This document shows positions 1 to 64,000 of a stretch of DNA of 64,000 nucleotides, piece by piece. The notes below the pieces were generated by a model. It did not search any database, had not been told where the DNA came from, and saw only the letters and a list, made by a program, of their open reading frames with translations. The position numbers were made by a program, and so were the translations under genes. Within the stretch, counting starts at the first letter, position 1; every line of letters starts with the position of its first letter. The DNA comes from Emticicia sp. BO119 (GTDB lineage Bacteria > Bacteroidota > Bacteroidia > Cytophagales > Spirosomataceae): NCBI RefSeq assembly GCF_013912375.1, contig NZ_JACETV010000001.1, positions 186,001 through 250,000 of the forward strand, read 5' to 3'.

Positions 1-85
1 TGGAATTGATAATGGCAGGGCTTTGTGCCCATAGTTGCTGAGCTGTAAGGAATATAAATAGAATAAATGAGATTGGTTTTTTCAT
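1..85 (-). CDS. N-terminal fragment of an exported protein (cut by the window edge)
   Basis: Reading leftward from an ATG at 85, the frame stays open to the window edge for 28 codons. It begins MKKPISFILFIFLTAQ and continues LWAQSP. This is a clear Sec signal peptide: two lysines, a hydrophobic core and an Ala-x-Ala-like site near residue 21. The start lies 18 bases beyond the stop of the YdjC-type deacetylase, so it is probably the next gene of the same minus-strand operon. The mature protein lies outside the window and its function cannot be judged. Confidence 0.6.
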   Translation of the reverse strand, partial: MKKPISFILFIFLTAQQLWAQSPAIINS

Positions 86-103
86 TAAAATTTATGGAAA
101 AAA

Positions 104-1162
104 TTATTTCACATTCTTACGTCTCTCCATCAATTCACGGAAAGTAGTCAGAATAATACCTTCAGAGTCAATATAGGCCTTTAATTCAGGGTTAGTCATT
201 GCCAGCATATCGGCAAGTCTTGAGCCTCCTGATGCACTGATGTGTTTAAATTCATCGGTTATATCACTACTATGCACAATCATCATGGCTACGCCAGGCT
301 GCATATTTTTAAGGGTTTCAATAAATTTCTGTGCTTTGTATTTACCCCATTCATAAGGCGCAACTTCACCTTCAGGTTTCCAGTCACCACTAATAGTATG
401 CAGGTCATCTAATACTGGCAAGCCTGCCTTCCAGATCATTTCACCAACCGATTTGGTTTGTTTAAGCATCGGTGGTACAGGTAGCTGCATACCTTCTTTC
501 CATTGACCTTTAGCTTTCAGACTTTTGATTAGTGGCGCATTCTGGCATTCAATCAACAATTTATTATTACCCCCCGGAAACATTACCGGAATCCCATATT
601 CAACACCTACTTTGATGTACCTTTCTAAAAAAGCCTGACTGGCAAAGAGCGTACCCATATGGGAATCAAGATGTGTAGGTTTCAGACCGATTTTCAAAGC
701 TCTTTCTACCTGGGCTCTGATTTCTTTTTCTACTTCATCGGCAGAGGCATGTTTTATCACCTGTTCTACTGTGTGCCACATACAGGCTTCTTCATCTACC
801 AGACCGGGTGCTTGCTGAAAGCCGGCTACCGGAGCCCAGCGATAATCTTTCCATTCTGAGGTAAGTGTGAGATGAAGCCCCGCATCTAAATTAGGGTTAC
901 TTTTCTGAATATAATTTTTAATAAAACTGGGCGCCCAGCCACAAGGCATCATAATACTACATGAAGTAGCTACTCCTTTTTCGATTGATTTAATAGCTCC
1001 CTGATTGGATGAGTAAGACATACCGCAATCATCAACATGAAATATAACTACTTTCTTGCCTTTCGGAAAACCTAACTTCTCGGCGTAGGTTTGCTGCCCT
1101 TGGGCAACTATGCCCGATGCAAACAGAAAACAGCATAATAATTGTAAGCTAAACTTTAACAT
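104..1162 (-). CDS. YdjC/ChbG-type carbohydrate deacetylase, exported
   Basis: A 352-residue protein with a signal peptide of about 20 residues (cleavage near IVA-QG). The mature part matches the YdjC/ChbG fold, a metal-dependent deacetylase family that removes acetyl groups from N-acetylated sugars. Visible landmarks are the HVDDCGMS motif with D44 and D45, H97 in GLHLTLTSEW, and the THLDSHMGT motif with H164, D166 and H168. In the family these residues bind the metal and act in catalysis. The length is somewhat above cytoplasmic ChbG because of the signal peptide and an extended C-terminus. It sits 15 bases after the propeller lipoprotein gene and is probably co-transcribed with it and GH92, which suggests a role in trimming an acetylated glycan in the periplasm. 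The substrate is not readable from sequence. Confidence 0.85.
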   Translation of the reverse strand: MLKFSLQLLCCFLFASGIVAQGQQTYAEKLGFPKGKKVVIFHVDDCGMSYSSNQGAIKSIEKGVATSCSIMMPCGWAPSFIKNYIQKSNPNLDAGLHLTLTSEWKDYRWAPVAGFQQAPGLVDEEACMWHTVEQVIKHASADEVEKEIRAQVERALKIGLKPTHLDSHMGTLFASQAFLERYIKVGVEYGIPVMFPGGNNKLLIECQNAPLIKSLKAKGQWKEGMQLPVPPMLKQTKSVGEMIWKAGLPVLDDLHTISGDWKPEGEVAPYEWGKYKAQKFIETLKNMQPGVAMMIVHSSDITDEFKHISASGGSRLADMLAMTNPELKAYIDSEGIILTTFRELMERRKNVK

Positions 1163-1177
1163 AATTATAAGGTTTGT

Positions 1178-3478
1178 TTATTGAATCATATGTAAATACC
1201 TTCCCATCCAGTAGGGCAATAGCCAGAAAACCGGCTCTCTTTCAACCTGCGGGTCTCCTCCTTTCGCATCCCAAGGGTTTTTATCCCACCGAACGGTTTT
1301 CCTGATGCTGGCAGGAGGAAGTTTTGATACCTGCAATTCATCTAAGACGATACTGTGTACAAGTTGTATATCTTCCCGTTTGGTATGGTCTATATGCCAG
1401 TCTACCAGATCAAGAGGGGTATCTTTTAGAAAATCGACAGAGTTGGCAACTTCGGTTTGTTTATTACGTGAATAACAATAGATAAAATTAATGAGTGGAT
1501 TATGGTCGGCTTTACGTCTTTCAAACCACTCGTCCATATGTTTTTTGTAGAAAGCCAAACGTTCAGGGTCTGTTTCGCTTTTCAGCAGAATAGGGTAGAG
1601 GTAAGCCTGTAGAATGGTATCGAAATATATAAACCAGGCCCTGTTCTGGTTGGGTACTTCTGCCATATTCTCCAGATAATGCGCTTCATTAATTAACTTC
1701 AGGTAGTACTGCTGATATTTTTCATCTTGAGTGATGTAATGAGCAAATTTCAGAAAAGCCAGCATTTCCATTGAGTTCTGTGCTTTGTCTGGGGCCCATT
1801 CAGGGTCGCGGTTCAACTGATCAGGCGACCACACCGACCAACGGGTTGGCTTGCCATCAATATCGATAAAATTGAAATTATGTTTAATTAAGTAGTCAAC
1901 GATTCGAGCTACGTGCCTTCTGATAATAACCTTTTCGGCCTCATCGGCTACGAGCTCATAATAAAAGAAATAGCCAAACATATGCCCGCACATTTCGTCA
2001 CTGCTGGTATCGCCTTTCCAGAGCCATTTACCGTCTTTTGATTTTCGCCAGCGCACTTCTACAGGTTTGAAACGGGGTTCTTTCACAAGTTCCTCTGCTA
2101 ACTGATGTGGGGTAAAAGTACGGTTGCCATCATGTACAGAACTCCATAATGAGGGGACAATCGTGCGGGCAAAAAAACCTTCTGTATCGGTTACTTCCTG
2201 TAAAAGTTTCAAGAAACCAAATGCCTTACGTGCATTTTCTCTGGCTTCCTGGTTTCTGGTAGCAGCATATCTGAATGCTTCCATTGCAAGATAATTGCCA
2301 GTATATTCACCGTCATTGTCATCATCTTCCGGTTGCCATGAGGTAGTATCACCTGGTATCTGTAAATGGCATTGACCTGCAATCCAGGGATCACGGATAT
2401 GTCTTTTCATCAGCACGTCCATAAAGAAATCATTTTTTTGTGCCAGCGTCATTTGCTTTCTTTTAATAGCACTCACACCTTTCTCTGTAGCCACCCAGGC
2501 ATTACCACTGGCATCAAATGCTATATCGTTTACATGGTCGTCTAATAGCCATCTCCGGCTGAAAAGCATAGAGTAGGTACTATCAAATTTATCACTATAT
2601 GGTTTGTAGCGTATCAATCCTTGTTCAGTTCCAACCCACATTGTGCCGTCCGGTGCATTGTCCACACAAGTCACAAAAACGGTAGGCAAGCCTTGGCGTG
2701 GTGTGATTTCTCTGACTTTCGTTTCATGCTGAATGATACTAACTCCGCCTAAACCGCCAGCCCATAGGTGCTCATTGCTGTCTAAAGCTATACCCTTTAT
2801 ATAGCCGCTGATTACCTCTTCTTTATTGCGGTAATACCTGGTTTCTCTGGCAGACGTATGGTAGAGACCCACATCGCTTGCAATCCATAGCCCTCCCTGA
2901 TTATCTGAAATAACATCTCTGATAGAACGAGGCAATTGATAACCTTTTTTACTCGATTGAGGTGTTTTAAATACTTTACCATCAAATAACCAGATGCCAT
3001 TTGGCCCTAAAGCATATACCCCTTCTTTAGCAATACAGATAGCCGAAATGGGAGCTTTCACACCTGAGATTTTTTCTAACTGTGCATTTTTGTACCGATA
3101 GATGCCATTCCATGTGCCAATCCATACATTTGATTCAGCATCGGTTTCTACCCAATACGCCGGGCCTTTGTCTTCTTCAGACTGGATAACTGTCCATCTG
3201 TTTTCATCCGGCTTTTTCATAAAGATTCCCGAAGCTGTAGCTATCCATACATTCTGTGCTTTATCAATAGATATATTTCTTACCTCATTTTCTTCGGCAA
3301 TAGTACTTACCGGATACGCTTCATGGTACTCTTGCCAGAATGGTTCGTCTTTGTAGCTTGTTTCGGTATTTTGTTTCTCTGATGATTTACACGCATACAT
3401 AAAAAAAGCCATTCCTATACTTATAATAAAGTAAAGGATAGTTTTTTTACAAAGATTATTCAGAGAAATTTGTATCAT
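1178..3478 (-). CDS. Lipoprotein with two-component-regulator-type beta-propeller and C-terminal helical domain
   Basis: A 766-residue predicted lipoprotein with a hydrophobic stretch ending in a lipobox-like MYAC at about residue 30. Residues about 50-340 carry repeated blades of the 'regulator propeller' type, seen as recurring VWIATASGIF, VWIGTWNGIY, LWIASDVGLY and MWVGTEQGLI patterns. These blades usually form the sensor part of hybrid two-component systems. Here no histidine kinase or HTH part follows. Instead, residues about 360-766 are rich in Trp and Tyr and look like an all-helical (alpha/alpha) domain of unknown family. The operon position between GH92 and a deacetylase suggests glycan binding or cleavage, but the function is not established. 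Confidence 0.7.
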   Translation of the reverse strand: MIQISLNNLCKKTILYFIISIGMAFFMYACKSSEKQNTETSYKDEPFWQEYHEAYPVSTIAEENEVRNISIDKAQNVWIATASGIFMKKPDENRWTVIQSEEDKGPAYWVETDAESNVWIGTWNGIYRYKNAQLEKISGVKAPISAICIAKEGVYALGPNGIWLFDGKVFKTPQSSKKGYQLPRSIRDVISDNQGGLWIASDVGLYHTSARETRYYRNKEEVISGYIKGIALDSNEHLWAGGLGGVSIIQHETKVREITPRQGLPTVFVTCVDNAPDGTMWVGTEQGLIRYKPYSDKFDSTYSMLFSRRWLLDDHVNDIAFDASGNAWVATEKGVSAIKRKQMTLAQKNDFFMDVLMKRHIRDPWIAGQCHLQIPGDTTSWQPEDDDNDGEYTGNYLAMEAFRYAATRNQEARENARKAFGFLKLLQEVTDTEGFFARTIVPSLWSSVHDGNRTFTPHQLAEELVKEPRFKPVEVRWRKSKDGKWLWKGDTSSDEMCGHMFGYFFYYELVADEAEKVIIRRHVARIVDYLIKHNFNFIDIDGKPTRWSVWSPDQLNRDPEWAPDKAQNSMEMLAFLKFAHYITQDEKYQQYYLKLINEAHYLENMAEVPNQNRAWFIYFDTILQAYLYPILLKSETDPERLAFYKKHMDEWFERRKADHNPLINFIYCYSRNKQTEVANSVDFLKDTPLDLVDWHIDHTKREDIQLVHSIVLDELQVSKLPPASIRKTVRWDKNPWDAKGGDPQVEREPVFWLLPYWMGRYLHMIQ

Positions 3479-3572
3479 ATTCTTAATTGCAAGCTTATAA
3501 AATTAATGTTTAACTACCGCGTAACCCAGCATTATTGAATATAAAATCACCATATTATTCATTCATCAATCG

Positions 3573-5981
3573 TTATTCACTCAATGAATAAGGCAAAGCC
3601 GATTTCCCTACACCCCAGGCTTTATTTGGCGTTGCTCCCATTTCAAAAACCAATTCTCCTCCTGCCATAATCTCCGATTGGTCAATATAACAACGATTGA
3701 ATGGCTTGCCATTTATAGTGGCCGATTGAATATATATATTTTTAGGGTTGTTATTTCTGGCAATAATACGGAACGTCTGATTGTCTTTTACTTTGATTTC
3801 TACTTCTTCAAACAGAGGACTACCGATGGCATACTGGCTACTGCCCGGTGTAACGGGATAGATACCCATGCTACTCAATACAAACCATGATGATAACGAA
3901 CCCATATCTTCATTACCACAAAGTCCACCGGCACCAGTACGATAAAACTTCTGTATAATTTGGCGGGTACGCATCTGGGTTTTCCAGGGGGCAGAAGCAT
4001 AGTTATATAGATAGGCGACATGGTGTGAGGGTTGGTTGCCATGCACATATTGCCCGATAGTACCTACCACGCCTACATACTTGGGTTCACTAATAGAGGC
4101 GTCCATTTCAAAAAAAGTATCCAATCGTTTATGGAAGGCTTCTTCTCCACCTAAAAGATTTACCAGACCTTGGGCATCATGCTGAACCGACCACAGGTAT
4201 TGCCAGGCGTTTGATTCTGTATAGTGACGCATAGGGCGACGACCCACTAAAAGAGGATCGAAATATTGATAATAGCGATGATTGCCCACAAAAACAGTAT
4301 CTTGTTCATGATTTCCTTTTTCAGGTAGCCATGTACCGTTTTTCAGACGTGGACGCATGAACATAGCGGTTGAATCAAAAACATTTCTGTAGTTCCGGGC
4401 TCGTTTGTAAAATAGGGCGGCATCGTCTTTTTTGCCTAACGCCTCCGCCAGGCGGGCAATACACCAGTCATTATAAGCTAATTCTAAAGTATTGGGTACA
4501 GACTCAGTAACAACATCGCAGGGTGCATAGCCTAAGTTCAGATAGTCTGTCAAGCCCGAACGTCCTGCTGACGCAGGCAAGGGAGCTGTTGGAAGCTCTG
4601 AAGCTTTGCGTTTCATGGCATTGTATAAGCCCTCAATATCCCAGTCTCTGTATCCTTTTATATAAGCATCAACAATCACAGGCACAAGATGGTCTCCAAC
4701 CATACCTTGTCCGAAAACATTCCTGAAGTGCTGAGCGGGTAACCATCCATATTCTGTAGTTTTAGCTGAAATAGATTTAACAAGGTCGTTGACATGATTC
4801 GGGGCGATAATCGTCAGCAAAGGGTGTTGGCTTCGGTAAGTATCCCAACAAGAAAAGTTTGGAGTAAAATTGTATCCTTTGGCTGTATGCACTTTGTTAT
4901 CCATACCCATATATTGCCCATCAGTATCCTGCCCTATGTATTGTGCCAGAAGGCTTCTGTAAACCGCCGTATAAAAAATCTGCTTTTGTGCTTCGTTATC
5001 AGTAGTAATCTGAACTCTTTTTAATTCTTCGTTCCATGCCTTGCGTGCATTGTCTTTTACTTTATCAAAATCCCAGCCTGGCAATTCTTCCTGTAAGTTC
5101 TTTTTCGCTCCCTCAATACTTACAAAAGAAATCGCTACTTTAACTAATATCTGTTCATCTTCTTTGGTGGCATAACTGACAAAAGCACCTACATTCAATC
5201 CTTTCTCTTCATCTTTATAAGGCCAGAAACCCTCTGCCGACTCAGGGGTCTTATATTCCGAGTCCCAGGTTCCATAATAGTCAAATGGCTTACTGAATTT
5301 AGCCACAAAATAAACCATTGTTCCGTTAGCATCTTTATAGCCTTCAATAGTCGAATCTCCTGCAATTTTAAGCATTGAGTAGCCACTCTTTTCATTGTTG
5401 CCAATTTCATGCCCTAAGTCTAAAAGAATATTGGAGCGTCGGGCTTTCGGAAAGGTGTAACGGTGCATACCAACACGCCTCGTGGTTGTAAGCTCGGCTT
5501 TGATATGGTCATCTTTCAGCAACACGCTATAATACCCGGGCGTGGCACTTTCGTCAGCCTTGTCATATCTTGAACGATAACCGGAGTCCGGATTTTCTTT
5601 AGAACCAGGATTTGTCTGTATTTTATCAGCTACAGTTGGCATAAGCAGAATATCTCCACCGGAAGTCATACCAACCCCACTGAAATGCGTATGACTGAAC
5701 CCCATAATAGAGCTATCGGCATAACTATAGCCACTGCTATATGTCCAGCCTTTTGTATCGTGGTCGGGGCTAAGCTGTATCATTCCAAATGGTACAACGG
5801 CTCCCGGGAACGTATGCCCGAAATAATCCGTGCCTATAAAAGGGTCTACGTAGTCTACGGTTTCTTTATCATTATCACAGATGCAGGATTGAATTAATAG
5901 TGTAATAGCAATTAAAATAATTGATAACCACAGGTGGTATGTTTTTTTTAGGCTTGAATATGTATATAGGCTGGTGTTCAT
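3573..5981 (-). CDS. GH92 family alpha-1,2-mannosidase, lipoprotein
   Basis: An 802-residue protein when started at the ATG at 5981; a TTG 12 bases upstream also fits the frame but is less likely. The N-terminus has a hydrophobic helix ending in the lipobox-like IQSC, so a surface or periplasmic lipoprotein is expected. Family hallmarks of GH92 are all visible: VDPFIGTD and FPGAVVPFGM near the start, GFSHTHFSGVG, the central barrel with FSCWDTYRSQHPL, and GNEDMGSLSSWFV at about residues 689-701 with the conserved acidic residues. GH92 enzymes are calcium-dependent exo-alpha-mannosidases acting on N-glycans and yeast mannan. It is the first visible gene of a minus-strand operon with the propeller lipoprotein and the YdjC-type deacetylase. 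Its linkage specificity cannot be read from sequence. Confidence 0.95.
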   Translation of the reverse strand: MNTSLYTYSSLKKTYHLWLSIILIAITLLIQSCICDNDKETVDYVDPFIGTDYFGHTFPGAVVPFGMIQLSPDHDTKGWTYSSGYSYADSSIMGFSHTHFSGVGMTSGGDILLMPTVADKIQTNPGSKENPDSGYRSRYDKADESATPGYYSVLLKDDHIKAELTTTRRVGMHRYTFPKARRSNILLDLGHEIGNNEKSGYSMLKIAGDSTIEGYKDANGTMVYFVAKFSKPFDYYGTWDSEYKTPESAEGFWPYKDEEKGLNVGAFVSYATKEDEQILVKVAISFVSIEGAKKNLQEELPGWDFDKVKDNARKAWNEELKRVQITTDNEAQKQIFYTAVYRSLLAQYIGQDTDGQYMGMDNKVHTAKGYNFTPNFSCWDTYRSQHPLLTIIAPNHVNDLVKSISAKTTEYGWLPAQHFRNVFGQGMVGDHLVPVIVDAYIKGYRDWDIEGLYNAMKRKASELPTAPLPASAGRSGLTDYLNLGYAPCDVVTESVPNTLELAYNDWCIARLAEALGKKDDAALFYKRARNYRNVFDSTAMFMRPRLKNGTWLPEKGNHEQDTVFVGNHRYYQYFDPLLVGRRPMRHYTESNAWQYLWSVQHDAQGLVNLLGGEEAFHKRLDTFFEMDASISEPKYVGVVGTIGQYVHGNQPSHHVAYLYNYASAPWKTQMRTRQIIQKFYRTGAGGLCGNEDMGSLSSWFVLSSMGIYPVTPGSSQYAIGSPLFEEVEIKVKDNQTFRIIARNNNPKNIYIQSATINGKPFNRCYIDQSEIMAGGELVFEMGATPNKAWGVGKSALPYSLSE

Positions 5982-6194
5982 ACAAAGCAACAATGCTAAG
6001 GTTGATTAATATAGAATAATTACTTCAATCCAGCGATTCAAGACTATTGGCTGAACAAAAAAAAACAATATTTTCGGCTTTTTTTGAGTTTGTAAGAGGT
6101 GATTAAATGGTGGGTGATTTAATTTGAATTGCTTTTTATTTAATTCTTAAAGATCCTTTTACTATTGATTCTTTTCTAATTTGAAATTTTAGCT

Positions 6195-7073
6195 ATGATT
6201 ATTAAATTGATTCATCAAACCCTTTTGAGTCTTGCTGTGGTAGTTTTAGGTTCTACATTGGTATGCGGCAAAAACTTTGAGAATTTTTTCAGGCAGGATA
6301 CTTCTTACACCCGATATCTGAATCTGAAATATGGGCCAGCCGAAGGAAATGGCAATCTGCTTGACCTTTATTTGCCCAGGAATAATACCACTGATACAAA
6401 GTTGATAGTTTATGTACACGGGGGTTCGTGGAAGTGGGGGAGTAAGAACGATTTTCCTGAAATACTGATTAGCACACTTACAGCAAAAGGCTATGGTGTG
6501 GCCACTATTAATTATCGTTTGCTCAGAGAGGGAAACAACCGCTTCCCTGCCCAAATTGAAGACATAAAAAATGCCATCGCTTTCCTGACGGCCAAAGCTA
6601 ATGCTTATGGCTATAATGGAAAAGAATTTGCTTTATTGGGTGTTAGCGCCGGGGCACATTTATCTTTATTATATACTTATAAACATGATGCCCAGAAACA
6701 GGTAAGAACTGTCATAGATATAGTGGGCCCTACTGATCTGACAGATAAGGTTTTTAGAGATAATCCTTCGGCCAGTGCTATTATCAATCAGTTTCTGGGT
6801 AATGCTAATCCACAGGCGGCCATCGCGATTGAGGCCAGTCCGATTTATCATCTGAAAAAGGAAACAGGTGTACCCACCATCATCTTTCATGGGGAAAGTG
6901 ATGAATTGGTAAATGTGAATCAATCAAAGGAGTTGTATAAAAAATTGCAATTATTGGGCATTCAATCACAATTGGAATTATACCCGGGTGAAACACATGA
7001 AATGCGGAAAAGCCTGTTTAGTATTTATACCAGATTAGGCGTTTGGTTGCAGAAAGTTTATCCTGCTAAATAG
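6195..7073 (+). CDS. Secreted alpha/beta-hydrolase esterase (BD-FAE/carboxylesterase-like)
   Basis: A 292-residue protein with a signal peptide of about 25 residues. It shows the alpha/beta-hydrolase fold of small carbohydrate esterases and lipases: an oxyanion-hole motif HGGSW at 75-79, the nucleophile elbow GVSAG at 149-153 with S151, then D236 (GESDELV) and H268 (GETHEM) completing a plausible Ser-Asp-His triad. It is transcribed divergently from the GH92 operon across about 210 bases, so the two may share regulation. A role in removing acyl groups from glycans is a reasonable inference from its neighbours, but the natural ester is unknown. Confidence 0.85.
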   Translation: MIIKLIHQTLLSLAVVVLGSTLVCGKNFENFFRQDTSYTRYLNLKYGPAEGNGNLLDLYLPRNNTTDTKLIVYVHGGSWKWGSKNDFPEILISTLTAKGYGVATINYRLLREGNNRFPAQIEDIKNAIAFLTAKANAYGYNGKEFALLGVSAGAHLSLLYTYKHDAQKQVRTVIDIVGPTDLTDKVFRDNPSASAIINQFLGNANPQAAIAIEASPIYHLKKETGVPTIIFHGESDELVNVNQSKELYKKLQLLGIQSQLELYPGETHEMRKSLFSIYTRLGVWLQKVYPAK

Positions 7074-7080
7074 ATTAAAT

Positions 7081-7172
7081 TCCTCGGTGTAACTCCATGC
7101 AAAACTCCGAGTACCTCCGTGATTAAAAATTTTATTTACCACCGAGTAACACAGAGTTTCTCAGGGGTCTTT
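7081..7172. repeat. Imperfect inverted repeat between convergent genes (family A, copy 1)
   Basis: The gap between the esterase stop and the peptidase stop is filled by an imperfect palindrome. The right arm reads TTTACCACCGAGTAACACAG and continues AGTTTCTCAGG. The reverse complement of the left arm reads ATCACGGAGGTACTCGGAG and continues TTTTGCA. The same words (ACCAC-GAGT, GAGTTTC-CAG) recur at 19121-19198, so this is a dispersed repeat family. It could act as a bidirectional terminator here. Confidence 0.65.
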
Positions 7173-7174
7173 GT

Positions 7175-8335
7175 TTATTTCTTCTCCTCCAGTCTATTAT
7201 ACTTTTTCATAACACCCTTCAGCCTATCATGCGGAATACTGAAATATTTATTGCCATTGATACCCTCCATATCTTCAGCAGCTACCAGGGCATTGATGAT
7301 GGCTTCTTCTGTGGCTTCGACTGTTGCTTTAAAAGCAGGGTCAAGTTCCCACTTGGGTAGTGCTTTCCAGGTCTCGGTTTTATCCTTATTATATATAGGC
7401 GAGGCTGTAGAAAAAGCCAGGAAAATTTCACCTGAACCATTATGCGAGAAAGTACCTGTGCGGGCAATACCATGCGTCACTCTTTTGGCTATCAGTTTCA
7501 ATTGATTGGGCAAGAGTGGTGCATCAGTTCCGACAATAGCTATGATAGACCCATCCTTCCGTTTCTCCCGATTGACAATGGGCTGTAGATCCTGAATTTC
7601 TTTACCTACAGGTACACCAGCAATTGTAAGTTCATCTCTACGGCCAAAGTTAGCCTGTACAAATACGCCCAAAGTATATTCCACAGAATCAATTTTAAAT
7701 ACTCTTGAGGCTGTTCCGCTACCACCTTTAAAACTATAGAGCGCCATACCAGTACCACCACCTACATTGCCTTCGTCTATTTTTCCACCCTTGGCTTTGT
7801 CTAAGGCTTCAAATACGTGTTCTTTTTTTATATGAAGACCATTGATGTCGTTCAATACACCATCCCAGGTTTCGCCAACGGTTGGAAGTCCGAAAGAGAA
7901 GTCGACGAAATCCCCTGTTGAGAACTTTTTGAAACTCCATTCACCGATGGCATCTTTCACAATTCCCACGCTATTGGTATTGGTAATGCCAATGGCACCA
8001 TACCCTGTGCCGAAATCATCAATATAAGGTAGGCCAGTCAGTTCACCATCGCCATTGAGCGAAAACCAGGCAGCCGGATAACTCGCATCCGTTTTGCCTT
8101 TGGGTAGTATCACAGTTACTCCGGTTCTTACGGGGCCTTTGCCTACCTTTAATTCTCCCGAGCCGCTGATTAATGTTTTGTAGCCTACCTCAACTCCAGA
8201 TACATCGGTAATGGCATTATTGGTGCCAGTTGTTCCATCAAATGGTATGCCTAAATCTCTGGCCCGGGGTTTCTGAGCCAGTAGTTGTAAAGAGAGTATA
8301 GAGATTAATAAAGGAGGTAAAAACAGTTTTTTCAT
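7175..8335 (-). CDS. P1 family (DmpA-type) aminopeptidase/D-esterase, exported
   Basis: A 386-residue protein with a 20-residue signal peptide, in the DmpA/BapA family of self-processing N-terminal-nucleophile hydrolases. Family markers include NAITDVSGVEVGY near the start, NTNSVG at 119-124 and GNVGGGTGM at 189-197. The autoproteolysis site is most likely G262-S263 (KDGSIIAIVGTDAPL), giving alpha and beta chains with S263 as nucleophile. S301 and E303 in NGSGEIF have the same spacing from it as the catalytic Ser288/Glu290 pair has from Ser250 in characterised members. All key residues are present, so activity is expected: D-amino-acid, beta-peptide or ordinary aminopeptidase activity. It is convergent with the esterase gene. 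A TATCTTTA box lies upstream, one base from the Bacteroidota -7 consensus. Confidence 0.93.
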   Translation of the reverse strand: MKKLFLPPLLISILSLQLLAQKPRARDLGIPFDGTTGTNNAITDVSGVEVGYKTLISGSGELKVGKGPVRTGVTVILPKGKTDASYPAAWFSLNGDGELTGLPYIDDFGTGYGAIGITNTNSVGIVKDAIGEWSFKKFSTGDFVDFSFGLPTVGETWDGVLNDINGLHIKKEHVFEALDKAKGGKIDEGNVGGGTGMALYSFKGGSGTASRVFKIDSVEYTLGVFVQANFGRRDELTIAGVPVGKEIQDLQPIVNREKRKDGSIIAIVGTDAPLLPNQLKLIAKRVTHGIARTGTFSHNGSGEIFLAFSTASPIYNKDKTETWKALPKWELDPAFKATVEATEEAIINALVAAEDMEGINGNKYFSIPHDRLKGVMKKYNRLEEKK

Positions 8336-8808
8336 AGTTCGTTGAGAGACAGTTTTTTAGATTCTGTATTAAAGATAAAGGAAATGTTTTTAGCCCGGAA
8401 AAAAAGTGAAAACCCAGGTCAGGAAGACTTTAATTTTATTAAACTATTATTAAAATACCCTCCAGTTTTAGCTAAAAGTTAATTATTAAAGGCTGTGCGT
8501 ATTTTGAGGATTATTTTACGTAATATGCGAATATGGTCTATGAAAATCCTTGTATATTTATATCATAATTATTCAGCCTTAGTTTATTAAAGCCAGAAAC
8601 GGAGTTTCAACTACCAATTTTAACGTGTCTCTTTATAAATAATCATTGTGTTTTATAGCCTTTTAGAAGTTTCGCATTTAATGCAATGAAAAAATTATGG
8701 TTGAATTGATTTAGTATTATAGTAGGAATATTTTGTACTTATTTACGTTAACCCGAACACTCTTTTTATCAATATAATTTTAACACCTATCCTTAATTCA
8801 GCTTACTC
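8336..8808. other. Intergenic region between divergent genes
   Basis: 473 bases of AT-rich DNA separating the P1 peptidase (-) from the ECF sigma gene (+). No coding frame or RNA gene was recognised. It should hold both promoters; one weak candidate for the sigma gene is listed at 8706-8735. Confidence 0.5.
8706..8735 (+). promoter_or_regulatory. Candidate promoter of the ECF sigma gene
   Basis: TTG at 8706-8708 and ATATTTTG at 8728-8735 are separated by 19 bases. This fits the Bacteroidota TTG-N19-TAnnTTTG pattern with one mismatch in the -7 box. The predicted 5' leader is about 70 bases. It is a pattern match only. Confidence 0.3.
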
Positions 8809-9348
8809 ATGGAAGCACTCGACCACATAATTATGAAAGTCGCCAAGGGAGACAGTTCGGCTTTTACTAAATTATACAACCACTACAAAGAACCGGGTAT
8901 CCGATTTTCAATGGCTATTGTGAAAGATGAGGAGGAAGCGGAGAATATGCTGCATGAAGTTTTTATTAAAATCTGGAACCGCAGAGAACAGATTAACCCT
9001 GAACTGAACTTCAACTCTTACATCTTTACATGTTTGCGTAATCTGGCTTTCGATTACCTGAAAAAAATGGAAAGAAATCAGACGCTTCAGCATCAGTATC
9101 TACAAATGATGGAAGACGACCACCATAGCAATTCAGATGCCGAGGAGGCAAAAATAGTTTTGCTACGCAATGCCATGAATAGCCTTCCGGCAAAACGTAA
9201 GATGATATTAAAGCTAAATGTAGAAGATGGTAAATCTTATCAGGAAATTGCTGAAATGATGCGAATCTCCAAAAATACCGTTAAAAATCAGCTGGTTAAG
9301 GCAAAACAATACCTGCGCGGCAGTGTAGATATGGCTTTAGCTCTCTGA
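8809..9348 (+). CDS. ECF (RpoE-type) sigma-70 factor
   Basis: A 179-residue protein with the two-domain ECF layout. Sigma2 spans about residues 20-90 (KLYNHYKEPGIRFSMAIVKD and HEVFIKIWNRREQINPELNF). Sigma4 spans about 115-170, with the helix-turn-helix SYQEIAEMMRISKNTVKNQL. It belongs to the Bacteroidota group that usually controls a SusC/SusD pair through a membrane FecR-type anti-sigma factor. It lies just upstream of such a pair but no full anti-sigma gene follows. SusC also lacks the N-terminal STN signalling domain normally needed for surface signalling. The only anti-sigma-like sequence nearby is the 66-residue stub at 19249. It probably activates the transport locus, by a signalling route that is not visible here. 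Confidence 0.93.
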   Translation: MEALDHIIMKVAKGDSSAFTKLYNHYKEPGIRFSMAIVKDEEEAENMLHEVFIKIWNRREQINPELNFNSYIFTCLRNLAFDYLKKMERNQTLQHQYLQMMEDDHHSNSDAEEAKIVLLRNAMNSLPAKRKMILKLNVEDGKSYQEIAEMMRISKNTVKNQLVKAKQYLRGSVDMALAL

Positions 9349-9483
9349 AAATCTTCCTTAATTTAAATTTTATATAATCATTATATAAACCCAGTAGTAC
9401 ATTTTACCACTTAAAGAGTAATTCAGTAAAATTCAAAGAAAAACTTGAGTTACAATTCAATCTTCACTTTAAAAACACATATT

Positions 9484-12400
9484 ATGAAGTTAAACTTTAC
9501 TCTCCGAAGCATGCTTAGGGGGCTGGTTTTTTTCGGAATCCTGTTAGGAGCTGCTCCTACGGTTTGGGCACAAACCCGGACTATAACAGGTAAAGTAACC
9601 TCCAAAGAGGATGGTGCAGCCATGCCCGGCGTAAACATTTTATTGAAAGGTACTCAAAAAGGAACAAGTACCAATGCTACCGGTAATTACTCGCTCGAGG
9701 TAAGTGGCAGCAATCCGGTTTTGGTTTTTTCTTTTGTGGGCTATGAAGCAACCGAAGTTCCGGTTGGCAACAGAAGCACTATTGATTTGGCAATGGATTT
9801 AAGTGCAGAAAGCCTGAAAGAAGTAGTAGTAACAGCCTTGGGTATCAAACGTGAAGAAAAATCATTAGGGTACTCAGTCGGCAAGGTAGATGGCAAAGAC
9901 CTGAGCCGTATCTCAAATGAAAACGTATTGAATGCCATGTCTGGTAAAGTTGCCGGTGTGGCTATTAATTCAACAGGGTCAACGGGTTCGTCAGTAAGTA
10001 TGGTTATCCGTGGTGCTAAATCATTGAGTAACGATAACCAGCCATTGTTTGTAATAGACGGTGTACCGATTATTAATACGTTAAACAACATTAGCCAGAT
10101 TGGTGGTGATAACCGTGTTGACTATGGGAATGCTATTTCAGATTTAAACCCTGAAAACGTTGAAAGTATCTCTATTCTGAAAGGGCCAAGTGCGGCTGCC
10201 CTGTATGGTTCAAGAGCCGGTAACGGGGTAGTAATCATCACGACCAAAAATGGTTCGAAATCAAAGAAAATGACTGTAAACCTGACCACCAATACAGTTT
10301 TTGATAATCCCTACCGTTTTCTGGATATGCACTCAAAATTTGCTACAGGTATCCTTCCGTTCACTCCTGACAACAACCCGTATCCGGGTGGTACGCTGAT
10401 TATTGATGAAGGTTCAGCAGGTGGCGTAGGCCCTGAATTGGATAAAGGCTATAAAGCGATTCAATGGAACAGCCCTAAAGATGCCAGTGGCAAACAGATC
10501 CCGACAGAATTGATTTCTCACCCTAACAACGTCAGAGATTTTGTTCAGACAGGTATCACTACTACCAATGGTCTCTCTATTGCAAACAGCAATGATTTTG
10601 TAAACTACCGTGTGGCTTACTCAAACATGACCAACCGTGGTATTATTCCTGGTTCTGATTTGTTTAAAAACTCATTGGCTGTTGCTACTTCATTGAAGCT
10701 AAGCAATAAGTTAAGAGTAAGTACAAATATTGATTTAAGCCGCAACAACTCTAATAACCGCCCGGCTGGTGAAAGAGGTGCTAACCCATTACAATGGGCT
10801 TACGCAGTATCACCACATATCGATATCAATGAATTAAGAAACTACTGGGTTCCGGGTCAGGAAGGTCTCCAACAATTATCGCAATCAGCCAAAAACTACA
10901 ACAACCCGTGGTTCCTGGCTTATGAAGTTAGAAACGCTTTTGAAAGAAATCGTTTGTTTGGTAATATCAAAGCCGACTATCAGATTACACCAGAGCTAAG
11001 TCTGATGGGTAGATACTCTGTAGATACTTATGGTGAAAAACGTGAAACCAAGGTGGGTAACAGTTATACGGCAGAACCTCGGGGTGCTTATGGGATCATC
11101 AACCTGAAACGCTTTGAAAGCAATGCGGATGTATTGGCTACTTATAACAAAAATCTGAAAGATTTCTCTGTTTCTGTATCTGCAGGAGCTAATGCGCGTA
11201 ACACACAATATAGTGATGTAACCAATAGAAGCCGCAACGGTACAGGGTTGATTATTCCGGGTTTATTTACATTACAGAATATTGCACCTGCTAACCTTGA
11301 GTATATCAGTACACTTTCAAGAAAAGTGGTTTATAGTGCCTATGGAATGGCAAACTTAGGGTATAAAGACATGGTATTCTTAGACCTCACAGCCAGAAAC
11401 GACTGGTCAAGTACTTTGCCAGCGGCCAATCGTTCTTACTTCTACCCTTCAGCTTCATTAAGCGTGCTCGTAAACGAAATGTTTGCTACTTCATCGCCGA
11501 ACCTTAATATGCTGAAACTAAGAGCAGGTGTAGCACAGGTAGGTAATGATACCAACCCTTATGCGTTAATCAACACCTTGGCGAATAACGAAGCATGGGG
11601 AGGACTAACCCGTTTGTCAAAATCAGGTACGATTCTATTACCGGATTTGAAACCTGAAATTTCTACTTCTTATGAAGTTGGGGCTGATTTAACAATGTTC
11701 AAAAATAAATTGAGAGTTTCTGGTACTTACTACATGGTTGAAAACAGAAACCAGATTATCCCAACCAAATTACCTCCATCAACCGGATTTACTTCTAAAA
11801 ACATCAACGCCGGATTGTTGGTAAGCAAAGGAACAGAAATTACAGTGGGTGGTACACCATTTGAGAAAAACGGCTGGAGACTTGATCTGACCGCTAACTT
11901 CTACAGAAACAGAACAGTTATCAAAGAGTTGAGCCCGGGTCTTGATTTCTATACATTATGGACCGATGCAAAAGGTGGTGCCTGGACTTACGTCGGCGAA
12001 ACCATAGGCGATATTTATGATGCAGAATTAGTAACAGTTAAAGACCCTAATTCACCTTACTATGGCTATCCGATATTGGATGAAAATGGTTCTTGGCAGG
12101 CAGTTAGTGCCAGCAACACACGTAATAAAATCGGCAACTTCAACCCTGATTTTATCTTGGGCTTCCAGGCTTCTTTAACGTATAAGAATTTCAGCCTGAA
12201 TGCTACATTCGACTGGAGACAAGGCGGTGATTTCGTTTCTCAGACCTATCGTTATGGTGAGTCCGATCTGAAATCGCAACGCTTCCTCGATAACCTGATT
12301 AACCCGAATGGTTTAACAGGAGACGCACTTCGCAACTATCTGATCGACAACGATTTGGTAAGAGTAACCGGAAATAAATTCAATATTGTGGGTGGTCCTA

Positions 12401-12870
12401 CTGCTGCATATGGTGGCTATCCTTTCGAATACGGCGGCAATACATATATGTATGGTGTGTTTAATCCGGGTGTAATTGCTCAGTATAACGAAAACGGACA
12501 AATCATCGGTTATACAGAAAACTTAGGCGGTGCTGGCACCAAAATTATCCCTTACGGCGATAACTATCCTTGGGATTTCACAAGAGCTGCTTTGTTTGAT
12601 GCATCATATATCAAGCTAAGAGAGATTTCATTAGGCTATGAAATACCAGGTTCTTTCGTAAAAAGATTAGGTATGCAAAGTGCCAACTTCTCGGTATATA
12701 GCCGTAACATCATGGTTTGGACAGCCGCAAAAATCGGTATCGACCCAGAAATGGCTTTCCAGCCACAGGCAGGTACTCAGGCAGGTACTCAGTTCAAACA
12801 AGGTATCGAAAGATATAACGTTACTCCTTGGGTGATTCCTGTTGGATTTAAACTTGGTTTAACATTCTAA
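9484..12870 (+). CDS. SusC/RagA-type TonB-dependent outer-membrane transporter
   Basis: A 1128-residue protein when started at the ATG at 9484; an in-frame TTG at 9445 is less likely because the signal peptide (ending PTVWAQ) begins at the ATG. The domain order is signal peptide, a carboxypeptidase-regulatory-like domain (about 30-110, ITGKVTSKEDGAAMPGVNIL), a TonB-dependent plug (about 115-235, with VVVTALGIKREEKSLGYS and the SusC words LNPENVESISILKGPSAAALYGSRAGNGV), and a large 22-strand barrel ending in VGFKLGLTF. There is no STN domain. It works with the SusD lipoprotein 21 bases downstream to import a ligand across the outer membrane. Neighbouring phosphoesterases and lipid-type hydrolases hint at a phosphorylated or lipid ligand. 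A 12-base tandem repeat lies inside the gene at 12766-12792. Confidence 0.97.
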   Translation: MKLNFTLRSMLRGLVFFGILLGAAPTVWAQTRTITGKVTSKEDGAAMPGVNILLKGTQKGTSTNATGNYSLEVSGSNPVLVFSFVGYEATEVPVGNRSTIDLAMDLSAESLKEVVVTALGIKREEKSLGYSVGKVDGKDLSRISNENVLNAMSGKVAGVAINSTGSTGSSVSMVIRGAKSLSNDNQPLFVIDGVPIINTLNNISQIGGDNRVDYGNAISDLNPENVESISILKGPSAAALYGSRAGNGVVIITTKNGSKSKKMTVNLTTNTVFDNPYRFLDMHSKFATGILPFTPDNNPYPGGTLIIDEGSAGGVGPELDKGYKAIQWNSPKDASGKQIPTELISHPNNVRDFVQTGITTTNGLSIANSNDFVNYRVAYSNMTNRGIIPGSDLFKNSLAVATSLKLSNKLRVSTNIDLSRNNSNNRPAGERGANPLQWAYAVSPHIDINELRNYWVPGQEGLQQLSQSAKNYNNPWFLAYEVRNAFERNRLFGNIKADYQITPELSLMGRYSVDTYGEKRETKVGNSYTAEPRGAYGIINLKRFESNADVLATYNKNLKDFSVSVSAGANARNTQYSDVTNRSRNGTGLIIPGLFTLQNIAPANLEYISTLSRKVVYSAYGMANLGYKDMVFLDLTARNDWSSTLPAANRSYFYPSASLSVLVNEMFATSSPNLNMLKLRAGVAQVGNDTNPYALINTLANNEAWGGLTRLSKSGTILLPDLKPEISTSYEVGADLTMFKNKLRVSGTYYMVENRNQIIPTKLPPSTGFTSKNINAGLLVSKGTEITVGGTPFEKNGWRLDLTANFYRNRTVIKELSPGLDFYTLWTDAKGGAWTYVGETIGDIYDAELVTVKDPNSPYYGYPILDENGSWQAVSASNTRNKIGNFNPDFILGFQASLTYKNFSLNATFDWRQGGDFVSQTYRYGESDLKSQRFLDNLINPNGLTGDALRNYLIDNDLVRVTGNKFNIVGGPTAAYGGYPFEYGGNTYMYGVFNPGVIAQYNENGQIIGYTENLGGAGTKIIPYGDNYPWDFTRAALFDASYIKLREISLGYEIPGSFVKRLGMQSANFSVYSRNIMVWTAAKIGIDPEMAFQPQAGTQAGTQFKQGIERYNVTPWVIPVGFKLGLTF
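12766..12792 (+). repeat. 12-base in-frame tandem repeat inside SusC
   Basis: The unit CAGGCAGGTACT occurs twice in tandem, followed by CAG. It encodes QAGTQAGTQ near the C-terminus. In-frame unit gain or loss would lengthen or shorten one barrel loop by four residues. Confidence 0.7.
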
Positions 12871-12891
12871 AAATCTTAAACATTGAAATCA

Positions 12892-14532
12892 ATGAAAAGG
12901 AATTATAAAAAAATTATCGCATTAGTCTTTCTGTTTACGGGACTTTTCTCTTGTAAAGACCTGACGGAAGTGAATAATAACCCGAACGGGATACAGCCTG
13001 AACTCGTGAATCCTAACCTCGTATTGCCAACAGTATTGACAGAAGCGGCAAAAGCCTACGTAAATCTTGGCTATCAGGATATAGCAGGTGTAGTACAACA
13101 TACACAGAAAGATGCGTGGTCGTCTGGTCATAATGATTATGACTGGGGCGGCAACCAGAGTTGGAGTAGTTACTACGATATTCTGCGTAACAATCAATTG
13201 GTGTACGACAGAGCCGTAGCCCTGAACCTGGAGTTTCATCAGGGGGTATCTTTGGTTATGAAATCGTTCATGTTCGGTCTTATTACAGACCTTTGGGGAG
13301 ATGCACCCTATACAACCGCTTTAAAAGGTGAGTTAGGCAAAACTGAAGATATTCTTCCTGCGTTTGATAGCCAGGAGGTTATCTATACAGGTATCCTGGC
13401 CGATCTTGAAAAAGCAAATACCCTCTTGTCGAAATCAAAAGCTGAATACTCAAGTATTGTTGATAACGTGGATGTATATTTTGGTGGCGATCCGGCAAAA
13501 TGGAGAAAAATGGCCAACTCCTTAGCATTACGCTATTATATGCGTATTTCAGCCAAAAAAGCTGATGTTGCTAAAGCTGGTATCGAGAAAATTGTAGCTA
13601 ATGCCGCACAATACCCGATCATGACAGTTAACTCTGAAGATGCTACGATGAGTTTCCCTGGCACAAGCGATGGAACTTCATGGCCTGCCAATGCCGTATA
13701 TGACGCAAGCGGTAGCAACTATCGTCGTATTAAAATGGCAGGGACTTTTGTAGAGGCTTTGCAAGCATTAAAAGACCCACGCTTACCAATATGGGCAAAT
13801 AAAGTAGAGATTCCTTTGGTAGTTGATGCCTCGCTTCCTGCAGGTACAGACAAAATTGAAGGGGGTAAAAGATATTTATCACCAGATAAAGTGGGTAACA
13901 CTGTAGTTGATACCGACCCTGAGTATGTAGGTATTCCTACCAGTTTCTCAGCTTTACCGTCGGCATATAACCTGAACCCAACGCCTGGCCAGACATCTTT
14001 CAATCCTCATGTTTCGTTTCTGAACGATATTTACAAAGCAGCAACAGGCTCATTGTTAAAAGCACGTTTAATTTCGGCCGCGGAAGTAAACTTTATTTTA
14101 GCCGAAGCAGCTTTGAAGGGTTGGGCAGCGGGCGATGCAAAAACGCGTTACGAAGCAGGGGTAAAGGCGTCGTTGAATACCTGGACGGTTGGCAGCAAAG
14201 CCGATGCCTATTTAGCTACACCAGGTGTTGCGTATGAAGGTACATTAAAACAGGTAATAGAGCAAAAATGGATAGCAAGCTGGACAGCCGCAACAGAGGC
14301 ATGGTTTGATTTCAGAAGAACAGGCTTGCCTGCACTAAAAGCCGGACCAGCAGCAAAACGTCAGGCGCTGCCGGTTAGATTCTATTACATGCAGGACGAA
14401 TTGAATATTAATAAAGCAAATACAAACGCTGCCTTAGACAAACTTGAAGTAACGAATTTCTCTCAGGCTGACGGAAAGAACAGTGCTTGGTCGAAACCTT
14501 GGGTAATTCAAGGAACCGGAAAACCTTGGTAA
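12892..14532 (+). CDS. SusD/RagB-type nutrient-binding lipoprotein
   Basis: A 546-residue protein started at the ATG at 12892, with an in-frame TTG nine bases earlier. The hydrophobic N-terminus ends at the lipobox-like FSC, so it is a surface lipoprotein. The sequence has the SusD-like_2 pattern: EVNNNPNG near the N-terminus, then TPR-like helices, LITDLWGDAPYT, LRYYMRISAK, a late FILAEAALKGW helix, and EQKWIASWTAATEAWFDFRRTG near the C-terminus. It forms the lid of the SusC transporter and binds the ligand at the cell surface. The ligand is not deducible, but no glycosidase gene is adjacent, unlike in a typical polysaccharide locus. Confidence 0.95.
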   Translation: MKRNYKKIIALVFLFTGLFSCKDLTEVNNNPNGIQPELVNPNLVLPTVLTEAAKAYVNLGYQDIAGVVQHTQKDAWSSGHNDYDWGGNQSWSSYYDILRNNQLVYDRAVALNLEFHQGVSLVMKSFMFGLITDLWGDAPYTTALKGELGKTEDILPAFDSQEVIYTGILADLEKANTLLSKSKAEYSSIVDNVDVYFGGDPAKWRKMANSLALRYYMRISAKKADVAKAGIEKIVANAAQYPIMTVNSEDATMSFPGTSDGTSWPANAVYDASGSNYRRIKMAGTFVEALQALKDPRLPIWANKVEIPLVVDASLPAGTDKIEGGKRYLSPDKVGNTVVDTDPEYVGIPTSFSALPSAYNLNPTPGQTSFNPHVSFLNDIYKAATGSLLKARLISAAEVNFILAEAALKGWAAGDAKTRYEAGVKASLNTWTVGSKADAYLATPGVAYEGTLKQVIEQKWIASWTAATEAWFDFRRTGLPALKAGPAAKRQALPVRFYYMQDELNINKANTNAALDKLEVTNFSQADGKNSAWSKPWVIQGTGKPW

Positions 14533-14618
14533 AAAGTAGTAGATTGTTTTGAAGAAAAGATTAGGGGCGGTGCATAGTAGCCGCCTCTAATTTATTTAGA
14601 GACACAAATCCCTGAATT

Positions 14619-15977
14619 ATGAATTTTATCAGAAAAAAAATATACAAGATTCTTTGTTTTTTTATTTGTAGTAGTAGTTTCCACACAGCTTTTTCTCAAT
14701 CAGATAGTCATTCACATCCGCACGATCATGCTGTGTCGTTGCACATGGACGTAAAAGTTCTGTTTCCAACAGCTTCACCAGACCGTATCATACTAAATCT
14801 GACAGCAACGCCCGAAACCTCCATAGGCGTGAACTGGCGTACAGATACCACTATTACCAAAGGAGAAATACAGGTAGCAATAGCCACAGATGGCACCCAG
14901 TTTCTGAAAAATGTGCGTACCATTTATGCAGCCTCAGAATACCTGAAAGTTAAGTATCAGGAAGAACCAGAGGTAAAAGCCTGGTATCATTCTGGTGTAA
15001 TAGAAAATTTAGAGCCGGGTGGCTTATATGTATATAGGGTAGGTTATGACAAACACTGGAGCGAATGGTTTCAGTTTCGTATGCCTTCAAAAGACCTTAA
15101 TCGTCCGATTTCATTACTGTATTTCGGCGACGCACAAAACGATGTGAAATCGCTATGGTCAAGAGTTATCAGAGAGGCCTACAAAACCATGCCTGAAGTA
15201 ACGTTTATGCTTCATGCCGGAGACCTCATTAATCGTAACGACCACGATGTAGAGTGGGGTGAATGGTTCCATGCAGGTTCTTACATTCATGCTACTATTC
15301 CAAGTGTTATGACACCGGGCAATCATGAATATGGCAAAGGCAAATTGTCACCTCAGTGGAGACCACAGTTTACATTACCGACTAACGGCCCGAAAGGATT
15401 GGAAGAAACCTGTTATGAAGTAAACTATTCTGATTTAAAAGTGATTTCGCTGAACGCCGAAGAAATTGATGAGTCAGAACATTATGCTTCAGCACAAGCC
15501 AGATGGTTAGATTCGGTATTGACTCATAATCCTCGTAAATGGACCGCTATTACACTTCATTATCCATTTTATTCAACCAAGCCCAACCGCGATAATATAG
15601 AACTGCGTAAGCGATTCAAGCCCATCATTGATAAACATAAAGTTGATATTGTACTACAAGGACACGACCACGCCTATGGCCGTGGAATCGTAAGCAATAC
15701 TGTAAACGTTCAGGGAAACAAAAATCAATCATCAGGTACAGTATATGTGGTTTCAGTATCAGGGCCAAAGATGTATGATATTTCTGATGACCCCTGGATG
15801 AGCCGCAAAGCAAGTAATACACAGTTATTTCAGTTGCTGACGGTAAAGGGAAATGTTTTATCGTATAAGGCTTTTACGGCTACCGGAGAATTGTATGATG
15901 CCTTTGAACTACAGAAACAGGCGGGCAAGGCGAATCTTCTGGTGAACAAAATTCCTAAGACACCTGAGAAGAATTGA
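14619..15977 (+). CDS. Purple-acid-phosphatase-like metallophosphoesterase, exported
   Basis: A 452-residue protein with a signal peptide (about 27 residues) and a His-rich mature start. Residues about 50-150 form a fibronectin-like domain typical of the N-terminus of purple acid phosphatases. Residues about 160-400 are the metallophosphoesterase: YFGDAQND, HAGDLINRND, TPGNHEYG, LHYPFYS and LQGHDHAYGRG supply the dinuclear-metal ligands. The GDxxY motif that gives true purple acid phosphatases their colour reads GDLIN here, so the charge-transfer Tyr is missing. Metals other than the ferric pair, or a diesterase role, are possible. It is 86 bases downstream of SusD and so probably hydrolyses phosphate esters at the surface or in the periplasm for this uptake locus. 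Confidence 0.88.
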   Translation: MNFIRKKIYKILCFFICSSSFHTAFSQSDSHSHPHDHAVSLHMDVKVLFPTASPDRIILNLTATPETSIGVNWRTDTTITKGEIQVAIATDGTQFLKNVRTIYAASEYLKVKYQEEPEVKAWYHSGVIENLEPGGLYVYRVGYDKHWSEWFQFRMPSKDLNRPISLLYFGDAQNDVKSLWSRVIREAYKTMPEVTFMLHAGDLINRNDHDVEWGEWFHAGSYIHATIPSVMTPGNHEYGKGKLSPQWRPQFTLPTNGPKGLEETCYEVNYSDLKVISLNAEEIDESEHYASAQARWLDSVLTHNPRKWTAITLHYPFYSTKPNRDNIELRKRFKPIIDKHKVDIVLQGHDHAYGRGIVSNTVNVQGNKNQSSGTVYVVSVSGPKMYDISDDPWMSRKASNTQLFQLLTVKGNVLSYKAFTATGELYDAFELQKQAGKANLLVNKIPKTPEKN

Positions 15978-16411
15978 TTTTGTTTGGATTTATTTAGGAA
16001 AATCATAAAGTCCAAATCCAATAGGTTTTGGCCAGATAAGTATCTCAATTTAGCTAAAGCCTGATATAGCTTAGGCTCTTCCAATCCACGACCTGAAGGT
16101 CATGGCAATTCAATAGACACCAAGGTCATTACAATTTTATGAGTTATTATCATTAAGAATAATTCATTTAATAGAAATAGTTTTAATCAATTGCCACGGC
16201 CTTTAGGTCGTGGTTTGATGAAAAAAATCAAATTCTGGCTTTAGCCGAAATAGACCCACTTAGATTAACTCATTGTATTAGTACCTTCCAAAAAATCTTT
16301 TCCTGCCAATAGCCCATTCCCCTAAACAATTAGTATAAAGGAATACAAGCAATTCAGATAATTGTATGATATTTAGCCCATACAAGCGCAAACCGGGCAT
16401 TTAAACTACCT
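15978..16411. other. Intergenic region holding a paired palindromic repeat
   Basis: 434 bases between the phosphatase and the ceramidase-like gene. The central 200 bases are occupied by the inverted pair described at 16047-16252. No coding frame was recognised. The last 150 bases probably contain the promoter for the next gene, though no good consensus box was found. Confidence 0.55.
16047..16252. repeat. Long imperfect inverted repeat, REP-like pair (family B)
   Basis: Two arms of about 64 bases face each other across 78 bases. The core of the left arm (16086-16110) reads CCACGACCTGAAGGTCATGG then CAATT. The right arm (16189-16213) is its reverse complement at 22 of 25 positions. Each core is itself partly palindromic (GACCT-AGGTC). 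A second conserved word, GCTAAAGCC at 16053-16061, pairs with GGCTTTAGC at 16237-16245. Two small hairpins in opposite orientation are the classic layout of a REP doublet (BIME). Confidence 0.75.
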
Positions 16412-17710
16412 ATGACACAAATGAAAAAGTATTCCTTTGTAATTACCCTCTTTATTTACTGCCTTTTTAATCTTTCCATCGGATACACCCAAAACCTGAA
16501 AGTTGGGGCTGCCCTAAGAATTATTACCCCGAATCCATTATTACCTGCATCCGGCGGAATCGGAACTCCGAAACCTACTACCGAGAAGAAAGGAGACCTT
16601 TTTGCCAGAGCAATGGTTTTTGAAAAAGGAGGCACACGGATTGCCATCGTAAATGTAGATAATCTGGGGTGGACATCTATCCTTGGCAATAAATCAAGGG
16701 CTTTAATCAAAGGCATTCCACCTGAAAATATTCTCATTGGAGCTACCCATACCCATAGCGGGCCTGATGCCTATGCTTTTCCCGATGCTACCGGAAAATC
16801 TTCTGCCGATTTAAAATACCTCGACTGGTGCGTGCAGCAGATTGCTGATGCTGTCAATGAAGCCATCAGTAAACTGGAACCTGCCTCTCTGAAAATAGCT
16901 GTTGAAGAGGCCAAAGGTAAAATTGCCTATAATTATTATGCACCTGCTTTATACGACCCTCGCTGTGGTGTTATTCAGGCCATTGCTACTACCGGCAGCA
17001 AACAAGGCAAACCAATTGCCACGTTGGTAAACTATGCTGTTCACCCTGAAGTGTTAGGATCCGGGCGGGGTATTTTAAGCCCTGACCTTTGCGGCCCGCT
17101 CTATGACCGCATCGAATCAAAAGCAGGAGGGATAGCTTTGTTTATGAATGGTGCACAGGGAGGGATGGTTACAGCAGATACCCGTCTCGAATATGTCAAA
17201 GAAGGTGCCGGACAAAAAGAAGCCAATACATGGGAAGAATGTATCAGAATCGGAGAATTATTAGCCGATGAAGCACTACGCATAATAGATAAAGCTCCTG
17301 TCTTACAAAATCCCGACATCTATTGTGTAGCGCGTAAAATCGACTTCCCGGTCGATTCAGAAATTATGAGGTACATTCTGAAAAACTCGCCTTTAAAACA
17401 TCAGGTAAGTAAAGAGAACGTAGTAAGCACGCAATTAAATCTGTTGAATATAGGCCCCGCACAGATTCTGACCATACCCGGTGAAGCATTGCCCAATATA
17501 GGCTATTATGTCAAACGTAATATGAATACCAGATTACCTTTTCTGTTCGGGCTTACCAACGATGCCTTTGGCTATATGCTCACTAAAGTAGATTTCAATA
17601 GTTTCAAAAGATACGAGTATGTCAGCCGAACCAGTTTAGGAGAGATGACAGGAGAGATTTATATCGACCAGGCCCTTAAACTGGTAAAAGATAGTCCAAA
17701 ACCACAATAG
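16412..17710 (+). CDS. Neutral/alkaline ceramidase-like hydrolase (N-terminal domain only), exported
   Basis: A 432-residue protein with a signal peptide of about 26 residues. It resembles the N-terminal catalytic domain of neutral/alkaline non-lysosomal ceramidases: VGAALRIITPN near the start, LFARAMVFEKGG, then the metal-binding GATHTHSGPDAY and VNYAVHPEVLG. True ceramidases run to about 650-760 residues with a C-terminal immunoglobulin-like domain, which is absent. Their nucleophilic serine lies in an NxGDxSPN motif. The matching place here reads MNGAQGGMVT, with no serine. The zinc ligands are kept, so it may hydrolyse a different amide or ester with metal-activated water. An ATG nine bases further in (MKKYSF) is an equally good start. 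Confidence 0.8.
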   Translation: MTQMKKYSFVITLFIYCLFNLSIGYTQNLKVGAALRIITPNPLLPASGGIGTPKPTTEKKGDLFARAMVFEKGGTRIAIVNVDNLGWTSILGNKSRALIKGIPPENILIGATHTHSGPDAYAFPDATGKSSADLKYLDWCVQQIADAVNEAISKLEPASLKIAVEEAKGKIAYNYYAPALYDPRCGVIQAIATTGSKQGKPIATLVNYAVHPEVLGSGRGILSPDLCGPLYDRIESKAGGIALFMNGAQGGMVTADTRLEYVKEGAGQKEANTWEECIRIGELLADEALRIIDKAPVLQNPDIYCVARKIDFPVDSEIMRYILKNSPLKHQVSKENVVSTQLNLLNIGPAQILTIPGEALPNIGYYVKRNMNTRLPFLFGLTNDAFGYMLTKVDFNSFKRYEYVSRTSLGEMTGEIYIDQALKLVKDSPKPQ

Positions 17711-17753
17711 TTTATTTCCTCATCTATTTATTAACAGATTAAAAACGTTGTCT

Positions 17754-19109
17754 ATGAAAAGTACTTCAGTCAGATTTCTTGCACTTTGCACAGCCTTTGT
17801 TATTACATCGGTTTGTATTTTCGCACAAAATTCCATCACCCCGGAAACCGCCCTTAAAAGCTATATTAATAATGGCGATAAATCTTATAAATGGGAAATA
17901 AAAGACTCATTAACCAAAGATAATGTAACGATGTATAATCTTGTATTGACATCGCAGAAATGGAGACAATATACCTGGAGACACCAACTGACTGTCTTCG
18001 TGCCTGATAATAAACAGTATGATGGCGCGCTGTTATTCGTAACCGGGGGGTCAAACAAAGACGAACAACCAAACTGGAGTAAAGACGATAAACTTTGGCC
18101 CTCGCTGGCAGGTATGGCCGCAAAAACAAAAGCCATTGTTGCCCTGATTAAACAAGTACCTAATCAGCCTTTATATGGCGATCTGACAGAAGACGCCCTT
18201 ATTTCGTACACACTTCATAACTTTAAAAAAGATAATGATTACTCATGGCCTCTGCTATTTCCTATGGTGAAGTCGGCCGTAAGAGCTATGGATGCTGTAC
18301 AGGAATTTGCAAAGAAAAACAATAATTTTATTGTAAACAGATTTGTGATTTCAGGTGCATCGAAACGTGGCTGGACAACCTGGTTATCGAGTGCCATAGA
18401 CGATAAACGTGTAGTAGCTATCGGGCCAATGGTAATTGATATGCTTAATATGCCAGCTACACTCGACTACCAGTTTAAAACATATGGCGAATACAGCATT
18501 CAGATTGAAGATTATACTAAATTGGGTATTCCGCAAAGTACCGATACAAAAGAAGGGCGTGTGCTTACAACCATGATAGATCCTTTTTCGTATAGAGCTA
18601 AAATGACGATCCCGAAAATTATCTTTATTGGTACTAATGACGAATATTGGACCGTCGATGCCATCAAACATTATTACGACCAGATTCCGGGCAAAAATAT
18701 GATACACTACACCCCGAATGCAGGGCATGATTTAGCTGGTGGCAAACAGGCATTTGAATCACTGACAGCATTCTTTGGTTTAACATTACAGAATAAGGAG
18801 TATCCGGCTAATACCTGGACAACAACCAGTACCAAAGAAGGTGTTGAACTGGCTATCAATGCTCAGCAAACTGATTTAGTCGGTGCTACAATCTGGCACA
18901 CCACCTCATCAGACCGTGATTTTAGAAATAATTTATGGTTAAGCTATAATCATAAACTAACTAAAGACCCTGTAGTAAAGGTTACAATACCGCATCCGAC
19001 AAAAGGCTATGCCGCTTTTTACGTAGACTTAAAATACAAAGACCCTAATGGGGGCACTTACACTGTAAGCACAAGAGTATTTGTGACAGATGGCAATAAG
19101 GTTTTGTAA
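17754..19109 (+). CDS. PqaA-type (PhoPQ-activated pathogenicity-related) alpha/beta hydrolase, exported
   Basis: A 451-residue protein started at the ATG at 17754, with a TTG six bases earlier. It has a signal peptide of about 24 residues. The sequence follows the PhoPQ-activated pathogenicity-related family throughout: TWRHQLTVFVPD, LLFVTGGSN, the nucleophile elbow ISGASKRGWTTW, the DMLNMPATLDYQFKTYGEYS signature, GTNDEYWTVDA (acid) and PNAGHDL (base). The fold is alpha/beta hydrolase with a C-terminal beta domain. The biochemical substrate is not established for most of the family. It follows the ceramidase-like gene by 43 bases, so the two are probably co-transcribed. Confidence 0.92.
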   Translation: MKSTSVRFLALCTAFVITSVCIFAQNSITPETALKSYINNGDKSYKWEIKDSLTKDNVTMYNLVLTSQKWRQYTWRHQLTVFVPDNKQYDGALLFVTGGSNKDEQPNWSKDDKLWPSLAGMAAKTKAIVALIKQVPNQPLYGDLTEDALISYTLHNFKKDNDYSWPLLFPMVKSAVRAMDAVQEFAKKNNNFIVNRFVISGASKRGWTTWLSSAIDDKRVVAIGPMVIDMLNMPATLDYQFKTYGEYSIQIEDYTKLGIPQSTDTKEGRVLTTMIDPFSYRAKMTIPKIIFIGTNDEYWTVDAIKHYYDQIPGKNMIHYTPNAGHDLAGGKQAFESLTAFFGLTLQNKEYPANTWTTTSTKEGVELAINAQQTDLVGATIWHTTSSDRDFRNNLWLSYNHKLTKDPVVKVTIPHPTKGYAAFYVDLKYKDPNGGTYTVSTRVFVTDGNKVL

Positions 19110-19120
19110 TTAATATAATT

Positions 19121-19198
19121 AAAACACGGAGTTTCACAGAGGCAGGTCATAATATATATTTTCACGCTGTGAAACTCCGTACAGAACTCTGTGGTAAA
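19121..19198. repeat. Inverted repeat (family A, copy 2)
   Basis: ACGGAGTTTCACAG at 19126-19139 and its exact reverse complement CTGTGAAACTCCGT at 19167-19180 form a 14-base stem with a 27-base loop. They are flanked by ACTCTGTGGTAAA. The words match the repeat at 7081-7172, marking a dispersed palindromic family. It separates the PqaA-type gene from the anti-sigma-like stub. Confidence 0.7.
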
Positions 19199-19248
19199 AC
19201 GCTATTAATTAAAAAAAAAGCATATTCAGTACTCAACCTATAATAAAC

Positions 19249-19449
19249 ATGGAACGCTCACGTCCTGATTATTTAATAGAAAGACTCATCGATAATAAAC
19301 TCTCCAGCGACGAATTGGAAGAGTTATTGGCTGGTATAGGAGAAACTGAAATGTCGCCGGAATACTCAAACATTCTTGAAAATTACTTTAACCAGCTTTT
19401 AACAGAAGCCCATCTGAAAAAAAATACAGTGTCTGAACAAGACCAGTAA
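19249..19449 (+). CDS. Small protein resembling the cytoplasmic domain of a FecR-type anti-sigma factor
   Basis: A 66-residue protein starting at an ATG, with 108 bases of non-coding DNA between the repeat and the next gene's ATG accounted for by this frame. The sequence DYLIERLIDNKLSSDELEE followed by LLAGIG is very like the helical N-terminal segment of Bacteroidota FecR-type anti-sigma factors, which holds the ECF sigma factor. Full anti-sigma proteins continue with a membrane helix and a periplasmic FecR domain, both absent here. It is followed after 8 bases by the GDPD gene, so it is likely to be translated with it. It may be a free anti-sigma regulator of the sigma factor at 8809, or a truncated remnant. 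The family assignment is by pattern only. Confidence 0.55.
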   Translation: MERSRPDYLIERLIDNKLSSDELEELLAGIGETEMSPEYSNILENYFNQLLTEAHLKKNTVSEQDQ

Positions 19450-19457
19450 ACCAACCC

Positions 19458-20318
19458 ATGAAATCTCTCACGTTTTTACTGCTTATCAGTATTACTATTT
19501 ACGCAAGTGCTTTTATCCCCAATCATACTTTAAACAAATCCAAACAAACGGGGGCAGATTCCTTGAAGTCTTTAAAAGAAAAGTATAATTTGAGTATATC
19601 AGCTCATAGAGGTAGTTCAATCATAGCACCCGAAAACACCCTTGCTACGTTTAAAACAGTATTAGCAATGGGGGTAGATTATATAGAAATTGATGTTCGT
19701 ACAACAAAAGACGGGCAATTGGCTATTTTACATGATGGTTCGCTCAACCGCACAACTAATGGTGAAGGCCCGATGAAGAATTTTACACTGGCCGAACTCA
19801 AAGAGTTATCGGCAGGCAAGGGTCATCATGAAAAGTTTATAGCAGAACGCATACCAACCTTACAGGAAACTACCCGATTAGTAGCAGAATGGAATAAAAC
19901 CCACAAACACCAGACAAATCTCTATGTTGATTGTAAAGATGTAGCACCAGAGCCTTTGGTAAGAGAACTCAAAGCAGATAAATTACTGAAAAATGCCGTT
20001 TTCTACGGTTCTGATAATTTTCTGCTGGCATTGAAAAAAGTATATCCTAAAGCTAAGCTAATGCCTTCATTGAATAAACCACAAGAGATAGAAGATAAAG
20101 TAGAACGGCTAAAACCCTATGCCTTTGATGTTCGGTGGACAATCCTGAATAAGGAATTAGTAACTGAAATACATAAACATAATATAAAGGTTTTTTCTGA
20201 TGTATTAGGCCTTTTAGATATGCCTGCCAACTACAAAAAAGCCGCTGAAATGGGCGTTGACCTGATTCAGACAGATCATGTCAGAAAGGTTTATCAAACA
20301 CTTTTAGAGGGTAATTAA
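19458..20318 (+). CDS. Glycerophosphodiester phosphodiesterase, exported
   Basis: A 286-residue protein with a signal peptide of about 20 residues. It is a TIM-barrel GDPD, which splits glycerophosphodiesters into glycerol-3-phosphate and an alcohol. The catalytic and metal residues are all visible: H50-R51 (SAHRGS), E59 (APENT), E77 and D79 (YIEIDVR) and H92-D93 (LHDGSLNRTTNG), with a conserved late TDH motif. It lies 8 bases after the 66-residue gene. With the acid phosphatase, ceramidase-like and PqaA-type genes it completes a set suited to taking apart lipid head groups. Its stop overlaps that of the convergent membrane gene by four bases. Confidence 0.95.
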   Translation: MKSLTFLLLISITIYASAFIPNHTLNKSKQTGADSLKSLKEKYNLSISAHRGSSIIAPENTLATFKTVLAMGVDYIEIDVRTTKDGQLAILHDGSLNRTTNGEGPMKNFTLAELKELSAGKGHHEKFIAERIPTLQETTRLVAEWNKTHKHQTNLYVDCKDVAPEPLVRELKADKLLKNAVFYGSDNFLLALKKVYPKAKLMPSLNKPQEIEDKVERLKPYAFDVRWTILNKELVTEIHKHNIKVFSDVLGLLDMPANYKKAAEMGVDLIQTDHVRKVYQTLLEGN

Positions 20319-20713
20319 CGATTGTTTTTATCGGCTAAATTTCGCCCTGTCCAGATAAGGGCTATACCTACTGCCCCTAAAATAAACTGGAGTGGGTGCA
20401 GGGTTTCTATCATAACAATCTGAACTAAAAGCCAGACAAGCAGAATAACACCTTGCGCCCAGATTAACCAGGCCAGTTTTCGAGGTTTAACCAGAAAACC
20501 AGCAAAGGCGGCAATACTGGCTGCTCCGTTACTGATAAATAACACAATACCCGGAATCAGAAAATCAGAGAAGGGGCTGTGAGCGAGTAAATCAGCCGAC
20601 ATACCTAAGCTACTGCCATCAGGGTGAGTAATCAGGTTCCAGCCCCCATACAAGGCACCGAAACCATTAAATAATAAGAGTATAGAAGCAATAGAGCCAA
20701 GAAGAGATTTCAT
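20315..20713 (-). CDS. Small four-helix membrane protein, function unknown
   Basis: A 132-residue protein with four hydrophobic segments (about residues 5-25, 47-70, 78-98 and 105-125), so an integral inner-membrane protein with both ends on the same side. I recognise no family motif. The ATG at 20713 is separated by one base from a perfect 12-base-pair hairpin that may hide the start or end the upstream transcript. It is probably the second gene of a pair with the larger membrane protein at 20838-22148. Confidence 0.65.
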   Translation of the reverse strand: MKSLLGSIASILLLFNGFGALYGGWNLITHPDGSSLGMSADLLAHSPFSDFLIPGIVLFISNGAASIAAFAGFLVKPRKLAWLIWAQGVILLVWLLVQIVMIETLHPLQFILGAVGIALIWTGRNLADKNNR

Positions 20714-20714
20714 T

Positions 20715-20742
20715 ATCAGGTACTTTTAACAAAGTACCTGAT
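20715..20742. terminator. Perfect 12-bp hairpin next to a start codon
   Basis: ATCAGGTACTTT and AAAGTACCTGAT flank a four-base TAAC loop. On the plus strand a TTTATT run follows, but no plus gene ends here. On the minus strand the hairpin ends one base before the ATG of the 132-residue gene. It may therefore be a terminator or attenuator after the 20838-22148 gene, or a translational control hairpin. Confidence 0.55.
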
Positions 20743-20837
20743 TTTATTAATGATAGATTATGACTACCGTCAGGTTTCAGCCTGATTATAAACAAACCCG
20801 GTTCTACCTGTTCTTGATCGGCAGAAACTAAAATTAA

Positions 20838-22148
20838 TTATCTGGTCGCTTGTTCTTCTACAACCTCAACTCCGAACCTTTTCTGAGCTCCTTTCAGCTC
20901 ATCATGGGCATTAATAGCAATTATCGCCAAAAACGCAATAAGTATAGCAACCGCTGCCATATTAAAAGACCATTTCTTTAGTCCAATATCATGGCTGGCA
21001 AAAGAAGGTCGGGTTTTATTAATTAAGAGTAGAATTACAATCAGATTAAGCGTATAAAGGTATTGTTCCGGCCGATAAATACTGATAAAGGCCCCTGTAA
21101 TGATATAACTAAAAACAATATATAAACTTAAATGGCCTACAAAAAATGTGTGTACTTCTTTATAGCTATAAGTTAAAGTATTTGGCTGACTGATATAATA
21201 TTTATAGAACCAGATAATGGTCAGGAGTAGAATCAAAACCAGGCCACCCCATTCAGTAAGGCCAAATAAAGGGCTGCCATCTAAAACATTAATCTTGGTT
21301 AGCATATCATAGATTCTCTTGGTATCAAAGTTTTGCTGCCAGACAGTAAACGGAATAAGCAAGACCACCATTAGTAACGGAAATAACTGTGAAGTTTTCT
21401 TCTGAGAACTTTCTGATGCTTCCCATGAGGAAGTGAGTGTGCCATAAGACATACCCAAACCGCCGAAGAAACCTAAAGTATATTCCATTACATTCCAGAA
21501 GTTGAATTTGATACCCGACACGCTCCCTAATACCTGCAGGAAGTTGCCAAATGCAAAACCAAAACCGCCACCCAGGCCCGAGAATACGGCTACTCGTAGA
21601 GCCGAATTTCGCTGATGCCTTACCATAAACCAGGTCATGGCCACTGCTGCGCCAAAACAGGCCGCCCAGGCTTCAGAGCGTGGGGGAGTCATAAACCATT
21701 CGAACTCAGTAATGATAAAATAATAGAAGAGAATGGCCCCTGCTACCATTTCTACAATTAGATTAGCCCATTTAACCGGGTTTTTAGCAGTATTCGACAG
21801 TGCCAGCCCAAACAAACCTCCACCAACATACCCATATAAACCACCAATTACAAACAACATCATTAGCCCATAGTAAGCATTCACAAAATCATCTGCACGG
21901 CCATACCCCACCACTATTCCATAACTCATAATACCTCCAAGCCCCCAACCTAATGCTCCGGCCATTGTAATACTGAAAAATCTGGCATACCAGTCTTCCC
22001 TTTTAGCTACTAATAATAGGCTCAGGCATCCGATACCACCTGCCCAGGCGGCACCATGTTCATGCCCGAACTGACCGCGAATAGCCCATGCTGTGCCGAG
22101 CGACAGAGCTACTACCAGTATACTCAGATATAATTGTCTGTTTTTCAT
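20838..22148 (-). CDS. Polytopic membrane protein, about 12 helices, function unknown
   Basis: A 436-residue protein if started at the ATG at 22148 (MKNRQLYLS). An upstream ATG at 22199 would add 17 mostly polar residues and is also possible. About eleven or twelve hydrophobic segments are spread along its length, with Gly-rich helices such as GALGWGLGGIMSYG and YGYVGGGLFGLALS, and a GQFGHEHGAAWAGG motif in the first loop. The layout resembles a transporter but I cannot place it in a family. It lies upstream of a second small membrane protein. Its promoter should lie in the 320 bases shared with the divergent GH2 gene. Confidence 0.65.
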   Translation of the reverse strand: MKNRQLYLSILVVALSLGTAWAIRGQFGHEHGAAWAGGIGCLSLLLVAKREDWYARFFSITMAGALGWGLGGIMSYGIVVGYGRADDFVNAYYGLMMLFVIGGLYGYVGGGLFGLALSNTAKNPVKWANLIVEMVAGAILFYYFIITEFEWFMTPPRSEAWAACFGAAVAMTWFMVRHQRNSALRVAVFSGLGGGFGFAFGNFLQVLGSVSGIKFNFWNVMEYTLGFFGGLGMSYGTLTSSWEASESSQKKTSQLFPLLMVVLLIPFTVWQQNFDTKRIYDMLTKINVLDGSPLFGLTEWGGLVLILLLTIIWFYKYYISQPNTLTYSYKEVHTFFVGHLSLYIVFSYIITGAFISIYRPEQYLYTLNLIVILLLINKTRPSFASHDIGLKKWSFNMAAVAILIAFLAIIAINAHDELKGAQKRFGVEVVEEQATR

Positions 22149-22466
22149 TTGTTTAGGAATTATAATTAGGGTCTTATAGAATTTATTACTATACTTCACA
22201 TAGGATTAAAAAGACTATTAAACCTCATAAATTTTGCTTGGCAATAGTCCAGAATATATTTTTGAGAGTAATAATAAGAGTATGTTTATGAATCTTTACG
22301 AAATAATTATAGACTGGCCGTCTCCTTAAAATTATTGGAATATCCTTATGCTTAGAGATAGGGCATTGTCGTGTTTTTACCAGACAAACTGACATTTATT
22401 AAAGAATCTTTATTGTTTGAATCTCGATAAACTTACATTAAAAACAATAAATCAAGCACAAAAAAT

Positions 22467-25142
22467 ATGAATCAAAGATGGTGTTTACTTTTAGGTCTGC
22501 TCAGTAGTTTTTTTCTGATTAGTTGCGGCTCAAAAGTAAAAGTGGAAGAAATGACCTTGAGCAATAACTGGACAATTGCTTCTACAAAAGAAGTTAATGC
22601 AGATGCCAGAACCCTTTCAATACAACTTATTAACCCTGAAAAATGGGTGAAGGCTACCGTGCCGACCACAGTATTGGGGGCATTGGTAGAAGCGGGCATA
22701 TATAAAGACCCGTTTATGGGCAAAAACCTCGAGAATATCCCCCGTGCTCCATTTGAAAACTCCTGGTGGTTTAGAAATACATTCGAAATCGAAAATTTAA
22801 ATATAAAAGACGAGCACCTGACTTTGCTGATTGACGGCATAAACTATCGTGCTGATTTCTGGTTGAATGGGGTAAAGGTGGCTACTCAGGACACCCTGTT
22901 TGGTGCTTTCCGTCAGTTTGAAATTGATATTACCGAAGCCGCTAAAAGCGGTGAGAATGTATTGCTGGTAGAGGTGTTTCCACCACAGGTACGCAACTTT
23001 TATATGGGCTTTGTTGACTGGGCACCCACACCGCCTGACCACTACATGGGTATCTATCGTGACATCCGGATAAAACGTTCAGGAAAGGTTCCCATTATGG
23101 TTGGAACCTTTATTGCACCTGACCTTGACCCAAAGGATCTGACCCGGGCATGGCTGACCATAAGTACAGAACTGGCCAACCATAGTGATGTTTCAAAAAC
23201 AGTAGAACTAAAAGGAACAATTGAAAACCTTACATTCACGAAATCCTTTACTTTAGCACCACATGAGCGTAAAGAAGTAAAGTTTACACCTGCTGATACA
23301 AAACAACTATTGATTAAAAATCCACGTTTGTGGTGGCCAAATGGTTTAGGTAACCCTGAAATGTACACGTTGAATCTTGAGGTAAGAGAAAATGGGAGTC
23401 TATCAGATAAACAAAGCACCCGATTTGGTATCCGCAAAATTGAAACTTATCTGAATGATAAGGGAGTGAGAGGGTATAAAGTGAATGGCAGAGAGGTGTT
23501 AATCAAAAGCGCAGGGTGGGTAGATGATTTGTTTCTCCGTTATATGCCAGAAAAAGATGCAGCGCAGATTAGATATGTAAAAGAAATGAACCTTAATTCA
23601 TTAAGATTTGAAGGGGTATGGGGTAACAACCATCATATCTATGATTTGTGCGATGAAAACGGAATCCTGCTCATGATCGGATGGAGCTGCCAGTGGGAGT
23701 GGCCTGATTATCTGGGAATGGAACTAAAAATAAAACCCGGTGACGAAAACCTTCCGATTAATGAGGGAGTAGATTTGTATGCCGTTAAACTCACACCTGA
23801 AGAAGAGTCCTTACTATCGAATTATTTAAGAGATCAGGTGAAGTGGCTACGCAACCACCCAAGCATCTTTACATGGGCGGGTGGAAGCGATGCCATGCCA
23901 AAACCTTCTCTTGAAAAACGGTATCTGGCTACTTTGAAACAATATGACCCCACGCGTCCGTTTCTCATTTCCTCCGGAGATTTCAATAGTGAGCTGACCG
24001 GAAAATCGGGAATGAAAATGAACGGTCCTTATGAATATGTGCCGCCCGTGTATTGGTATGAAGATAAAAAATTAGGCGGAGCATTTGGTTTTAATAGCGA
24101 AACAGGGCCGGGGCCACAGATACCTCCTGTCAGCAGCATCAAAAAAATGATTCCTGAAGCGGACTTATGGCCACCTGACAATAAGGTCTGGAATTACCAT
24201 TCAGGTCGTAAGGATTTCAATACGATGGGTGTTTATCTCAATGCAATGAACAAGCGTTATGGAACCCCAAAAAATCTGGAAGAACTGGCTCTGAAATCAC
24301 AACTGATGAACTATGAGGCTATCCGCCCCATGTTCGAAGCATTTGTGATTAACAGGCCTATGGCAACTGGCGTTGTGCAATGGATGCTTAATTCGCCCTG
24401 GCCGGAGTTTTACTGGCAGCTATATGATTATTACCTGATGCCGACAGGTGCTTATTATGGTACGAAAAAAGCGGCCCAACCTGTAAACATCATTTATGAC
24501 TACCACAACCACGCCATTCATTTAAGTAATGATACACGCCAGCCACTATCAGGACTAAAAGCAGAAATAAAGCTTTACGATAAAAACTCAAAGCAAATAT
24601 TTGAAAAAACAGAAAGCCAGGCACTAAAAAAAAATACGACAAAAAAATGGTTGAGTGTGCCTGTATTAAAAGGAAAAAATGAGGTCTATTTCTTATCGCT
24701 TACATTAAAAAATGCTAAGGGCGACTTGATTGCGGATAATTTCTATTGGCTGTCTTCTCAAAAAGACCAGTTAGATTGGTCTAAGTACTTCTGGTTTTAC
24801 ACGCCTCAGAAACAATATGCAGATTTTAGTGGCTTGAATACCTTGCCTAAAGTTTCTATTAAAGCAGAAAAGAATATTAAGGAAATCGGTAAAGATGAAT
24901 ATGAACTAAGTTTAATATTAAAAAATACCTCCGATAAACTGGCTTTCTTTATTGAAGCAGAACTGGCCGATGGCGCAAATGGCGATGCCATTACTCCGGT
25001 ATTCTGGTCTGATAATTATATATCTATTCCTCCTAATGACATGAAAAAAATCAAGGTAAGATACTTCAAGAAAGACCTGAAAAGTGGCAAGCCGGTTATC
25101 AGAATACAAGGCTATAATCTATTAAAATCGATTACTTTATAA
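22467..25142 (+). CDS. GH2 family exo-beta-D-glucosaminidase-like lipoprotein
   Basis: An 891-residue predicted lipoprotein (FLISCGSK). The domain order is GH2 sugar-binding jelly roll (about 50-190, SWWFRNTF), an immunoglobulin-like domain (about 205-310), a TIM barrel (about 320-600) and C-terminal beta domains. The barrel follows the CsxA exo-glucosaminidase subgroup rather than beta-galactosidases: FEGVWGNNH, MIGWSCQWEWPDY, HPSIFTWAGGSDAMP with D475, KMNGPYEYVPPVYWY, and FGFNSETGPGP with E545. D475 and E545 correspond in motif and spacing (70 apart) to the acid/base Asp469 and nucleophile Glu541 of CsxA. The likely activity is release of GlcN from chitosan oligomers, or a related endo-beta-mannosidase activity. 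It starts an operon with the next two genes, four bases apart each. Confidence 0.9.
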   Translation: MNQRWCLLLGLLSSFFLISCGSKVKVEEMTLSNNWTIASTKEVNADARTLSIQLINPEKWVKATVPTTVLGALVEAGIYKDPFMGKNLENIPRAPFENSWWFRNTFEIENLNIKDEHLTLLIDGINYRADFWLNGVKVATQDTLFGAFRQFEIDITEAAKSGENVLLVEVFPPQVRNFYMGFVDWAPTPPDHYMGIYRDIRIKRSGKVPIMVGTFIAPDLDPKDLTRAWLTISTELANHSDVSKTVELKGTIENLTFTKSFTLAPHERKEVKFTPADTKQLLIKNPRLWWPNGLGNPEMYTLNLEVRENGSLSDKQSTRFGIRKIETYLNDKGVRGYKVNGREVLIKSAGWVDDLFLRYMPEKDAAQIRYVKEMNLNSLRFEGVWGNNHHIYDLCDENGILLMIGWSCQWEWPDYLGMELKIKPGDENLPINEGVDLYAVKLTPEEESLLSNYLRDQVKWLRNHPSIFTWAGGSDAMPKPSLEKRYLATLKQYDPTRPFLISSGDFNSELTGKSGMKMNGPYEYVPPVYWYEDKKLGGAFGFNSETGPGPQIPPVSSIKKMIPEADLWPPDNKVWNYHSGRKDFNTMGVYLNAMNKRYGTPKNLEELALKSQLMNYEAIRPMFEAFVINRPMATGVVQWMLNSPWPEFYWQLYDYYLMPTGAYYGTKKAAQPVNIIYDYHNHAIHLSNDTRQPLSGLKAEIKLYDKNSKQIFEKTESQALKKNTTKKWLSVPVLKGKNEVYFLSLTLKNAKGDLIADNFYWLSSQKDQLDWSKYFWFYTPQKQYADFSGLNTLPKVSIKAEKNIKEIGKDEYELSLILKNTSDKLAFFIEAELADGANGDAITPVFWSDNYISIPPNDMKKIKVRYFKKDLKSGKPVIRIQGYNLLKSITL

Positions 25143-25146
25143 ACCA

Positions 25147-27495
25147 ATGCTAAGAAAATCTATTCATCTCGTTACTCTGTTATTGTTCTGTTTTGTAGCA
25201 GTCATAGCACAACCCATAACTATAAAGAGTGCTAATATTATTGCTTCTAATACCATTCCTTCGCCTGTAAAGGAAACTACGGTGAAGATGCTGACAGAAG
25301 AAATACAGAAGCGAACCTCTATTGTTTTAAAATCTACAACAGGACAACCGAAAAGCAATGAGTACACCATTGCCCTTGTATTATCAGGCGACAAAGATTT
25401 GGCAGGTAAATCTATCCCGGTCGGCACAGACAAAACAGAGCCTGAGTTTAAGGCAGAGGGATATAGGATTGTATCAGAACTCACCGATAAAGGTGGTATT
25501 TTATGGATAATAGGAGCAGATGCAAGAGGCGTATTATTCGGGGCAGGTTGGGTATTGCGCAAAGCTACTTTATTGCCTAAGGCTATTCAGTTGAATACTA
25601 AAACCAATATAGCTACTTCACCAGAGTATGCCATCAGAGGGCATCAGTTGGGGTATCGTCATACAGCCAATTCGTATGATGCCTGGACGGTGGCACAATT
25701 CGACCAGTATATAAGAGAACTGGCTATTTTCGGCTCCAATGCAGTAGAAGGTATTCCGTTTCATGAAGACGAAAATCCAAGTCCGCATTTCAAAATTTCG
25801 TCTGCCGAAATGCGCGTGAAAATCAGTGAGATTTGTCAGGCTTATGACCAGGATTACTGGGTATGGACACCCGTTACATTTGAGCTAACGGATACCCGGA
25901 AACGTAAAGCAGAATTAAACCTGCATGAAGACCTCTATAAAAAATGCCCGCGTCTTGACCATATTTTTGTGCCGGGTGGAGACCCTGGCGATAACCATCC
26001 AAGAGAAGTTTTACCTTTTTTGAAAGAATTGCATGATCGTCTGGTGAAATATCACCCAAATGGTAAAATCTGGCTTTCGTTGCAGGGTTTTAGTGTTGAG
26101 CAGGTAGATTATTTCTATCAATACCTCAAAGAAAACCAACCTACATGGTTGCAGGGCGTAGTATCCGGTCCCGGCAGCCCTCCGATGGCTGAAACCCGAT
26201 ACCGTTTGCCTAAGAATTATCAGCATAGAGAATACCCTGACCTTACACATAATGTCAGATGTGAGTTTCCTGTTCGCCAATGGGATCAGGCTTATGCCCT
26301 TACTTTAGGAAGAGAAGCCTGTAACCCTCGTCCTTATGAATTCGCAGCAATTCACCAGACTTATGCACCTTTTACTGATGGGTTTGTGTCATATTCTGAT
26401 GGCTGTCATGATGATATTAACAAGATAGTCTGGAGTATGCGGGCATGGGATACCCAAACTGATGTAAGAGAAATACTGGTTGATTACAGTAACTTTTTCT
26501 TTGGAAAAGATTTGGCAGACAATATAGCTGATGGCATTGCGGCTCTTGAAAACAACTGGAAAGGCCCATTGGCACAAAATGGAGGTGTAGAAGCTACCTT
26601 TGCCTTCTGGAAAAGCATAGAAGCAAAGGCCTCACCTCAGTTGAATGAAAATTGGCGCTGGCAGATTCTGTTACTAAGAGCCTACTATGACACCTATACG
26701 CGCCGGAGATTAATCTATGAGCAAGAATTGGAAAAACAAGCCAATAGCATTATAGCAAAAGCTCCTCAACTGAGTGCTGATAAGGCTATGACATCAGCCT
26801 GGGAGGTTTTAGAGAAAGCCGAGAAAATGCCAGTCGGTTATGAGTTAAGAAAGAAAATTGAACAATTATGTCAGACCCTTTATAATTCTATCGGATTACA
26901 AACAAGCGTACCTAAACACAAAGCGAGAGGTTATGAGCGTGGTTGCTTGCTCGATTTTGTCGACTATCCGCTTAATAACCGTTGGTGGTTAGAAGATGAG
27001 TTTAAAAAACTTAAACCAATAGTGGCTGATAGTAATGCTAAAGTAATGGCAAGATTAAAAATTATCAGTACATGGGAGAACCCTGGCGCAGGAAGTTTTT
27101 ATGATGATGTATCAAGCATCAGCAAAGGACCAAGAGTGATATCCATCGTGGACGATGCCACTGATATTGCTTGGTGGGAGAATGGTTTCAGCCGGGCAAG
27201 ATTATCGACCCAGACTTTTCAGAATAATCCTGAATTAATTTATGATAACTTACAGGCAGATGCCCGTTATATTATCAGAGTTGCAGGTATGGGTGAAGCA
27301 CTTTTAAGGGTAGATGGCAAGCGATTAAGCCCTATTCTCTATAACCGTGAAAATGAGACTTTCAAAGAGTGGATAGTTCCATTGAATTTGAGTACGGATG
27401 GACAAATAAAAGTTACCTTTGATGAGCCGGAGGAATCACATCTGAACTGGCGTAAGCATTCAAAAGTTTCTGATGTATGGTTATTGAAACAATAA
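25147..27495 (+). CDS. GH20/GH67-related glycoside-hydrolase-like protein, exported
   Basis: A 782-residue protein with a signal peptide of about 21 residues. Residues about 25-150 form the zincin-like alpha/beta domain that precedes the barrel in hexosaminidases and alpha-glucuronidases (VKMLTEEIQKRT, IIGADARGVLFGAGWVLR). Residues about 155-500 look like a TIM barrel (YAIRGHQLGYR, WVWTPVTFELT, DHIFVPGGDPGDNHPREV, SYSDGCHDDINK). A helical segment and a C-terminal beta-sandwich follow. The classic GH20 Asp-Glu pair and the GH67 signature are not seen, so the catalytic residues and substrate are unclear. Translation is probably coupled to GH2, four bases upstream, and it most likely acts on the same amino-sugar glycan. 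Confidence 0.75.
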   Translation: MLRKSIHLVTLLLFCFVAVIAQPITIKSANIIASNTIPSPVKETTVKMLTEEIQKRTSIVLKSTTGQPKSNEYTIALVLSGDKDLAGKSIPVGTDKTEPEFKAEGYRIVSELTDKGGILWIIGADARGVLFGAGWVLRKATLLPKAIQLNTKTNIATSPEYAIRGHQLGYRHTANSYDAWTVAQFDQYIRELAIFGSNAVEGIPFHEDENPSPHFKISSAEMRVKISEICQAYDQDYWVWTPVTFELTDTRKRKAELNLHEDLYKKCPRLDHIFVPGGDPGDNHPREVLPFLKELHDRLVKYHPNGKIWLSLQGFSVEQVDYFYQYLKENQPTWLQGVVSGPGSPPMAETRYRLPKNYQHREYPDLTHNVRCEFPVRQWDQAYALTLGREACNPRPYEFAAIHQTYAPFTDGFVSYSDGCHDDINKIVWSMRAWDTQTDVREILVDYSNFFFGKDLADNIADGIAALENNWKGPLAQNGGVEATFAFWKSIEAKASPQLNENWRWQILLLRAYYDTYTRRRLIYEQELEKQANSIIAKAPQLSADKAMTSAWEVLEKAEKMPVGYELRKKIEQLCQTLYNSIGLQTSVPKHKARGYERGCLLDFVDYPLNNRWWLEDEFKKLKPIVADSNAKVMARLKIISTWENPGAGSFYDDVSSISKGPRVISIVDDATDIAWWENGFSRARLSTQTFQNNPELIYDNLQADARYIIRVAGMGEALLRVDGKRLSPILYNRENETFKEWIVPLNLSTDGQIKVTFDEPEESHLNWRKHSKVSDVWLLKQ

Positions 27496-27499
27496 AGCC

Positions 27500-28399
27500 A
27501 TGAAACAACTCTTCCCCTTATCTGGCATTGTTACAGTGCTGAATACTCCGTTTGATACTCAAGGGAATGTTGACTTGCCATCCCTCAGAACGAATGTGCA
27601 GTATGCTATACAAGCAGGAGTAGCAGGGTTTTTAGTACCTGCTTTAGCCTCAGAAGTAGCAGCTCTGAGCATAGCAGAACGTTTGCAGATGGTAGCAGCC
27701 GTAACAGAAGAAGTGGCAGGGGAAGTACTGGTATTTGCAGGAGCAGGTGAGCCGGATAAGGATAGACGCAAATATATAGTAAAAAAGTATCTGGCAATGG
27801 GTTGCAGGAATATCCTGTTTCAGATACCCTTTGAGAATGAAGAACAATTTAAAAGCGAGTTTTATGAATTAGCTGATCTTGGCGTAGAAACCATTATGCT
27901 CCAGGACTGGAGTGCCAATGGCTATGGCTTACCTGATGATTTGATTCTGGAACTCTTTCATAAAGTAGAAGCTTTTCGTTGCCTGAAAGTAGAAACCGTT
28001 CCGGCAGGAGTAAAATACAGTCGGTTATTATCTTTAACAGAGGGAAGATTGCATTTGAGTGGGGGGTGGGCCGTTACCCAGATGATTGAGGGTTTAAAAA
28101 GAGGTATTCATGCTTTTATGCCTACTGGTATGCACAAAACTTACTGTGCTATTTATCAGCATTTTAAAGCCTGTGAATTGACAAAAGCCGAACAGTTATT
28201 TTATCAGTTGTTACCGGTATTAGCCTTTTCCAACCAGCACCTCGATATTTCCATTCATTTTTTCAAACGCTTGTTACATCGTCAGAGAATTTATAAAACC
28301 CCGAATATAAGAGCCTCTCTTTTGCCGTTTGATGCCATTCATGAAGGAATTTCAGAAAGATTGATAGAAAAGGTAATTGCTCTGGAGGAGTCATTATAG
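27500..28399 (+). CDS. DapA-superfamily (class I aldolase) protein with atypical active site
   Basis: A 299-residue protein without a signal peptide, so cytoplasmic. It has the TIM-barrel pattern of the dihydrodipicolinate synthase/N-acetylneuraminate lyase superfamily: GIVTVLNTPFD, a GVAGFLVPALASE loop and the likely Schiff-base lysine K163 (CLKVETVPAG). Two hallmarks are altered. The Thr-Thr-Gly-Glu loop reads ALASE, and the YNxP motif that supplies the proton-relay tyrosine reads QDWS (135-138). It is therefore unlikely to be DapA itself and may be a sugar-acid aldolase or dehydratase of the superfamily. It follows the GH20-like gene by four bases and is convergent with the regulator, whose stop is four bases away. 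Confidence 0.8.
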   Translation: MKQLFPLSGIVTVLNTPFDTQGNVDLPSLRTNVQYAIQAGVAGFLVPALASEVAALSIAERLQMVAAVTEEVAGEVLVFAGAGEPDKDRRKYIVKKYLAMGCRNILFQIPFENEEQFKSEFYELADLGVETIMLQDWSANGYGLPDDLILELFHKVEAFRCLKVETVPAGVKYSRLLSLTEGRLHLSGGWAVTQMIEGLKRGIHAFMPTGMHKTYCAIYQHFKACELTKAEQLFYQLLPVLAFSNQHLDISIHFFKRLLHRQRIYKTPNIRASLLPFDAIHEGISERLIEKVIALEESL

Positions 28400-28403
28400 A
28401 ACT

Positions 28404-29567
28404 TTATTTACCTGCCAGATACCTGTTCCGGTACTCAATAGGTGTACACCCTTTTACCTGTCTGAACTGGCGCGCGATATTCTTGCTATCTGTCAAACCC
28501 ATATCCAGTGCAATCTCAAATACTGTCATATCTGTTTCACGCAGCTTTTGAGTAAGCTTTTCAATACGTAGATTGAAAATATATTTGTAGATAGGTAGCC
28601 CGGTAATGTACTGAAAGCGTTTCTCCAGAGCACGTCTCGAAAGCGGTACTTGCTTTACTACATCATCTACTTGTAAGTTCTTATCAATGTTCTGATGGAT
28701 ATATTTAAGCGATGCAGCAATATAATCATCGTTAGTCGCATATATATCAGTAGAATGCCTGGTTACAACTTGAGTAGGTTTGACAACAATATCATAGTAA
28801 TCAGATGTGCCATATTTAATCATCTGTTCGAGCAATCTGGCAGCATCATAACCCCCTTTTTCGGCATCTTGCCCGATGCTTGATAGAGGAGGGTCAGAAA
28901 ACTCACAAATCATTTCGTCATTATCCACACCTAACACCGCCACTTCTTCCGGAATACGGATTTGTGAATGTCGACACGCTTCTGTAATATGTTGCCCTTG
29001 ATTATCATCACAAGCCATCAGAGCAATGGGTTTTGGCAATGATTTAAGCCATTGGCTCAGTGAACTGGGTTTATAATACCAGATTTCTGTCGAACGAGCC
29101 ATTGCATGCTCAAAATAATTCACTTTGTATCCTGCTTTGGTAATACGTTCCTCAAAACCCTCTGCACGTTCTCGAGACCAAACAATATCTCTGAAACCAT
29201 AAAAAGCAAAGTTTTTGAAGCCTTTCCGTAAAAAATACTCTGCACCCATTTCTCCGGCTTCTTTGTGCGCACCTGTAATATTCGGAATATCCCTGAATCT
29301 TTCTTTAAAATCCTGAGCAATCACAGGGATACCCGCTTCTACAAATTTCTCAACGGCAGGGTCATTATACAACTGCCCGATAATCCCGTCGGCACCCCAT
29401 TCCAAAGCCCATTCAAGAATACCCTCCATCCCAATCGTTTCACGCTGAAACAAGGGCATCCTGCAGAAAATCCATGGGCCATGTTCTTTCGAGTATTTGG
29501 CAATACCTTTCAAAAGAGCCTTACTATACTCTTCCGCAAAATCAATCAAAAGAATAATTTTATACAT
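28404..29567 (-). CDS. XylR-type transcription regulator (LacI-like sensor plus AraC DNA-binding domain)
   Basis: A 387-residue protein. Residues about 1-265 follow the periplasmic-binding-protein fold of LacI/XylR sensors (ILLIDFAEEYSKALLKG, WGADGIIGQLY, PKPIALMACDDNQGQHI, VAVLGVDNDEMICEFSDPPLSSI), without the LacI headpiece. Residues about 280-385 are an AraC double helix-turn-helix (VDDVVKQVPLSRRALEKRF and FEIALDMGLTDSKNIARQFR). In XylR the N-terminal domain binds a sugar and activates catabolic operons. Given its place between the glucosaminidase operon and the sugar importer and kinase genes, it probably senses an amino sugar or a product of these hydrolases. Confidence 0.92.
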   Translation of the reverse strand: MYKIILLIDFAEEYSKALLKGIAKYSKEHGPWIFCRMPLFQRETIGMEGILEWALEWGADGIIGQLYNDPAVEKFVEAGIPVIAQDFKERFRDIPNITGAHKEAGEMGAEYFLRKGFKNFAFYGFRDIVWSRERAEGFEERITKAGYKVNYFEHAMARSTEIWYYKPSSLSQWLKSLPKPIALMACDDNQGQHITEACRHSQIRIPEEVAVLGVDNDEMICEFSDPPLSSIGQDAEKGGYDAARLLEQMIKYGTSDYYDIVVKPTQVVTRHSTDIYATNDDYIAASLKYIHQNIDKNLQVDDVVKQVPLSRRALEKRFQYITGLPIYKYIFNLRIEKLTQKLRETDMTVFEIALDMGLTDSKNIARQFRQVKGCTPIEYRNRYLAGK

Positions 29568-29643
29568 ATCTAAGCATCTGCTATTCTGTTATAACGAAGG
29601 CATAGCATTTCTTGCTTCTAAGTTCGTATTTATTATGCACACA

Positions 29644-30897
29644 CTATTTCAACAAATCCTTCCAGCTATTTACTGTAGCATTGTTTACCAAAGGTTTCGC
29701 CCAGATACCTATACTCAATATATACCCTAAAGTAAGCAGTAAAAATAGCATAGCAAAACGCAATTCAAACAATTCACCTAATCCGCCAATAATCAACGGT
29801 ACGACAGCACCTCCGGCGATACCTGTACATAAAATACCGGAGAATGTGCCATGATGATAAGGAACAGAATTAAGTGCCAATGAAACTACGATTGACCACA
29901 TAACCGAAGCAAAAAATCCGGCCGCTGGGAAAGCAATCAATGCAATATTAAGTGGCCCGAATAAACCTGATAAAAGAGAAATAATAGCCCCGATTGTAAA
30001 CATCATCAATACCCGACGACTATCGAAAAACTTCAATAATACCAGGCCCAGGAAACAACCAATTGTAAGTAATCCCCAGAAATAGGAGATAACAGAGGCA
30101 CCTAACGTAGCTGGGTCAACATTATGATAGATTTGTAGAAACTTCGAAATCCAGTTAGCAAGACCTTGCTCTGTACCCACATAGCAGAAAATGCCTAAGA
30201 AGAATAACCAAACATATTTATTGCCTGATAAGTCAGAAAAAGCCTTGCCAGTATCAATTCTTTCATCATCTTTCAGAACTACTTCCGGGAAACGAACAAA
30301 CCATATAATAACTACCATCAACAAGGCAATTATCGCAAATGTCCAGTAAACAGATACCCACTTTAAGTTGGCAGGTACTAAACCATTTAATGTGGAGATA
30401 ATGAAATTCGGATTCGGATCAGTATGTACACTCGCCACAAAATAGCTATATAGCATAGGGCTTAAGAACGATGCACCACCAAAAAACAGCTGCCCCATTA
30501 CCGAATTAAACGCAAAGTTCTCTTCTCCGCCAGCTACTCTCAATAAAGGATTAATTACTACTTGTAGCATGGCCATGCCTAACCCAATAATAAATAATGA
30601 AATCAAGGCAACAGTAAAAGTAGGTGTAATAGCAAATAACAAAGCTCCAATAAAGGCTAAACCAAAAGCCCATAATAAAACCCTTTTCTCACGATACTTT
30701 TCAACTAATATACCAGATGGAATTGAGGCAACTGCATAAGAAACAAAAAAAGCAAAAGGCAGAAAACCTGCCCACCCAAGGCTTAGGTTGAAACTATTGG
30801 ATATATCCGGGATAATTGGCCCGAGAATATTACTCAGAAAAGAAATAACAAAGAAGATAAACAGTATAAGAATAACTATAAAAGTATTGCTTTTCAT
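29644..30897 (-). CDS. MFS sugar transporter (FHS/GluP-like)
   Basis: A 417-residue protein with twelve hydrophobic segments and the major-facilitator pattern of the Bacteroidota FHS (fucose-hexose-proton symporter) group. Features seen are the early FFVSYAVASIPSGILVEKYREKRVLLW loop region, MLQVVINPLLRVAGGEENF in the fourth to fifth helix, and a Gly-rich GIAGGAVVPLIIGGLGELF helix late in the protein. It should import a monosaccharide across the inner membrane with protons. It stands between the regulator (77 bases) and the ROK kinase, and so probably supplies the sugar released by the GH2 and GH20-like enzymes. Confidence 0.9.
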   Translation of the reverse strand: MKSNTFIVILILFIFFVISFLSNILGPIIPDISNSFNLSLGWAGFLPFAFFVSYAVASIPSGILVEKYREKRVLLWAFGLAFIGALLFAITPTFTVALISLFIIGLGMAMLQVVINPLLRVAGGEENFAFNSVMGQLFFGGASFLSPMLYSYFVASVHTDPNPNFIISTLNGLVPANLKWVSVYWTFAIIALLMVVIIWFVRFPEVVLKDDERIDTGKAFSDLSGNKYVWLFFLGIFCYVGTEQGLANWISKFLQIYHNVDPATLGASVISYFWGLLTIGCFLGLVLLKFFDSRRVLMMFTIGAIISLLSGLFGPLNIALIAFPAAGFFASVMWSIVVSLALNSVPYHHGTFSGILCTGIAGGAVVPLIIGGLGELFELRFAMLFLLLTLGYILSIGIWAKPLVNNATVNSWKDLLK

Positions 30898-31019
30898 ACA
30901 ATGCCAGAGTTTGTTTGGTTAAGGTTTTTAAAGGTAGCAGATTTGCCGGGAAAATCAAAAATTCTGCAACATAGACAAGAGTCCCAAATACAAGATTTAC
31001 ATAGTGCGGATTTAATTCT

Positions 31020-31877
31020 TTAATCTTTTAGTGCATAATTTTTTAATTCCTGAGGAATTAAGGCAGCGGCTCCTAAGAGTGCAATATTTTCATCTTTCGA
31101 CTGAAATATTTTAAGCCTTTTCAATGATTGTGGAAAAGAGAAATCGTTTAATTCCTGGTACATACCAGTTTCAAAAAACGGGTATGCTTTAGCTAACGAA
31201 CCGCCCAATACAATGGCCTCGGGGTCATACACATATAGAATGGCTTTTAAGGCCGCGCCTAAGTGAATACCGAATTTTTGCCACAGAGCTATGGCATGTT
31301 TATCACCGGCAATGGCAGCGTGGTTGGCTTCTAAGGCTGTAATGCCATGAATTGCCTCAAAGAAATTATTACTGGCATAATACTCAAAGTTTTTATCAAG
31401 ATAGGGCAGTAGTCCAATCTCTCCTGCACCACAATTGTTGCCCACATATAATTCGTCATCGATGATAATACCAGAGCCTAATCCCGTCCCTGTTGTTACG
31501 CCTACCACTGAATGAAAGCCTTTAGCTACTCCAAAACGATACTCTCCCAAAGCAAAGCAGTTTACATCATTATTGACAAAAACCGGAATCCCAAACTGCT
31601 CTTGTAGAATATCTTTCAATTCTACTCGTTCCCATGATGGGATATTGGCCACATCATATACAATACCTTTTTCGGTATCTACTACCGATGGCACACCAAT
31701 ACCGATACTACTTACTGAATAAGCCATTAAAGGCCTGATTAATTCGATTAATTGTTGTAGTGTAGATGATAGAGAATCTTTTTGTTTCAGCAAAATAGTT
31801 TCCTGCTTAATGACAGTGCCATTTAGTTCGACACCCGCTTTAATTTTAGTTCCTCCCAAGTCAACCCCTATATTCAT
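31020..31877 (-). CDS. ROK family sugar kinase lacking the zinc motif
   Basis: A 285-residue cytoplasmic protein with the ASKHA ATPase fold. The phosphate-1 loop is VDLGGTKIKAG (5-15), and the catalytic Asp is D104 in VNNDVNCFALGEY. The phosphate-2 region is GVTTGTGLGSGII, and the late GGSLA motif contacts adenosine. ROK kinases phosphorylate glucose, GlcNAc, ManNAc or similar sugars. The usual ExGH and CxCGxxGCxE zinc-binding segment is absent: the matching stretch reads GAGEIGLLPYLDKNFEYYAS, without His or Cys. The protein belongs to a zinc-independent branch. It is probably the first gene of an operon with the MFS importer. Confidence 0.9.
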   Translation of the reverse strand: MNIGVDLGGTKIKAGVELNGTVIKQETILLKQKDSLSSTLQQLIELIRPLMAYSVSSIGIGVPSVVDTEKGIVYDVANIPSWERVELKDILQEQFGIPVFVNNDVNCFALGEYRFGVAKGFHSVVGVTTGTGLGSGIIIDDELYVGNNCGAGEIGLLPYLDKNFEYYASNNFFEAIHGITALEANHAAIAGDKHAIALWQKFGIHLGAALKAILYVYDPEAIVLGGSLAKAYPFFETGMYQELNDFSFPQSLKRLKIFQSKDENIALLGAAALIPQELKNYALKD

Positions 31878-32409
31878 AGTATTTAGATTTGTTTGCCTAT
31901 TGGTCAGCAGGCTTTATATTTCAATAAAGTTCGTGTCCAACAGATTATAGTTTTTGTATGGCGTAATTGATTAATTTCTACTCAAAAAAATGCAGTCATA
32001 AGGGTGTTCTGATTCGACTCCCCTCTATTGAATTGCTTTTTTCTACTCACAATTACAATACTGTTAATGGCTGAAAAGATACCATTGTGTAGCAGGGAAT
32101 TTTAAATTTTTGTTGATTGTGGACTAAAGGTTTATTGATGTAATTATCAAATTGTTCATTGAATAATTAGACTATAAAATATCCTTTCTCTTGAAATGCC
32201 AGACCTTGAAGATAAAAGGCACTATTATTTCTTTAAGTATCAATATATTTTAAGGCTATAATAGTTACAAAAAACTGCTAAACAGACTCTTTCCTTAATT
32301 TAAATGAATTTATTTACTGTCTTTCAGATTGAATTTTTACTAATTTTGAGAACTCTATTCATCTAAAAACAACCGTATGGTTTGAAGGCTGTTTCGACAA
32401 CCGTTCACC
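31878..32409. other. Intergenic region between divergent genes
   Basis: 532 bases of AT-rich DNA between the ROK kinase (-) and the PQQ dehydrogenase (+). No coding frame, RNA gene or strong repeat was found. A consensus -7 box for the plus-strand gene is listed at 32341; the minus-strand promoter was not identified. Confidence 0.5.
32341..32348 (+). promoter_or_regulatory. Candidate -7 box of the PQQ dehydrogenase gene
   Basis: TAATTTTG is an exact match to the Bacteroidota TAnnTTTG -7 consensus, 62 bases before the annotated start. The -33 region at the expected distance is weak (TGTC). It is a pattern match only. Confidence 0.35.
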
Positions 32410-34569
32410 ATGTTCGGTATTTCATTACCCCAATTAAATATGAGACCTGGCCAACAACTTCGTTTTTCTCTAAAGCCCTTTATAGCCTTGGTGAGCGTCA
32501 CTTGTATTATTTTAAGTGCTACAAATGTGAATCTGCCTGATACTGACTGGTCAGAATACAATGGAGGACCTGACAAAAATCATTTTTCAGCCCTCACACA
32601 AATCAATACAGATAATGTTGCTGACCTTAAACCAGCATGGGAATATGCTTCAGGGGGTGCTGATACTGTAAAGAATACGACTCAAATGCAATGTAATCCT
32701 GTTATTGTTAGAGGAGTCTTATATGGGGTTTCGGCTGGTTCACAGGCATTTGCCTTAGATGCCGCAACAGGTAAAGAAATATGGAAAACCCGATTGAATG
32801 ACGACACTTTTAACATGACGAGCAGGGGCGTCACCTATTGGACAGATGGAAATGAAGCACGGATTTTTTTTGCTTATGGAGCTTTGATGTATGCGCTTAA
32901 TGCCAAAGACGGCAAACCTGTTACGAGTTTTGGAACAAACGGAAAGATAAATCTTAAAGATGGCATCACTCGTCCGGGGGCTGATGAATACGTAGTAGGC
33001 AACACCCCGGCCACTATTTTCAAGAATGTGCTGATTGTCGGTACAAGGGTTTCAGAGAGTGCATCGGCACTTTTAGGCGATATTCGCGCTTATGATGTAA
33101 AAACCGGAAAAAAAATATGGGTTTTTCACACAATTCCCAAACCGGGCGAGTATGGGTACACCACGTGGGAGAAACAGAACTATCAGAATACAGGAGGGGC
33201 AAATAGCTGGATGGGTATGGCAATTGACCGGCAAAGAGGGATAGTGTATGTTCCTACAGGCTCAGCGGCTTTTGATTTTTATGGAGGAAACCGTAAAGGA
33301 GATAACCTTTTTGCCAACTGTCTGCTGGCCCTTGATGCTGCTACAGGTAAACGTCTCTGGCATTTTCAGACAGTGCATCATGATATATGGGACAGAGATA
33401 TTCCTGCGCCTCCTAATTTATTTACTATTACACAAAACGGAAAGAAGATTGATGTAGTATCTGTAGTAACTAAACAGGGCTTTACTTTTGTTTTTAACAG
33501 AATAACAGGCAAACCTGTATTCCCGATTGAAGAACGGCCTTTTCCGGCTTCTGATATTCCGGGAGAGAAAGCTGCTTTAACTCAACCTATTCCTTTAATG
33601 CCAGAACCTTTTACCAGACAGAGTTTTACTGTAAACGACGTAAATCCTTTTGCTTCTAATAAAGCGGAAATTATTGAGATACTGAAAAAATCTAAAACCG
33701 GAGGGCCGTTTATACCTTTGGGTAGAGAGCGTACTCTCTTTTTTCCGGGTAGCGATGGTGGGGCGCAATGGGGTGGAGCAGCCGTCGATGAAAATTCTAT
33801 AATGTATGTGCCTGCCAAAGAGAATCCTGTGTTTAGTTCATTAATAGATGCCCCAAATTACAAATCCAGTAAAGCTTTGGTGACAGGTAAACAATTGTAT
33901 CAGACTTATTGTGCATCGTGTCATGGTGCTGACCGGGAGGGTAATCATGATGGAACCATACCTGGCTTACTTAATATAACAGCTAAATATAACAATACTG
34001 CTATTCTACAGATTATGGTAAAAGGTAGAGGCATGATGCCAGCTTTTACTCAGATAAAAGCACAGGATAAGCAAGCTATTATAGATTTTTTAGGAGGTAA
34101 AAATACCTCGACACAATCCGATGGTAAATCAAAACTATCAACTGTTGCTTATACACATACAGGTTATAACCGTTGGTATGACACCAATGGTTACCCGGTA
34201 AGCACACCGCCATGGGGGACACTTACGGCTATAAACATGAATACAGGCAAACGCCAGTGGCAGGTGCCTTTAGGAGAATATCCTGAACTAACAGCTAAAG
34301 GAATCTCACCAACTGGAACAGATAATTATGGAAGTGCGGCAGTGACGGCTGGAGGTCTGTTGTTTATTGCTGCCTCAAAAGATGAGCAGTTCAGGGCTTT
34401 TGACCGCAAAACAGGTAAGATAGTCTGGCAGTTTAAATTACCTGCTGCGGGATACGCTTCACCCAGTGTCTATGCTGTAAATGGAAAACAATATATAGTT
34501 ATTGCCTGCGGCGGAGGTAAACTGAGAAGTAAATCAGGCGATCGCTATATTGCCTTTGCTTTGCCTTAA
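32410..34569 (+). CDS. PQQ-dependent dehydrogenase with embedded cytochrome c domain, exported
   Basis: A 719-residue protein. A second ATG at 32440 may be the true start, because the signal-peptide-like RFSLKPFIALVSVTCIIL segment begins just after it. Residues about 45-480 and 600-719 form a quinoprotein eight-bladed propeller (DTDWSEYNGG, FALDAATGKEIWKTRL, VHHDIWDRDIPAPP, DNYGSAAVTAGGLLF). Between them, about 490-565, lies a cytochrome c with C501-x-x-C504-H505 and a probable axial Met in GRGMMPAF. The layout matches Bacteroidota PQQ glucose/alcohol dehydrogenase homologues, which oxidise a sugar or alcohol in the periplasm and pass electrons to the haem. No PQQ biosynthesis gene is seen in the window. 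The next gene starts 28 bases downstream. Confidence 0.92.
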   Translation: MFGISLPQLNMRPGQQLRFSLKPFIALVSVTCIILSATNVNLPDTDWSEYNGGPDKNHFSALTQINTDNVADLKPAWEYASGGADTVKNTTQMQCNPVIVRGVLYGVSAGSQAFALDAATGKEIWKTRLNDDTFNMTSRGVTYWTDGNEARIFFAYGALMYALNAKDGKPVTSFGTNGKINLKDGITRPGADEYVVGNTPATIFKNVLIVGTRVSESASALLGDIRAYDVKTGKKIWVFHTIPKPGEYGYTTWEKQNYQNTGGANSWMGMAIDRQRGIVYVPTGSAAFDFYGGNRKGDNLFANCLLALDAATGKRLWHFQTVHHDIWDRDIPAPPNLFTITQNGKKIDVVSVVTKQGFTFVFNRITGKPVFPIEERPFPASDIPGEKAALTQPIPLMPEPFTRQSFTVNDVNPFASNKAEIIEILKKSKTGGPFIPLGRERTLFFPGSDGGAQWGGAAVDENSIMYVPAKENPVFSSLIDAPNYKSSKALVTGKQLYQTYCASCHGADREGNHDGTIPGLLNITAKYNNTAILQIMVKGRGMMPAFTQIKAQDKQAIIDFLGGKNTSTQSDGKSKLSTVAYTHTGYNRWYDTNGYPVSTPPWGTLTAINMNTGKRQWQVPLGEYPELTAKGISPTGTDNYGSAAVTAGGLLFIAASKDEQFRAFDRKTGKIVWQFKLPAAGYASPSVYAVNGKQYIVIACGGGKLRSKSGDRYIAFALP

Positions 34570-34597
34570 ATATTCAACCTTTTATATTTTACATTCA

Positions 34598-35725
34598 ATG
34601 AAACGTATCATCAAAAGTCTTATGCCAGTATTGTTTGTTATGGTACTGATAGCTGCGTGGAAACCTGCAGTAGAAGAAACCCGTCAAACCCCTAAAATTA
34701 AACGGTATCTGTATGTCGCTACTCCTGGTGTGCGCGATTATTTAGGATATGGTGGGCATGGTATTCAGGTTTTTGATATGGATAATAAATACAAATTTGT
34801 AAAGTATATCCCAACCTCTGGTTTTCATCCGAACGGAACACCTTCAAATGTAAAAGGAGTATGCGTAAGTCTGGCTACCAATTGCATTTACATCAGCACG
34901 CTGGAAGGTTTGCAATGTATTGACCTGACAACTGAAAAACAGGTATGGGAAAAATCATTTGAGGGTGGCGCAGATAGAATGGCCGTTTCACCAGATGGTA
35001 AAACGATATATCTCCCATCGCTTGAAAGAGAATTCTGGAATGTGATTGATGCCAGGACAGGAGATATTATTACAAAAATTGTTACCAATTCGGGCTCTCA
35101 CAATACACTTTATGGCTTATCAGGTAATTATGTGTATCTCGCTGGGTTAAAATCTCCATACCTGACGGTTGCTGATGCTAAAACACATACAATTGCCAAA
35201 CAGATAGGCCCATTCAATGCAGAGGTTCGTCCGTTTACGATTAATGGAGCAGAGACTTTAGCCTATGTAAATATCAATGGTTTATTGGGGTTTGAAATAG
35301 GAGATATAAAAACCGGTAAGAAATTACACCGTATAGAAGTTCAGGGTTTTAATAAAGGTGAAGTAAAACGGCACGGTTGTCCGACACATGGGATTGCTTT
35401 AACACCCGATGAAAAAGAAATATGGATATGCGATGGAGCCAATAACCGTTTACATATCTTTGATAATACTGTTATGCCTCCAAGACAGGTAAACACGATT
35501 ATAGTAAAAGATATGCCAGGTTGGATTAGTTTTAGTTTAGATGGCAAACACGCTTTCTCTGCCACAGGAGATATTATTGATGTAAAAACCCGCAAAATTA
35601 TAGCAAGTCTTGAAGACCAGAATTATAACAGTGTTCAAAGTGAAAAAATGGTAGAAATCCATTTCAATGGTAAGAAACCCATTAAAACCGGAGATCAGTT
35701 TGGTATGGGTAAGGTGAGTCAATGA
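34598..35725 (+). CDS. YncE/YVTN-type beta-propeller protein, exported
   Basis: A 375-residue protein started at the ATG at 34598, which begins a proper signal peptide (MKRIIKSLMPVLFVMVLIAA). An open extension back into the dehydrogenase gene from a TTG is rejected. The mature protein has repeated short blades of the YVTN class, such as DRMAVSPDGKTIYLPS, FWNVIDARTGDII, GIALTPDEKEIWICDGANNRLHIFD and GWISFSLDGKHAFSA. Such proteins often accompany quinoprotein dehydrogenases, and it is probably co-transcribed with the gene before it. Its exact role, whether binding or scaffold, is unknown. Confidence 0.82.
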   Translation: MKRIIKSLMPVLFVMVLIAAWKPAVEETRQTPKIKRYLYVATPGVRDYLGYGGHGIQVFDMDNKYKFVKYIPTSGFHPNGTPSNVKGVCVSLATNCIYISTLEGLQCIDLTTEKQVWEKSFEGGADRMAVSPDGKTIYLPSLEREFWNVIDARTGDIITKIVTNSGSHNTLYGLSGNYVYLAGLKSPYLTVADAKTHTIAKQIGPFNAEVRPFTINGAETLAYVNINGLLGFEIGDIKTGKKLHRIEVQGFNKGEVKRHGCPTHGIALTPDEKEIWICDGANNRLHIFDNTVMPPRQVNTIIVKDMPGWISFSLDGKHAFSATGDIIDVKTRKIIASLEDQNYNSVQSEKMVEIHFNGKKPIKTGDQFGMGKVSQ

Positions 35726-35760
35726 TTGTGTGATCGAATTGAACTGAAACAGAGCTTTAG

Positions 35761-35856
35761 CTTTCAGCCAAAAACCGTGGGGAGATAGCCCAAGTTATAG
35801 TCATTTGTTCATCTGATAGCGAAAACTATTTGGAGATATTACATTTTGGCTGAAAG
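35761..35856. repeat. Perfect 13-bp inverted repeat between convergent genes
   Basis: CTTTCAGCCAAAA at 35761-35773 and TTTTGGCTGAAAG at 35844-35856 are exact reverse complements separated by 70 bases. They fill the gap between the propeller gene (+) and a lipoprotein gene (-). The words differ from repeat families A and B, though the flanking AGAGCTTTAG is like the GCTTTAG word of family B. It could help end transcription from both sides. Confidence 0.6.
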
Positions 35857-35857
35857 T

Positions 35858-36277
35858 CTACTCTTTTACAAAAACATATTCTCCAACTGTATAGGGTTTT
35901 AGTATAAGTTTTTTATTACTCAAAGAGCTGATTTCTACTAACTTCCCTTCCGTAGAAGACATACACATGGCTCTGATTCTAATATTTTTATCGCTAATCT
36001 CATAACTCCCAGACCCACACCCCATAAACGCATAATCTGCAGGTATTGTGTTTTTGTAGGTTTCATTAAACGCACCCTTTGAAGAGAACTCAATATATAC
36101 ACCCTTACTATCTGGCACTATTACCGGCTGGCATCCGGAAGAAAGCCCGCCTGATGGATAACAATAAGAAATCAATCTCCATTTGCCTGTAATATCAGCG
36201 GCAGGATTAATATTCTTTTTGTCCTGACAAGCTATTAATAAAGTAGCCCAGATAAAGAATTGTATTTTTCTCAACAT
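35858..36277 (-). CDS. Lipocalin-like small lipoprotein, function unknown
   Basis: A 139-residue protein whose N-terminal helix ends in LLIACQ, a lipobox. The mature part begins with ITGKWRLISYCYPSGG, the GxW opening typical of Bacteroidota lipocalin-like domains, and continues with alternating beta-strands and four cysteines. Such proteins are common and mostly uncharacterised. It is followed on the same strand, 57 bases upstream, by another small lipoprotein gene, so the two may form a pair. Confidence 0.65.
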   Translation of the reverse strand: MLRKIQFFIWATLLIACQDKKNINPAADITGKWRLISYCYPSGGLSSGCQPVIVPDSKGVYIEFSSKGAFNETYKNTIPADYAFMGCGSGSYEISDKNIRIRAMCMSSTEGKLVEISSLSNKKLILKPYTVGEYVFVKE

Positions 36278-36334
36278 AGTAATATCAGATTCTTAAAAAT
36301 TATATAGAATTGTATAGATAGCAGATTTCAAGTA

Positions 36335-36847
36335 TTACTTATTCTTTCTGAAAAGATAAGCAGGGGCATCAAACGCCATACCATTATCAATCATTAATTC
36401 ACCCGTACAGATTCTGATACTTCCTCTGATAAAATTATAAGAACCATCATCAAATTTTTCCTTGTCAGGATTTATTCCAACCATAAATATTTGTTCGTAT
36501 TCAGACTGTATTAAATCATAGGTCATAATTTTTGTCAACTTGTCATTTTCATAGATTTCGGCTAATTGTTTACCATCGGCTTTTTCTGAAATGATGAGTT
36601 TTACATTCGGTACTTCATCTGACGGTGGCACCATTGTAATCATACCTTTTAATTGCCATTCTCCATAAATTTCTTTTTTTACGTCAGCTATTTTCAAAGA
36701 TACATTAGCAGAATTACGAAGACAGTCGAAATCTAAAATGGATTCTGCTTTGACCATGTTTGGGGAAGGAACATCCTGATCGGAAGTTTTACAAGCGTTT
36801 AGAGTTAGTAGAGAGAAAAGGCTACAGCCAAGTATCAACTTTTTCAT
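36335..36847 (-). CDS. Small lipoprotein, function unknown
   Basis: A 170-residue protein with signal MKKLILGCSLFSLLTLNAC ending in a lipobox. The mature part contains EIYGEWQLKGMITMVPPSDE, a GxW-type strand resembling the lipocalin-like fold of its neighbour, and a C-terminus ending in FRKNK. No catalytic motif is visible. It is probably transcribed with the 139-residue lipoprotein downstream. Confidence 0.65.
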   Translation of the reverse strand: MKKLILGCSLFSLLTLNACKTSDQDVPSPNMVKAESILDFDCLRNSANVSLKIADVKKEIYGEWQLKGMITMVPPSDEVPNVKLIISEKADGKQLAEIYENDKLTKIMTYDLIQSEYEQIFMVGINPDKEKFDDGSYNFIRGSIRICTGELMIDNGMAFDAPAYLFRKNK

Positions 36848-37021
36848 ACAAATGTATAGATTGATAGTTTATTTGGTACTATGATGCCGTGAATATAAAA
36901 ATGGTTGGAACGAATCTGAAATTTTTAAGAAAGATTAACATTATTTGAATCAGTGACCAGCCTTTAATAGAGTAGCATGATTATAATATTCAAAAATACC
37001 ATTTCTTGTTACAGGACTTTT

Positions 37022-37054
37022 ACCCGATATATTGCCCATTTAACCGATAAATAG
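37022..37054 (+). promoter_or_regulatory. Direct-repeat operator candidate for the LytTR regulator
   Basis: ACCCGATATATTG at 37022-37034 and AACCGATAAATAG at 37042-37054 agree at 10 of 13 positions and are offset by exactly 20 bases, about two helical turns. LytTR regulators typically bind two direct 9-base repeats on one DNA face upstream of the -35 region. The pair lies just upstream of the candidate promoter of an operon that encodes a LytTR regulator, so autoregulation is a natural inference. Confidence 0.4.
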
Positions 37055-37074
37055 AACCTGTTGACCTATTATAG

Positions 37075-37105
37075 TTTCTTCGGGAATGGCTTGTCTTTAT
37101 TTTTG
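37075..37105 (+). promoter_or_regulatory. Promoter of the ABC/LytS/LytTR operon
   Basis: TTTC at 37075-37078, a 19-base spacer and TATTTTTG at 37098-37105 match the Bacteroidota TTTG-N19-TAnnTTTG promoter with a single mismatch. The predicted start of transcription lies about 15 bases before the ATG, so the leader would be very short. Confidence 0.5.
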
Positions 37106-37125
37106 AATTAAATAAAAAAGCTATT

Positions 37126-38031
37126 ATGACAACTATTCAGGTAAGTAATGTATCCCATCAATTTTCTAATCAGGAATATGTATTAGATAATATTAATTTG
37201 AATGTGCGAGAGGGAAGTATTTATGGTTTTCTGGGTCCCAATGGTGCCGGGAAAACCACTACCCTCCGCCTTATTTTAGGATTGCTGAAAAAACAGAAAG
37301 GCAAAATTGAAATTTTCGGAAAACCTTTTGACAGTCATCGAATTGAAATCCTCAATAAAATCGGTTCTCTGATTGAAAGCCCTTCAATTTATGGGCATCT
37401 GACGGCCATAAATAATCTGAAAGTATGGCAAAAGATTTACCAGTCACCTGATAACCGTATTGGCGAAGTACTGGAATTGGTAGGGTTAGCTCATACGAAA
37501 AATAAAAAAGCCAGCCAGTTTTCGTTGGGAATGAAGCAAAGATTGGGGATTGCCGTAGCATTACTGCACAATCCGTCGCTATTGATTTTAGATGAACCAA
37601 CTAACGGACTCGACCCAAGCGGTATTGTAGAAATCAGAGAACTATTAAAGCGATTAAATCAGCAGCATGGCATAACTATCATTATTTCAAGCCATTTATT
37701 AGGCGAGATAGAAAAATTGGTAACTGATGTAGGTATCATTAACAAAGGCAAAATGCTTTTTGAAAGCTCCCTTACTGATTTAATGAATCGCCAGCATCAG
37801 GCTTCTACTATTTATTTCGATACCAACGATAATGCAACCGCACTCCAATTGATGCACCAACAAAAAATTGCAGCGCAGATTGAGAAAGAGCGTATTGTGG
37901 TTTCGCAGTTATCAAAGCATACAATTGCTCAGATCAACCAGAATTTAGTTGCCAATAGCATTGAAGTTTATGGCATCAGAGCTATTGAAAATGACCTCGA
38001 AAGTATTTTTATGAATTTAACCAACAATTGA
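37126..38031 (+). CDS. ABC transporter ATP-binding protein (BcrA/lantibiotic-immunity type)
   Basis: A 301-residue ATPase with Walker A GPNGAGKTT (about 38-46), Q-loop region IGSLIESPSIYGHLTA, signature FSLGMKQRLG, Walker B LLILDEPTNGLDP and the switch histidine in ISSHLL. The ESPSIYGHLTA stretch and the C-terminal extension of about 80 residues are typical of NatA/BcrA-type exporters used in antimicrobial-peptide resistance. Its stop overlaps the permease start by four bases. The four-gene operon (ATPase, permease, LytS-type kinase, LytTR regulator) resembles a peptide-sensing and export module. Confidence 0.93.
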   Translation: MTTIQVSNVSHQFSNQEYVLDNINLNVREGSIYGFLGPNGAGKTTTLRLILGLLKKQKGKIEIFGKPFDSHRIEILNKIGSLIESPSIYGHLTAINNLKVWQKIYQSPDNRIGEVLELVGLAHTKNKKASQFSLGMKQRLGIAVALLHNPSLLILDEPTNGLDPSGIVEIRELLKRLNQQHGITIIISSHLLGEIEKLVTDVGIINKGKMLFESSLTDLMNRQHQASTIYFDTNDNATALQLMHQQKIAAQIEKERIVVSQLSKHTIAQINQNLVANSIEVYGIRAIENDLESIFMNLTNN

Positions 38032-38813
38032 TTATGATTAGCTTTATACATAGTTTCCAGAGTGAATGGCTTAAAAAGAAAGGCACATTGGCTTTCTGGC
38101 TGGTATTTGTCGGTAGTTTTTTTATCCCACTTATTTTTCTTTCAAGAGGCATTTTCTATCCAAAAGATTTCTTGGCAGAAGCTAAAAGTCCTCAGTTCTG
38201 GGACATACTAACAAGCCGTAGCTGGCAGTTTATGGCAATTCTGCTTTTGCCATTAGGAGTGGCCTTAGCCACCAGCCTTATTACCCAGATTGAGTTCAGA
38301 AATAACACATGGAAACAACTCAATACAACTCCGCAGAGTTTATCGGTAATTTTCTGGAGCAAATTCGCTGTAATTATTGTCATGCTCCTTCAGTTTTTTA
38401 TACTCTTTCATATTGGTATGTACCTATCTGCCCTGATACCTGCTATTATTAACGGCAGTACCGACTTCTATGAGCGTTCAGTGCCATTTGAGTCTATTTT
38501 GAAAATGGCAGGATTATATTTTGTAGATTGTCTGCCCATTGTAGCTTTACAATATTTGGTCAGCCTGCAGTTTAAAAACTTTTTGGTGCCTTTAAGTTTC
38601 GGAATAGGCCTGCTTTTAGCCTCATTAATTGCCGTGCAATGGAAATATGGTTATATAGTACCCTACACTTATTGTCCTTATAATATGTTTTCGGCAAAAC
38701 AACCACAGATGGTACCGGCCGGAGTTAATTTTCATTACTGGGCAGTTGGGTATTTCGCTGGAGCTACATTGTTAGGCTATTTTTTATATCTTAATAAGAA
38801 AGAAAAGGGGTAA
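38028..38813 (+). CDS. ABC transporter permease (ABC-2/lantibiotic-immunity type)
   Basis: A 261-residue membrane protein with six hydrophobic segments (about residues 18-40, 60-80, 108-130, 155-175, 185-205 and 235-255). The N-terminus FIHSFQSEWLKKKGTLAFWL is typical of ABC-2 type permeases of lantibiotic-immunity exporters. Two copies would pair with the ATPase encoded just before it, whose stop codon overlaps this start. The exported molecule is unknown. The sensor kinase gene follows one base after the stop. Confidence 0.88.
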   Translation: MIMISFIHSFQSEWLKKKGTLAFWLVFVGSFFIPLIFLSRGIFYPKDFLAEAKSPQFWDILTSRSWQFMAILLLPLGVALATSLITQIEFRNNTWKQLNTTPQSLSVIFWSKFAVIIVMLLQFFILFHIGMYLSALIPAIINGSTDFYERSVPFESILKMAGLYFVDCLPIVALQYLVSLQFKNFLVPLSFGIGLLLASLIAVQWKYGYIVPYTYCPYNMFSAKQPQMVPAGVNFHYWAVGYFAGATLLGYFLYLNKKEKG

Positions 38814-38814
38814 T

Positions 38815-39876
38815 ATGAAAAAGATGGTTGTAGTTTCGTTGCATATTGGGTACTGGTTTTTGTACTTATTCCTGCTTTTTATTATTCTTTTATTATTACA
38901 GATAGGAACAAAACTGAAAGCGCAACCACTTTTCTTCGATTATCGATTCGAAACTTTTTTTGCTTGTTTTGCATTATTACCAGCTATATTAGGTTTTTAT
39001 ACCTTTTATAGCTTTCTTTTTGATAAGTTTTTACTCCAGCGTAATATATTTCTTTTATTTGTATCTGGCATTTCTGCCTCTATATTTATTGGTTTATTGA
39101 GCAGTACTGTTATATCTGTTCTTCACTATTATGGAATCGGCCCCGGAGTATTCGGTGAAAATATTTATGCGGTCATAACTATTCTGATTGTAATTTCCAT
39201 TATCTCTTTATTGAATGGTGGGATGGGCTTGCTAACAAAGGGATTCATAAGGTGGTATGCCGAATTAAGATGGAAAGAAGAGCTCATGCGCAAAAATTTT
39301 GAAATGGAGCTTGCCTTGATAAAATCTCAGACAAGCCCGCATTTTTTATTTAATACGCTCAATAATATTGATGTACTCATCACCAAGAATGCTGAAAAGG
39401 CATCTTTGTATCTGAATAAACTATCCGATATTATGCGGTATATGCTATACGAAACAAAGGGTGAAAAAATACTTTTGGCTAACGAATTAGCTTATATTGA
39501 GAAGTACATTGACCTGCAGAAAATCAGAACTGCCAATCCGAATTTTGTCGAGTTCACAATAATAGGTGATACCGTGAATGTGTTGGTCTCACCCATGATT
39601 CTACTACCTTTTGTTGAAAATGCCTTTAAACATGCCGATAACAGAAAAAATGAAAATGTTATCAGAATAGAGGTGGCTGTTGAAAAAGAACAGTTGATAT
39701 TTGAATGTGAGAATAAATATTCTAAATCAGAAATGCAACAAGAATTTGGAGGTTTGGGAAATGAATTAATAAAACGACGGCTGGAACTACTTTATCCGTT
39801 GAATCATGTATTATTAATCAGCAAAAACGCTGATATTTATAGTGTAAAATTAGCGATTGGCATTCATGAAAATTAG
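38815..39876 (+). CDS. LytS-type sensor histidine kinase
   Basis: A 353-residue protein. Four hydrophobic segments occupy residues about 8-145. A coiled linker (KEELMRKNFEMELALIK) leads to the His_kinase domain with the phospho-acceptor H176 in SQTSPHFLFNTLNNID. The ATPase part has the N-box words LLPFVENAFKHA and FECENKYS, and the G-box is GGLGNELIKRRLELLYP. It lacks a separate extracellular sensor domain, which is common in membrane-stress and peptide sensors linked to ABC exporters. Its end overlaps the response-regulator gene by 11 bases, so they are an obligate pair. Confidence 0.93.
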   Translation: MKKMVVVSLHIGYWFLYLFLLFIILLLLQIGTKLKAQPLFFDYRFETFFACFALLPAILGFYTFYSFLFDKFLLQRNIFLLFVSGISASIFIGLLSSTVISVLHYYGIGPGVFGENIYAVITILIVISIISLLNGGMGLLTKGFIRWYAELRWKEELMRKNFEMELALIKSQTSPHFLFNTLNNIDVLITKNAEKASLYLNKLSDIMRYMLYETKGEKILLANELAYIEKYIDLQKIRTANPNFVEFTIIGDTVNVLVSPMILLPFVENAFKHADNRKNENVIRIEVAVEKEQLIFECENKYSKSEMQQEFGGLGNELIKRRLELLYPLNHVLLISKNADIYSVKLAIGIHEN

Positions 39877-40561
39877 CTGTATAATTGTAGAGGACGAACC
39901 ATTAGCCGCAGAACGCTTGCATAACTATGTACAGAAGCTGCCTTTTCTGAATTTAGTAATGATGTTCGACAATGCAATTGATGCCCTTGTTTTTCTCAAA
40001 ACCCAGTCGGTTGATTTACTTTTTTTAGATATAAACTTAGGCGATTTTTCGGGGATTAAATTATTAGAAACGGCTCATATTAAAAGTCAGGTTATACTTA
40101 CAACAGCCTACCATGAATATGCTATAAAGGGGTTTGATTTAAAAGTAAATGATTATCTGCTGAAACCCTTTACATTCGAGCGCTTTGTACAGGCAGTAGG
40201 CCGGGTGCAGGATTTTTTTGTTAAAACAGAAATACAACAACCCAAGAAATTTATTTTCGTCAAAACAGAATATAGGTTAGAGAAAGTATTATTTGATGAA
40301 ATGCTATTTATTGAGGGAAAGGGAGATTACAGGCGGATACACACTCACACCAAGAAAATTATGACACTCCAGACCTTTACTGACTTTGAACAGGAAATTC
40401 CAACTACCATTGTATGTCGGGTACATAAATCGTTTATGGTGGCAATTGATAAAATTGACTCGATAGAGAAAGATCGCATACGTATTAATAATATACTCAT
40501 TCCGATTTCGGATAGCTATCGACAGGGATTTTATGAAATTATCAACCAGTCCACAAAATAG
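39866..40561 (+). CDS. LytTR response regulator
   Basis: A 231-residue protein started at the ATG at 39866, inside the kinase gene. Residues 1-120 are a receiver domain with acidic pocket E9-D10, phospho-acceptor D55 (LLFLDINLGDFSG), Thr in ILTTAYHEYA and Lys in YLLKPF. Residues about 135-230 are a LytTR DNA-binding domain (FIEGKGDYRRIHT, CRVHKSFMVAIDKIDSI). It should act with the LytS-type kinase. The direct repeat upstream of the ABC gene is a candidate target. Confidence 0.94.
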   Translation: MKISCIIVEDEPLAAERLHNYVQKLPFLNLVMMFDNAIDALVFLKTQSVDLLFLDINLGDFSGIKLLETAHIKSQVILTTAYHEYAIKGFDLKVNDYLLKPFTFERFVQAVGRVQDFFVKTEIQQPKKFIFVKTEYRLEKVLFDEMLFIEGKGDYRRIHTHTKKIMTLQTFTDFEQEIPTTIVCRVHKSFMVAIDKIDSIEKDRIRINNILIPISDSYRQGFYEIINQSTK

Positions 40562-40614
40562 ATTGTTGGCTTAAAATGTCAGCATCTTGTCTGTTTCAAT
40601 TTTATTAATTCTTC

Positions 40615-40622
40615 TAATTTTG
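40615..40622 (+). promoter_or_regulatory. Candidate -7 box of the GlxA-type regulator gene
   Basis: TAATTTTG matches the Bacteroidota TAnnTTTG consensus exactly and lies 20 bases before the ATG. A TTTC word occurs 17 bases upstream, slightly closer than the ideal 19. Confidence 0.35.
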
Positions 40623-40642
40623 TAGCATCAAATGAATAATGA

Positions 40643-41566
40643 ATGGCGACCACAAAAATCGTTTTTCTGATTTTACCAGAAATCCAACTGCTTGATCTGG
40701 CAGGGGCCGATCAGGTATTCTACGAAGCCAAATGCTATGGCTCAGATATTGAAATTGATTATTGTTCATTTGAAAATACTATTAAAACCTCAACTTTACT
40801 ACCTATAGGCAAGGTAAAAGATTTACATGAAGTAAGTTTTAAAGCAGGAGATTATCTGATTATCCCTGGGGCTGAAACTTCTTATATATTATCAGATGAA
40901 TTTAAGGCTAAATATGAAATATTTGATTGGCTCAAAATGGCGTATAGTCAGAAAGTAATATTATGTTCGGTTTGTACAGGTGCATTTGTTTTAGCCTTGG
41001 CAGGATTGCTCAATAATCGGAAATGTACTACACATTGGAAGCGAACAGCACAGCTTCAGGCATTGTTTCCCAAGACAGAAGTGGTGGAGAATATTCTTTT
41101 TATGGAAGATGGAGGAATATTAACAAGTGCTGGTGTAACCTCTGGTATTGATTTGGCCTTGCATATAGTGAGCCAGTTAGAAGATGATTTCTTTTCGTAT
41201 AAAGTAGCGCGTGAATTAGTTATTTATATACGGAGACATGGGAATCAATCTCAGCAGAGTATTTTTCTGCAATATCGTAACCATATACATTCAGGCGTAC
41301 ATAGGGTGCAGGACTGGTTGAAGGAAAATATTCACAGGAAATCTTCTTTACCCGATTTGGCTGATATAGCTTGTATGAGTACACGGAATTTTACAAGAGT
41401 CTTTAAGAAAGAAACAGGGATTTCAGTCAATGATTTTACGACTTTGATCAGGAAAGAAAAAATAAAAGCCTTGATAAAAAAACCGGATATAACCAGAAGT
41501 CAGATTGCCAATCAATGCGGATTGAAAAGCGAAAGACAGATAATAAGATTACTGAAAGAATTATAA
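40643..41566 (+). CDS. GlxA-type transcription regulator (DJ-1/PfpI domain plus AraC domain)
   Basis: A 307-residue protein. Residues about 1-185 follow the DJ-1/PfpI fold (IVFLILPEIQLLDLAGADQVF, LIIPGAE, CSVCTGAFVLALAGLLNNR with the nucleophile-elbow Cys, TTHW). Residues about 215-305 are an AraC helix-turn-helix pair (LPDLADIACMSTRNFTRVFK, SQIANQCGLKSERQIIR). The second helix pair is shortened and the protein ends abruptly after LLKEL, without the usual FRRxxG tail. This family regulates diverse catabolic or stress genes. The DinB gene 68 bases downstream may be a target. Confidence 0.9.
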   Translation: MATTKIVFLILPEIQLLDLAGADQVFYEAKCYGSDIEIDYCSFENTIKTSTLLPIGKVKDLHEVSFKAGDYLIIPGAETSYILSDEFKAKYEIFDWLKMAYSQKVILCSVCTGAFVLALAGLLNNRKCTTHWKRTAQLQALFPKTEVVENILFMEDGGILTSAGVTSGIDLALHIVSQLEDDFFSYKVARELVIYIRRHGNQSQQSIFLQYRNHIHSGVHRVQDWLKENIHRKSSLPDLADIACMSTRNFTRVFKKETGISVNDFTTLIRKEKIKALIKKPDITRSQIANQCGLKSERQIIRLLKEL

Positions 41567-41634
41567 TTACGGAAAAGCTAATTATACTTATGTGTTTGCA
41601 GATATAAACAAGTACTCATCAATTAATCAAGCTA

Positions 41635-42156
41635 ATGAAAAAATCGGACATTTATCCTATGCCAGAGTATTTCGACAGATATATTAATCTGGCGGATGAC
41701 GTGGAATTAAAGAAAGCCTTAGACATCAGTGCAGAAGAATTGAATAATCTACCTGTAGAGCAATGGGAAACCATAGGTGATAAGGTATATGAACCGGGCA
41801 AATGGACCATTAAGGATATTCTGCAACATATGATAGATACCGAACGAATCTTTGCCTATCGGGCCTTGTGTTTTGCAAGAGGCGAAACCTCAAGAATGCC
41901 TTCTTTTGATGAAGAAGAATATGGCAGAAACACCAATGCTAACCAACGTACTTTAGAAAACCTGATAGATGAATTAAAAACTAATCGGGCATCTTTCATA
42001 GCACTTTATAATTCATTTACAGATGAAATGCTATTGAGAACCGGATTGTCTTTTAAAGGAATATATTCTGTATTGGCTATAGGTTTCATTATTGCAGGTC
42101 ATCAACGTTGGCACCTGAATATAATCAGGGAGAGATATGAGGGATTGGTTAACTAA
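41635..42156 (+). CDS. DinB superfamily protein
   Basis: A 173-residue cytoplasmic protein with the four-helix DinB/YfiT fold. The metal-binding histidines expected in the family are seen as ILQHMIDTERIFAYRAL (first His) and IIAGHQRWHLNIIRERY (two His near the C-terminus). The N-terminal PEYFDRYINLADDVELKKAL is typical of Bacteroidota members. The family includes thiol S-transferases such as bacillithiol transferases, but most members lack an assigned substrate. It is downstream of the GlxA-type regulator on the same strand. Confidence 0.9.
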   Translation: MKKSDIYPMPEYFDRYINLADDVELKKALDISAEELNNLPVEQWETIGDKVYEPGKWTIKDILQHMIDTERIFAYRALCFARGETSRMPSFDEEEYGRNTNANQRTLENLIDELKTNRASFIALYNSFTDEMLLRTGLSFKGIYSVLAIGFIIAGHQRWHLNIIRERYEGLVN

Positions 42157-42168
42157 TCCATCCCCTTT

Positions 42169-42598
42169 TCAAAAATAATCTTCCCAAAAATACCAGTCAA
42201 CCATGGGTTCGCTTGTTTGCATACAAAACGAGAGAAGCCTATTTGTTGCTTTATCATCAAAAAACATTTCTTTCGTCAATAAAATGTGTTTTAAAATAAA
42301 TGGTAGAGTATAGCTTTGAAGGGAATATTCTTTCAAAACAATTCATTCCTCTTTCAAGAGATCTAAGAATTTCTCAAAAATACCATTATTAAATTCAACA
42401 CAGCACGGGTTGAATTTTACTTTAACTCCTGCCAATTGAAATTTTTCTACAACCTCAATGACATCAGAATTTAGTTGACCTATTAGCAATTAGAGACATT
42501 CTACAATGGTTTCGTCAAAATCAAGCCAAATACTAAGTGCTTCGATTATTACAGATAGATTTGTTTAAACAATCCACAGCATTTATCACTACTGACAT
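42169..42598 (-). pseudogene. Decayed gene of unknown function
   Basis: One reading frame from 42552 down to a TGA at 42169-42171 spans 128 codons with protein-like composition but carries two internal stops: TAA at 42490-42492 and TGA at 42343-42345. Readable segments include EALSIWLDFDETIVECL, NSDVIEVVEKFQLAGVKVKF, CCVEFNNGIFEKFLDLLKEE and MQTSEPMVDWYFWEDYF. Upstream, an ATG at 42598 opens a different frame (MSVVINAVDCLNKSI) that would join it by a frameshift near 42555. I do not recognise a family. Tandem small genes are an alternative, but the shared frame favours decay of one gene. Confidence 0.5.
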
Positions 42599-42825
42599 TC
42601 TTTCAAAATTCCATACATCTGTAACATTTGTATTATATCATTGTCCTGAATAGCTTTTTCAGCATGAGCTAAATGGATTTTTAATCGTTGGGAAGCAATA
42701 ATCCCAACGTTGTTCGGTAAGGAATGATAAAGATTCAATAAATCTTTTACCCGGCTTATCTCTTTGAGTAGATCATGGGTCAAGTCAGTAGACGACTGAT
42801 TGGAGGTTTGGATAGTAGTTCTCAC
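42589..42825 (-). CDS. Small helical protein, function unknown
   Basis: A 78-residue frame starting with GTG. It is polar and helical (HDLLKEISRVKDLLNLYHSL, AHAEKAIQDNDIIQMLQMYG) with no signal or membrane segment. It is likely coding by composition but no family is recognised. It lies just upstream of the decayed gene, which may once have been its partner. Confidence 0.4.
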   Translation of the reverse strand: MRTTIQTSNQSSTDLTHDLLKEISRVKDLLNLYHSLPNNVGIIASQRLKIHLAHAEKAIQDNDIIQMLQMYGILKECQ

Positions 42826-43513
42826 GCAAAAGTTATTTTTAGTTATATTAAAGGTTTTAGTGGCTTACCATACATAAGTCAGAAGAGTTTGGCTGTAAAT
42901 AAAGGTTTAATTACTCGTTAAAAACAGATTTAAAGCATAAGGTAATGGCTATTTCTGCTTATTTTGGGTCCATATTTCTTGATTTACAGCAAATTTCACT
43001 CCAAAGTGTGCTTAAGTTGCAATTGTTTTTTGGGCTTTAAAAATAGTTTTTCCCTGAGATAAATTTATCGTTTATCATTGCAGGACCAATCGTAATAGTT
43101 GAAATAAATAAGAGATTACAGTTTTGTATTACTTTACAAACATTGAATAATTAATTCAGTAGTATTTAGAGGTGTAAGCCTATTTTTTATTTTCTTATAA
43201 AGAAAAATGTTGTCCTGATTAGCTTTAGTCAGAATAAATCTTAATTTTAATCAGGGGCAAAGCAAATTTTGGTACAATGAAGCAAAATAATTAGCAGGCT
43301 TTTTTATAATATCCTTTAAGTTTTTCGTTATTGCTTGTAATTACAGCATTATGAAATAAAACGTATTAAAACTATTCTTTCCATCTCAATAAATTGGCTG
43401 ACTTTGCTAAAATTCTATATTTTTACGAATCATCGGAAGTTCGCCTCAATTTAAATCAATTGCCTATAGCGGATATTTACGTTTACTAATCAGATTGTCA
43501 TAACCCCTTTTGT
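42826..43513. other. Long AT-rich intergenic region
   Basis: 688 bases before the five-gene envelope operon, with stops in all frames and no RNA gene recognised. A small inverted pair, CCTGATTA near 43214 and TAATCAGG near 43248, is present. The promoter at 43394-43423 is the only regulatory element I can support. Confidence 0.5.
43394..43423 (+). promoter_or_regulatory. Candidate promoter of the five-gene envelope operon
   Basis: TTG at 43394-43396, a 19-base spacer and TATATTTT at 43416-43423 fit the Bacteroidota TTG-N19-TAnnTTTG pattern with one mismatch at the last base. It predicts a leader of about 85 bases before the ATG at 43514. Confidence 0.4.
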
Positions 43514-45991
43514 ATGAAATATATTCTTCCGCTGATAATTAACAGAAGACGAACTAATTATCTCGATTTAAAGAACAGAATATCACAGGAATGTGAGTCT
43601 TTTGTAATAGAACTTCCACAAATGGATAATCCTTTTACAATTCTTTCAATCGATAAAAGCAAATCCATGCAGGCTCTTATCAGCCATGCCAGCGATATTC
43701 CAATTCATCATATTCATTTTTCAGTATCTTTCGATGAAACCGATTCTCGATTCATTATAAGATTATCAACATCAGTTGATTCAGTTATAACGAAAGAAGA
43801 TTCAGAGGAGGAAAACGACTGGAAGAATCCGGTTAAGAATCAGGTAAAAACCCAAAAAAAAGCAACGCAGGAACATAGCACTTTTGTTGCAGGTCAAATA
43901 AAATATACCTGCTTCGATAATGCTTCCGAATTTAATATTATTGGGTCATATATAGACCATGTGCCAGAGGAATCAATAGAAAATGATTGGATCAGATGCC
44001 AGTTTGTGTTTGAATCCAGCCATAAAGAATATCAGAGTGAATTACACTTTTATTTAGCACACGGCAGTTGTTTCCACCATTTCGGTCTTGACTTTGGCTC
44101 TGAGTCTTCACAATTGAAAGTAAGTAGTTATCAGCCAATTGGGCATCATTATCAAAGGAAAACAAAGTCTAAAAACTTGTTTGAAATGGTGAAAGACTTT
44201 AAAGGAATGACTGAAAGCAATCATGATTTTATTCAGCATGAACCGAACACCGATTTCATAAAATCCATATTCTTCCTGAAAAAGAAACTTTCTAACTTCA
44301 GCCTGAAGGATAAATTTATTCACAATGATGATGAATTGAAGTATCTGGTACAGAAAAATGAACTCAACAGTACACTCACCAGTCAGTTTCACCAGCTTTC
44401 AAATCTGAAACTTGCTCATAAACACGGAGAGATTCTTCGGTTTATGGATTTTCAGTCGATTCAGGGTGAAAGAGTGCGTTCCTTGAGTTTAGATGACCTG
44501 AAAAACCAGGCTTATTCAACTATTCTCAAATCTTTCATTGAGGCTACCTTACAGAATGTTATAGATGAAGATAGCCGCAATAACTATATACGTTTCACAA
44601 TTCTGGTTCCGAATATTTATAGTATTCATGAAGTAGCCAACACAAAAGCGGTCATTAACGATATTTTCAACAAGTTGCAACAGACACCCGGTTATGAAGG
44701 GCAAATCAGAGCGTGGGAAGTAGTTACTGTTTCAGAGAGTGATGCAGCTTTCCTGGGGTATTTTGACCAGGGAATGCATCATATAAACCCAAATAAATAT
44801 TATATTATTATCGACTGCGGCAAGGGTACAACAGATTTTTCAATTATTCAGACAAGTAGCAATAATGCCAAAAAAATCAAATCGCTGTATCGGAATGGTT
44901 TTGCAGGAGCAGGTAACCTGATAAGCTATGCTTTTTTTGAAGCCATGATAGACTTTGTTATTAAAAATGCAGATAACCCTGCTGAAACCAAAGCATTCTT
45001 TCAGGCAATAGAAAAGTCGGAAAAAGCACAGATGAATCTTATTTTTGAAAAGTTAGAATCTTTAAAGTTTCAGTATAGTAATAAATCAAACACAACTCAA
45101 CGGGTGGTTGAAAACAACTGGAATAATGCTAAAAGTGGTGATACTACGTTAAAGAACTTAGCCAACAGCGAAATCACGGCTACCGTTCATAATCTTGCAC
45201 TATTGTTAGAAAAAGTTGATGGGTTTTATGACTGGGGTGGCTACATTGAAAATGCTTGTGAAGCTATTACAGCCAATATTATTGAAAATATCAAGGGGGT
45301 TATTAATAATATCGACAAAAACATTTCGTGCGATGGTATATTACTTACGGGTAGGGGTTTCTTGTTCAATCCACTGTTAGAAAAACTGAAAGGAAGGCTC
45401 ACAACCGAACTTGCATTTGCTCCTGATCTGATTAAAATGCCTGATGAAGCGAGCCAGTTAAAGGCCATCTGCTTAGATGGGATATTTACCAATGGATATG
45501 TTATACATCCGGAATTAGTTGGTTTTCCGATTCACATTTCTACCAAAAAACAAACTCAGGTCTCAGATGGCAGCAAACCAAAGTTCCCGGCATTTTTTGA
45601 TTTTATTCTGAGATTGGCTAACATGCAGGATAACTACGACGAGACCAAAAACAGCTATCGTATAGACAAGCTCGATTCATTGAAATTTCTGATTGGTAAT
45701 ACCCTTTATACAGTAGCAGACAATATATTTTATGATAATAAATGGGTTGAGTCAGTAGATCTGATTTTTACAAAAGATGGCTTTTTTGCCCGGAACATCG
45801 ATAAAGACAACAAGATAATAGGATATTCAAACCTTATTCAGAACTCAGCTATTGATAATGTTACACTACAATATCTGATACCCTCTTTGTTTCCGGCTAA
45901 AATTGATACCGATTATATTCAGGCTTTAAAGCAGGAAGTACCGGAGCCCGACGAAGAATTGGCGACACTGATAAGCCTTTTGCCTGATTAA
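43514..45991 (+). CDS. Actin/Hsp70-fold (ASKHA) ATPase of unknown family
   Basis: An 825-residue soluble protein without a signal peptide. Three nucleotide-binding motifs of the actin/Hsp70/FtsA superfamily are visible. The phosphate-1 loop is FGLDFGSESSQL with D193. The phosphate-2 loop is IIIDCGKGTTDFSII with D434. The adenosine loop is ILLTGRGFLFNPLLEKL around G613. The first 180 residues and the last 150 are extra domains with no recognised motif. Phosphate-1 normally lies at the N-terminus, so this protein has an unusual leading domain (YILPLIINRRRT at its start). The nearest thing I know is the poorly studied SrfB-like group of large Hsp70-fold proteins, but I cannot confirm that. It starts the operon with a SEDS-PBP fusion, suggesting a cytoskeletal or switch ATPase on the inner face of the membrane. 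Confidence 0.75.
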   Translation: MKYILPLIINRRRTNYLDLKNRISQECESFVIELPQMDNPFTILSIDKSKSMQALISHASDIPIHHIHFSVSFDETDSRFIIRLSTSVDSVITKEDSEEENDWKNPVKNQVKTQKKATQEHSTFVAGQIKYTCFDNASEFNIIGSYIDHVPEESIENDWIRCQFVFESSHKEYQSELHFYLAHGSCFHHFGLDFGSESSQLKVSSYQPIGHHYQRKTKSKNLFEMVKDFKGMTESNHDFIQHEPNTDFIKSIFFLKKKLSNFSLKDKFIHNDDELKYLVQKNELNSTLTSQFHQLSNLKLAHKHGEILRFMDFQSIQGERVRSLSLDDLKNQAYSTILKSFIEATLQNVIDEDSRNNYIRFTILVPNIYSIHEVANTKAVINDIFNKLQQTPGYEGQIRAWEVVTVSESDAAFLGYFDQGMHHINPNKYYIIIDCGKGTTDFSIIQTSSNNAKKIKSLYRNGFAGAGNLISYAFFEAMIDFVIKNADNPAETKAFFQAIEKSEKAQMNLIFEKLESLKFQYSNKSNTTQRVVENNWNNAKSGDTTLKNLANSEITATVHNLALLLEKVDGFYDWGGYIENACEAITANIIENIKGVINNIDKNISCDGILLTGRGFLFNPLLEKLKGRLTTELAFAPDLIKMPDEASQLKAICLDGIFTNGYVIHPELVGFPIHISTKKQTQVSDGSKPKFPAFFDFILRLANMQDNYDETKNSYRIDKLDSLKFLIGNTLYTVADNIFYDNKWVESVDLIFTKDGFFARNIDKDNKIIGYSNLIQNSAIDNVTLQYLIPSLFPAKIDTDYIQALKQEVPEPDEELATLISLLPD

Positions 45992-46025
45992 TTTTCAGTA
46001 CTCAAAACCGTAATAGCTTACGCAT

Positions 46026-47192
46026 ATGTTAAAAAACATTGTAATAATCATATTGTCTTTTGTTCCATTATTAAGTAAGGCTGAAGTCGACACACTTAAA
46101 ATTACAAGTGTTGAAACTGATTTTGTACCGAGAACGGCTTTTTTTGAAATACAGTTGAATCCGAATCAGGGCAAACTCCAGAACGGCACCTTGAAGATTT
46201 CTACCAAAGATGATAGTATCGGCATTGTATTAAATAGTAAAGTAATGGCTAATGATACTATCTTTATCATGCAGGATTCAAGCCAGAATGCCCTTAATAA
46301 AATTTACAGCCTTCTGGGTTGTCAGGAATCTGACTTGCAGCAAAAGTATTATTTAGCAGATCCTCGTTATGGTACTGTTGTTTTCAATCACCTGATTAAC
46401 AGAGTATTTAATTTGCCAAAACATCAGCTGACACTTGTCATAACCCCTCAATTTTCTGTTACAGAAGTTACCACACTTGAAACTAACCAGCTTGCCTGGA
46501 TATTGGTCGGGGTATTAGCCGTTAGTGTACTCGTTTTAATCATTTTATATGCTATGGAAAAATCTAAAAAACCTGCCAGCGAAACCAGACTGGTGAAAGA
46601 AAAAATCAAACGTTTTAAGGCTGAATTGATAGAAGAAAGACAAAATAAAGAAATAACAGATGCCGAGGTAATAGATATACTTTGCCAACGCTACTACGAT
46701 CAGATAAGCCTTAGTAAAGACTACACTAAACTAAGTGCTGAATTAGAAAACACCAGGCAGAATTACCAGAATTATATAGCACAAATTGGTACTGAAACTG
46801 AAGAGGAGAAACAGTATTTCAGGCTCATTTCAGAAGCATATATCAAACCATTTGTACGTCATTTTAAAGACGATACACCATATCCGGCGGATGAAGAAAC
46901 CCAACAAAAACTTATTGGAAATCTGATTCCACTGGCTTTCCATTTTATGAGTTTTGTGAAACTCAAAAACAAAGAGGGTATAGAATACGATAAAATGAAT
47001 ATGCAACAATTGTTGAATCCAGCGTTTTTCTCAAGTCTGTTAAAGAAAGTTGATTTTTCTGCCAATGTTACCAATACAGATAATAAGCTGGTATTGCATA
47101 TTATTGAACTACTAAAACAATACTGTGTATCAGAACTGGAAAAAGTAAATATCAACGGATATATTATCAAAAACGAGAAACCGAATGCCTAA
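46026..47192 (+). CDS. Single-pass membrane protein with cytoplasmic helical domain, function unknown
   Basis: A 388-residue protein with a signal peptide (about 1-19), a beta-rich exterior domain (20-155), one membrane helix at about 157-177 and a charged helical cytoplasmic domain (about 180-388) beginning EKIKRFKAELIEERQNKEI. No family is recognised. The topology would let it link an exterior component to the cytoplasmic ATPase encoded 34 bases upstream. Its last eight bases overlap the start of the giant fusion gene, so the two are translationally coupled. Confidence 0.7.
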   Translation: MLKNIVIIILSFVPLLSKAEVDTLKITSVETDFVPRTAFFEIQLNPNQGKLQNGTLKISTKDDSIGIVLNSKVMANDTIFIMQDSSQNALNKIYSLLGCQESDLQQKYYLADPRYGTVVFNHLINRVFNLPKHQLTLVITPQFSVTEVTTLETNQLAWILVGVLAVSVLVLIILYAMEKSKKPASETRLVKEKIKRFKAELIEERQNKEITDAEVIDILCQRYYDQISLSKDYTKLSAELENTRQNYQNYIAQIGTETEEEKQYFRLISEAYIKPFVRHFKDDTPYPADEETQQKLIGNLIPLAFHFMSFVKLKNKEGIEYDKMNMQQLLNPAFFSSLLKKVDFSANVTNTDNKLVLHIIELLKQYCVSELEKVNINGYIIKNEKPNA

Positions 47193-50100
47193 GATAAAAT
47201 CATTGATATTTTTGCTACTGGGTATCGGACTGGTATTGACATTATATTTTTTTGTTAATCTGTTTTCGCTATTTTTTTTTAGTGTAATTGTTTTTTGCTC
47301 ACTTTGTTTTTTAGGGGTTATTATTGCTGAAAAAAATATTGATGGAGAAAGTTTTAGGAAAAAATTTCCGAAACTTGAAACAGCTTCACTGAATGTGAAA
47401 CGACTACAGGCTTATAGGTTTACAACTACTCTGTTGGGCATTAGCTTATTGACAATCATTTATCTGATCTCGGTATTTGTCTTGAAGAAATTTCAACAAC
47501 CTGATGAAGTAAAGCCTTATTTTAACAATGCCGACCATCATGCCCTTACTAATACTGGTGTAGCATTTAAGCATAATTTAGTGCTTTCAACTAACGAAAA
47601 ACAGAGTAGTTCAAACGGCTTGTGGAGTAATGAGAGTGGCAAATTCACAGTCAGACAAAATAGCCAGGGGCAGTTTGTTTTTAGTTTCGACAAATACTTA
47701 GAGCCAGTTTTTAGCCGAGCTACCAGCGAGGAAGATTTCAGGCCTATAAATGCTGTTTTCCCGACACCAGTCCAAAACAGTTTTGTTATAAGTAATGATA
47801 GTATAAGTCTTAATTGCAAAAGTATTGAGACCAAAGATGAGGGTTTCTTATTCAAAAAGAAATTCAGAAAAATCTATCATATCCACATCAGATGTAGCGC
47901 AAAGAGTATTTTGAGGCAATTGAATATTCCAGATACCTATGAGGATGAAATTGAAGTAAAAGACCGACCAATTGAAAAGGGCAAAAGCTTTTATTCATTA
48001 CTGATTGAAAATGATGATTTTGTTTCGCAAAAAGTCCAGTCAAAACAGGTATTGGAGCGTATTCTCCAAACCACCGGAGAATTGTACTTTTTAGCCAGTC
48101 CGAATCCAGGAGGTAAGGAGAAAAATATTACTATCTTCCCTACTAATGATTTCTTTAAGAATAGATTCACATTGAATATTGATGGGAGCCGTAATACTCC
48201 TGAATTGCAATCGACTACAAGCATTGAGGCTGGAAATAGGTTCTTTGTTGGATTTTACAATTCCCGGAAACAGTATTTTTTCAATGCACTTGATAAAAGC
48301 CTCTATCCAAAAAGCTCTAATACGGCCGTTCTGAATTTTGATTTTCCACAATACTTCGTTCTTTCAGCCCAAAAGGATAGAGCTGAAATAGGTACGAAAC
48401 AAATCCGTTTTTTAGACAATCATTATACTCAGTTGCTGAATTCTTCACTAAAAGAAGGTTTTTTGTTTCATGAAGACCTGCGCAATGCACGCTCGAATGT
48501 GTTTTCAGGGACCATGATTTATACCCTGAATCCAACAGGAGTAGAGTTTTCAGGAGAAGTAACAGATAACTTTAAAAATGACCAGCAAAGCGAAATTTTC
48601 AGCAAATACTTCTCTCTTCATTCGCAAAATGCTGAGTATGAGTGGCTTTTTCAGATTCGTGATTTTTCAGACAACGGTTTTTCTTTGAATCATAATCTGA
48701 TTTACCTTTCTGTTTTATTTTTGCTATTTGTTTTTACGCTTTTATTCAATGCTGATTATGGCTTAGAGCGGATTGAAGCAATTATTTATGCGGTAGTCTA
48801 TGCTTTGCTTACGTATCGTTTTATATTACTCTGGCGTGTAGCCACTTTCCCACCACTCGAAAACATCAATAAATATGAATTAGAGACCACTCTCATCCGT
48901 TTCGACTTCTCATTTATTAAATATACGCTCTCTCTGCCACTAACTTTTCTACTTCCGGTAATATTCATTATACTATTGAACATTTACCGTTTTCAGAAAG
49001 AAACCATTATCCATTTGGTAGCGAAAGTACAGAATTCGCATCAGAAATACCTTTATTATCACCTCAATGTATTAGGTATTTGTGCCGTTGTATTAATGGT
49101 TACAGGCTATGACCTCATCTATCGTATAGGCGGGGTTTTTATTCCTCTCATCGCTTATTTATTTTTTTCGGCAAAAGTTAATCAACTATATCAGCAACAA
49201 ACTTTTGTTCCCAACCAAACTCGTGCAAAGCTTCTCAATTATCTGCATCAGTTTTATTATTACCTTACTGTAAATAATGAGTTTTATCTGACTGTTGCTA
49301 CATTAGTCTTCTTTGCCGTTTTTGACAGAGGCTTTGCAGTGCTTTTTCTCCTGTTTTTATTATTGAAAAATGTGTTTACCAATTTCTTACGTAAACCATA
49401 TACAACCAAAGCTGGAAATCGCTTTGCTATGTTCTGGAGACCTGATAATTATTGGATTTATGGTATTCTTTCGTTTGTCATTTATATTTTGTTTATAGGG
49501 TATAAGCCGCTCTTTCATAAAATACTCATTCACAGAGATATTCTGCTCATAATTGTCATTGTATTGGTATTAACTTATGTGTATTTGGCACAGAACAAAT
49601 ATAAAAGCAGATTCCTGATAGGTGGTGTAGTGTTAATAGCTTTACTTTTAATACCATTTACCAAGGTTAGATTAGATGCTTTTGTTGATAACGAATTGAA
49701 GAATGTAGTGCATCGTGCATCGCTTATTTATCAACCTGTCGACGAGTTAATCAGTGAAAATGATTATGATTCTTTCAGAGAACACAAAATTGTAGAAACT
49801 GCAGAGGGCCAATGGTTTATTAATAATTATCTGAACAAGACACGCAATGAATCAAAACGTATTGATTTCAAGCCCCATTTTAACAGAGGGGTAAACTATT
49901 CTACCCAAACAAGAGACGTGGTTGTCCCCCGATATATTATTGCAGAGTTTGGCAACTGGATAATCATCTGGATATTAATTGTGTTGGCCATACCAATGAT
50001 TTTTTACCTGATAGCCTATCAACTATATCAGAAGGGAAAAAATGGTGAAGTAAATTTTGCTCCGTCTTCTTATAATGGCAGTATTGCCCTGATTTTAGTT

Positions 50101-52707
50101 TTTACTTTAGGCTTCTTTGTCTGGCTGGCATCTACCAATCGGTTTGTGTTTTTCGGGCAGGATTTTCCATTTCTGAGTCTTACAAGTAAGTTAAGCTTAT
50201 TATTACCACTTACTTTATTCTTTATTCCGCTGCTCAATCAACCTGTTGAACGAAAAATAAAGATTATTTCACCTACTTTTGATTTTTCGAGAATGGGTAT
50301 CTTTTTTATTATTATTGCCATTTTCCTTTTATTAAGCGGGCGTTCAAATAATCTACAGGAAACCAACTTTCAGATTTCGTTAAAGAAAACGGAAGAAATG
50401 ATTAATGACAAACTAAATACACTATTGAATAATATCCAGGATACTGTTAAAATTGATAATCGGGCAGTTTTTAATCAGACGAACAGAATCCCACAGGATT
50501 TGTCTAAAATCCTTTCAATTCTGTTAAATTCTAAAGATTATAGCAATTTATACGAACAATCAGATAAATATTCTCAAAGTATTCTGGATATCCTTAAAGA
50601 GAATCCTGCTACGGCCTTTAAACAGGATAGCCCTATTTATCTTAGATTTGATGATGACCGTTATCAATCAGTTTATAACAAGCATTTGTATCTTGAATTA
50701 CCTCCCTATGAAGATCGTATTGTCTGGAAAGGGAATCTGTACCAGGAAAGTCTGGATTCATTGCAATATCCTGTTCTAAGAATCTATAATCAACCGGTAA
50801 CAGGTAAAGGACTGCCTTATTTTACAGGTTCACAGGGTGGTACTTTAAAAGTGGCAGTTTTACCTGATTCATGGTTTAGCAATACAGCAGAGCCGTTAGT
50901 ATTGATGAATCTTGAAAATACAGTAAAGCATACTAAGGCAACTATTGATATAGTATCAAGCCGCAATGAAAAAATACTGAATCAGCAGGTAAGTGGGTTT
51001 GTAAATAAGCTGAGTTTAGATGAAATTGCCAAAGTAAGTGAAGGTAAAAACCATTTTCTGGTATCGTATGCCAATGATAATAATTATGCCTTTATGGCGA
51101 GTTATTGGATAAATGGTAAACAGCGAATGGTGTATCCAATGGCAGATAAACTATTCTGGGTATATCATTATTCCCATGCGCTGAAAACAGCCTATACTGC
51201 CGATAGTCTTTTGCTTAATGATGCCACTATAACACTCGATTTTAAGCTGAATAAAGAAGTGGGGGATACCATAGAGAGGGCATTCAGCAACAAGTTTAAT
51301 AAAACACCGAACTTCAAATTTGCTGTAATGGCGGCAGATGGAGATGGGAAAATACGTCTGATGCAGGATTTTGTAAAAAATCGCACCATGATTGACCCAA
51401 ACAATGCCTTAGCCATAGACAAAATGAATCAGCGACATTTCTTTTTTAGCAATAATAAGAATGAAAGGGATCAGTGGGGCAATACTAACTTATTGCATCT
51501 TGCTTATGGGCCCGGGTCTTCAGTTAAACCCCTGGTCTTTGCCTCTATAGCTTCAAGATTGAATGCAGGTTGGGAGAATCTGATTTTACAGGCTTCAGAT
51601 CAGTTTGAAATAAAACCCGGCAACGCCAAAGCTTCTGTCGGGCAATATGCCGGATACAAATTACCAGAACGAAAAGGTTGGATAGATGAACATGGCGAGC
51701 ATTTTGGTAATATTAATGCAGTTGAATATCTTCGGCAGTCGAGTAATTTTTATCATTCTGTGCTGATGTTTTTAGGGTCTTACCCCAGAAGCGATTTTAA
51801 ATTGAATGAGAAATATCAGATTCAAAATTTACTGTCCCGAAAATTGAACGACCCTGAGAATCAATTTCCTGCCTTAGAAGTAGCAGGAGTACCGTATCGA
51901 CTAAAATCTCTGAAGGAAAAAGGCTGGCCGAGAAGCTCACGTGATGAAACTACCTATTTTGGTAATGAAAAATCTTTATTGGCCGAAGGATTAGATAAAA
52001 ACCTGAACTTAATTGTTGAGGATGTTGATAAGACAGATTTCAATATCAAAGACAGAGGTAGAGTAAATTATGCCGATACAATGGTATATCACACACTTTA
52101 TAAACAGCAATCAGGAGGCTTTTTATGGAGTTTCCCTGAGCAATCATTTTTTATTCAGGCCGAACGTAAACATACGAATAAACTTACCAACTTTTTTAAC
52201 GGGTTGAAAAATCCGACGCTTGGTGGTACACCCTATAGTATTACACCCCTGAAAATGACAGAGATGTACGGCAAGTTATTTAGCCAGAATAGTGAGTATC
52301 AGTTATACCTGACAAAAAGAGAAAAGCAGCAGTCTGCCTGGAAAGTAGATAGCATTACATGGAAAAATGGGTTTAATGATTTCTTACGTGATAATGTCAT
52401 AAAAGGTATGGAGCAGGTAATGATTAATGGGACTGCTGCGGCTATGTTTAGCGGAAGTAATGTTTATAAAGGCTATTATTTCTACGGAAAAACAGGAACA
52501 ATTAAAGAAGGTGAACAGAACGACTCCAAACGATTGGCCTTAGTGATTGCAAAAAATAATCTGTTAGAAACGCCACTAAAGAAAAATAAATTCTATACGG
52601 TGTATTTTACAGCCAACGAAGCCAATAATCAGGAATGGAGTACTTATCGAATTGTCATCGACCGGATTTTAGCTTCTGAGTCGTTTAAAAATTATATGAA
52701 AGAATGA
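47185..52707 (+). CDS. Predicted SEDS (FtsW/RodA-like) - class B PBP fusion
   Basis: A 1840-residue membrane protein. Residues 1-100 hold three helices and 105-500 a beta-rich exterior domain of unknown family. About twelve helices follow at 505-1010. Their end has diverged SEDS landmarks: AEGQWF (873-878) resembling the GGWFG loop, a long exterior loop with D911 (TRD) followed by IIAEFG, matching the catalytic HTDFIF...EELG segment, and GQDFPFLS (991-998) matching GIPLPFIS. Three helices follow the loop, as in SEDS proteins. Residues about 1060-1840 form a transpeptidase with all three penicillin-binding motifs: SxxK as S1445-S-V-K1448 (GPGSSVKPL), SxN as S1519-S-N1521 and K1769-T-G1771. The transpeptidase call is strong. 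The SEDS call is inference from topology and short motifs. SEDS and bPBP proteins work as a pair in wall synthesis, so a fusion makes functional sense. The gene overlaps both neighbours. Confidence 0.78.
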   Translation: MPKIKSLIFLLLGIGLVLTLYFFVNLFSLFFFSVIVFCSLCFLGVIIAEKNIDGESFRKKFPKLETASLNVKRLQAYRFTTTLLGISLLTIIYLISVFVLKKFQQPDEVKPYFNNADHHALTNTGVAFKHNLVLSTNEKQSSSNGLWSNESGKFTVRQNSQGQFVFSFDKYLEPVFSRATSEEDFRPINAVFPTPVQNSFVISNDSISLNCKSIETKDEGFLFKKKFRKIYHIHIRCSAKSILRQLNIPDTYEDEIEVKDRPIEKGKSFYSLLIENDDFVSQKVQSKQVLERILQTTGELYFLASPNPGGKEKNITIFPTNDFFKNRFTLNIDGSRNTPELQSTTSIEAGNRFFVGFYNSRKQYFFNALDKSLYPKSSNTAVLNFDFPQYFVLSAQKDRAEIGTKQIRFLDNHYTQLLNSSLKEGFLFHEDLRNARSNVFSGTMIYTLNPTGVEFSGEVTDNFKNDQQSEIFSKYFSLHSQNAEYEWLFQIRDFSDNGFSLNHNLIYLSVLFLLFVFTLLFNADYGLERIEAIIYAVVYALLTYRFILLWRVATFPPLENINKYELETTLIRFDFSFIKYTLSLPLTFLLPVIFIILLNIYRFQKETIIHLVAKVQNSHQKYLYYHLNVLGICAVVLMVTGYDLIYRIGGVFIPLIAYLFFSAKVNQLYQQQTFVPNQTRAKLLNYLHQFYYYLTVNNEFYLTVATLVFFAVFDRGFAVLFLLFLLLKNVFTNFLRKPYTTKAGNRFAMFWRPDNYWIYGILSFVIYILFIGYKPLFHKILIHRDILLIIVIVLVLTYVYLAQNKYKSRFLIGGVVLIALLLIPFTKVRLDAFVDNELKNVVHRASLIYQPVDELISENDYDSFREHKIVETAEGQWFINNYLNKTRNESKRIDFKPHFNRGVNYSTQTRDVVVPRYIIAEFGNWIIIWILIVLAIPMIFYLIAYQLYQKGKNGEVNFAPSSYNGSIALILVFTLGFFVWLASTNRFVFFGQDFPFLSLTSKLSLLLPLTLFFIPLLNQPVERKIKIISPTFDFSRMGIFFIIIAIFLLLSGRSNNLQETNFQISLKKTEEMINDKLNTLLNNIQDTVKIDNRAVFNQTNRIPQDLSKILSILLNSKDYSNLYEQSDKYSQSILDILKENPATAFKQDSPIYLRFDDDRYQSVYNKHLYLELPPYEDRIVWKGNLYQESLDSLQYPVLRIYNQPVTGKGLPYFTGSQGGTLKVAVLPDSWFSNTAEPLVLMNLENTVKHTKATIDIVSSRNEKILNQQVSGFVNKLSLDEIAKVSEGKNHFLVSYANDNNYAFMASYWINGKQRMVYPMADKLFWVYHYSHALKTAYTADSLLLNDATITLDFKLNKEVGDTIERAFSNKFNKTPNFKFAVMAADGDGKIRLMQDFVKNRTMIDPNNALAIDKMNQRHFFFSNNKNERDQWGNTNLLHLAYGPGSSVKPLVFASIASRLNAGWENLILQASDQFEIKPGNAKASVGQYAGYKLPERKGWIDEHGEHFGNINAVEYLRQSSNFYHSVLMFLGSYPRSDFKLNEKYQIQNLLSRKLNDPENQFPALEVAGVPYRLKSLKEKGWPRSSRDETTYFGNEKSLLAEGLDKNLNLIVEDVDKTDFNIKDRGRVNYADTMVYHTLYKQQSGGFLWSFPEQSFFIQAERKHTNKLTNFFNGLKNPTLGGTPYSITPLKMTEMYGKLFSQNSEYQLYLTKREKQQSAWKVDSITWKNGFNDFLRDNVIKGMEQVMINGTAAAMFSGSNVYKGYYFYGKTGTIKEGEQNDSKRLALVIAKNNLLETPLKKNKFYTVYFTANEANNQEWSTYRIVIDRILASESFKNYMKE

Positions 52708-53150
52708 AAAATACTTCAAAAATCTATATTTTTCTTGGGCTTTTAGTTTTAGTGGGTACTATTTTATTCTGGTTTTTCGGACATAAACCAACAGCTTTTG
52801 AATCGGTAAAAAATACTGTCACAGAAGAATTATCAGATAGAAATATAGTTAGTATTCAGGTGGATAGTCTGACGAACATCGTTCATCAGGTATATGGAAA
52901 TGATGCCTCTATTTCGCTATCTGATTCTGAAAATTATGTGGTAAAAATACAGAATCAAGGCAATGAAATCAGTAATTTCTATAATGATAACCCTCGTTTA
53001 TTAGAAACTCAGGATAAGCGTTTTTCAATTAAACGTACAGGCAACAAGGTAGTCGCCAATTTTAAAATTGAAAGCATTAATCAACAAAAGTATGCTTTTG
53101 TACCCACTGATGTCGTTTATAAACTATCTGAAATGGCTTATAATAAATAG
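52704..53150 (+). CDS. Small membrane-anchored protein, function unknown
   Basis: A 148-residue protein with one N-terminal membrane helix (about residues 6-25, YIFLGLLVLVGTILFWFF) and an exterior domain of about 115 residues without recognised motifs. Its ATG overlaps the stop of the fusion gene as ATGA, so translation is coupled. By position it may be an accessory of the SEDS-PBP protein, as small bitopic proteins are in known divisome and elongasome complexes. That role is inferred only. Confidence 0.65.
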   Translation: MKNTSKIYIFLGLLVLVGTILFWFFGHKPTAFESVKNTVTEELSDRNIVSIQVDSLTNIVHQVYGNDASISLSDSENYVVKIQNQGNEISNFYNDNPRLLETQDKRFSIKRTGNKVVANFKIESINQQKYAFVPTDVVYKLSEMAYNK

Positions 53151-53158
53151 TATGTTTT

Positions 53159-54460
53159 ATGACTAAGATCGAACACGCATATTTTATTGACTATCTCAGC
53201 TTTTTAGGTAAAAGATACCCGAAACTGGTACTTTCGCCGGAGAAATTAGCTAAGCTAAAGCAATTGAACGATCAGCAGCTTAATCAATATCTTCAGTTAT
53301 TGTATGAGAAATTTGAGCTCAACGGAGCATATGAGGAAATGAGTTTTCTGAATACTATTAATAGGATAAATGAAACTGTTGAAATAATTGAGGTAGAAGC
53401 AGAAGAACTGCCCATTGATGAATCTGATAAGGTAGAAGAAAAAGCTATAACGCAACAGCCCGTTACTATTGCAATAGAGCCAGAACCTACAAAACAGGAA
53501 AGCTCTACTGTGATCAAAGAAACGGCTTTGCCCACAAAAACTGTTTTGCCCTATATTCCTGAAAAACCAGTGGTAAATCCAGCACCTGTTAAGTCTGCAG
53601 GTAATACCGTTCAGCCCAAGCCTCCTGTAAATAAAGAACAAATAGTTAAAACACGTTATAAATATAATTTCTGGCGCATTGGTCTGGTCGTTTTTTTTGT
53701 ATTAGCATCGGTTTATACGGTTTACAAATTTATTGCTTATCAGAAATTAGGATTTGTTTATGTGTTAACTGATGAATTATTAGTGAGAACATCGTCTGAT
53801 AAAAATGGGAAAGTATTGGGTAGCATGAATCTGTTCGGAAAAGCCAAAGGTAGAGATAATAAAGAAGTGCTGACTTTTGCAGAACTGAAACTCTATTCTA
53901 ACGAAAAGCAAGGCGCATTCTATAAAGTTATTATGAGCGATTTCCCTTTTATAAGTTACCTGTTTAATTTAGATGATATGGGGTATGTATATGCCAAATA
54001 TGTGACTACAGATAAAAAAGAACAAGAGACTTATCAGAAGATTTTCAGACCAATTAAAAATGATTATTATGAACTAAAAAGCCTGGAATTTTCTTACCGG
54101 GCTATTATTGTTAATGCTATTACTACTCAGCCTGCCCTGATGGGGCTTGTTTTAAAAGAATCTTGTGACTCTCCATCAATGAATATACGGAATGCTCCTT
54201 TACGAATAGGTCAATATCAGAATAAAGATAAAACTGTTTTTTTTGTATTGGTACAATTATCTGACGGCAACTATTATAGCATTGAAGGAGATGGCTTCTA
54301 TAATGCATTACCTGCTACTCCTATTTATTTAGGTGATGATCTGCTGAAAATGGAAGGTAAATTTCAACAGAAGGGAGATTCTTTTGTCTGGCAAAGTTGC
54401 GATAAAACTATCACTGCCCGCTGCAATAGAGGTGAGTTTGATTATTTTGTGGTTGAATAG
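53159..54460 (+). CDS. Single-pass membrane protein with SH3-like exterior domain
   Basis: A 433-residue protein. Residues 1-70 are helical and cytoplasmic (DYLSFLGKRYPKLVLSPEKL). Residues about 75-165 form an acidic then Pro-rich linker with repeated Lys-Pro and Val-Pro words. One membrane helix spans about 173-193. The exterior part begins GFVYVLTDELLVRTSSDKNG, an opening typical of bacterial SH3 domains, followed by a second beta domain (340-433) with two cysteines. Bacterial SH3 domains often bind peptidoglycan. It closes the operon eight bases after the previous gene. The layout resembles an adaptor joining the inner ATPase to the wall. Confidence 0.65.
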   Translation: MTKIEHAYFIDYLSFLGKRYPKLVLSPEKLAKLKQLNDQQLNQYLQLLYEKFELNGAYEEMSFLNTINRINETVEIIEVEAEELPIDESDKVEEKAITQQPVTIAIEPEPTKQESSTVIKETALPTKTVLPYIPEKPVVNPAPVKSAGNTVQPKPPVNKEQIVKTRYKYNFWRIGLVVFFVLASVYTVYKFIAYQKLGFVYVLTDELLVRTSSDKNGKVLGSMNLFGKAKGRDNKEVLTFAELKLYSNEKQGAFYKVIMSDFPFISYLFNLDDMGYVYAKYVTTDKKEQETYQKIFRPIKNDYYELKSLEFSYRAIIVNAITTQPALMGLVLKESCDSPSMNIRNAPLRIGQYQNKDKTVFFVLVQLSDGNYYSIEGDGFYNALPATPIYLGDDLLKMEGKFQQKGDSFVWQSCDKTITARCNRGEFDYFVVE

Positions 54461-54485
54461 GGAGATTATAAGGGGTAAATACAGT

Positions 54486-54537
54486 AAAGTAAAGAAGTCT
54501 GTTTATAAACTAAATTATAAACAGACTTCTTTACTTT
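54486..54537. terminator. Bidirectional terminator, 23-bp perfect hairpin
   Basis: The left arm is 54486-54508 and the right arm 54515-54537, exact reverse complements of 23 bases around a six-base ACTAAA loop. The right end runs into TTTT and the left end is preceded by A-rich DNA. It lies between two convergent genes and includes the final codons and stop of the NRPS gene. It should end both the five-gene operon and the NRPS operon. Confidence 0.85.
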
Positions 54538-57058
54538 TAAGAATATGATCTACTGTAGTAAGCACTACGGCTGCATTGTCTGTATTCAGCATATCTATGT
54601 GTTTACCTTTTAAGGCAACGGGTTTTAGCTTTTTAAAATAAGGTTTCCAATGCTCCCCATTTCTGTCAAGCATAGAGTTATCACAGCCAAAATAAAATAC
54701 AATATTATCAATGTAAGTAGGAGTAAGATTCAGGTGCCATGACCATAGAATTACGCTTCGATAATCTTTTCTGAGTACCTTCTCAAACCAATGAATTATT
54801 TTTTTTGAAAAGGTAGAATAATTATAGAGGTAATTAATACTATTGTTTAATACATTTCCTCGCCTGATGAAGTTGAAGGAACGCTCCAGGAAGTTTTCGT
54901 TGAGCGGTTTAATTTTGTATTTCTCATTTCCTTCAACAATCCCTAAAAAACTGCAATGATTAAGTGGTATGTTTGATATAATATGATTCATAATTATCGC
55001 TCCTGAGCATACACCCAGAAAACCTACATCAGGGCTATTATATGTCGGAATCTGATTAATTATAAATGATGTTACATAGTCTAAATTTCTATTTTCTGGA
55101 ATAGTATCACTTATTCGCGGATAATTAATTATTCTGACGGTGGCATAGTCTGATAAATTTTTTAAAAATACACGTGTATTCTCTGTGATGCCTAATATTG
55201 ACGGGAAAACATAAATAATTTGATTCTGGTTTATTTTCTCCTGTATGTTCAGCGTTTTTAAGTAATCGTAAATTTCATGAGGTGTCATAGCACCGTGTAT
55301 CCAGTCGGTAGTAAGTGCCGTTCCCAGATCAGACTCTAATTGTACCAGAAAATTAACAGCATTTAAAGAGTCTCCACCTGCATCCTTCCATCTCATATTC
55401 TCCTCAAATGATTTTTCGTCTAAAAATTTGCACCATGTTCTGCGCAGTGTTGTTAGTAGGAAATCCTCCTTTTTATTTGATGGTTCAAGATTTTCGAATG
55501 GTAAGCCTGCATATTTTTCGGCTAATACTTTAAGAGATTTATTATCGTTTTTAAAATTATGTAAAAGAGGTATGTCAGATAGTTGAATACACCTTTGTGG
55601 AATCATATAGTCAGGAAGACGCTCAGCCATCCAGTTTTTTAACTTTATTTCAGGTATTCCTTTTTCACTTGTGAAAAATGCAAATAATGAATTGTGCTTA
55701 TCAGAGGTGTGCAAAACAACTCCACAGCGTTTAACAGAAGGATAATTCATTAGTATCGCTTCAATTTCGCCTAATTCAATTCTATACCCATTTACTTTTA
55801 CCTGATTGTCTTTCCTTCCAATAAATTCTAATAGGCCATCATGATTAATTCTACCTAAATCTCCTGTTCTATAAGTGCGTAAATCGGTAATTTCGGAGTT
55901 TATTGAAAAAGACTCTGCTGTTTGCTTCAGACTTTTCCAGTATCCGATTGAAATATACTGGCTGCGCACGATTATCTCTCCCGTTTCTCCATCAGAAACC
56001 TGCCTGTTTTCTTCATTCAATAAAACCATCTCTCTATCTTCTACTGCGTGTCCTAAGGGGATTAATTCCTGATTAATAATAGTAGTATGATTGATAAACC
56101 ATTGACGGTAAATAGTAGCGATTTCTGTAGCACCAATACCAACATAAAGAAAACTATCTGATGGGAAAAACAATTTATATAAATCGACATCAGTATTATA
56201 AAGCCTATCTCCTGCCAGATAAATGAGCCTCACTGATACAAAATCAATTTTATCAGTACTTAATTTTAAGAATGTTCTGAAAATGTTAGGTATTGAATGA
56301 TAGATTGTAATTTTTTCTTGTCTGATAAATTCAGCTATATTATATAAACCTGTTGTTTTCAGGTTTTTGATTACCAGTGTAGCACCATTCAGTAATGCCC
56401 CATATATATCCCTGATTGCACCATTTACACTTGGTGAGTATAGCAGCGTTAACCGGTCGCTTTCATTCAAATGCGTAGAGTTAGTGTATTGCATAATATC
56501 ATGCAGCAGATTTCTCTGGTTTTGGTAAACACCTTTCGGAGAGCCTGTTGAGCCCGAAGTATAAATAATATAAGCTATATCGTCGGAAGAGGGGTTGAAA
56601 TCAGAAGCCTTATTCTCGCAGCCAGCCAAATTCTCAATATTAATAATAGTAAGTTCATCTGAAAACACTGGCAAATCACTATTAGTTATCACAGACCTTA
56701 TTCCTGATTGTTCAATGATGAGTTGATTACGAGCAATTGGCAAGTCAATATCTAAAGGTACATAAGGGCAACCTGCGGCTAAGGCCGCCATCATGGCAAC
56801 AGGAAAAAATACATCATTAGGTAAAGCAATCCCAATCGGTTCACCCAAGGAATGTGATGCTCTAATAGTATTGGCTATATTGATTACCCAATTATAGGTT
56901 TCCTGATAGGTCAGTTGCTTTGATCCGCACTTAATGGCTATTTGTGCAGGATTTCTGCCTACAACATCGCTGAAAATATTGAAAACGGGAATATCGAGCC
57001 ATGCTTTTTCAAATTTTCTAAAATTAATATCTACCGGGCCTTGAAAATCTAACTGCAT
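54515..57058 (-). CDS. Single-module NRPS: adenylation, carrier and thioesterase domains
   Basis: An 847-residue protein. Residues about 10-510 are an adenylation domain with AYIIYTSGSTGSPKGV, YRTGDLGRINHDG, the GRKDNQVKVNGYRIELGEIE hinge and a late NDNKSLK lysine. Residues about 530-605 are a carrier domain with the phosphopantetheine serine S564 in DAGGDSLNAV. Residues about 620-847 resemble a thioesterase, with LGVCSGAII around S685 as a changed GxSxG elbow and a late GKHIDML histidine. No condensation domain is present, so it can activate and release one acyl unit or form a simple dimer or ester, but not a peptide. The substrate code was not read. It starts two bases after the URO-D-like gene's stop. 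Confidence 0.88.
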   Translation of the reverse strand: MQLDFQGPVDINFRKFEKAWLDIPVFNIFSDVVGRNPAQIAIKCGSKQLTYQETYNWVINIANTIRASHSLGEPIGIALPNDVFFPVAMMAALAAGCPYVPLDIDLPIARNQLIIEQSGIRSVITNSDLPVFSDELTIINIENLAGCENKASDFNPSSDDIAYIIYTSGSTGSPKGVYQNQRNLLHDIMQYTNSTHLNESDRLTLLYSPSVNGAIRDIYGALLNGATLVIKNLKTTGLYNIAEFIRQEKITIYHSIPNIFRTFLKLSTDKIDFVSVRLIYLAGDRLYNTDVDLYKLFFPSDSFLYVGIGATEIATIYRQWFINHTTIINQELIPLGHAVEDREMVLLNEENRQVSDGETGEIIVRSQYISIGYWKSLKQTAESFSINSEITDLRTYRTGDLGRINHDGLLEFIGRKDNQVKVNGYRIELGEIEAILMNYPSVKRCGVVLHTSDKHNSLFAFFTSEKGIPEIKLKNWMAERLPDYMIPQRCIQLSDIPLLHNFKNDNKSLKVLAEKYAGLPFENLEPSNKKEDFLLTTLRRTWCKFLDEKSFEENMRWKDAGGDSLNAVNFLVQLESDLGTALTTDWIHGAMTPHEIYDYLKTLNIQEKINQNQIIYVFPSILGITENTRVFLKNLSDYATVRIINYPRISDTIPENRNLDYVTSFIINQIPTYNSPDVGFLGVCSGAIIMNHIISNIPLNHCSFLGIVEGNEKYKIKPLNENFLERSFNFIRRGNVLNNSINYLYNYSTFSKKIIHWFEKVLRKDYRSVILWSWHLNLTPTYIDNIVFYFGCDNSMLDRNGEHWKPYFKKLKPVALKGKHIDMLNTDNAAVVLTTVDHILKSKEVCL

Positions 57059-57060
57059 TT

Positions 57061-58014
57061 TTATGATATATTTTTAGAAACTCTCATCCATTCCAAAATA
57101 CTTTCATCAGGAAAGCCGAGAGGCAGAACACAACCACTCGTAATAATATTACCCCTTGATTTACCGATAATCAATTGTTGAATTTCATCTTCATTTCTAC
57201 ATTGAACCATTTCTGCAAGTGGTAGCCCAACCAGTATCTGCTGTTCATACTTTTTTAGAAAACTCAAAGAGAAGTTTGCGGCTGAGGCATATTCGTAATG
57301 AATATAGCAATTAGCCGGGATATTGCCGATAGCAGGAAAAATATTGGTGCCATGAATATGAAAAATATTAAACAGAAGATTTTTACACACATCAAGGCAT
57401 TGAGCATCAAAGTATTCGCCAAAGATTTTATAGGTATCAGGGCTAAGAATACCATCCTGCATATGTTGTGCAACAAAATAGATTCCATCTGAACCTGCTT
57501 TAATCAGTTCTTCGATAATAAACAGGGTATTTCGTGTTAGGTGTTCAAGCCCTTCCAGAACCTCACGCGGATGTTCAATTATATGATTCAGAAATACTGG
57601 GAGTCCTGCCATTTGTATCGCTTGCGAAATCGGGCAGAAAACCGTAGAAAGAATGGGTGTATTATCATCCGAATCCTGGCACACAAGCGAACACGCTTTT
57701 AGAATCTCCTGAAAAAAAGGTATTTGTTTTTTCGAAAAGTCAGGAAGTGTTAACCAATCTTCTGGCCTTTTTATAATATTTTGAGTAATGACCCTGCGAC
57801 CAAGTGAGTCTCCATTCCATGTGTCAGCCACGCCATAACACACAGCCTGCCAACTTCCCGCAGGAGTAATTTTGATGAAGTCGCATTTAAATTTTCTTTG
57901 AAATTCAAGTGTTTTTGCAGCAAGTGTCTCTCCTTTCTGGTCAGCAACCGGATGATGTTTCCAAAAAGACACGAGCTTTTGAGTCTGATTTTTTTTTAAT
58001 TCAGGAAAGGGCAT
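57061..58014 (-). CDS. Uroporphyrinogen-decarboxylase-fold protein, methyltransferase-like
   Basis: A 317-residue cytoplasmic TIM-barrel protein of the URO-D superfamily, which contains haem decarboxylases and the cobalamin/thiol methyltransferases MtaA and CmuA. It reads more like the second group. H219-I-H221 (FHIHGT) stands where the zinc-binding HxC occurs, and C295 in TSGCVLPLGFPDESI corresponds to the late zinc cysteine. The N-terminal arginine-rich motif of true URO-D is absent. The gene is the first of a pair with a single-module NRPS, two bases apart, which is an uncommon partnership and suggests methylation or demethylation of a small secondary metabolite. Confidence 0.75.
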   Translation of the reverse strand: MPFPELKKNQTQKLVSFWKHHPVADQKGETLAAKTLEFQRKFKCDFIKITPAGSWQAVCYGVADTWNGDSLGRRVITQNIIKRPEDWLTLPDFSKKQIPFFQEILKACSLVCQDSDDNTPILSTVFCPISQAIQMAGLPVFLNHIIEHPREVLEGLEHLTRNTLFIIEELIKAGSDGIYFVAQHMQDGILSPDTYKIFGEYFDAQCLDVCKNLLFNIFHIHGTNIFPAIGNIPANCYIHYEYASAANFSLSFLKKYEQQILVGLPLAEMVQCRNEDEIQQLIIGKSRGNIITSGCVLPLGFPDESILEWMRVSKNIS

Positions 58015-58265
58015 TAGCAGTTTATAGTGTGTCGTGTTAGTAAAAAGGAGTTGTAAAGATATTAAAAAAACGAAAATATTGAGATTTTAGATTGAAAATA
58101 AGGCAATAATAGAGCAATTTTAACCTTCCATTTTCTTGGCACAAGCAGTTGTTTAAAAAAAAGTTGATAAAATAAATACTTTTATATTCTTAGGTATTTC
58201 ATTGATATTTTCGATTTTTACCCACGGTATTTTAATTGATAAATGTAATTATATCGTTTGCTAAG

Positions 58266-58491
58266 ATGAAGAAAGTATTAGTTTTGTTTTTAATGATATT
58301 TGCTCTTAGAGGATACGAATGCAACAGTGATTCTTGGATGTGAAACAATAAAAGGCTTTAGAAAAGATTGTCAGAAACCTACTTCAATCGCGGGAGACGT
58401 CTTTATAATAAAGCAGGAAGGCAATGAAACTTCTATGGCCGTATCATTAACAAATTTAATTGCATGGTATTCAGGAGGAGGTATTGTTTAA
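58266..58491 (+). pseudogene. Frame-disrupted small secreted protein
   Basis: The ATG at 58266 begins MKKVLVLFLMIFA, a good signal peptide core, but that frame stops after 26 codons. The next frame (+1), opening at 58297, continues with LEDTNATVILGCETIKGF and runs to a stop at 58491 (ending WYSGGGIV). Joining the two at the CTTAGAG near 58305 gives a sensible 75-residue exported protein. A one-base insertion, a sequencing error or programmed +1 slippage could explain it. No family is recognised. It is divergent from the URO-D/NRPS pair. Confidence 0.5.
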
Positions 58492-58680
58492 AAGATGTTA
58501 AATCTACTGGTTTTTTGAGAAACAGGTTTTAGAGCACCTTAAATAAGACTTTTATGTTTTTTATAATAAGAATTGAAGATTTATTAGTAGAACATAGTGG
58601 CTATAAAGTGCTTTTAATGACTACCTTAGTATTTGTCTGATATGGTTACGACCGTAATTGAAATTTAAATATAATCTGAA

Positions 58681-59244
58681 ATGACCAGAACAATTGCAGC
58701 TGATTTATACCGATATGGTGGATTAAAAGGGATGAAAGGATTTTTGAAAGGTCTTATGATTCCCGGATTCAGATATATGTATCTGCACCGTAAAGCCAGT
58801 AAATATAAAAAATACTCAATAAGCGGAATATTCTTTGCACTTCTGCTTAGAAGATATAGCTATAAATATGGATTCCAGATTCCACGTTATACTCAGGTGG
58901 GAGAGGGGTTCTATATTGGGCATTTTGGAACAATTGTCGTTAATGGAAGAGCTAAAATCGGACGTAATTGCAATATAGCACACGGTGTAACAATAGGAGA
59001 GACTTTCAGAGGCAAATTGAAGGGTTGCCCGACAATAGAAGATAATGTCTGGATTGGAACAGGCTCTGTGGTCGTTGGAGGTATCACAATTGGATCTAAC
59101 GTATTAATCGCACCAAATACGTATGTTAATGCTGATATACCATGTAATTCGATTGTTATTGGTAATCCATTTAAAATTATATCTAATGAAAATCCCTGTG
59201 AAGGATATATTAATTTTACTTCCAATGAGCTGTTTATGGCATGA
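58681..59244 (+). CDS. Hexapeptide-repeat acetyltransferase (serine O-acetyltransferase-like)
   Basis: A 187-residue protein. A short N-terminal helical region (1-80) precedes a left-handed beta-helix (about 85-175) with hexapeptide repeats and the catalytic-type histidine in ARIGRNCNIAHGVTIGE, then IEDNVWIGTGSVVVGGITIG and a closing NSIVIGNPFKII. This order matches the CysE group, but the N-terminal domain is far shorter than in cysteine-making SAT. Such short versions acetylate sugars or serine in polysaccharide and secondary-metabolite clusters. A role linked to the nearby NRPS is possible but not shown. Confidence 0.85.
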   Translation: MTRTIAADLYRYGGLKGMKGFLKGLMIPGFRYMYLHRKASKYKKYSISGIFFALLLRRYSYKYGFQIPRYTQVGEGFYIGHFGTIVVNGRAKIGRNCNIAHGVTIGETFRGKLKGCPTIEDNVWIGTGSVVVGGITIGSNVLIAPNTYVNADIPCNSIVIGNPFKIISNENPCEGYINFTSNELFMA

Positions 59245-59275
59245 CCTGAAAAACTTTCCTTTCGGCTTTCGTAGT

Positions 59276-60832
59276 CTATAATTTGGTTACTTTTACAGTA
59301 TATTTCATAAGCGGGAGGTCAATTTTTTTACCTGAGTTATTCTCAACTTTAATTGTTATTACATTTGTGGCAGAGACATAGCCTTCTACTGAAATATATG
59401 CTATTTTTTTTTCTATTGAAACACTTACCTTATCTCCCTCTCTTGCAGCGTTAACATTTATAGTAAAAGTAGCAACTGAATGAGCATCAATTGGGGGTAA
59501 ATCCTTTGCTGACAATTCAATCAATTCAAGACCTTTTACGTGCTCTGCTCCTTTATATTTGCCTTTACCAGCCAGAAAAGTATTATTCTTAAAGTAATTA
59601 GAACCTTTTCCATAAACCATCATTCCTAATTCTTTATCAGCGTCTACATAATTATCCTGTACAATTCCTGATTGTCCTTCATTTCTGATAATAATACCAG
59701 CAGCATTGGTAGTACCTTTGTTAATTTTTCTGATTTTATTTTTAGATACTAAATAGTCTTCATTTCTATTCTGAATATTAATGCCGGACGAAAGGCTATT
59801 TGTAATTGTATTAGCTCTTATTTGTAGTTTTTTTGTAGAATAAAACATGATAGCTCCTTCTGAATTATTATCAATACCATATCCGTCAATCGTATTATTA
59901 CTCACCACAATATTCCCGGCATACATAGAAGATGAACCACCACTACCAATTCCCCGACCCGGTGTTTTAACCGTCCCCTTCTTGATAATATTGTTAGAAA
60001 TGATAATATTCTGAGGTACCATTGATGAATTATTATTGCATTTACTTGCGTTGATGCCATAGGCACAATTAAGAATAGTATTGCCGATAATCTGAATATC
60101 CTGTCCGGCATGTGTATCAATACCCTCCCAAAGCGGCACATTGTCAACTACGTTATTTTTGACGGCTATATTCTTAGACGGTAAATCAATATCACATAGT
60201 CGTAAACTCATGATTATTCCATAAGCTGTTCCGGCAGACCCCGTAATAATATCTCTGACAGTATTCCGGGTAATTATACCTTTTTCAGAAGAAAGCACTT
60301 CTATTCCCGTACTGTTGATGTTACTGATTCGATTACCACTAATCAGAAAGTCTTTACAATACTCTACACAGATCGCACCATGCCCTATCTCTGAAATAGT
60401 ATTATTAAGAATTCTGATTCTGGTATAGTTATTTGAGGCATTACCCACCACATGAATACTGTATTCGTTCTGAACGAATTTTGATTGCGTAATACCTTCT
60501 ATTTTTAAACCTGAAATTTCAATGTCCGAGTTTCTACATTTAAGCAATGCAGTATTGGGCGCGGTAAAGTTTTTGATTATCTTAGCATTTTTACTGCCTA
60601 ATACAGTTATTTTTTTGTCAATTATCAGCTCATCATTTACTATATAAATTCCATCAGGAAAATATACATGAGCATTAACATCAATAGCAGCTTGTATTGC
60701 CAACTTATCGTCAGTTTTACCATCTCCTTTCGCACCAAAAGATTTTACACTAACATAGACACTATTTTTCTTGGGCACTTGCCCGAATGCAAGAGTTGCA
60801 ATGAGCAAAAATAAATACATTACCTTATTCAT
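59276..60832 (-). CDS. Secreted right-handed beta-helix protein (pectate-lyase superfamily)
   Basis: A 518-residue protein with a signal peptide of about 17 residues. It opens with VSVKSFGAKGDGKTDDKLAI, the N-terminal cap of the Pectate_lyase_3/GH28-like superfamily. It then has long runs of beta-helix coils with Asn ladders (NNTISEIGHGAICVEYCKDF, NNIIKKG, NNTIDGYG). A C-terminal domain of about 90 residues looks like a beta-sandwich. The GH28 catalytic NTD/GxDD motifs are not seen, so it may be a lyase, epimerase or non-catalytic binding protein. It is convergent with the acetyltransferase gene. Confidence 0.8.
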   Translation of the reverse strand: MNKVMYLFLLIATLAFGQVPKKNSVYVSVKSFGAKGDGKTDDKLAIQAAIDVNAHVYFPDGIYIVNDELIIDKKITVLGSKNAKIIKNFTAPNTALLKCRNSDIEISGLKIEGITQSKFVQNEYSIHVVGNASNNYTRIRILNNTISEIGHGAICVEYCKDFLISGNRISNINSTGIEVLSSEKGIITRNTVRDIITGSAGTAYGIIMSLRLCDIDLPSKNIAVKNNVVDNVPLWEGIDTHAGQDIQIIGNTILNCAYGINASKCNNNSSMVPQNIIISNNIIKKGTVKTPGRGIGSGGSSSMYAGNIVVSNNTIDGYGIDNNSEGAIMFYSTKKLQIRANTITNSLSSGINIQNRNEDYLVSKNKIRKINKGTTNAAGIIIRNEGQSGIVQDNYVDADKELGMMVYGKGSNYFKNNTFLAGKGKYKGAEHVKGLELIELSAKDLPPIDAHSVATFTINVNAAREGDKVSVSIEKKIAYISVEGYVSATNVITIKVENNSGKKIDLPLMKYTVKVTKL

Positions 60833-61175
60833 AATTACGGCTTTATATCAGATTGATATTTTGAGTTAGGTATTTACTTTATCTTGGATCTTGACCCGTA
60901 GTGTTTTAAACGAATAAAATCTGACAAAAGTTTTTTTATTGTCGGAGATTCGAAGATAGGAATAATTGAAATATTGACACACGCTAATAAAGGCGGTTAA
61001 CCTTTCTAAATTAAATGCATGAAAATCAAGAATGAATTAAGTGAAACAATAATTAGTAGAATTTCTTTAACAAAGAAATGAGTTATTGTATTGAACCAAA
61101 CCCTCAACTTTAAGGCAAGCAATTAATATTAAATTCACAGATAGTCTTATATTGCTGTCTCGTTTATTTAGAACT
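60833..61175. other. Intergenic region between divergent genes
   Basis: 343 bases between the beta-helix gene (-) and the LytTR regulator gene (+). It contains an eight-base-pair hairpin, ATTTCTTT-AAC-AAAGAAAT, at 61061-61079. No coding frame or clear promoter was recognised. Confidence 0.5.
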
Positions 61176-61928
61176 ATGATAGAGGTTGTATTAATTGATG
61201 ATGAAAAAGACAGCACAGAGACGCTGGATATATTACTAAAAGCAAAATTTCCGGATATACAGGTTATTGCTAAATTTAATGAACCACTGGCGGCCCTTGA
61301 GTTTTTACAAAAAAATCATTTCGATTTGTTATTTCTTGATATAGAAATGCCAACTCTGAATGGCTTTGATTTACTTCGTGAGGTTCAGAAAGATGATTTT
61401 GAAGTTGTTTTTGTAACCGCCTACGACCAGTTTGCTTTAAAAGCCTTTAAATATAGTGCTTTTGATTACCTGCTGAAACCCGTTGATCTGGAAGACCTGA
61501 CTACCTGTATTGCAAAGTATGAAGAAAAAAAACTGCAATTAAAAGCCCGCTTAGAACATCTGCAAAAAATGGTTAGACAATCAGGCTCAGGAATTGATAA
61601 AATTGCTGTACCTACTTCGCAAGGATTTGAGTTTATCGAAATAAAAGATATTATTCGCTGCGAATCTGATGGCAACTATACCCGTATTTTCTTTATTAAT
61701 CAATCTCCTATGCTGGTGTCTCGAACACTAAAAGATTTTGACGAGCTATTAGAAGACCAGAACTTTGTAAGGGTGCATCAGTCGCATCTTATTAGCCTTA
61801 AATACCTCCGTAAATATGTAAAAAGCGAGGGCGGTTATATTGAAATGCAAGATGGGACACAAATAACGGTTTCAAGAAGCCGTAAAGATGAACTATTAAA
61901 TAAATTAAACTTTCTTACATTTAATTAA
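61176..61928 (+). CDS. LytTR response regulator, orphan
   Basis: A 250-residue protein from the ATG at 61176; a TTG 24 bases earlier is open but unlikely. The receiver domain (1-120) has the acidic pair in VLIDDEKD, phospho-acceptor D55 (LLFLDIEMPTLNG), Thr in VFVTAYDQFA and Lys in YLLKPVD. A coiled linker leads to a LytTR domain (about 150-248) with IIRCESDGNYTRIFF and FVRVHQSHLISLKYLRKY. No histidine kinase gene is adjacent, so its partner lies elsewhere. Confidence 0.93.
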   Translation: MIEVVLIDDEKDSTETLDILLKAKFPDIQVIAKFNEPLAALEFLQKNHFDLLFLDIEMPTLNGFDLLREVQKDDFEVVFVTAYDQFALKAFKYSAFDYLLKPVDLEDLTTCIAKYEEKKLQLKARLEHLQKMVRQSGSGIDKIAVPTSQGFEFIEIKDIIRCESDGNYTRIFFINQSPMLVSRTLKDFDELLEDQNFVRVHQSHLISLKYLRKYVKSEGGYIEMQDGTQITVSRSRKDELLNKLNFLTFN

Positions 61929-62097
61929 TGAAGAAGTTCGATACTAATGTCTTCTGAATTATTAAAAATAATACCAAAAGTCTTCAAATTATAAATTCCC
62001 TGATTCGGAGTATGCCGGATACTCGATGAGAATAACTGCTTAATCATTCATATATTCTACTTAATAAATACCAGACCTCTGAAATTACCATTTACTA

Positions 62098-62105
62098 TAT
62101 CTTTG
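62098..62105 (+). promoter_or_regulatory. Candidate -7 box of the OmpA-domain gene
   Basis: TATCTTTG matches the TAnnTTTG consensus exactly, 28 bases before the ATG at 62134. The -33 region at the expected distance (ACCT) is poor. Confidence 0.35.
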
Positions 62106-62133
62106 GAATACTATCAAACCAGTATTCCAGACC

Positions 62134-63495
62134 ATGAAAAAACTTGCTTATTTATTTTTTGCCCTAATGATTGTGTCAGGCACAGCCTTCTCGCAGATTA
62201 TCAATCCGAAGGAAACTGCTAAACGTAAAGCAAATGACCGTATTAATAATGGTATAGACCGTAATATTGATAAAGGTTTAGATAAAATTGAAGAAGGTAT
62301 CGGGAGTATTTTCAAGAAAAAAGATAAAAAAACGAAGAAGTCGGCAGATGAAGATTCAGAAGAAGAGGTAGTAGACAACAAAACTAAAACAAAGAAAAAA
62401 TCATCTGAAAGTGAAGAAGAAATGAATGAAGAAGCAGATGCGTCAGCTTCTAATAAAGCTACCGCAAAGGCTTCAACAAAAATTTCAATGAAATCTTACT
62501 CAAAGTTTGATTTTATACCCGGCGAAAAAGTAATCGCTGAAGAAGATTTTTCACAAGATGCTATTGGCGATTTCCCGGCTAAATGGAACACAAATGCCAG
62601 TGGAGAAATAGTAAGTGTTGAAGGAAATTCGTTTAAGTGGTTACAATTTCCTACTCAGGGGGTTTTTTATCCGGAGTTTATAAATGAATTGCCTGATAAC
62701 TTCACCATAGAGTTTGATATGATGATTTCTGAAGAATTTGATAATAATGGTTCGGGTCTGAAAGTGATTTTTCCGGAGTTAAGCCAAAGGAATGCAGGCT
62801 ATGATCAACACTTTAATGGTGAAGCAAGAACTAATTTTGATATACACCCATTACCAGAAGGCAAAGGAATATCCTATGCTTGGGTAATTGATAATAAGAA
62901 TACTAAAACACTTGATAACTCTAATGAAATAAGCTGGAATGTCGGAGAACCTAACCGTATTTCAATCTGGCGACAAAAAAATCGTATAAGACTCTATATC
63001 AATGAACTTAAGATTTGGGATCTGCCAAGAGCCTTCATTACAGATGTAAAATACTCGTTACTTTTTGCTACTTATACTAACGGAGGGTTGCCTTACATTA
63101 CTAACTTACGTGTAGCGGTAGGTGCTCCTGATACGCGTAATAAACTACTGACCGAAGGTAAACTGGTTACCAGAGGAATATTATTTGACATAAACTCCGA
63201 CAAACTCAAACCCGAATCTTATGGGGTGCTGAAAGAAATTGGCACGGTACTGAAAGAAAATCCAACATTAAAAGTAAAAATAATCGGGCATACGGATAGT
63301 GACGGCGATGATGCCAAAAATCTTGATTTATCGAAACGCCGTGCTGCTGCCGTAAAAACAGCACTTAGTACCGAATTTGGTATTGCTGCCTCACAAATGG
63401 AAACCGATGGCAAAGGTGAAAGCGAACCTTCAGAACCTAATAACACAGCCCAAGGCAAAGCCAACAACAGAAGAGTAGAATTTATTAAACTTTAA
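62134..63495 (+). CDS. OmpA-domain outer-membrane/peptidoglycan-binding protein
   Basis: A 453-residue protein with a signal peptide of about 20 residues. Residues about 25-125 are highly charged and low complexity, rich in Lys, Glu and Ser. Residues about 130-330 look like a concanavalin/LamG-type beta-sandwich (FTIEFDMMISEEFDNNGSGL). Residues about 345-453 are an OmpA C-terminal domain (GILFDINSDKLKPESYGVL, KVKIIGHTDSDGDDAKNLDL, SKRRAAAVKTAL, ANNRRVEF) with the Asp and Arg that bind diaminopimelate in peptidoglycan. It should be anchored to the cell wall. The next gene starts after 10 bases and is probably in the same operon. Confidence 0.92.
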   Translation: MKKLAYLFFALMIVSGTAFSQIINPKETAKRKANDRINNGIDRNIDKGLDKIEEGIGSIFKKKDKKTKKSADEDSEEEVVDNKTKTKKKSSESEEEMNEEADASASNKATAKASTKISMKSYSKFDFIPGEKVIAEEDFSQDAIGDFPAKWNTNASGEIVSVEGNSFKWLQFPTQGVFYPEFINELPDNFTIEFDMMISEEFDNNGSGLKVIFPELSQRNAGYDQHFNGEARTNFDIHPLPEGKGISYAWVIDNKNTKTLDNSNEISWNVGEPNRISIWRQKNRIRLYINELKIWDLPRAFITDVKYSLLFATYTNGGLPYITNLRVAVGAPDTRNKLLTEGKLVTRGILFDINSDKLKPESYGVLKEIGTVLKENPTLKVKIIGHTDSDGDDAKNLDLSKRRAAAVKTALSTEFGIAASQMETDGKGESEPSEPNNTAQGKANNRRVEFIKL

Positions 63496-63505
63496 ATAAG
63501 AATTG

Positions 63506-64000
63506 ATGAAAAAACTACTTTTAATCTTGTGCTATGTCAGTAATGCTGCTATTGGGCAGGTAGGAATGGTATCGGCTGATTCGGCTACGTTGAGCGGTAC
63601 TGTTAGGTTTGCAAATGGCATTGTAGAGATAGAAACCAAAAATCCGGTTGCCAGATTTATGTGGTTTGCCAATTTGTATAATTTACCTGACCCGGATTTA
63701 TATGAAAAAAAACAAGTAGGTGAAATAACAGCCGACCACACAAATGGTATGGTTACATCTTCCTTTAACCTGCCTGTAAAACTAAAGAGTTATAGTGATT
63801 CAACAAGTTCTGATTTGTCAATTTTTCCCAACGGGGATATGACTTATCGACCCGTTGCAAGTAATGCCTCCGCCAAATTTACAAGTGTTGGCTTTACCAG
63901 GCTTGGAGAAAATGCCCCTGCTATTAAGATGAGAAAAATTACTGGAACAACCGCCTCATCTCAGGGGGGCAATGTAACAATTCCTTTAGGTATTGCTTCT
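63506..64000 (+). CDS. Exported protein, 5' part only (cut by the window edge)
   Basis: The frame from the ATG at 63506 is open for 165 codons to the window end. It starts MKKLLLILCYVSNAAIG, a signal peptide, and continues with a beta-rich sequence (SGTVRFANGIVEIETKN, YNLPDPDLYEKKQVGEI). No family motif is visible in this part. It lies 10 bases after the OmpA-domain gene, so it is probably in the same operon. Confidence 0.75.
   Translation, partial: MKKLLLILCYVSNAAIGQVGMVSADSATLSGTVRFANGIVEIETKNPVARFMWFANLYNLPDPDLYEKKQVGEITADHTNGMVTSSFNLPVKLKSYSDSTSSDLSIFPNGDMTYRPVASNASAKFTSVGFTRLGENAPAIKMRKITGTTASSQGGNVTIPLGIAS

Follow-up and report, generated by a model that had tools for sequence, protein, structure and literature searches.

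An operon of Emticicia sp. BO119 that may encode an auxiliary peptidoglycan synthase controlled by an Hsp70/actin-type ATPase

The SEDS synthases known so far work under the direction of MreB or FtsZ and the partners of these proteins. Polymerase and transpeptidase can also be joined in one chain, as predicted for the protein described below: passages of PMC6207328 and PMC10449877 report engineered RodA-PBP2 fusions, and according to a passage of PMC10449877 natural SEDS-PBP fusions exist. Hsp70 components are mentioned in part of PMC7159879 for some NTP-dependent prokaryotic conflict systems. Here we analysed an operon that combines a predicted Hsp70-like ATPase with a predicted SEDS-transpeptidase fusion. 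Our searches of open-licence PMC papers with narrow terms yielded no description of such a system, and the gene set is apparently undescribed. We consider the operon to encode a self-contained, auxiliary and conditional peptidoglycan synthase complex under the control of an ASKHA ATPase, with a probability of about two in three.

The window, i.e., the whole stretch of DNA that was analysed, comprises 64,000 nt. Five packed ORFs were confirmed at positions 43514-54460, where the sequence-only reading had placed a five-gene operon. The features are as follows.

43514..45991, + strand: gene A, 825 aa, predicted ASKHA-fold (Hsp70/actin/MreB) ATPase; N-terminal beta-rich part (residues ~1-180), nucleotide-binding part (~187-660) and C-terminal beta-rich part in the predicted model
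46026..47192, + strand: gene B, 388 aa; signal peptide, periplasmic part, one TM segment and cytoplasmic helical domain
47185..52707, + strand: gene C, 1840 aa; N-terminal TM segments, beta-rich domain, predicted SEDS-fold core and transpeptidase
47512..48669, + strand: beta-rich domain of C, residues 110-495, between TM segments in the predicted model, probably extracytoplasmic
48682..50340, + strand: putative SEDS-fold glycosyltransferase core of C, residues 500-1052 (VIA and hhalign)
49915-49917, + strand: codon of C D911, equivalent of the SEDS Asp
50368..52704, + strand: predicted penicillin-binding transpeptidase of C, residues 1062-1840 (PF00905, motifs, hhalign)
from 51517, + strand: codon of C S1445, SxxK transpeptidase motif
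from 51739, + strand: codon of C S1519, SxN transpeptidase motif
from 52489, + strand: codon of C K1769, KTGT transpeptidase motif
52704..53150, + strand: gene D, 148 aa; small, N-terminally anchored by hydropathy, probably periplasmic
53159..54460, + strand: gene E, 433 aa; cytoplasmic helical N-domain, one TM segment and a periplasmic part in which one segment is weakly SH3-like
54486..54537, no strand assigned: strong hairpin between the operon and the convergent gene

A and B are separated by 34 nt and D and E by 8 nt, while B and C overlap by 8 nt and C and D by 4 nt. Comparison with two genus mates indicated purifying selection on all five genes (dN 0.08-0.18, dS >1.3 or saturated). By hydropathy, A has no TM segment, C shows 13 peaks and E has one TM segment. 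When the five proteins were scanned against Pfam, NCBIfam and PADLOC, the sole match above cut-off was the C-terminal transpeptidase of C (Pfam, curated cut-off), and Rfam gave no match in 41500-55500. The operon had also been proposed to lie between a candidate promoter and a strong terminator. The promoter was not supported, as sigma-70-like sites (51 in the region, 44.8 expected) and TAnnTTTG (8 in 42014-47488, 8.57 expected) occurred at about the expected frequency. The hairpin 3' of E, with 23 pairs, -29 kcal/mol and z -8.3, is indeed very strong, but the terminator scan found its pattern at 54489-54534 on the - strand only, i.e., for the convergent gene. On the + strand the hairpin is followed by UUAAGAAUA and no U run. 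It may serve both the operon and the convergent gene, or the convergent gene alone.

The core of C was assigned to the SEDS fold by VIA realignment, profile match and motifs. With a predicted model of C residues 1-1075, VIA placed RodA 8tj3_B first with Z 14.8 (321 of 341 residues aligned, at model residues 520-1022), followed by RodA 6pl5_A with 14.3 and FtsW 8p1u_A with 12.6. These RodA/FtsW rows align 316-326 residues; the next row had Z 8.2 over 98 residues. Since helical bundles can score about 13 from their arrangement alone, the FtsW row would not be sufficient by itself. In hhalign the core matched a profile of 11 RodA/FtsW proteins with E 9.6e-6, with D911 aligned to the SEDS Asp; RodA D262 is named as the catalytic residue in a passage of PMC10449877. 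Controls against MreB and DnaK gave E 0.69 and 0.33. The profile match is good but not overwhelming, because the N-terminal part of C, chosen as an unrelated control, reached 0.005 against SEDS and unrelated cross-family pairs reached 3e-4. D911, E921 and R844 are kept in 61/61 long relatives, and the residue counts for C are unbiased by the search, the loci having been chosen via A. The predicted core has the SEDS fold and the Asp in periplasmic loop 4 (D911). PF01098 was not listed for C at E 1, nor for any of 44 scanned C relatives at 0.01. Whole-model Foldseek of C against the PDB gave no significant match (FtsW at rank 34, prob 0.20), and C from Armatimonadota did not match SEDS in a single-sequence comparison. 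For residues 110-495 VIA returned weak, uninformative rows, and no fold was assigned.

The C-terminal part of C scored 23.0 bits against PF00905 (cut-off 22.1) and carries the SxxK, SxN and KTG motifs. The Armatimonadota and split relatives fell short of it, with 18.4 and 11.8 bits, respectively. S1445, K1448, S1519 and K1769 are kept in all 61 long relatives, N1521 and T1770/G1771/T1772 in 60 of them. Among five host PBPs (L143, L144, L148-L150) the PBP2-like protein fitted best, with E 6.1e-7 and all three motifs aligned; the others gave 2.3e-4 to 4e-3. The RodA match in VIA, the SEDS profile, PF00905 and the kept catalytic residues bear out the SEDS-PBP-like fusion proposed earlier. On this basis C is predicted to join a SEDS-fold polymerase and a penicillin-binding transpeptidase in one giant protein, which should both polymerise and cross-link cell wall.

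The predicted model of A (pLDDT 81.8, pTM 0.84) had DnaK as its best Foldseek match (E 2.2e-12), and VIA gave Z 20.1 against DnaK and 18.4 against MreB (4czl; rmsd 3.7 over 310 residues), in agreement with the actin/Hsp70-fold ATPase expected from the sequence. By profile, A is nearer to DnaK (hhalign E 4.7e-5) than to MreB (2.2e-3). We regard A as an ATPase of predicted Hsp70/MreB fold. D193, G195, D434, G436, G438, T439, D441 and G613 are kept in 65/65 relatives, of which only G613 is unbiased, as the A loci were retrieved by patterns spanning the first two motifs. Family models gave little: A scored 12 bits against the MreB model PF06723 (cut-off 27), no Hsp70 model of Pfam or NCBIfam was listed at E 1, and among 43 A relatives one matched MreB (E 0.0072), three Actin (best 0.002) and one DUF3731 (3.4e-4). 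SrfB was rejected as identity of A, as no SrfB model was listed at E 1. Nothing usable came from PDB sequence searches, for which A, C, C of locus L091 and the A3/A4 profiles served as queries.

B has a signal peptide and one TM segment (residues ~156-174) by hydropathy, as predicted for a bitopic adaptor. Its cytoplasmic domain is related across BLAST clusters 5, 9, 11, 71 and 66, with E 1.4e-7 to 3.8e-10 for cluster 5 against the other B clusters, compared with 3e-4 for unrelated cross-family pairs. B is a candidate for connecting A with C. A SLATT-like hint for B (one weak PADLOC match, E 0.0021; NCBIfam E 8.4e-5, 22.1 bits, cut-off 60) was set aside, since it spans the TM segment and the adjoining helix. 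Profile comparison tied D clusters 6, 8 and 12 to one another (E 2.3e-7 to 4.4e-12), and a D relative also lies 3' of C in both loci with a split operon. An upstream 275-aa protein of Chitinophagaceae was rejected as D relative (E 5.8e-4, no better than the unrelated pairs). E is a membrane protein as proposed. Its supposed SH3-like exterior is weak: SH3_3 was matched by 1/22 E-type proteins (E 0.0041), and E of the window matched no domain model, SH3_3 included.

Among 67 A loci, C was present in the fetched stretch at 64, and the other three genomes carry C elsewhere, so that every examined genome with A also has C. Strong A and C matches coincide in the same 7/58 relatives (own genome included) and the same 2/395 phylum genomes; weak matches in other phylum genomes (E 1e-5 to 1e-3, short stretches) were left out. 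Co-occurrence across Bacteroidota had been set beforehand as the refutation test, and the pair of A and C withstood it. The distances of A and C correlate (r 0.97, 59 loci, 0/999 permutations), which is partly due to shared ancestry. At least one gene lies between A and C in 60 of 62 A-C operons, with a TM peak there in 58 of the 60; in L072 and L083 no gene lies between A and C. An E-type gene was present at only 16/67 loci. The conserved unit is A-B-C, often with D, and E is a lineage-specific accessory outside this unit. Many Bacteroidota carry the unit, Fibrobacterota and Armatimonadota gave one find each, and the distribution of the unit is patchy. No relatives were found in viral contigs (one of the searches covering close relatives only), plasmids or phages, and the idea of a mobile element was rejected.

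The analysis established the composition of the complex, its predicted folds, the invariant active-site residues and the A-C co-occurrence, while its enzymatic activity is inferred. Two wall-related accessories, a CW_7 wall-binding repeat and a GH25 muramidase, support the synthase reading. The SEDS core of C would polymerise lipid II, and the transpeptidase domain of C would cross-link the resulting strand. Cytoplasmic A may sense or drive a conformational change, which bitopic B would relay across the membrane to C, with ATP presumably coupled via B. D, and E in this lineage, would act in the periplasm, probably as activator and as wall sensor or anchor. The host genome also carries MreB, MreC, RodA and a PBP2-like gene, which makes the operon an extra. 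For the same reason the use of the complex is probably conditional: under envelope stress, during repair or in a special mode of growth. A role in elongation is no more likely than one in envelope stress or repair.

A possible but doubtful alternative is an envelope-surveillance or conflict module. Its core would sense damaged wall or invasion and thereby license a caspase, HEPN RNase or TerD effector, while peptidoglycan synthesis would serve for repair or be the activity that is sensed. A few lineages have caspase, HEPN, TerD, muramidase or wall-binding genes alongside the core. Caspase-type genes are in the same run at 4/67 loci (L043, L044, L045, L052; cluster 10), three Pfam-tested and L045 called from its BLAST cluster only. 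HEPN_Swt1 with an R-x4-H motif is fused to A in 3/43 scanned A proteins, and TerD-type genes occur at three loci (clusters 21 and 22; Pfam-tested at L065). Papain and FGE-sulfatase domains (L011/L043), WD40 and sigma-70 (L045) and the patchy distribution point the same way. Neighbours of the caspase, HEPN and TerD kinds are more easily reconciled with a stress or conflict role than with growth. However, most loci, including that of the window, have no effector in the operon run (in the window, none of caspase or nuclease type), and the accessories are restricted to few lineages. A pattern search of the four caspase loci found the GHG His motif in each but no Cys motif. PADLOC contributed just the weak match of B, and phage, plasmid or viral-contig relatives were not found. 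A combined form, in which Hsp70-like A, in place of MreB or FtsZ, gates one-chain C with ATP via the adaptor as an envelope-integrity switch, tied to caspase/HEPN-RNase suicide in some lineages, is offered only tentatively.

A true second elongasome, as proposed from the sequence alone, is unlikely; here MreB-like filaments of A would guide C in the service of cell shape or a special morphology. The fold match of A to MreB, the best fit of the transpeptidase to the host PBP2-like protein and the highest Z of the SEDS core, to RodA, would suit it. Against it stand the profile of A, nearer to DnaK, its large N- and C-terminal beta parts, and the host's own MreB, MreC and RodA beside a patchy operon. 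The five window proteins gave no MreC, MreD or RodZ match in Pfam or NCBIfam, nor did the 36 scanned of 57 B/D proteins match MreC/RodZ. Of the proposed mirroring of MreB, MreC/RodZ, RodA and PBP2, the actin/Hsp70 fold and the SEDS and transpeptidase parts held, whereas A stayed below the cut-off of the MreB model and the B and D proteins scanned gave no MreC/RodZ match. That A is merely a dedicated Hsp70-like chaperone for folding or inserting the giant membrane enzyme C is very unlikely. Hsp70 is its best fold match, some A-DnaK alignments extend to model residue 778, within the DnaK substrate-binding beta domain, and C is present in every examined genome with A. But transmembrane signalling is suggested by the bitopic gene that most operons have between A and C and by the anchored D that often comes after C, and DnaJ/GrpE were not found among the operon proteins scanned (part of all). 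A non-peptidoglycan polymer as substrate of C, as for a GT-C_B ligase/polymerase related to WaaL (VIA Z 6.6 over 333 residues with the C model), is highly improbable, given the far better RodA/FtsW rows and a chain ending in a transpeptidase with kept motifs.

If the preferred reading of an ATPase-controlled synthase is right, the operon would add a further way of controlling wall synthesis, one of Hsp70/actin type whose genes lie next to that of the polymerase and are conserved throughout Bacteroidota. C could be a further class of beta-lactam-reactive enzyme, and the operon possibly links the state of the wall to caspase-type effectors.

As in the NTP-dependent conflict systems in the part of PMC7159879 cited above (Kaur et al. 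2020), the core is modular and, at a few loci of the operon, accompanied by variable candidate effectors such as caspase-type proteins; it differs by including a putative peptidoglycan synthase, and the words "penicillin" and "transpeptidase" are absent from the main text of that paper. A resembles DnaK in the predicted fold of the nucleotide-binding domain and the phosphate motifs, but matches no Hsp70 family model, has an N-terminal beta domain and is tied to a membrane synthase. C shares with RodA-PBP2, FtsW-FtsI and SpoVE-SpoVD the predicted SEDS fold, the periplasmic-loop Asp and the SxxK/SxN/KTG transpeptidase; it differs by its length of 1840 aa, extra N-terminal TM segments, beta-rich domain, lack of a PF01098 match and constant partner ATPase A. 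With the Rod complex (MreB, MreC, MreD, RodZ, RodA, PBP2) the operon has in common an actin-superfamily ATPase, bitopic proteins and a SEDS/transpeptidase pair. In contrast to that complex, its ATPase is nearer to Hsp70 by profile, B and D match neither MreC nor RodZ, and the predicted SEDS and PBP parts are fused in a patchily distributed operon that is additional to the MreB, MreC and RodA of the host.

The five-gene operon at 43514-54460 of the window (+ strand; genes A to E) has the gene order and tight packing described in the sequence-only reading, and its genes are under purifying selection. The strong terminator proposed after E was borne out as a strong hairpin (z -8.3), but the terminator pattern fits the minus strand only, and the candidate promoter gained no support from promoter-pattern scans. 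As read from the sequence, histidine-kinase-like and LytTR-like response-regulator genes lie upstream at 38815-40561 (+). A LytTR-type gene lies immediately 5' of gene A in two operon loci of other genomes, L089 and L090 (regulator recognised by Pfam at L090). The stretch 54515-58014 (-) holds a convergent 847-aa gene that is presumably NRPS-like, with an apparent adenylation domain and carrier and thioesterase-like parts, and we take the gene after it to be uroporphyrinogen-decarboxylase-like.

A pattern scan for A in a species-genome collection, blind to divergent A genes without the patterns, gave 66 loci (67 with the window). Most were from Chitinophagaceae (23) and Prevotellaceae (10), with other Bacteroidota besides; one locus each was from Fibrobacterota and Armatimonadota, and one was unassigned. 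The expected co-occurrence of A and C was confirmed, as C was within the fetched stretch in 64/67 loci. The genomes of the other three (L039, L074 and L084) all carry C elsewhere. L039 is a contig of 3.6 kb; in L074 and L084 A has no C nearby, and the distant C is still followed by D and then by the downstream genes of L083. In 62 loci a single operon run contains both A and C, with at least one gene between them in 60, and the A and C distances correlate with r 0.97 (59 loci). In many Chitinophagaceae loci the layout differs: a 275-aa gene precedes A, which is followed by a B-like gene and C. By profile comparison the cytoplasmic domain of B is related across orders, and so is D. Counted by BLAST cluster over the 67 loci, 29 have a B of types 5/9/11, 28 have a D of types 6/8/12, and 16 have E. 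Without selection on A, A and C were found in the identical 7 of 58 relatives, own genome included, and strong matches to both in the identical 2 of 395 phylum genomes; short weak matches, in six further genomes for one and two for the other, did not coincide. C without A was not seen in these two sets, in which the numbers are small.

Pfam recognises only the C-terminal transpeptidase of C. In profile comparisons of single pairs, C 500-1062 matched 11 RodA/FtsW proteins of the order with E 9.6e-6 (probability 82.6), compared to E 0.69 for MreB and 0.33 for DnaK as controls; the N-terminal part of C gave E 0.005 against SEDS. In the same alignment D911 falls on the SEDS Asp, and the GQ-LP-S motif of SEDS proteins is matched by GQDFPFLSL. 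Structural realignment (VIA) of the predicted model of C 1-1075 (pLDDT 82.9, pTM 0.84) gave Z 14.8 and 14.3 for RodA and 12.6 for FtsW over 316-326 residues, the next row having Z 8.2 over 98 residues. Foldseek with the whole model found no significant match, which counts against the SEDS assignment. Together, profile test and predicted structure connect C outside the transpeptidase to SEDS polymerases. The transpeptidase aligned in all three motifs with a host protein (E 6.1e-7), called PBP2-like because its gene adjoins RodA. D911, E921, R844, S1445, K1448, S1519 and K1769 are unchanged among 61 long relatives. N1521 is replaced by T in L091, and TGT, past the KTG lysine, is missing in L046 (4149-9125), whose C end looks like that of a frame-shifted metagenome contig. 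In L089 (13298-18655) and L090 (13300-18639) two neighbouring genes together encode C; the break falls near residues 612-646, within the SEDS region, and D911, E921 and the transpeptidase motifs are retained.

The 6.57 Mb host genome has MreB adjoining MreC (contig 12), RodA adjoining the PBP2-like gene (contig 1), a further SEDS gene (contig 26) and nine transpeptidase matches, protein C among them. Predicted fold, motif conservation and linkage are the direct results for the operon. From these we infer, with a probability of about 0.66, that C would be an active one-chain synthase, which ATPase A would control by way of B. The complex would be used conditionally, since the host owns a separate wall set and the operon is patchy. 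The alternatives partly overlap with this reading, so that the probabilities do not sum to one.

A surveillance or conflict module is an unlikely reading that still carries some weight. In four Cytophagales loci caspase-type genes stand within or beside the A-B-C-D run, and three A proteins carry an N-terminal HEPN_Swt1 fusion with the R-x4-H motif. Among other neighbours, proteins with an N-terminal DxSxS motif, vWA MIDAS-like by this motif only, are encoded upstream of A; the two scanned (L080, L091) had no Pfam match.

Accessory proteins (coordinates of each locus)
L043, 12245-13828: caspase-type
L044, 12772-15048: caspase-type
L045, 19297-20850: caspase-type
L052, 8808-10094: caspase-type
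L044, 9089-12061: HEPN_Swt1-A fusion
L048, 9080-12046: HEPN_Swt1-A fusion
L052, 4520-7513: HEPN_Swt1-A fusion
L079, 3764-6181: DxSxS protein
L080, 7014-9455: DxSxS protein
L091, 7827-9419: DxSxS protein

At L065 TerD genes occur together with a wall-binding protein of the CW_7 type; L057 and L086 have relatives. L080 has a GH25 muramidase (relative in L079). WG repeats, papain, WD40, sigma-70, AAA and M50B genes were limited to single loci or small groups. A SnoaL_2 match was found in 2/22 E-type proteins. In the Taibaiella/Edaphocola group (L029-L040), the second gene after D is a second E-type paralogue, with N-domain and TM as in E and a different C-terminal domain. A word search of two conflict-system papers (PMC7159879, PMC8195603) found neither "penicillin" nor "transpeptidase".

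The remaining alternatives concern the kind of machine. A has no Pfam or NCBIfam family above its cut-off in the window. Its three ASKHA motifs are invariant or almost so in 65 relatives; only the third motif is unbiased, because the scan patterns covered the other two. The model of A (pLDDT 81.8) matched DnaK (Foldseek E 2.2e-12; VIA Z 20.1) and MreB (VIA Z 18.4), and the profile of A was closer to DnaK (E 4.7e-5) than to MreB (E 2.2e-3; five rows each). An MreB-like elongasome seems improbable, and A as a dedicated chaperone is quite improbable. That C acts on another polymer is scarcely credible.

Naturally occurring SEDS-PBP fusions are reported in passages of PMC10449877, and passages of PMC6207328 describe engineered ones as functional. 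Our search of the open literature, which does not prove absence, found no account of such a fusion with an Hsp70-type ATPase. The parts of the operon are of known kinds; what seems new is their combination.
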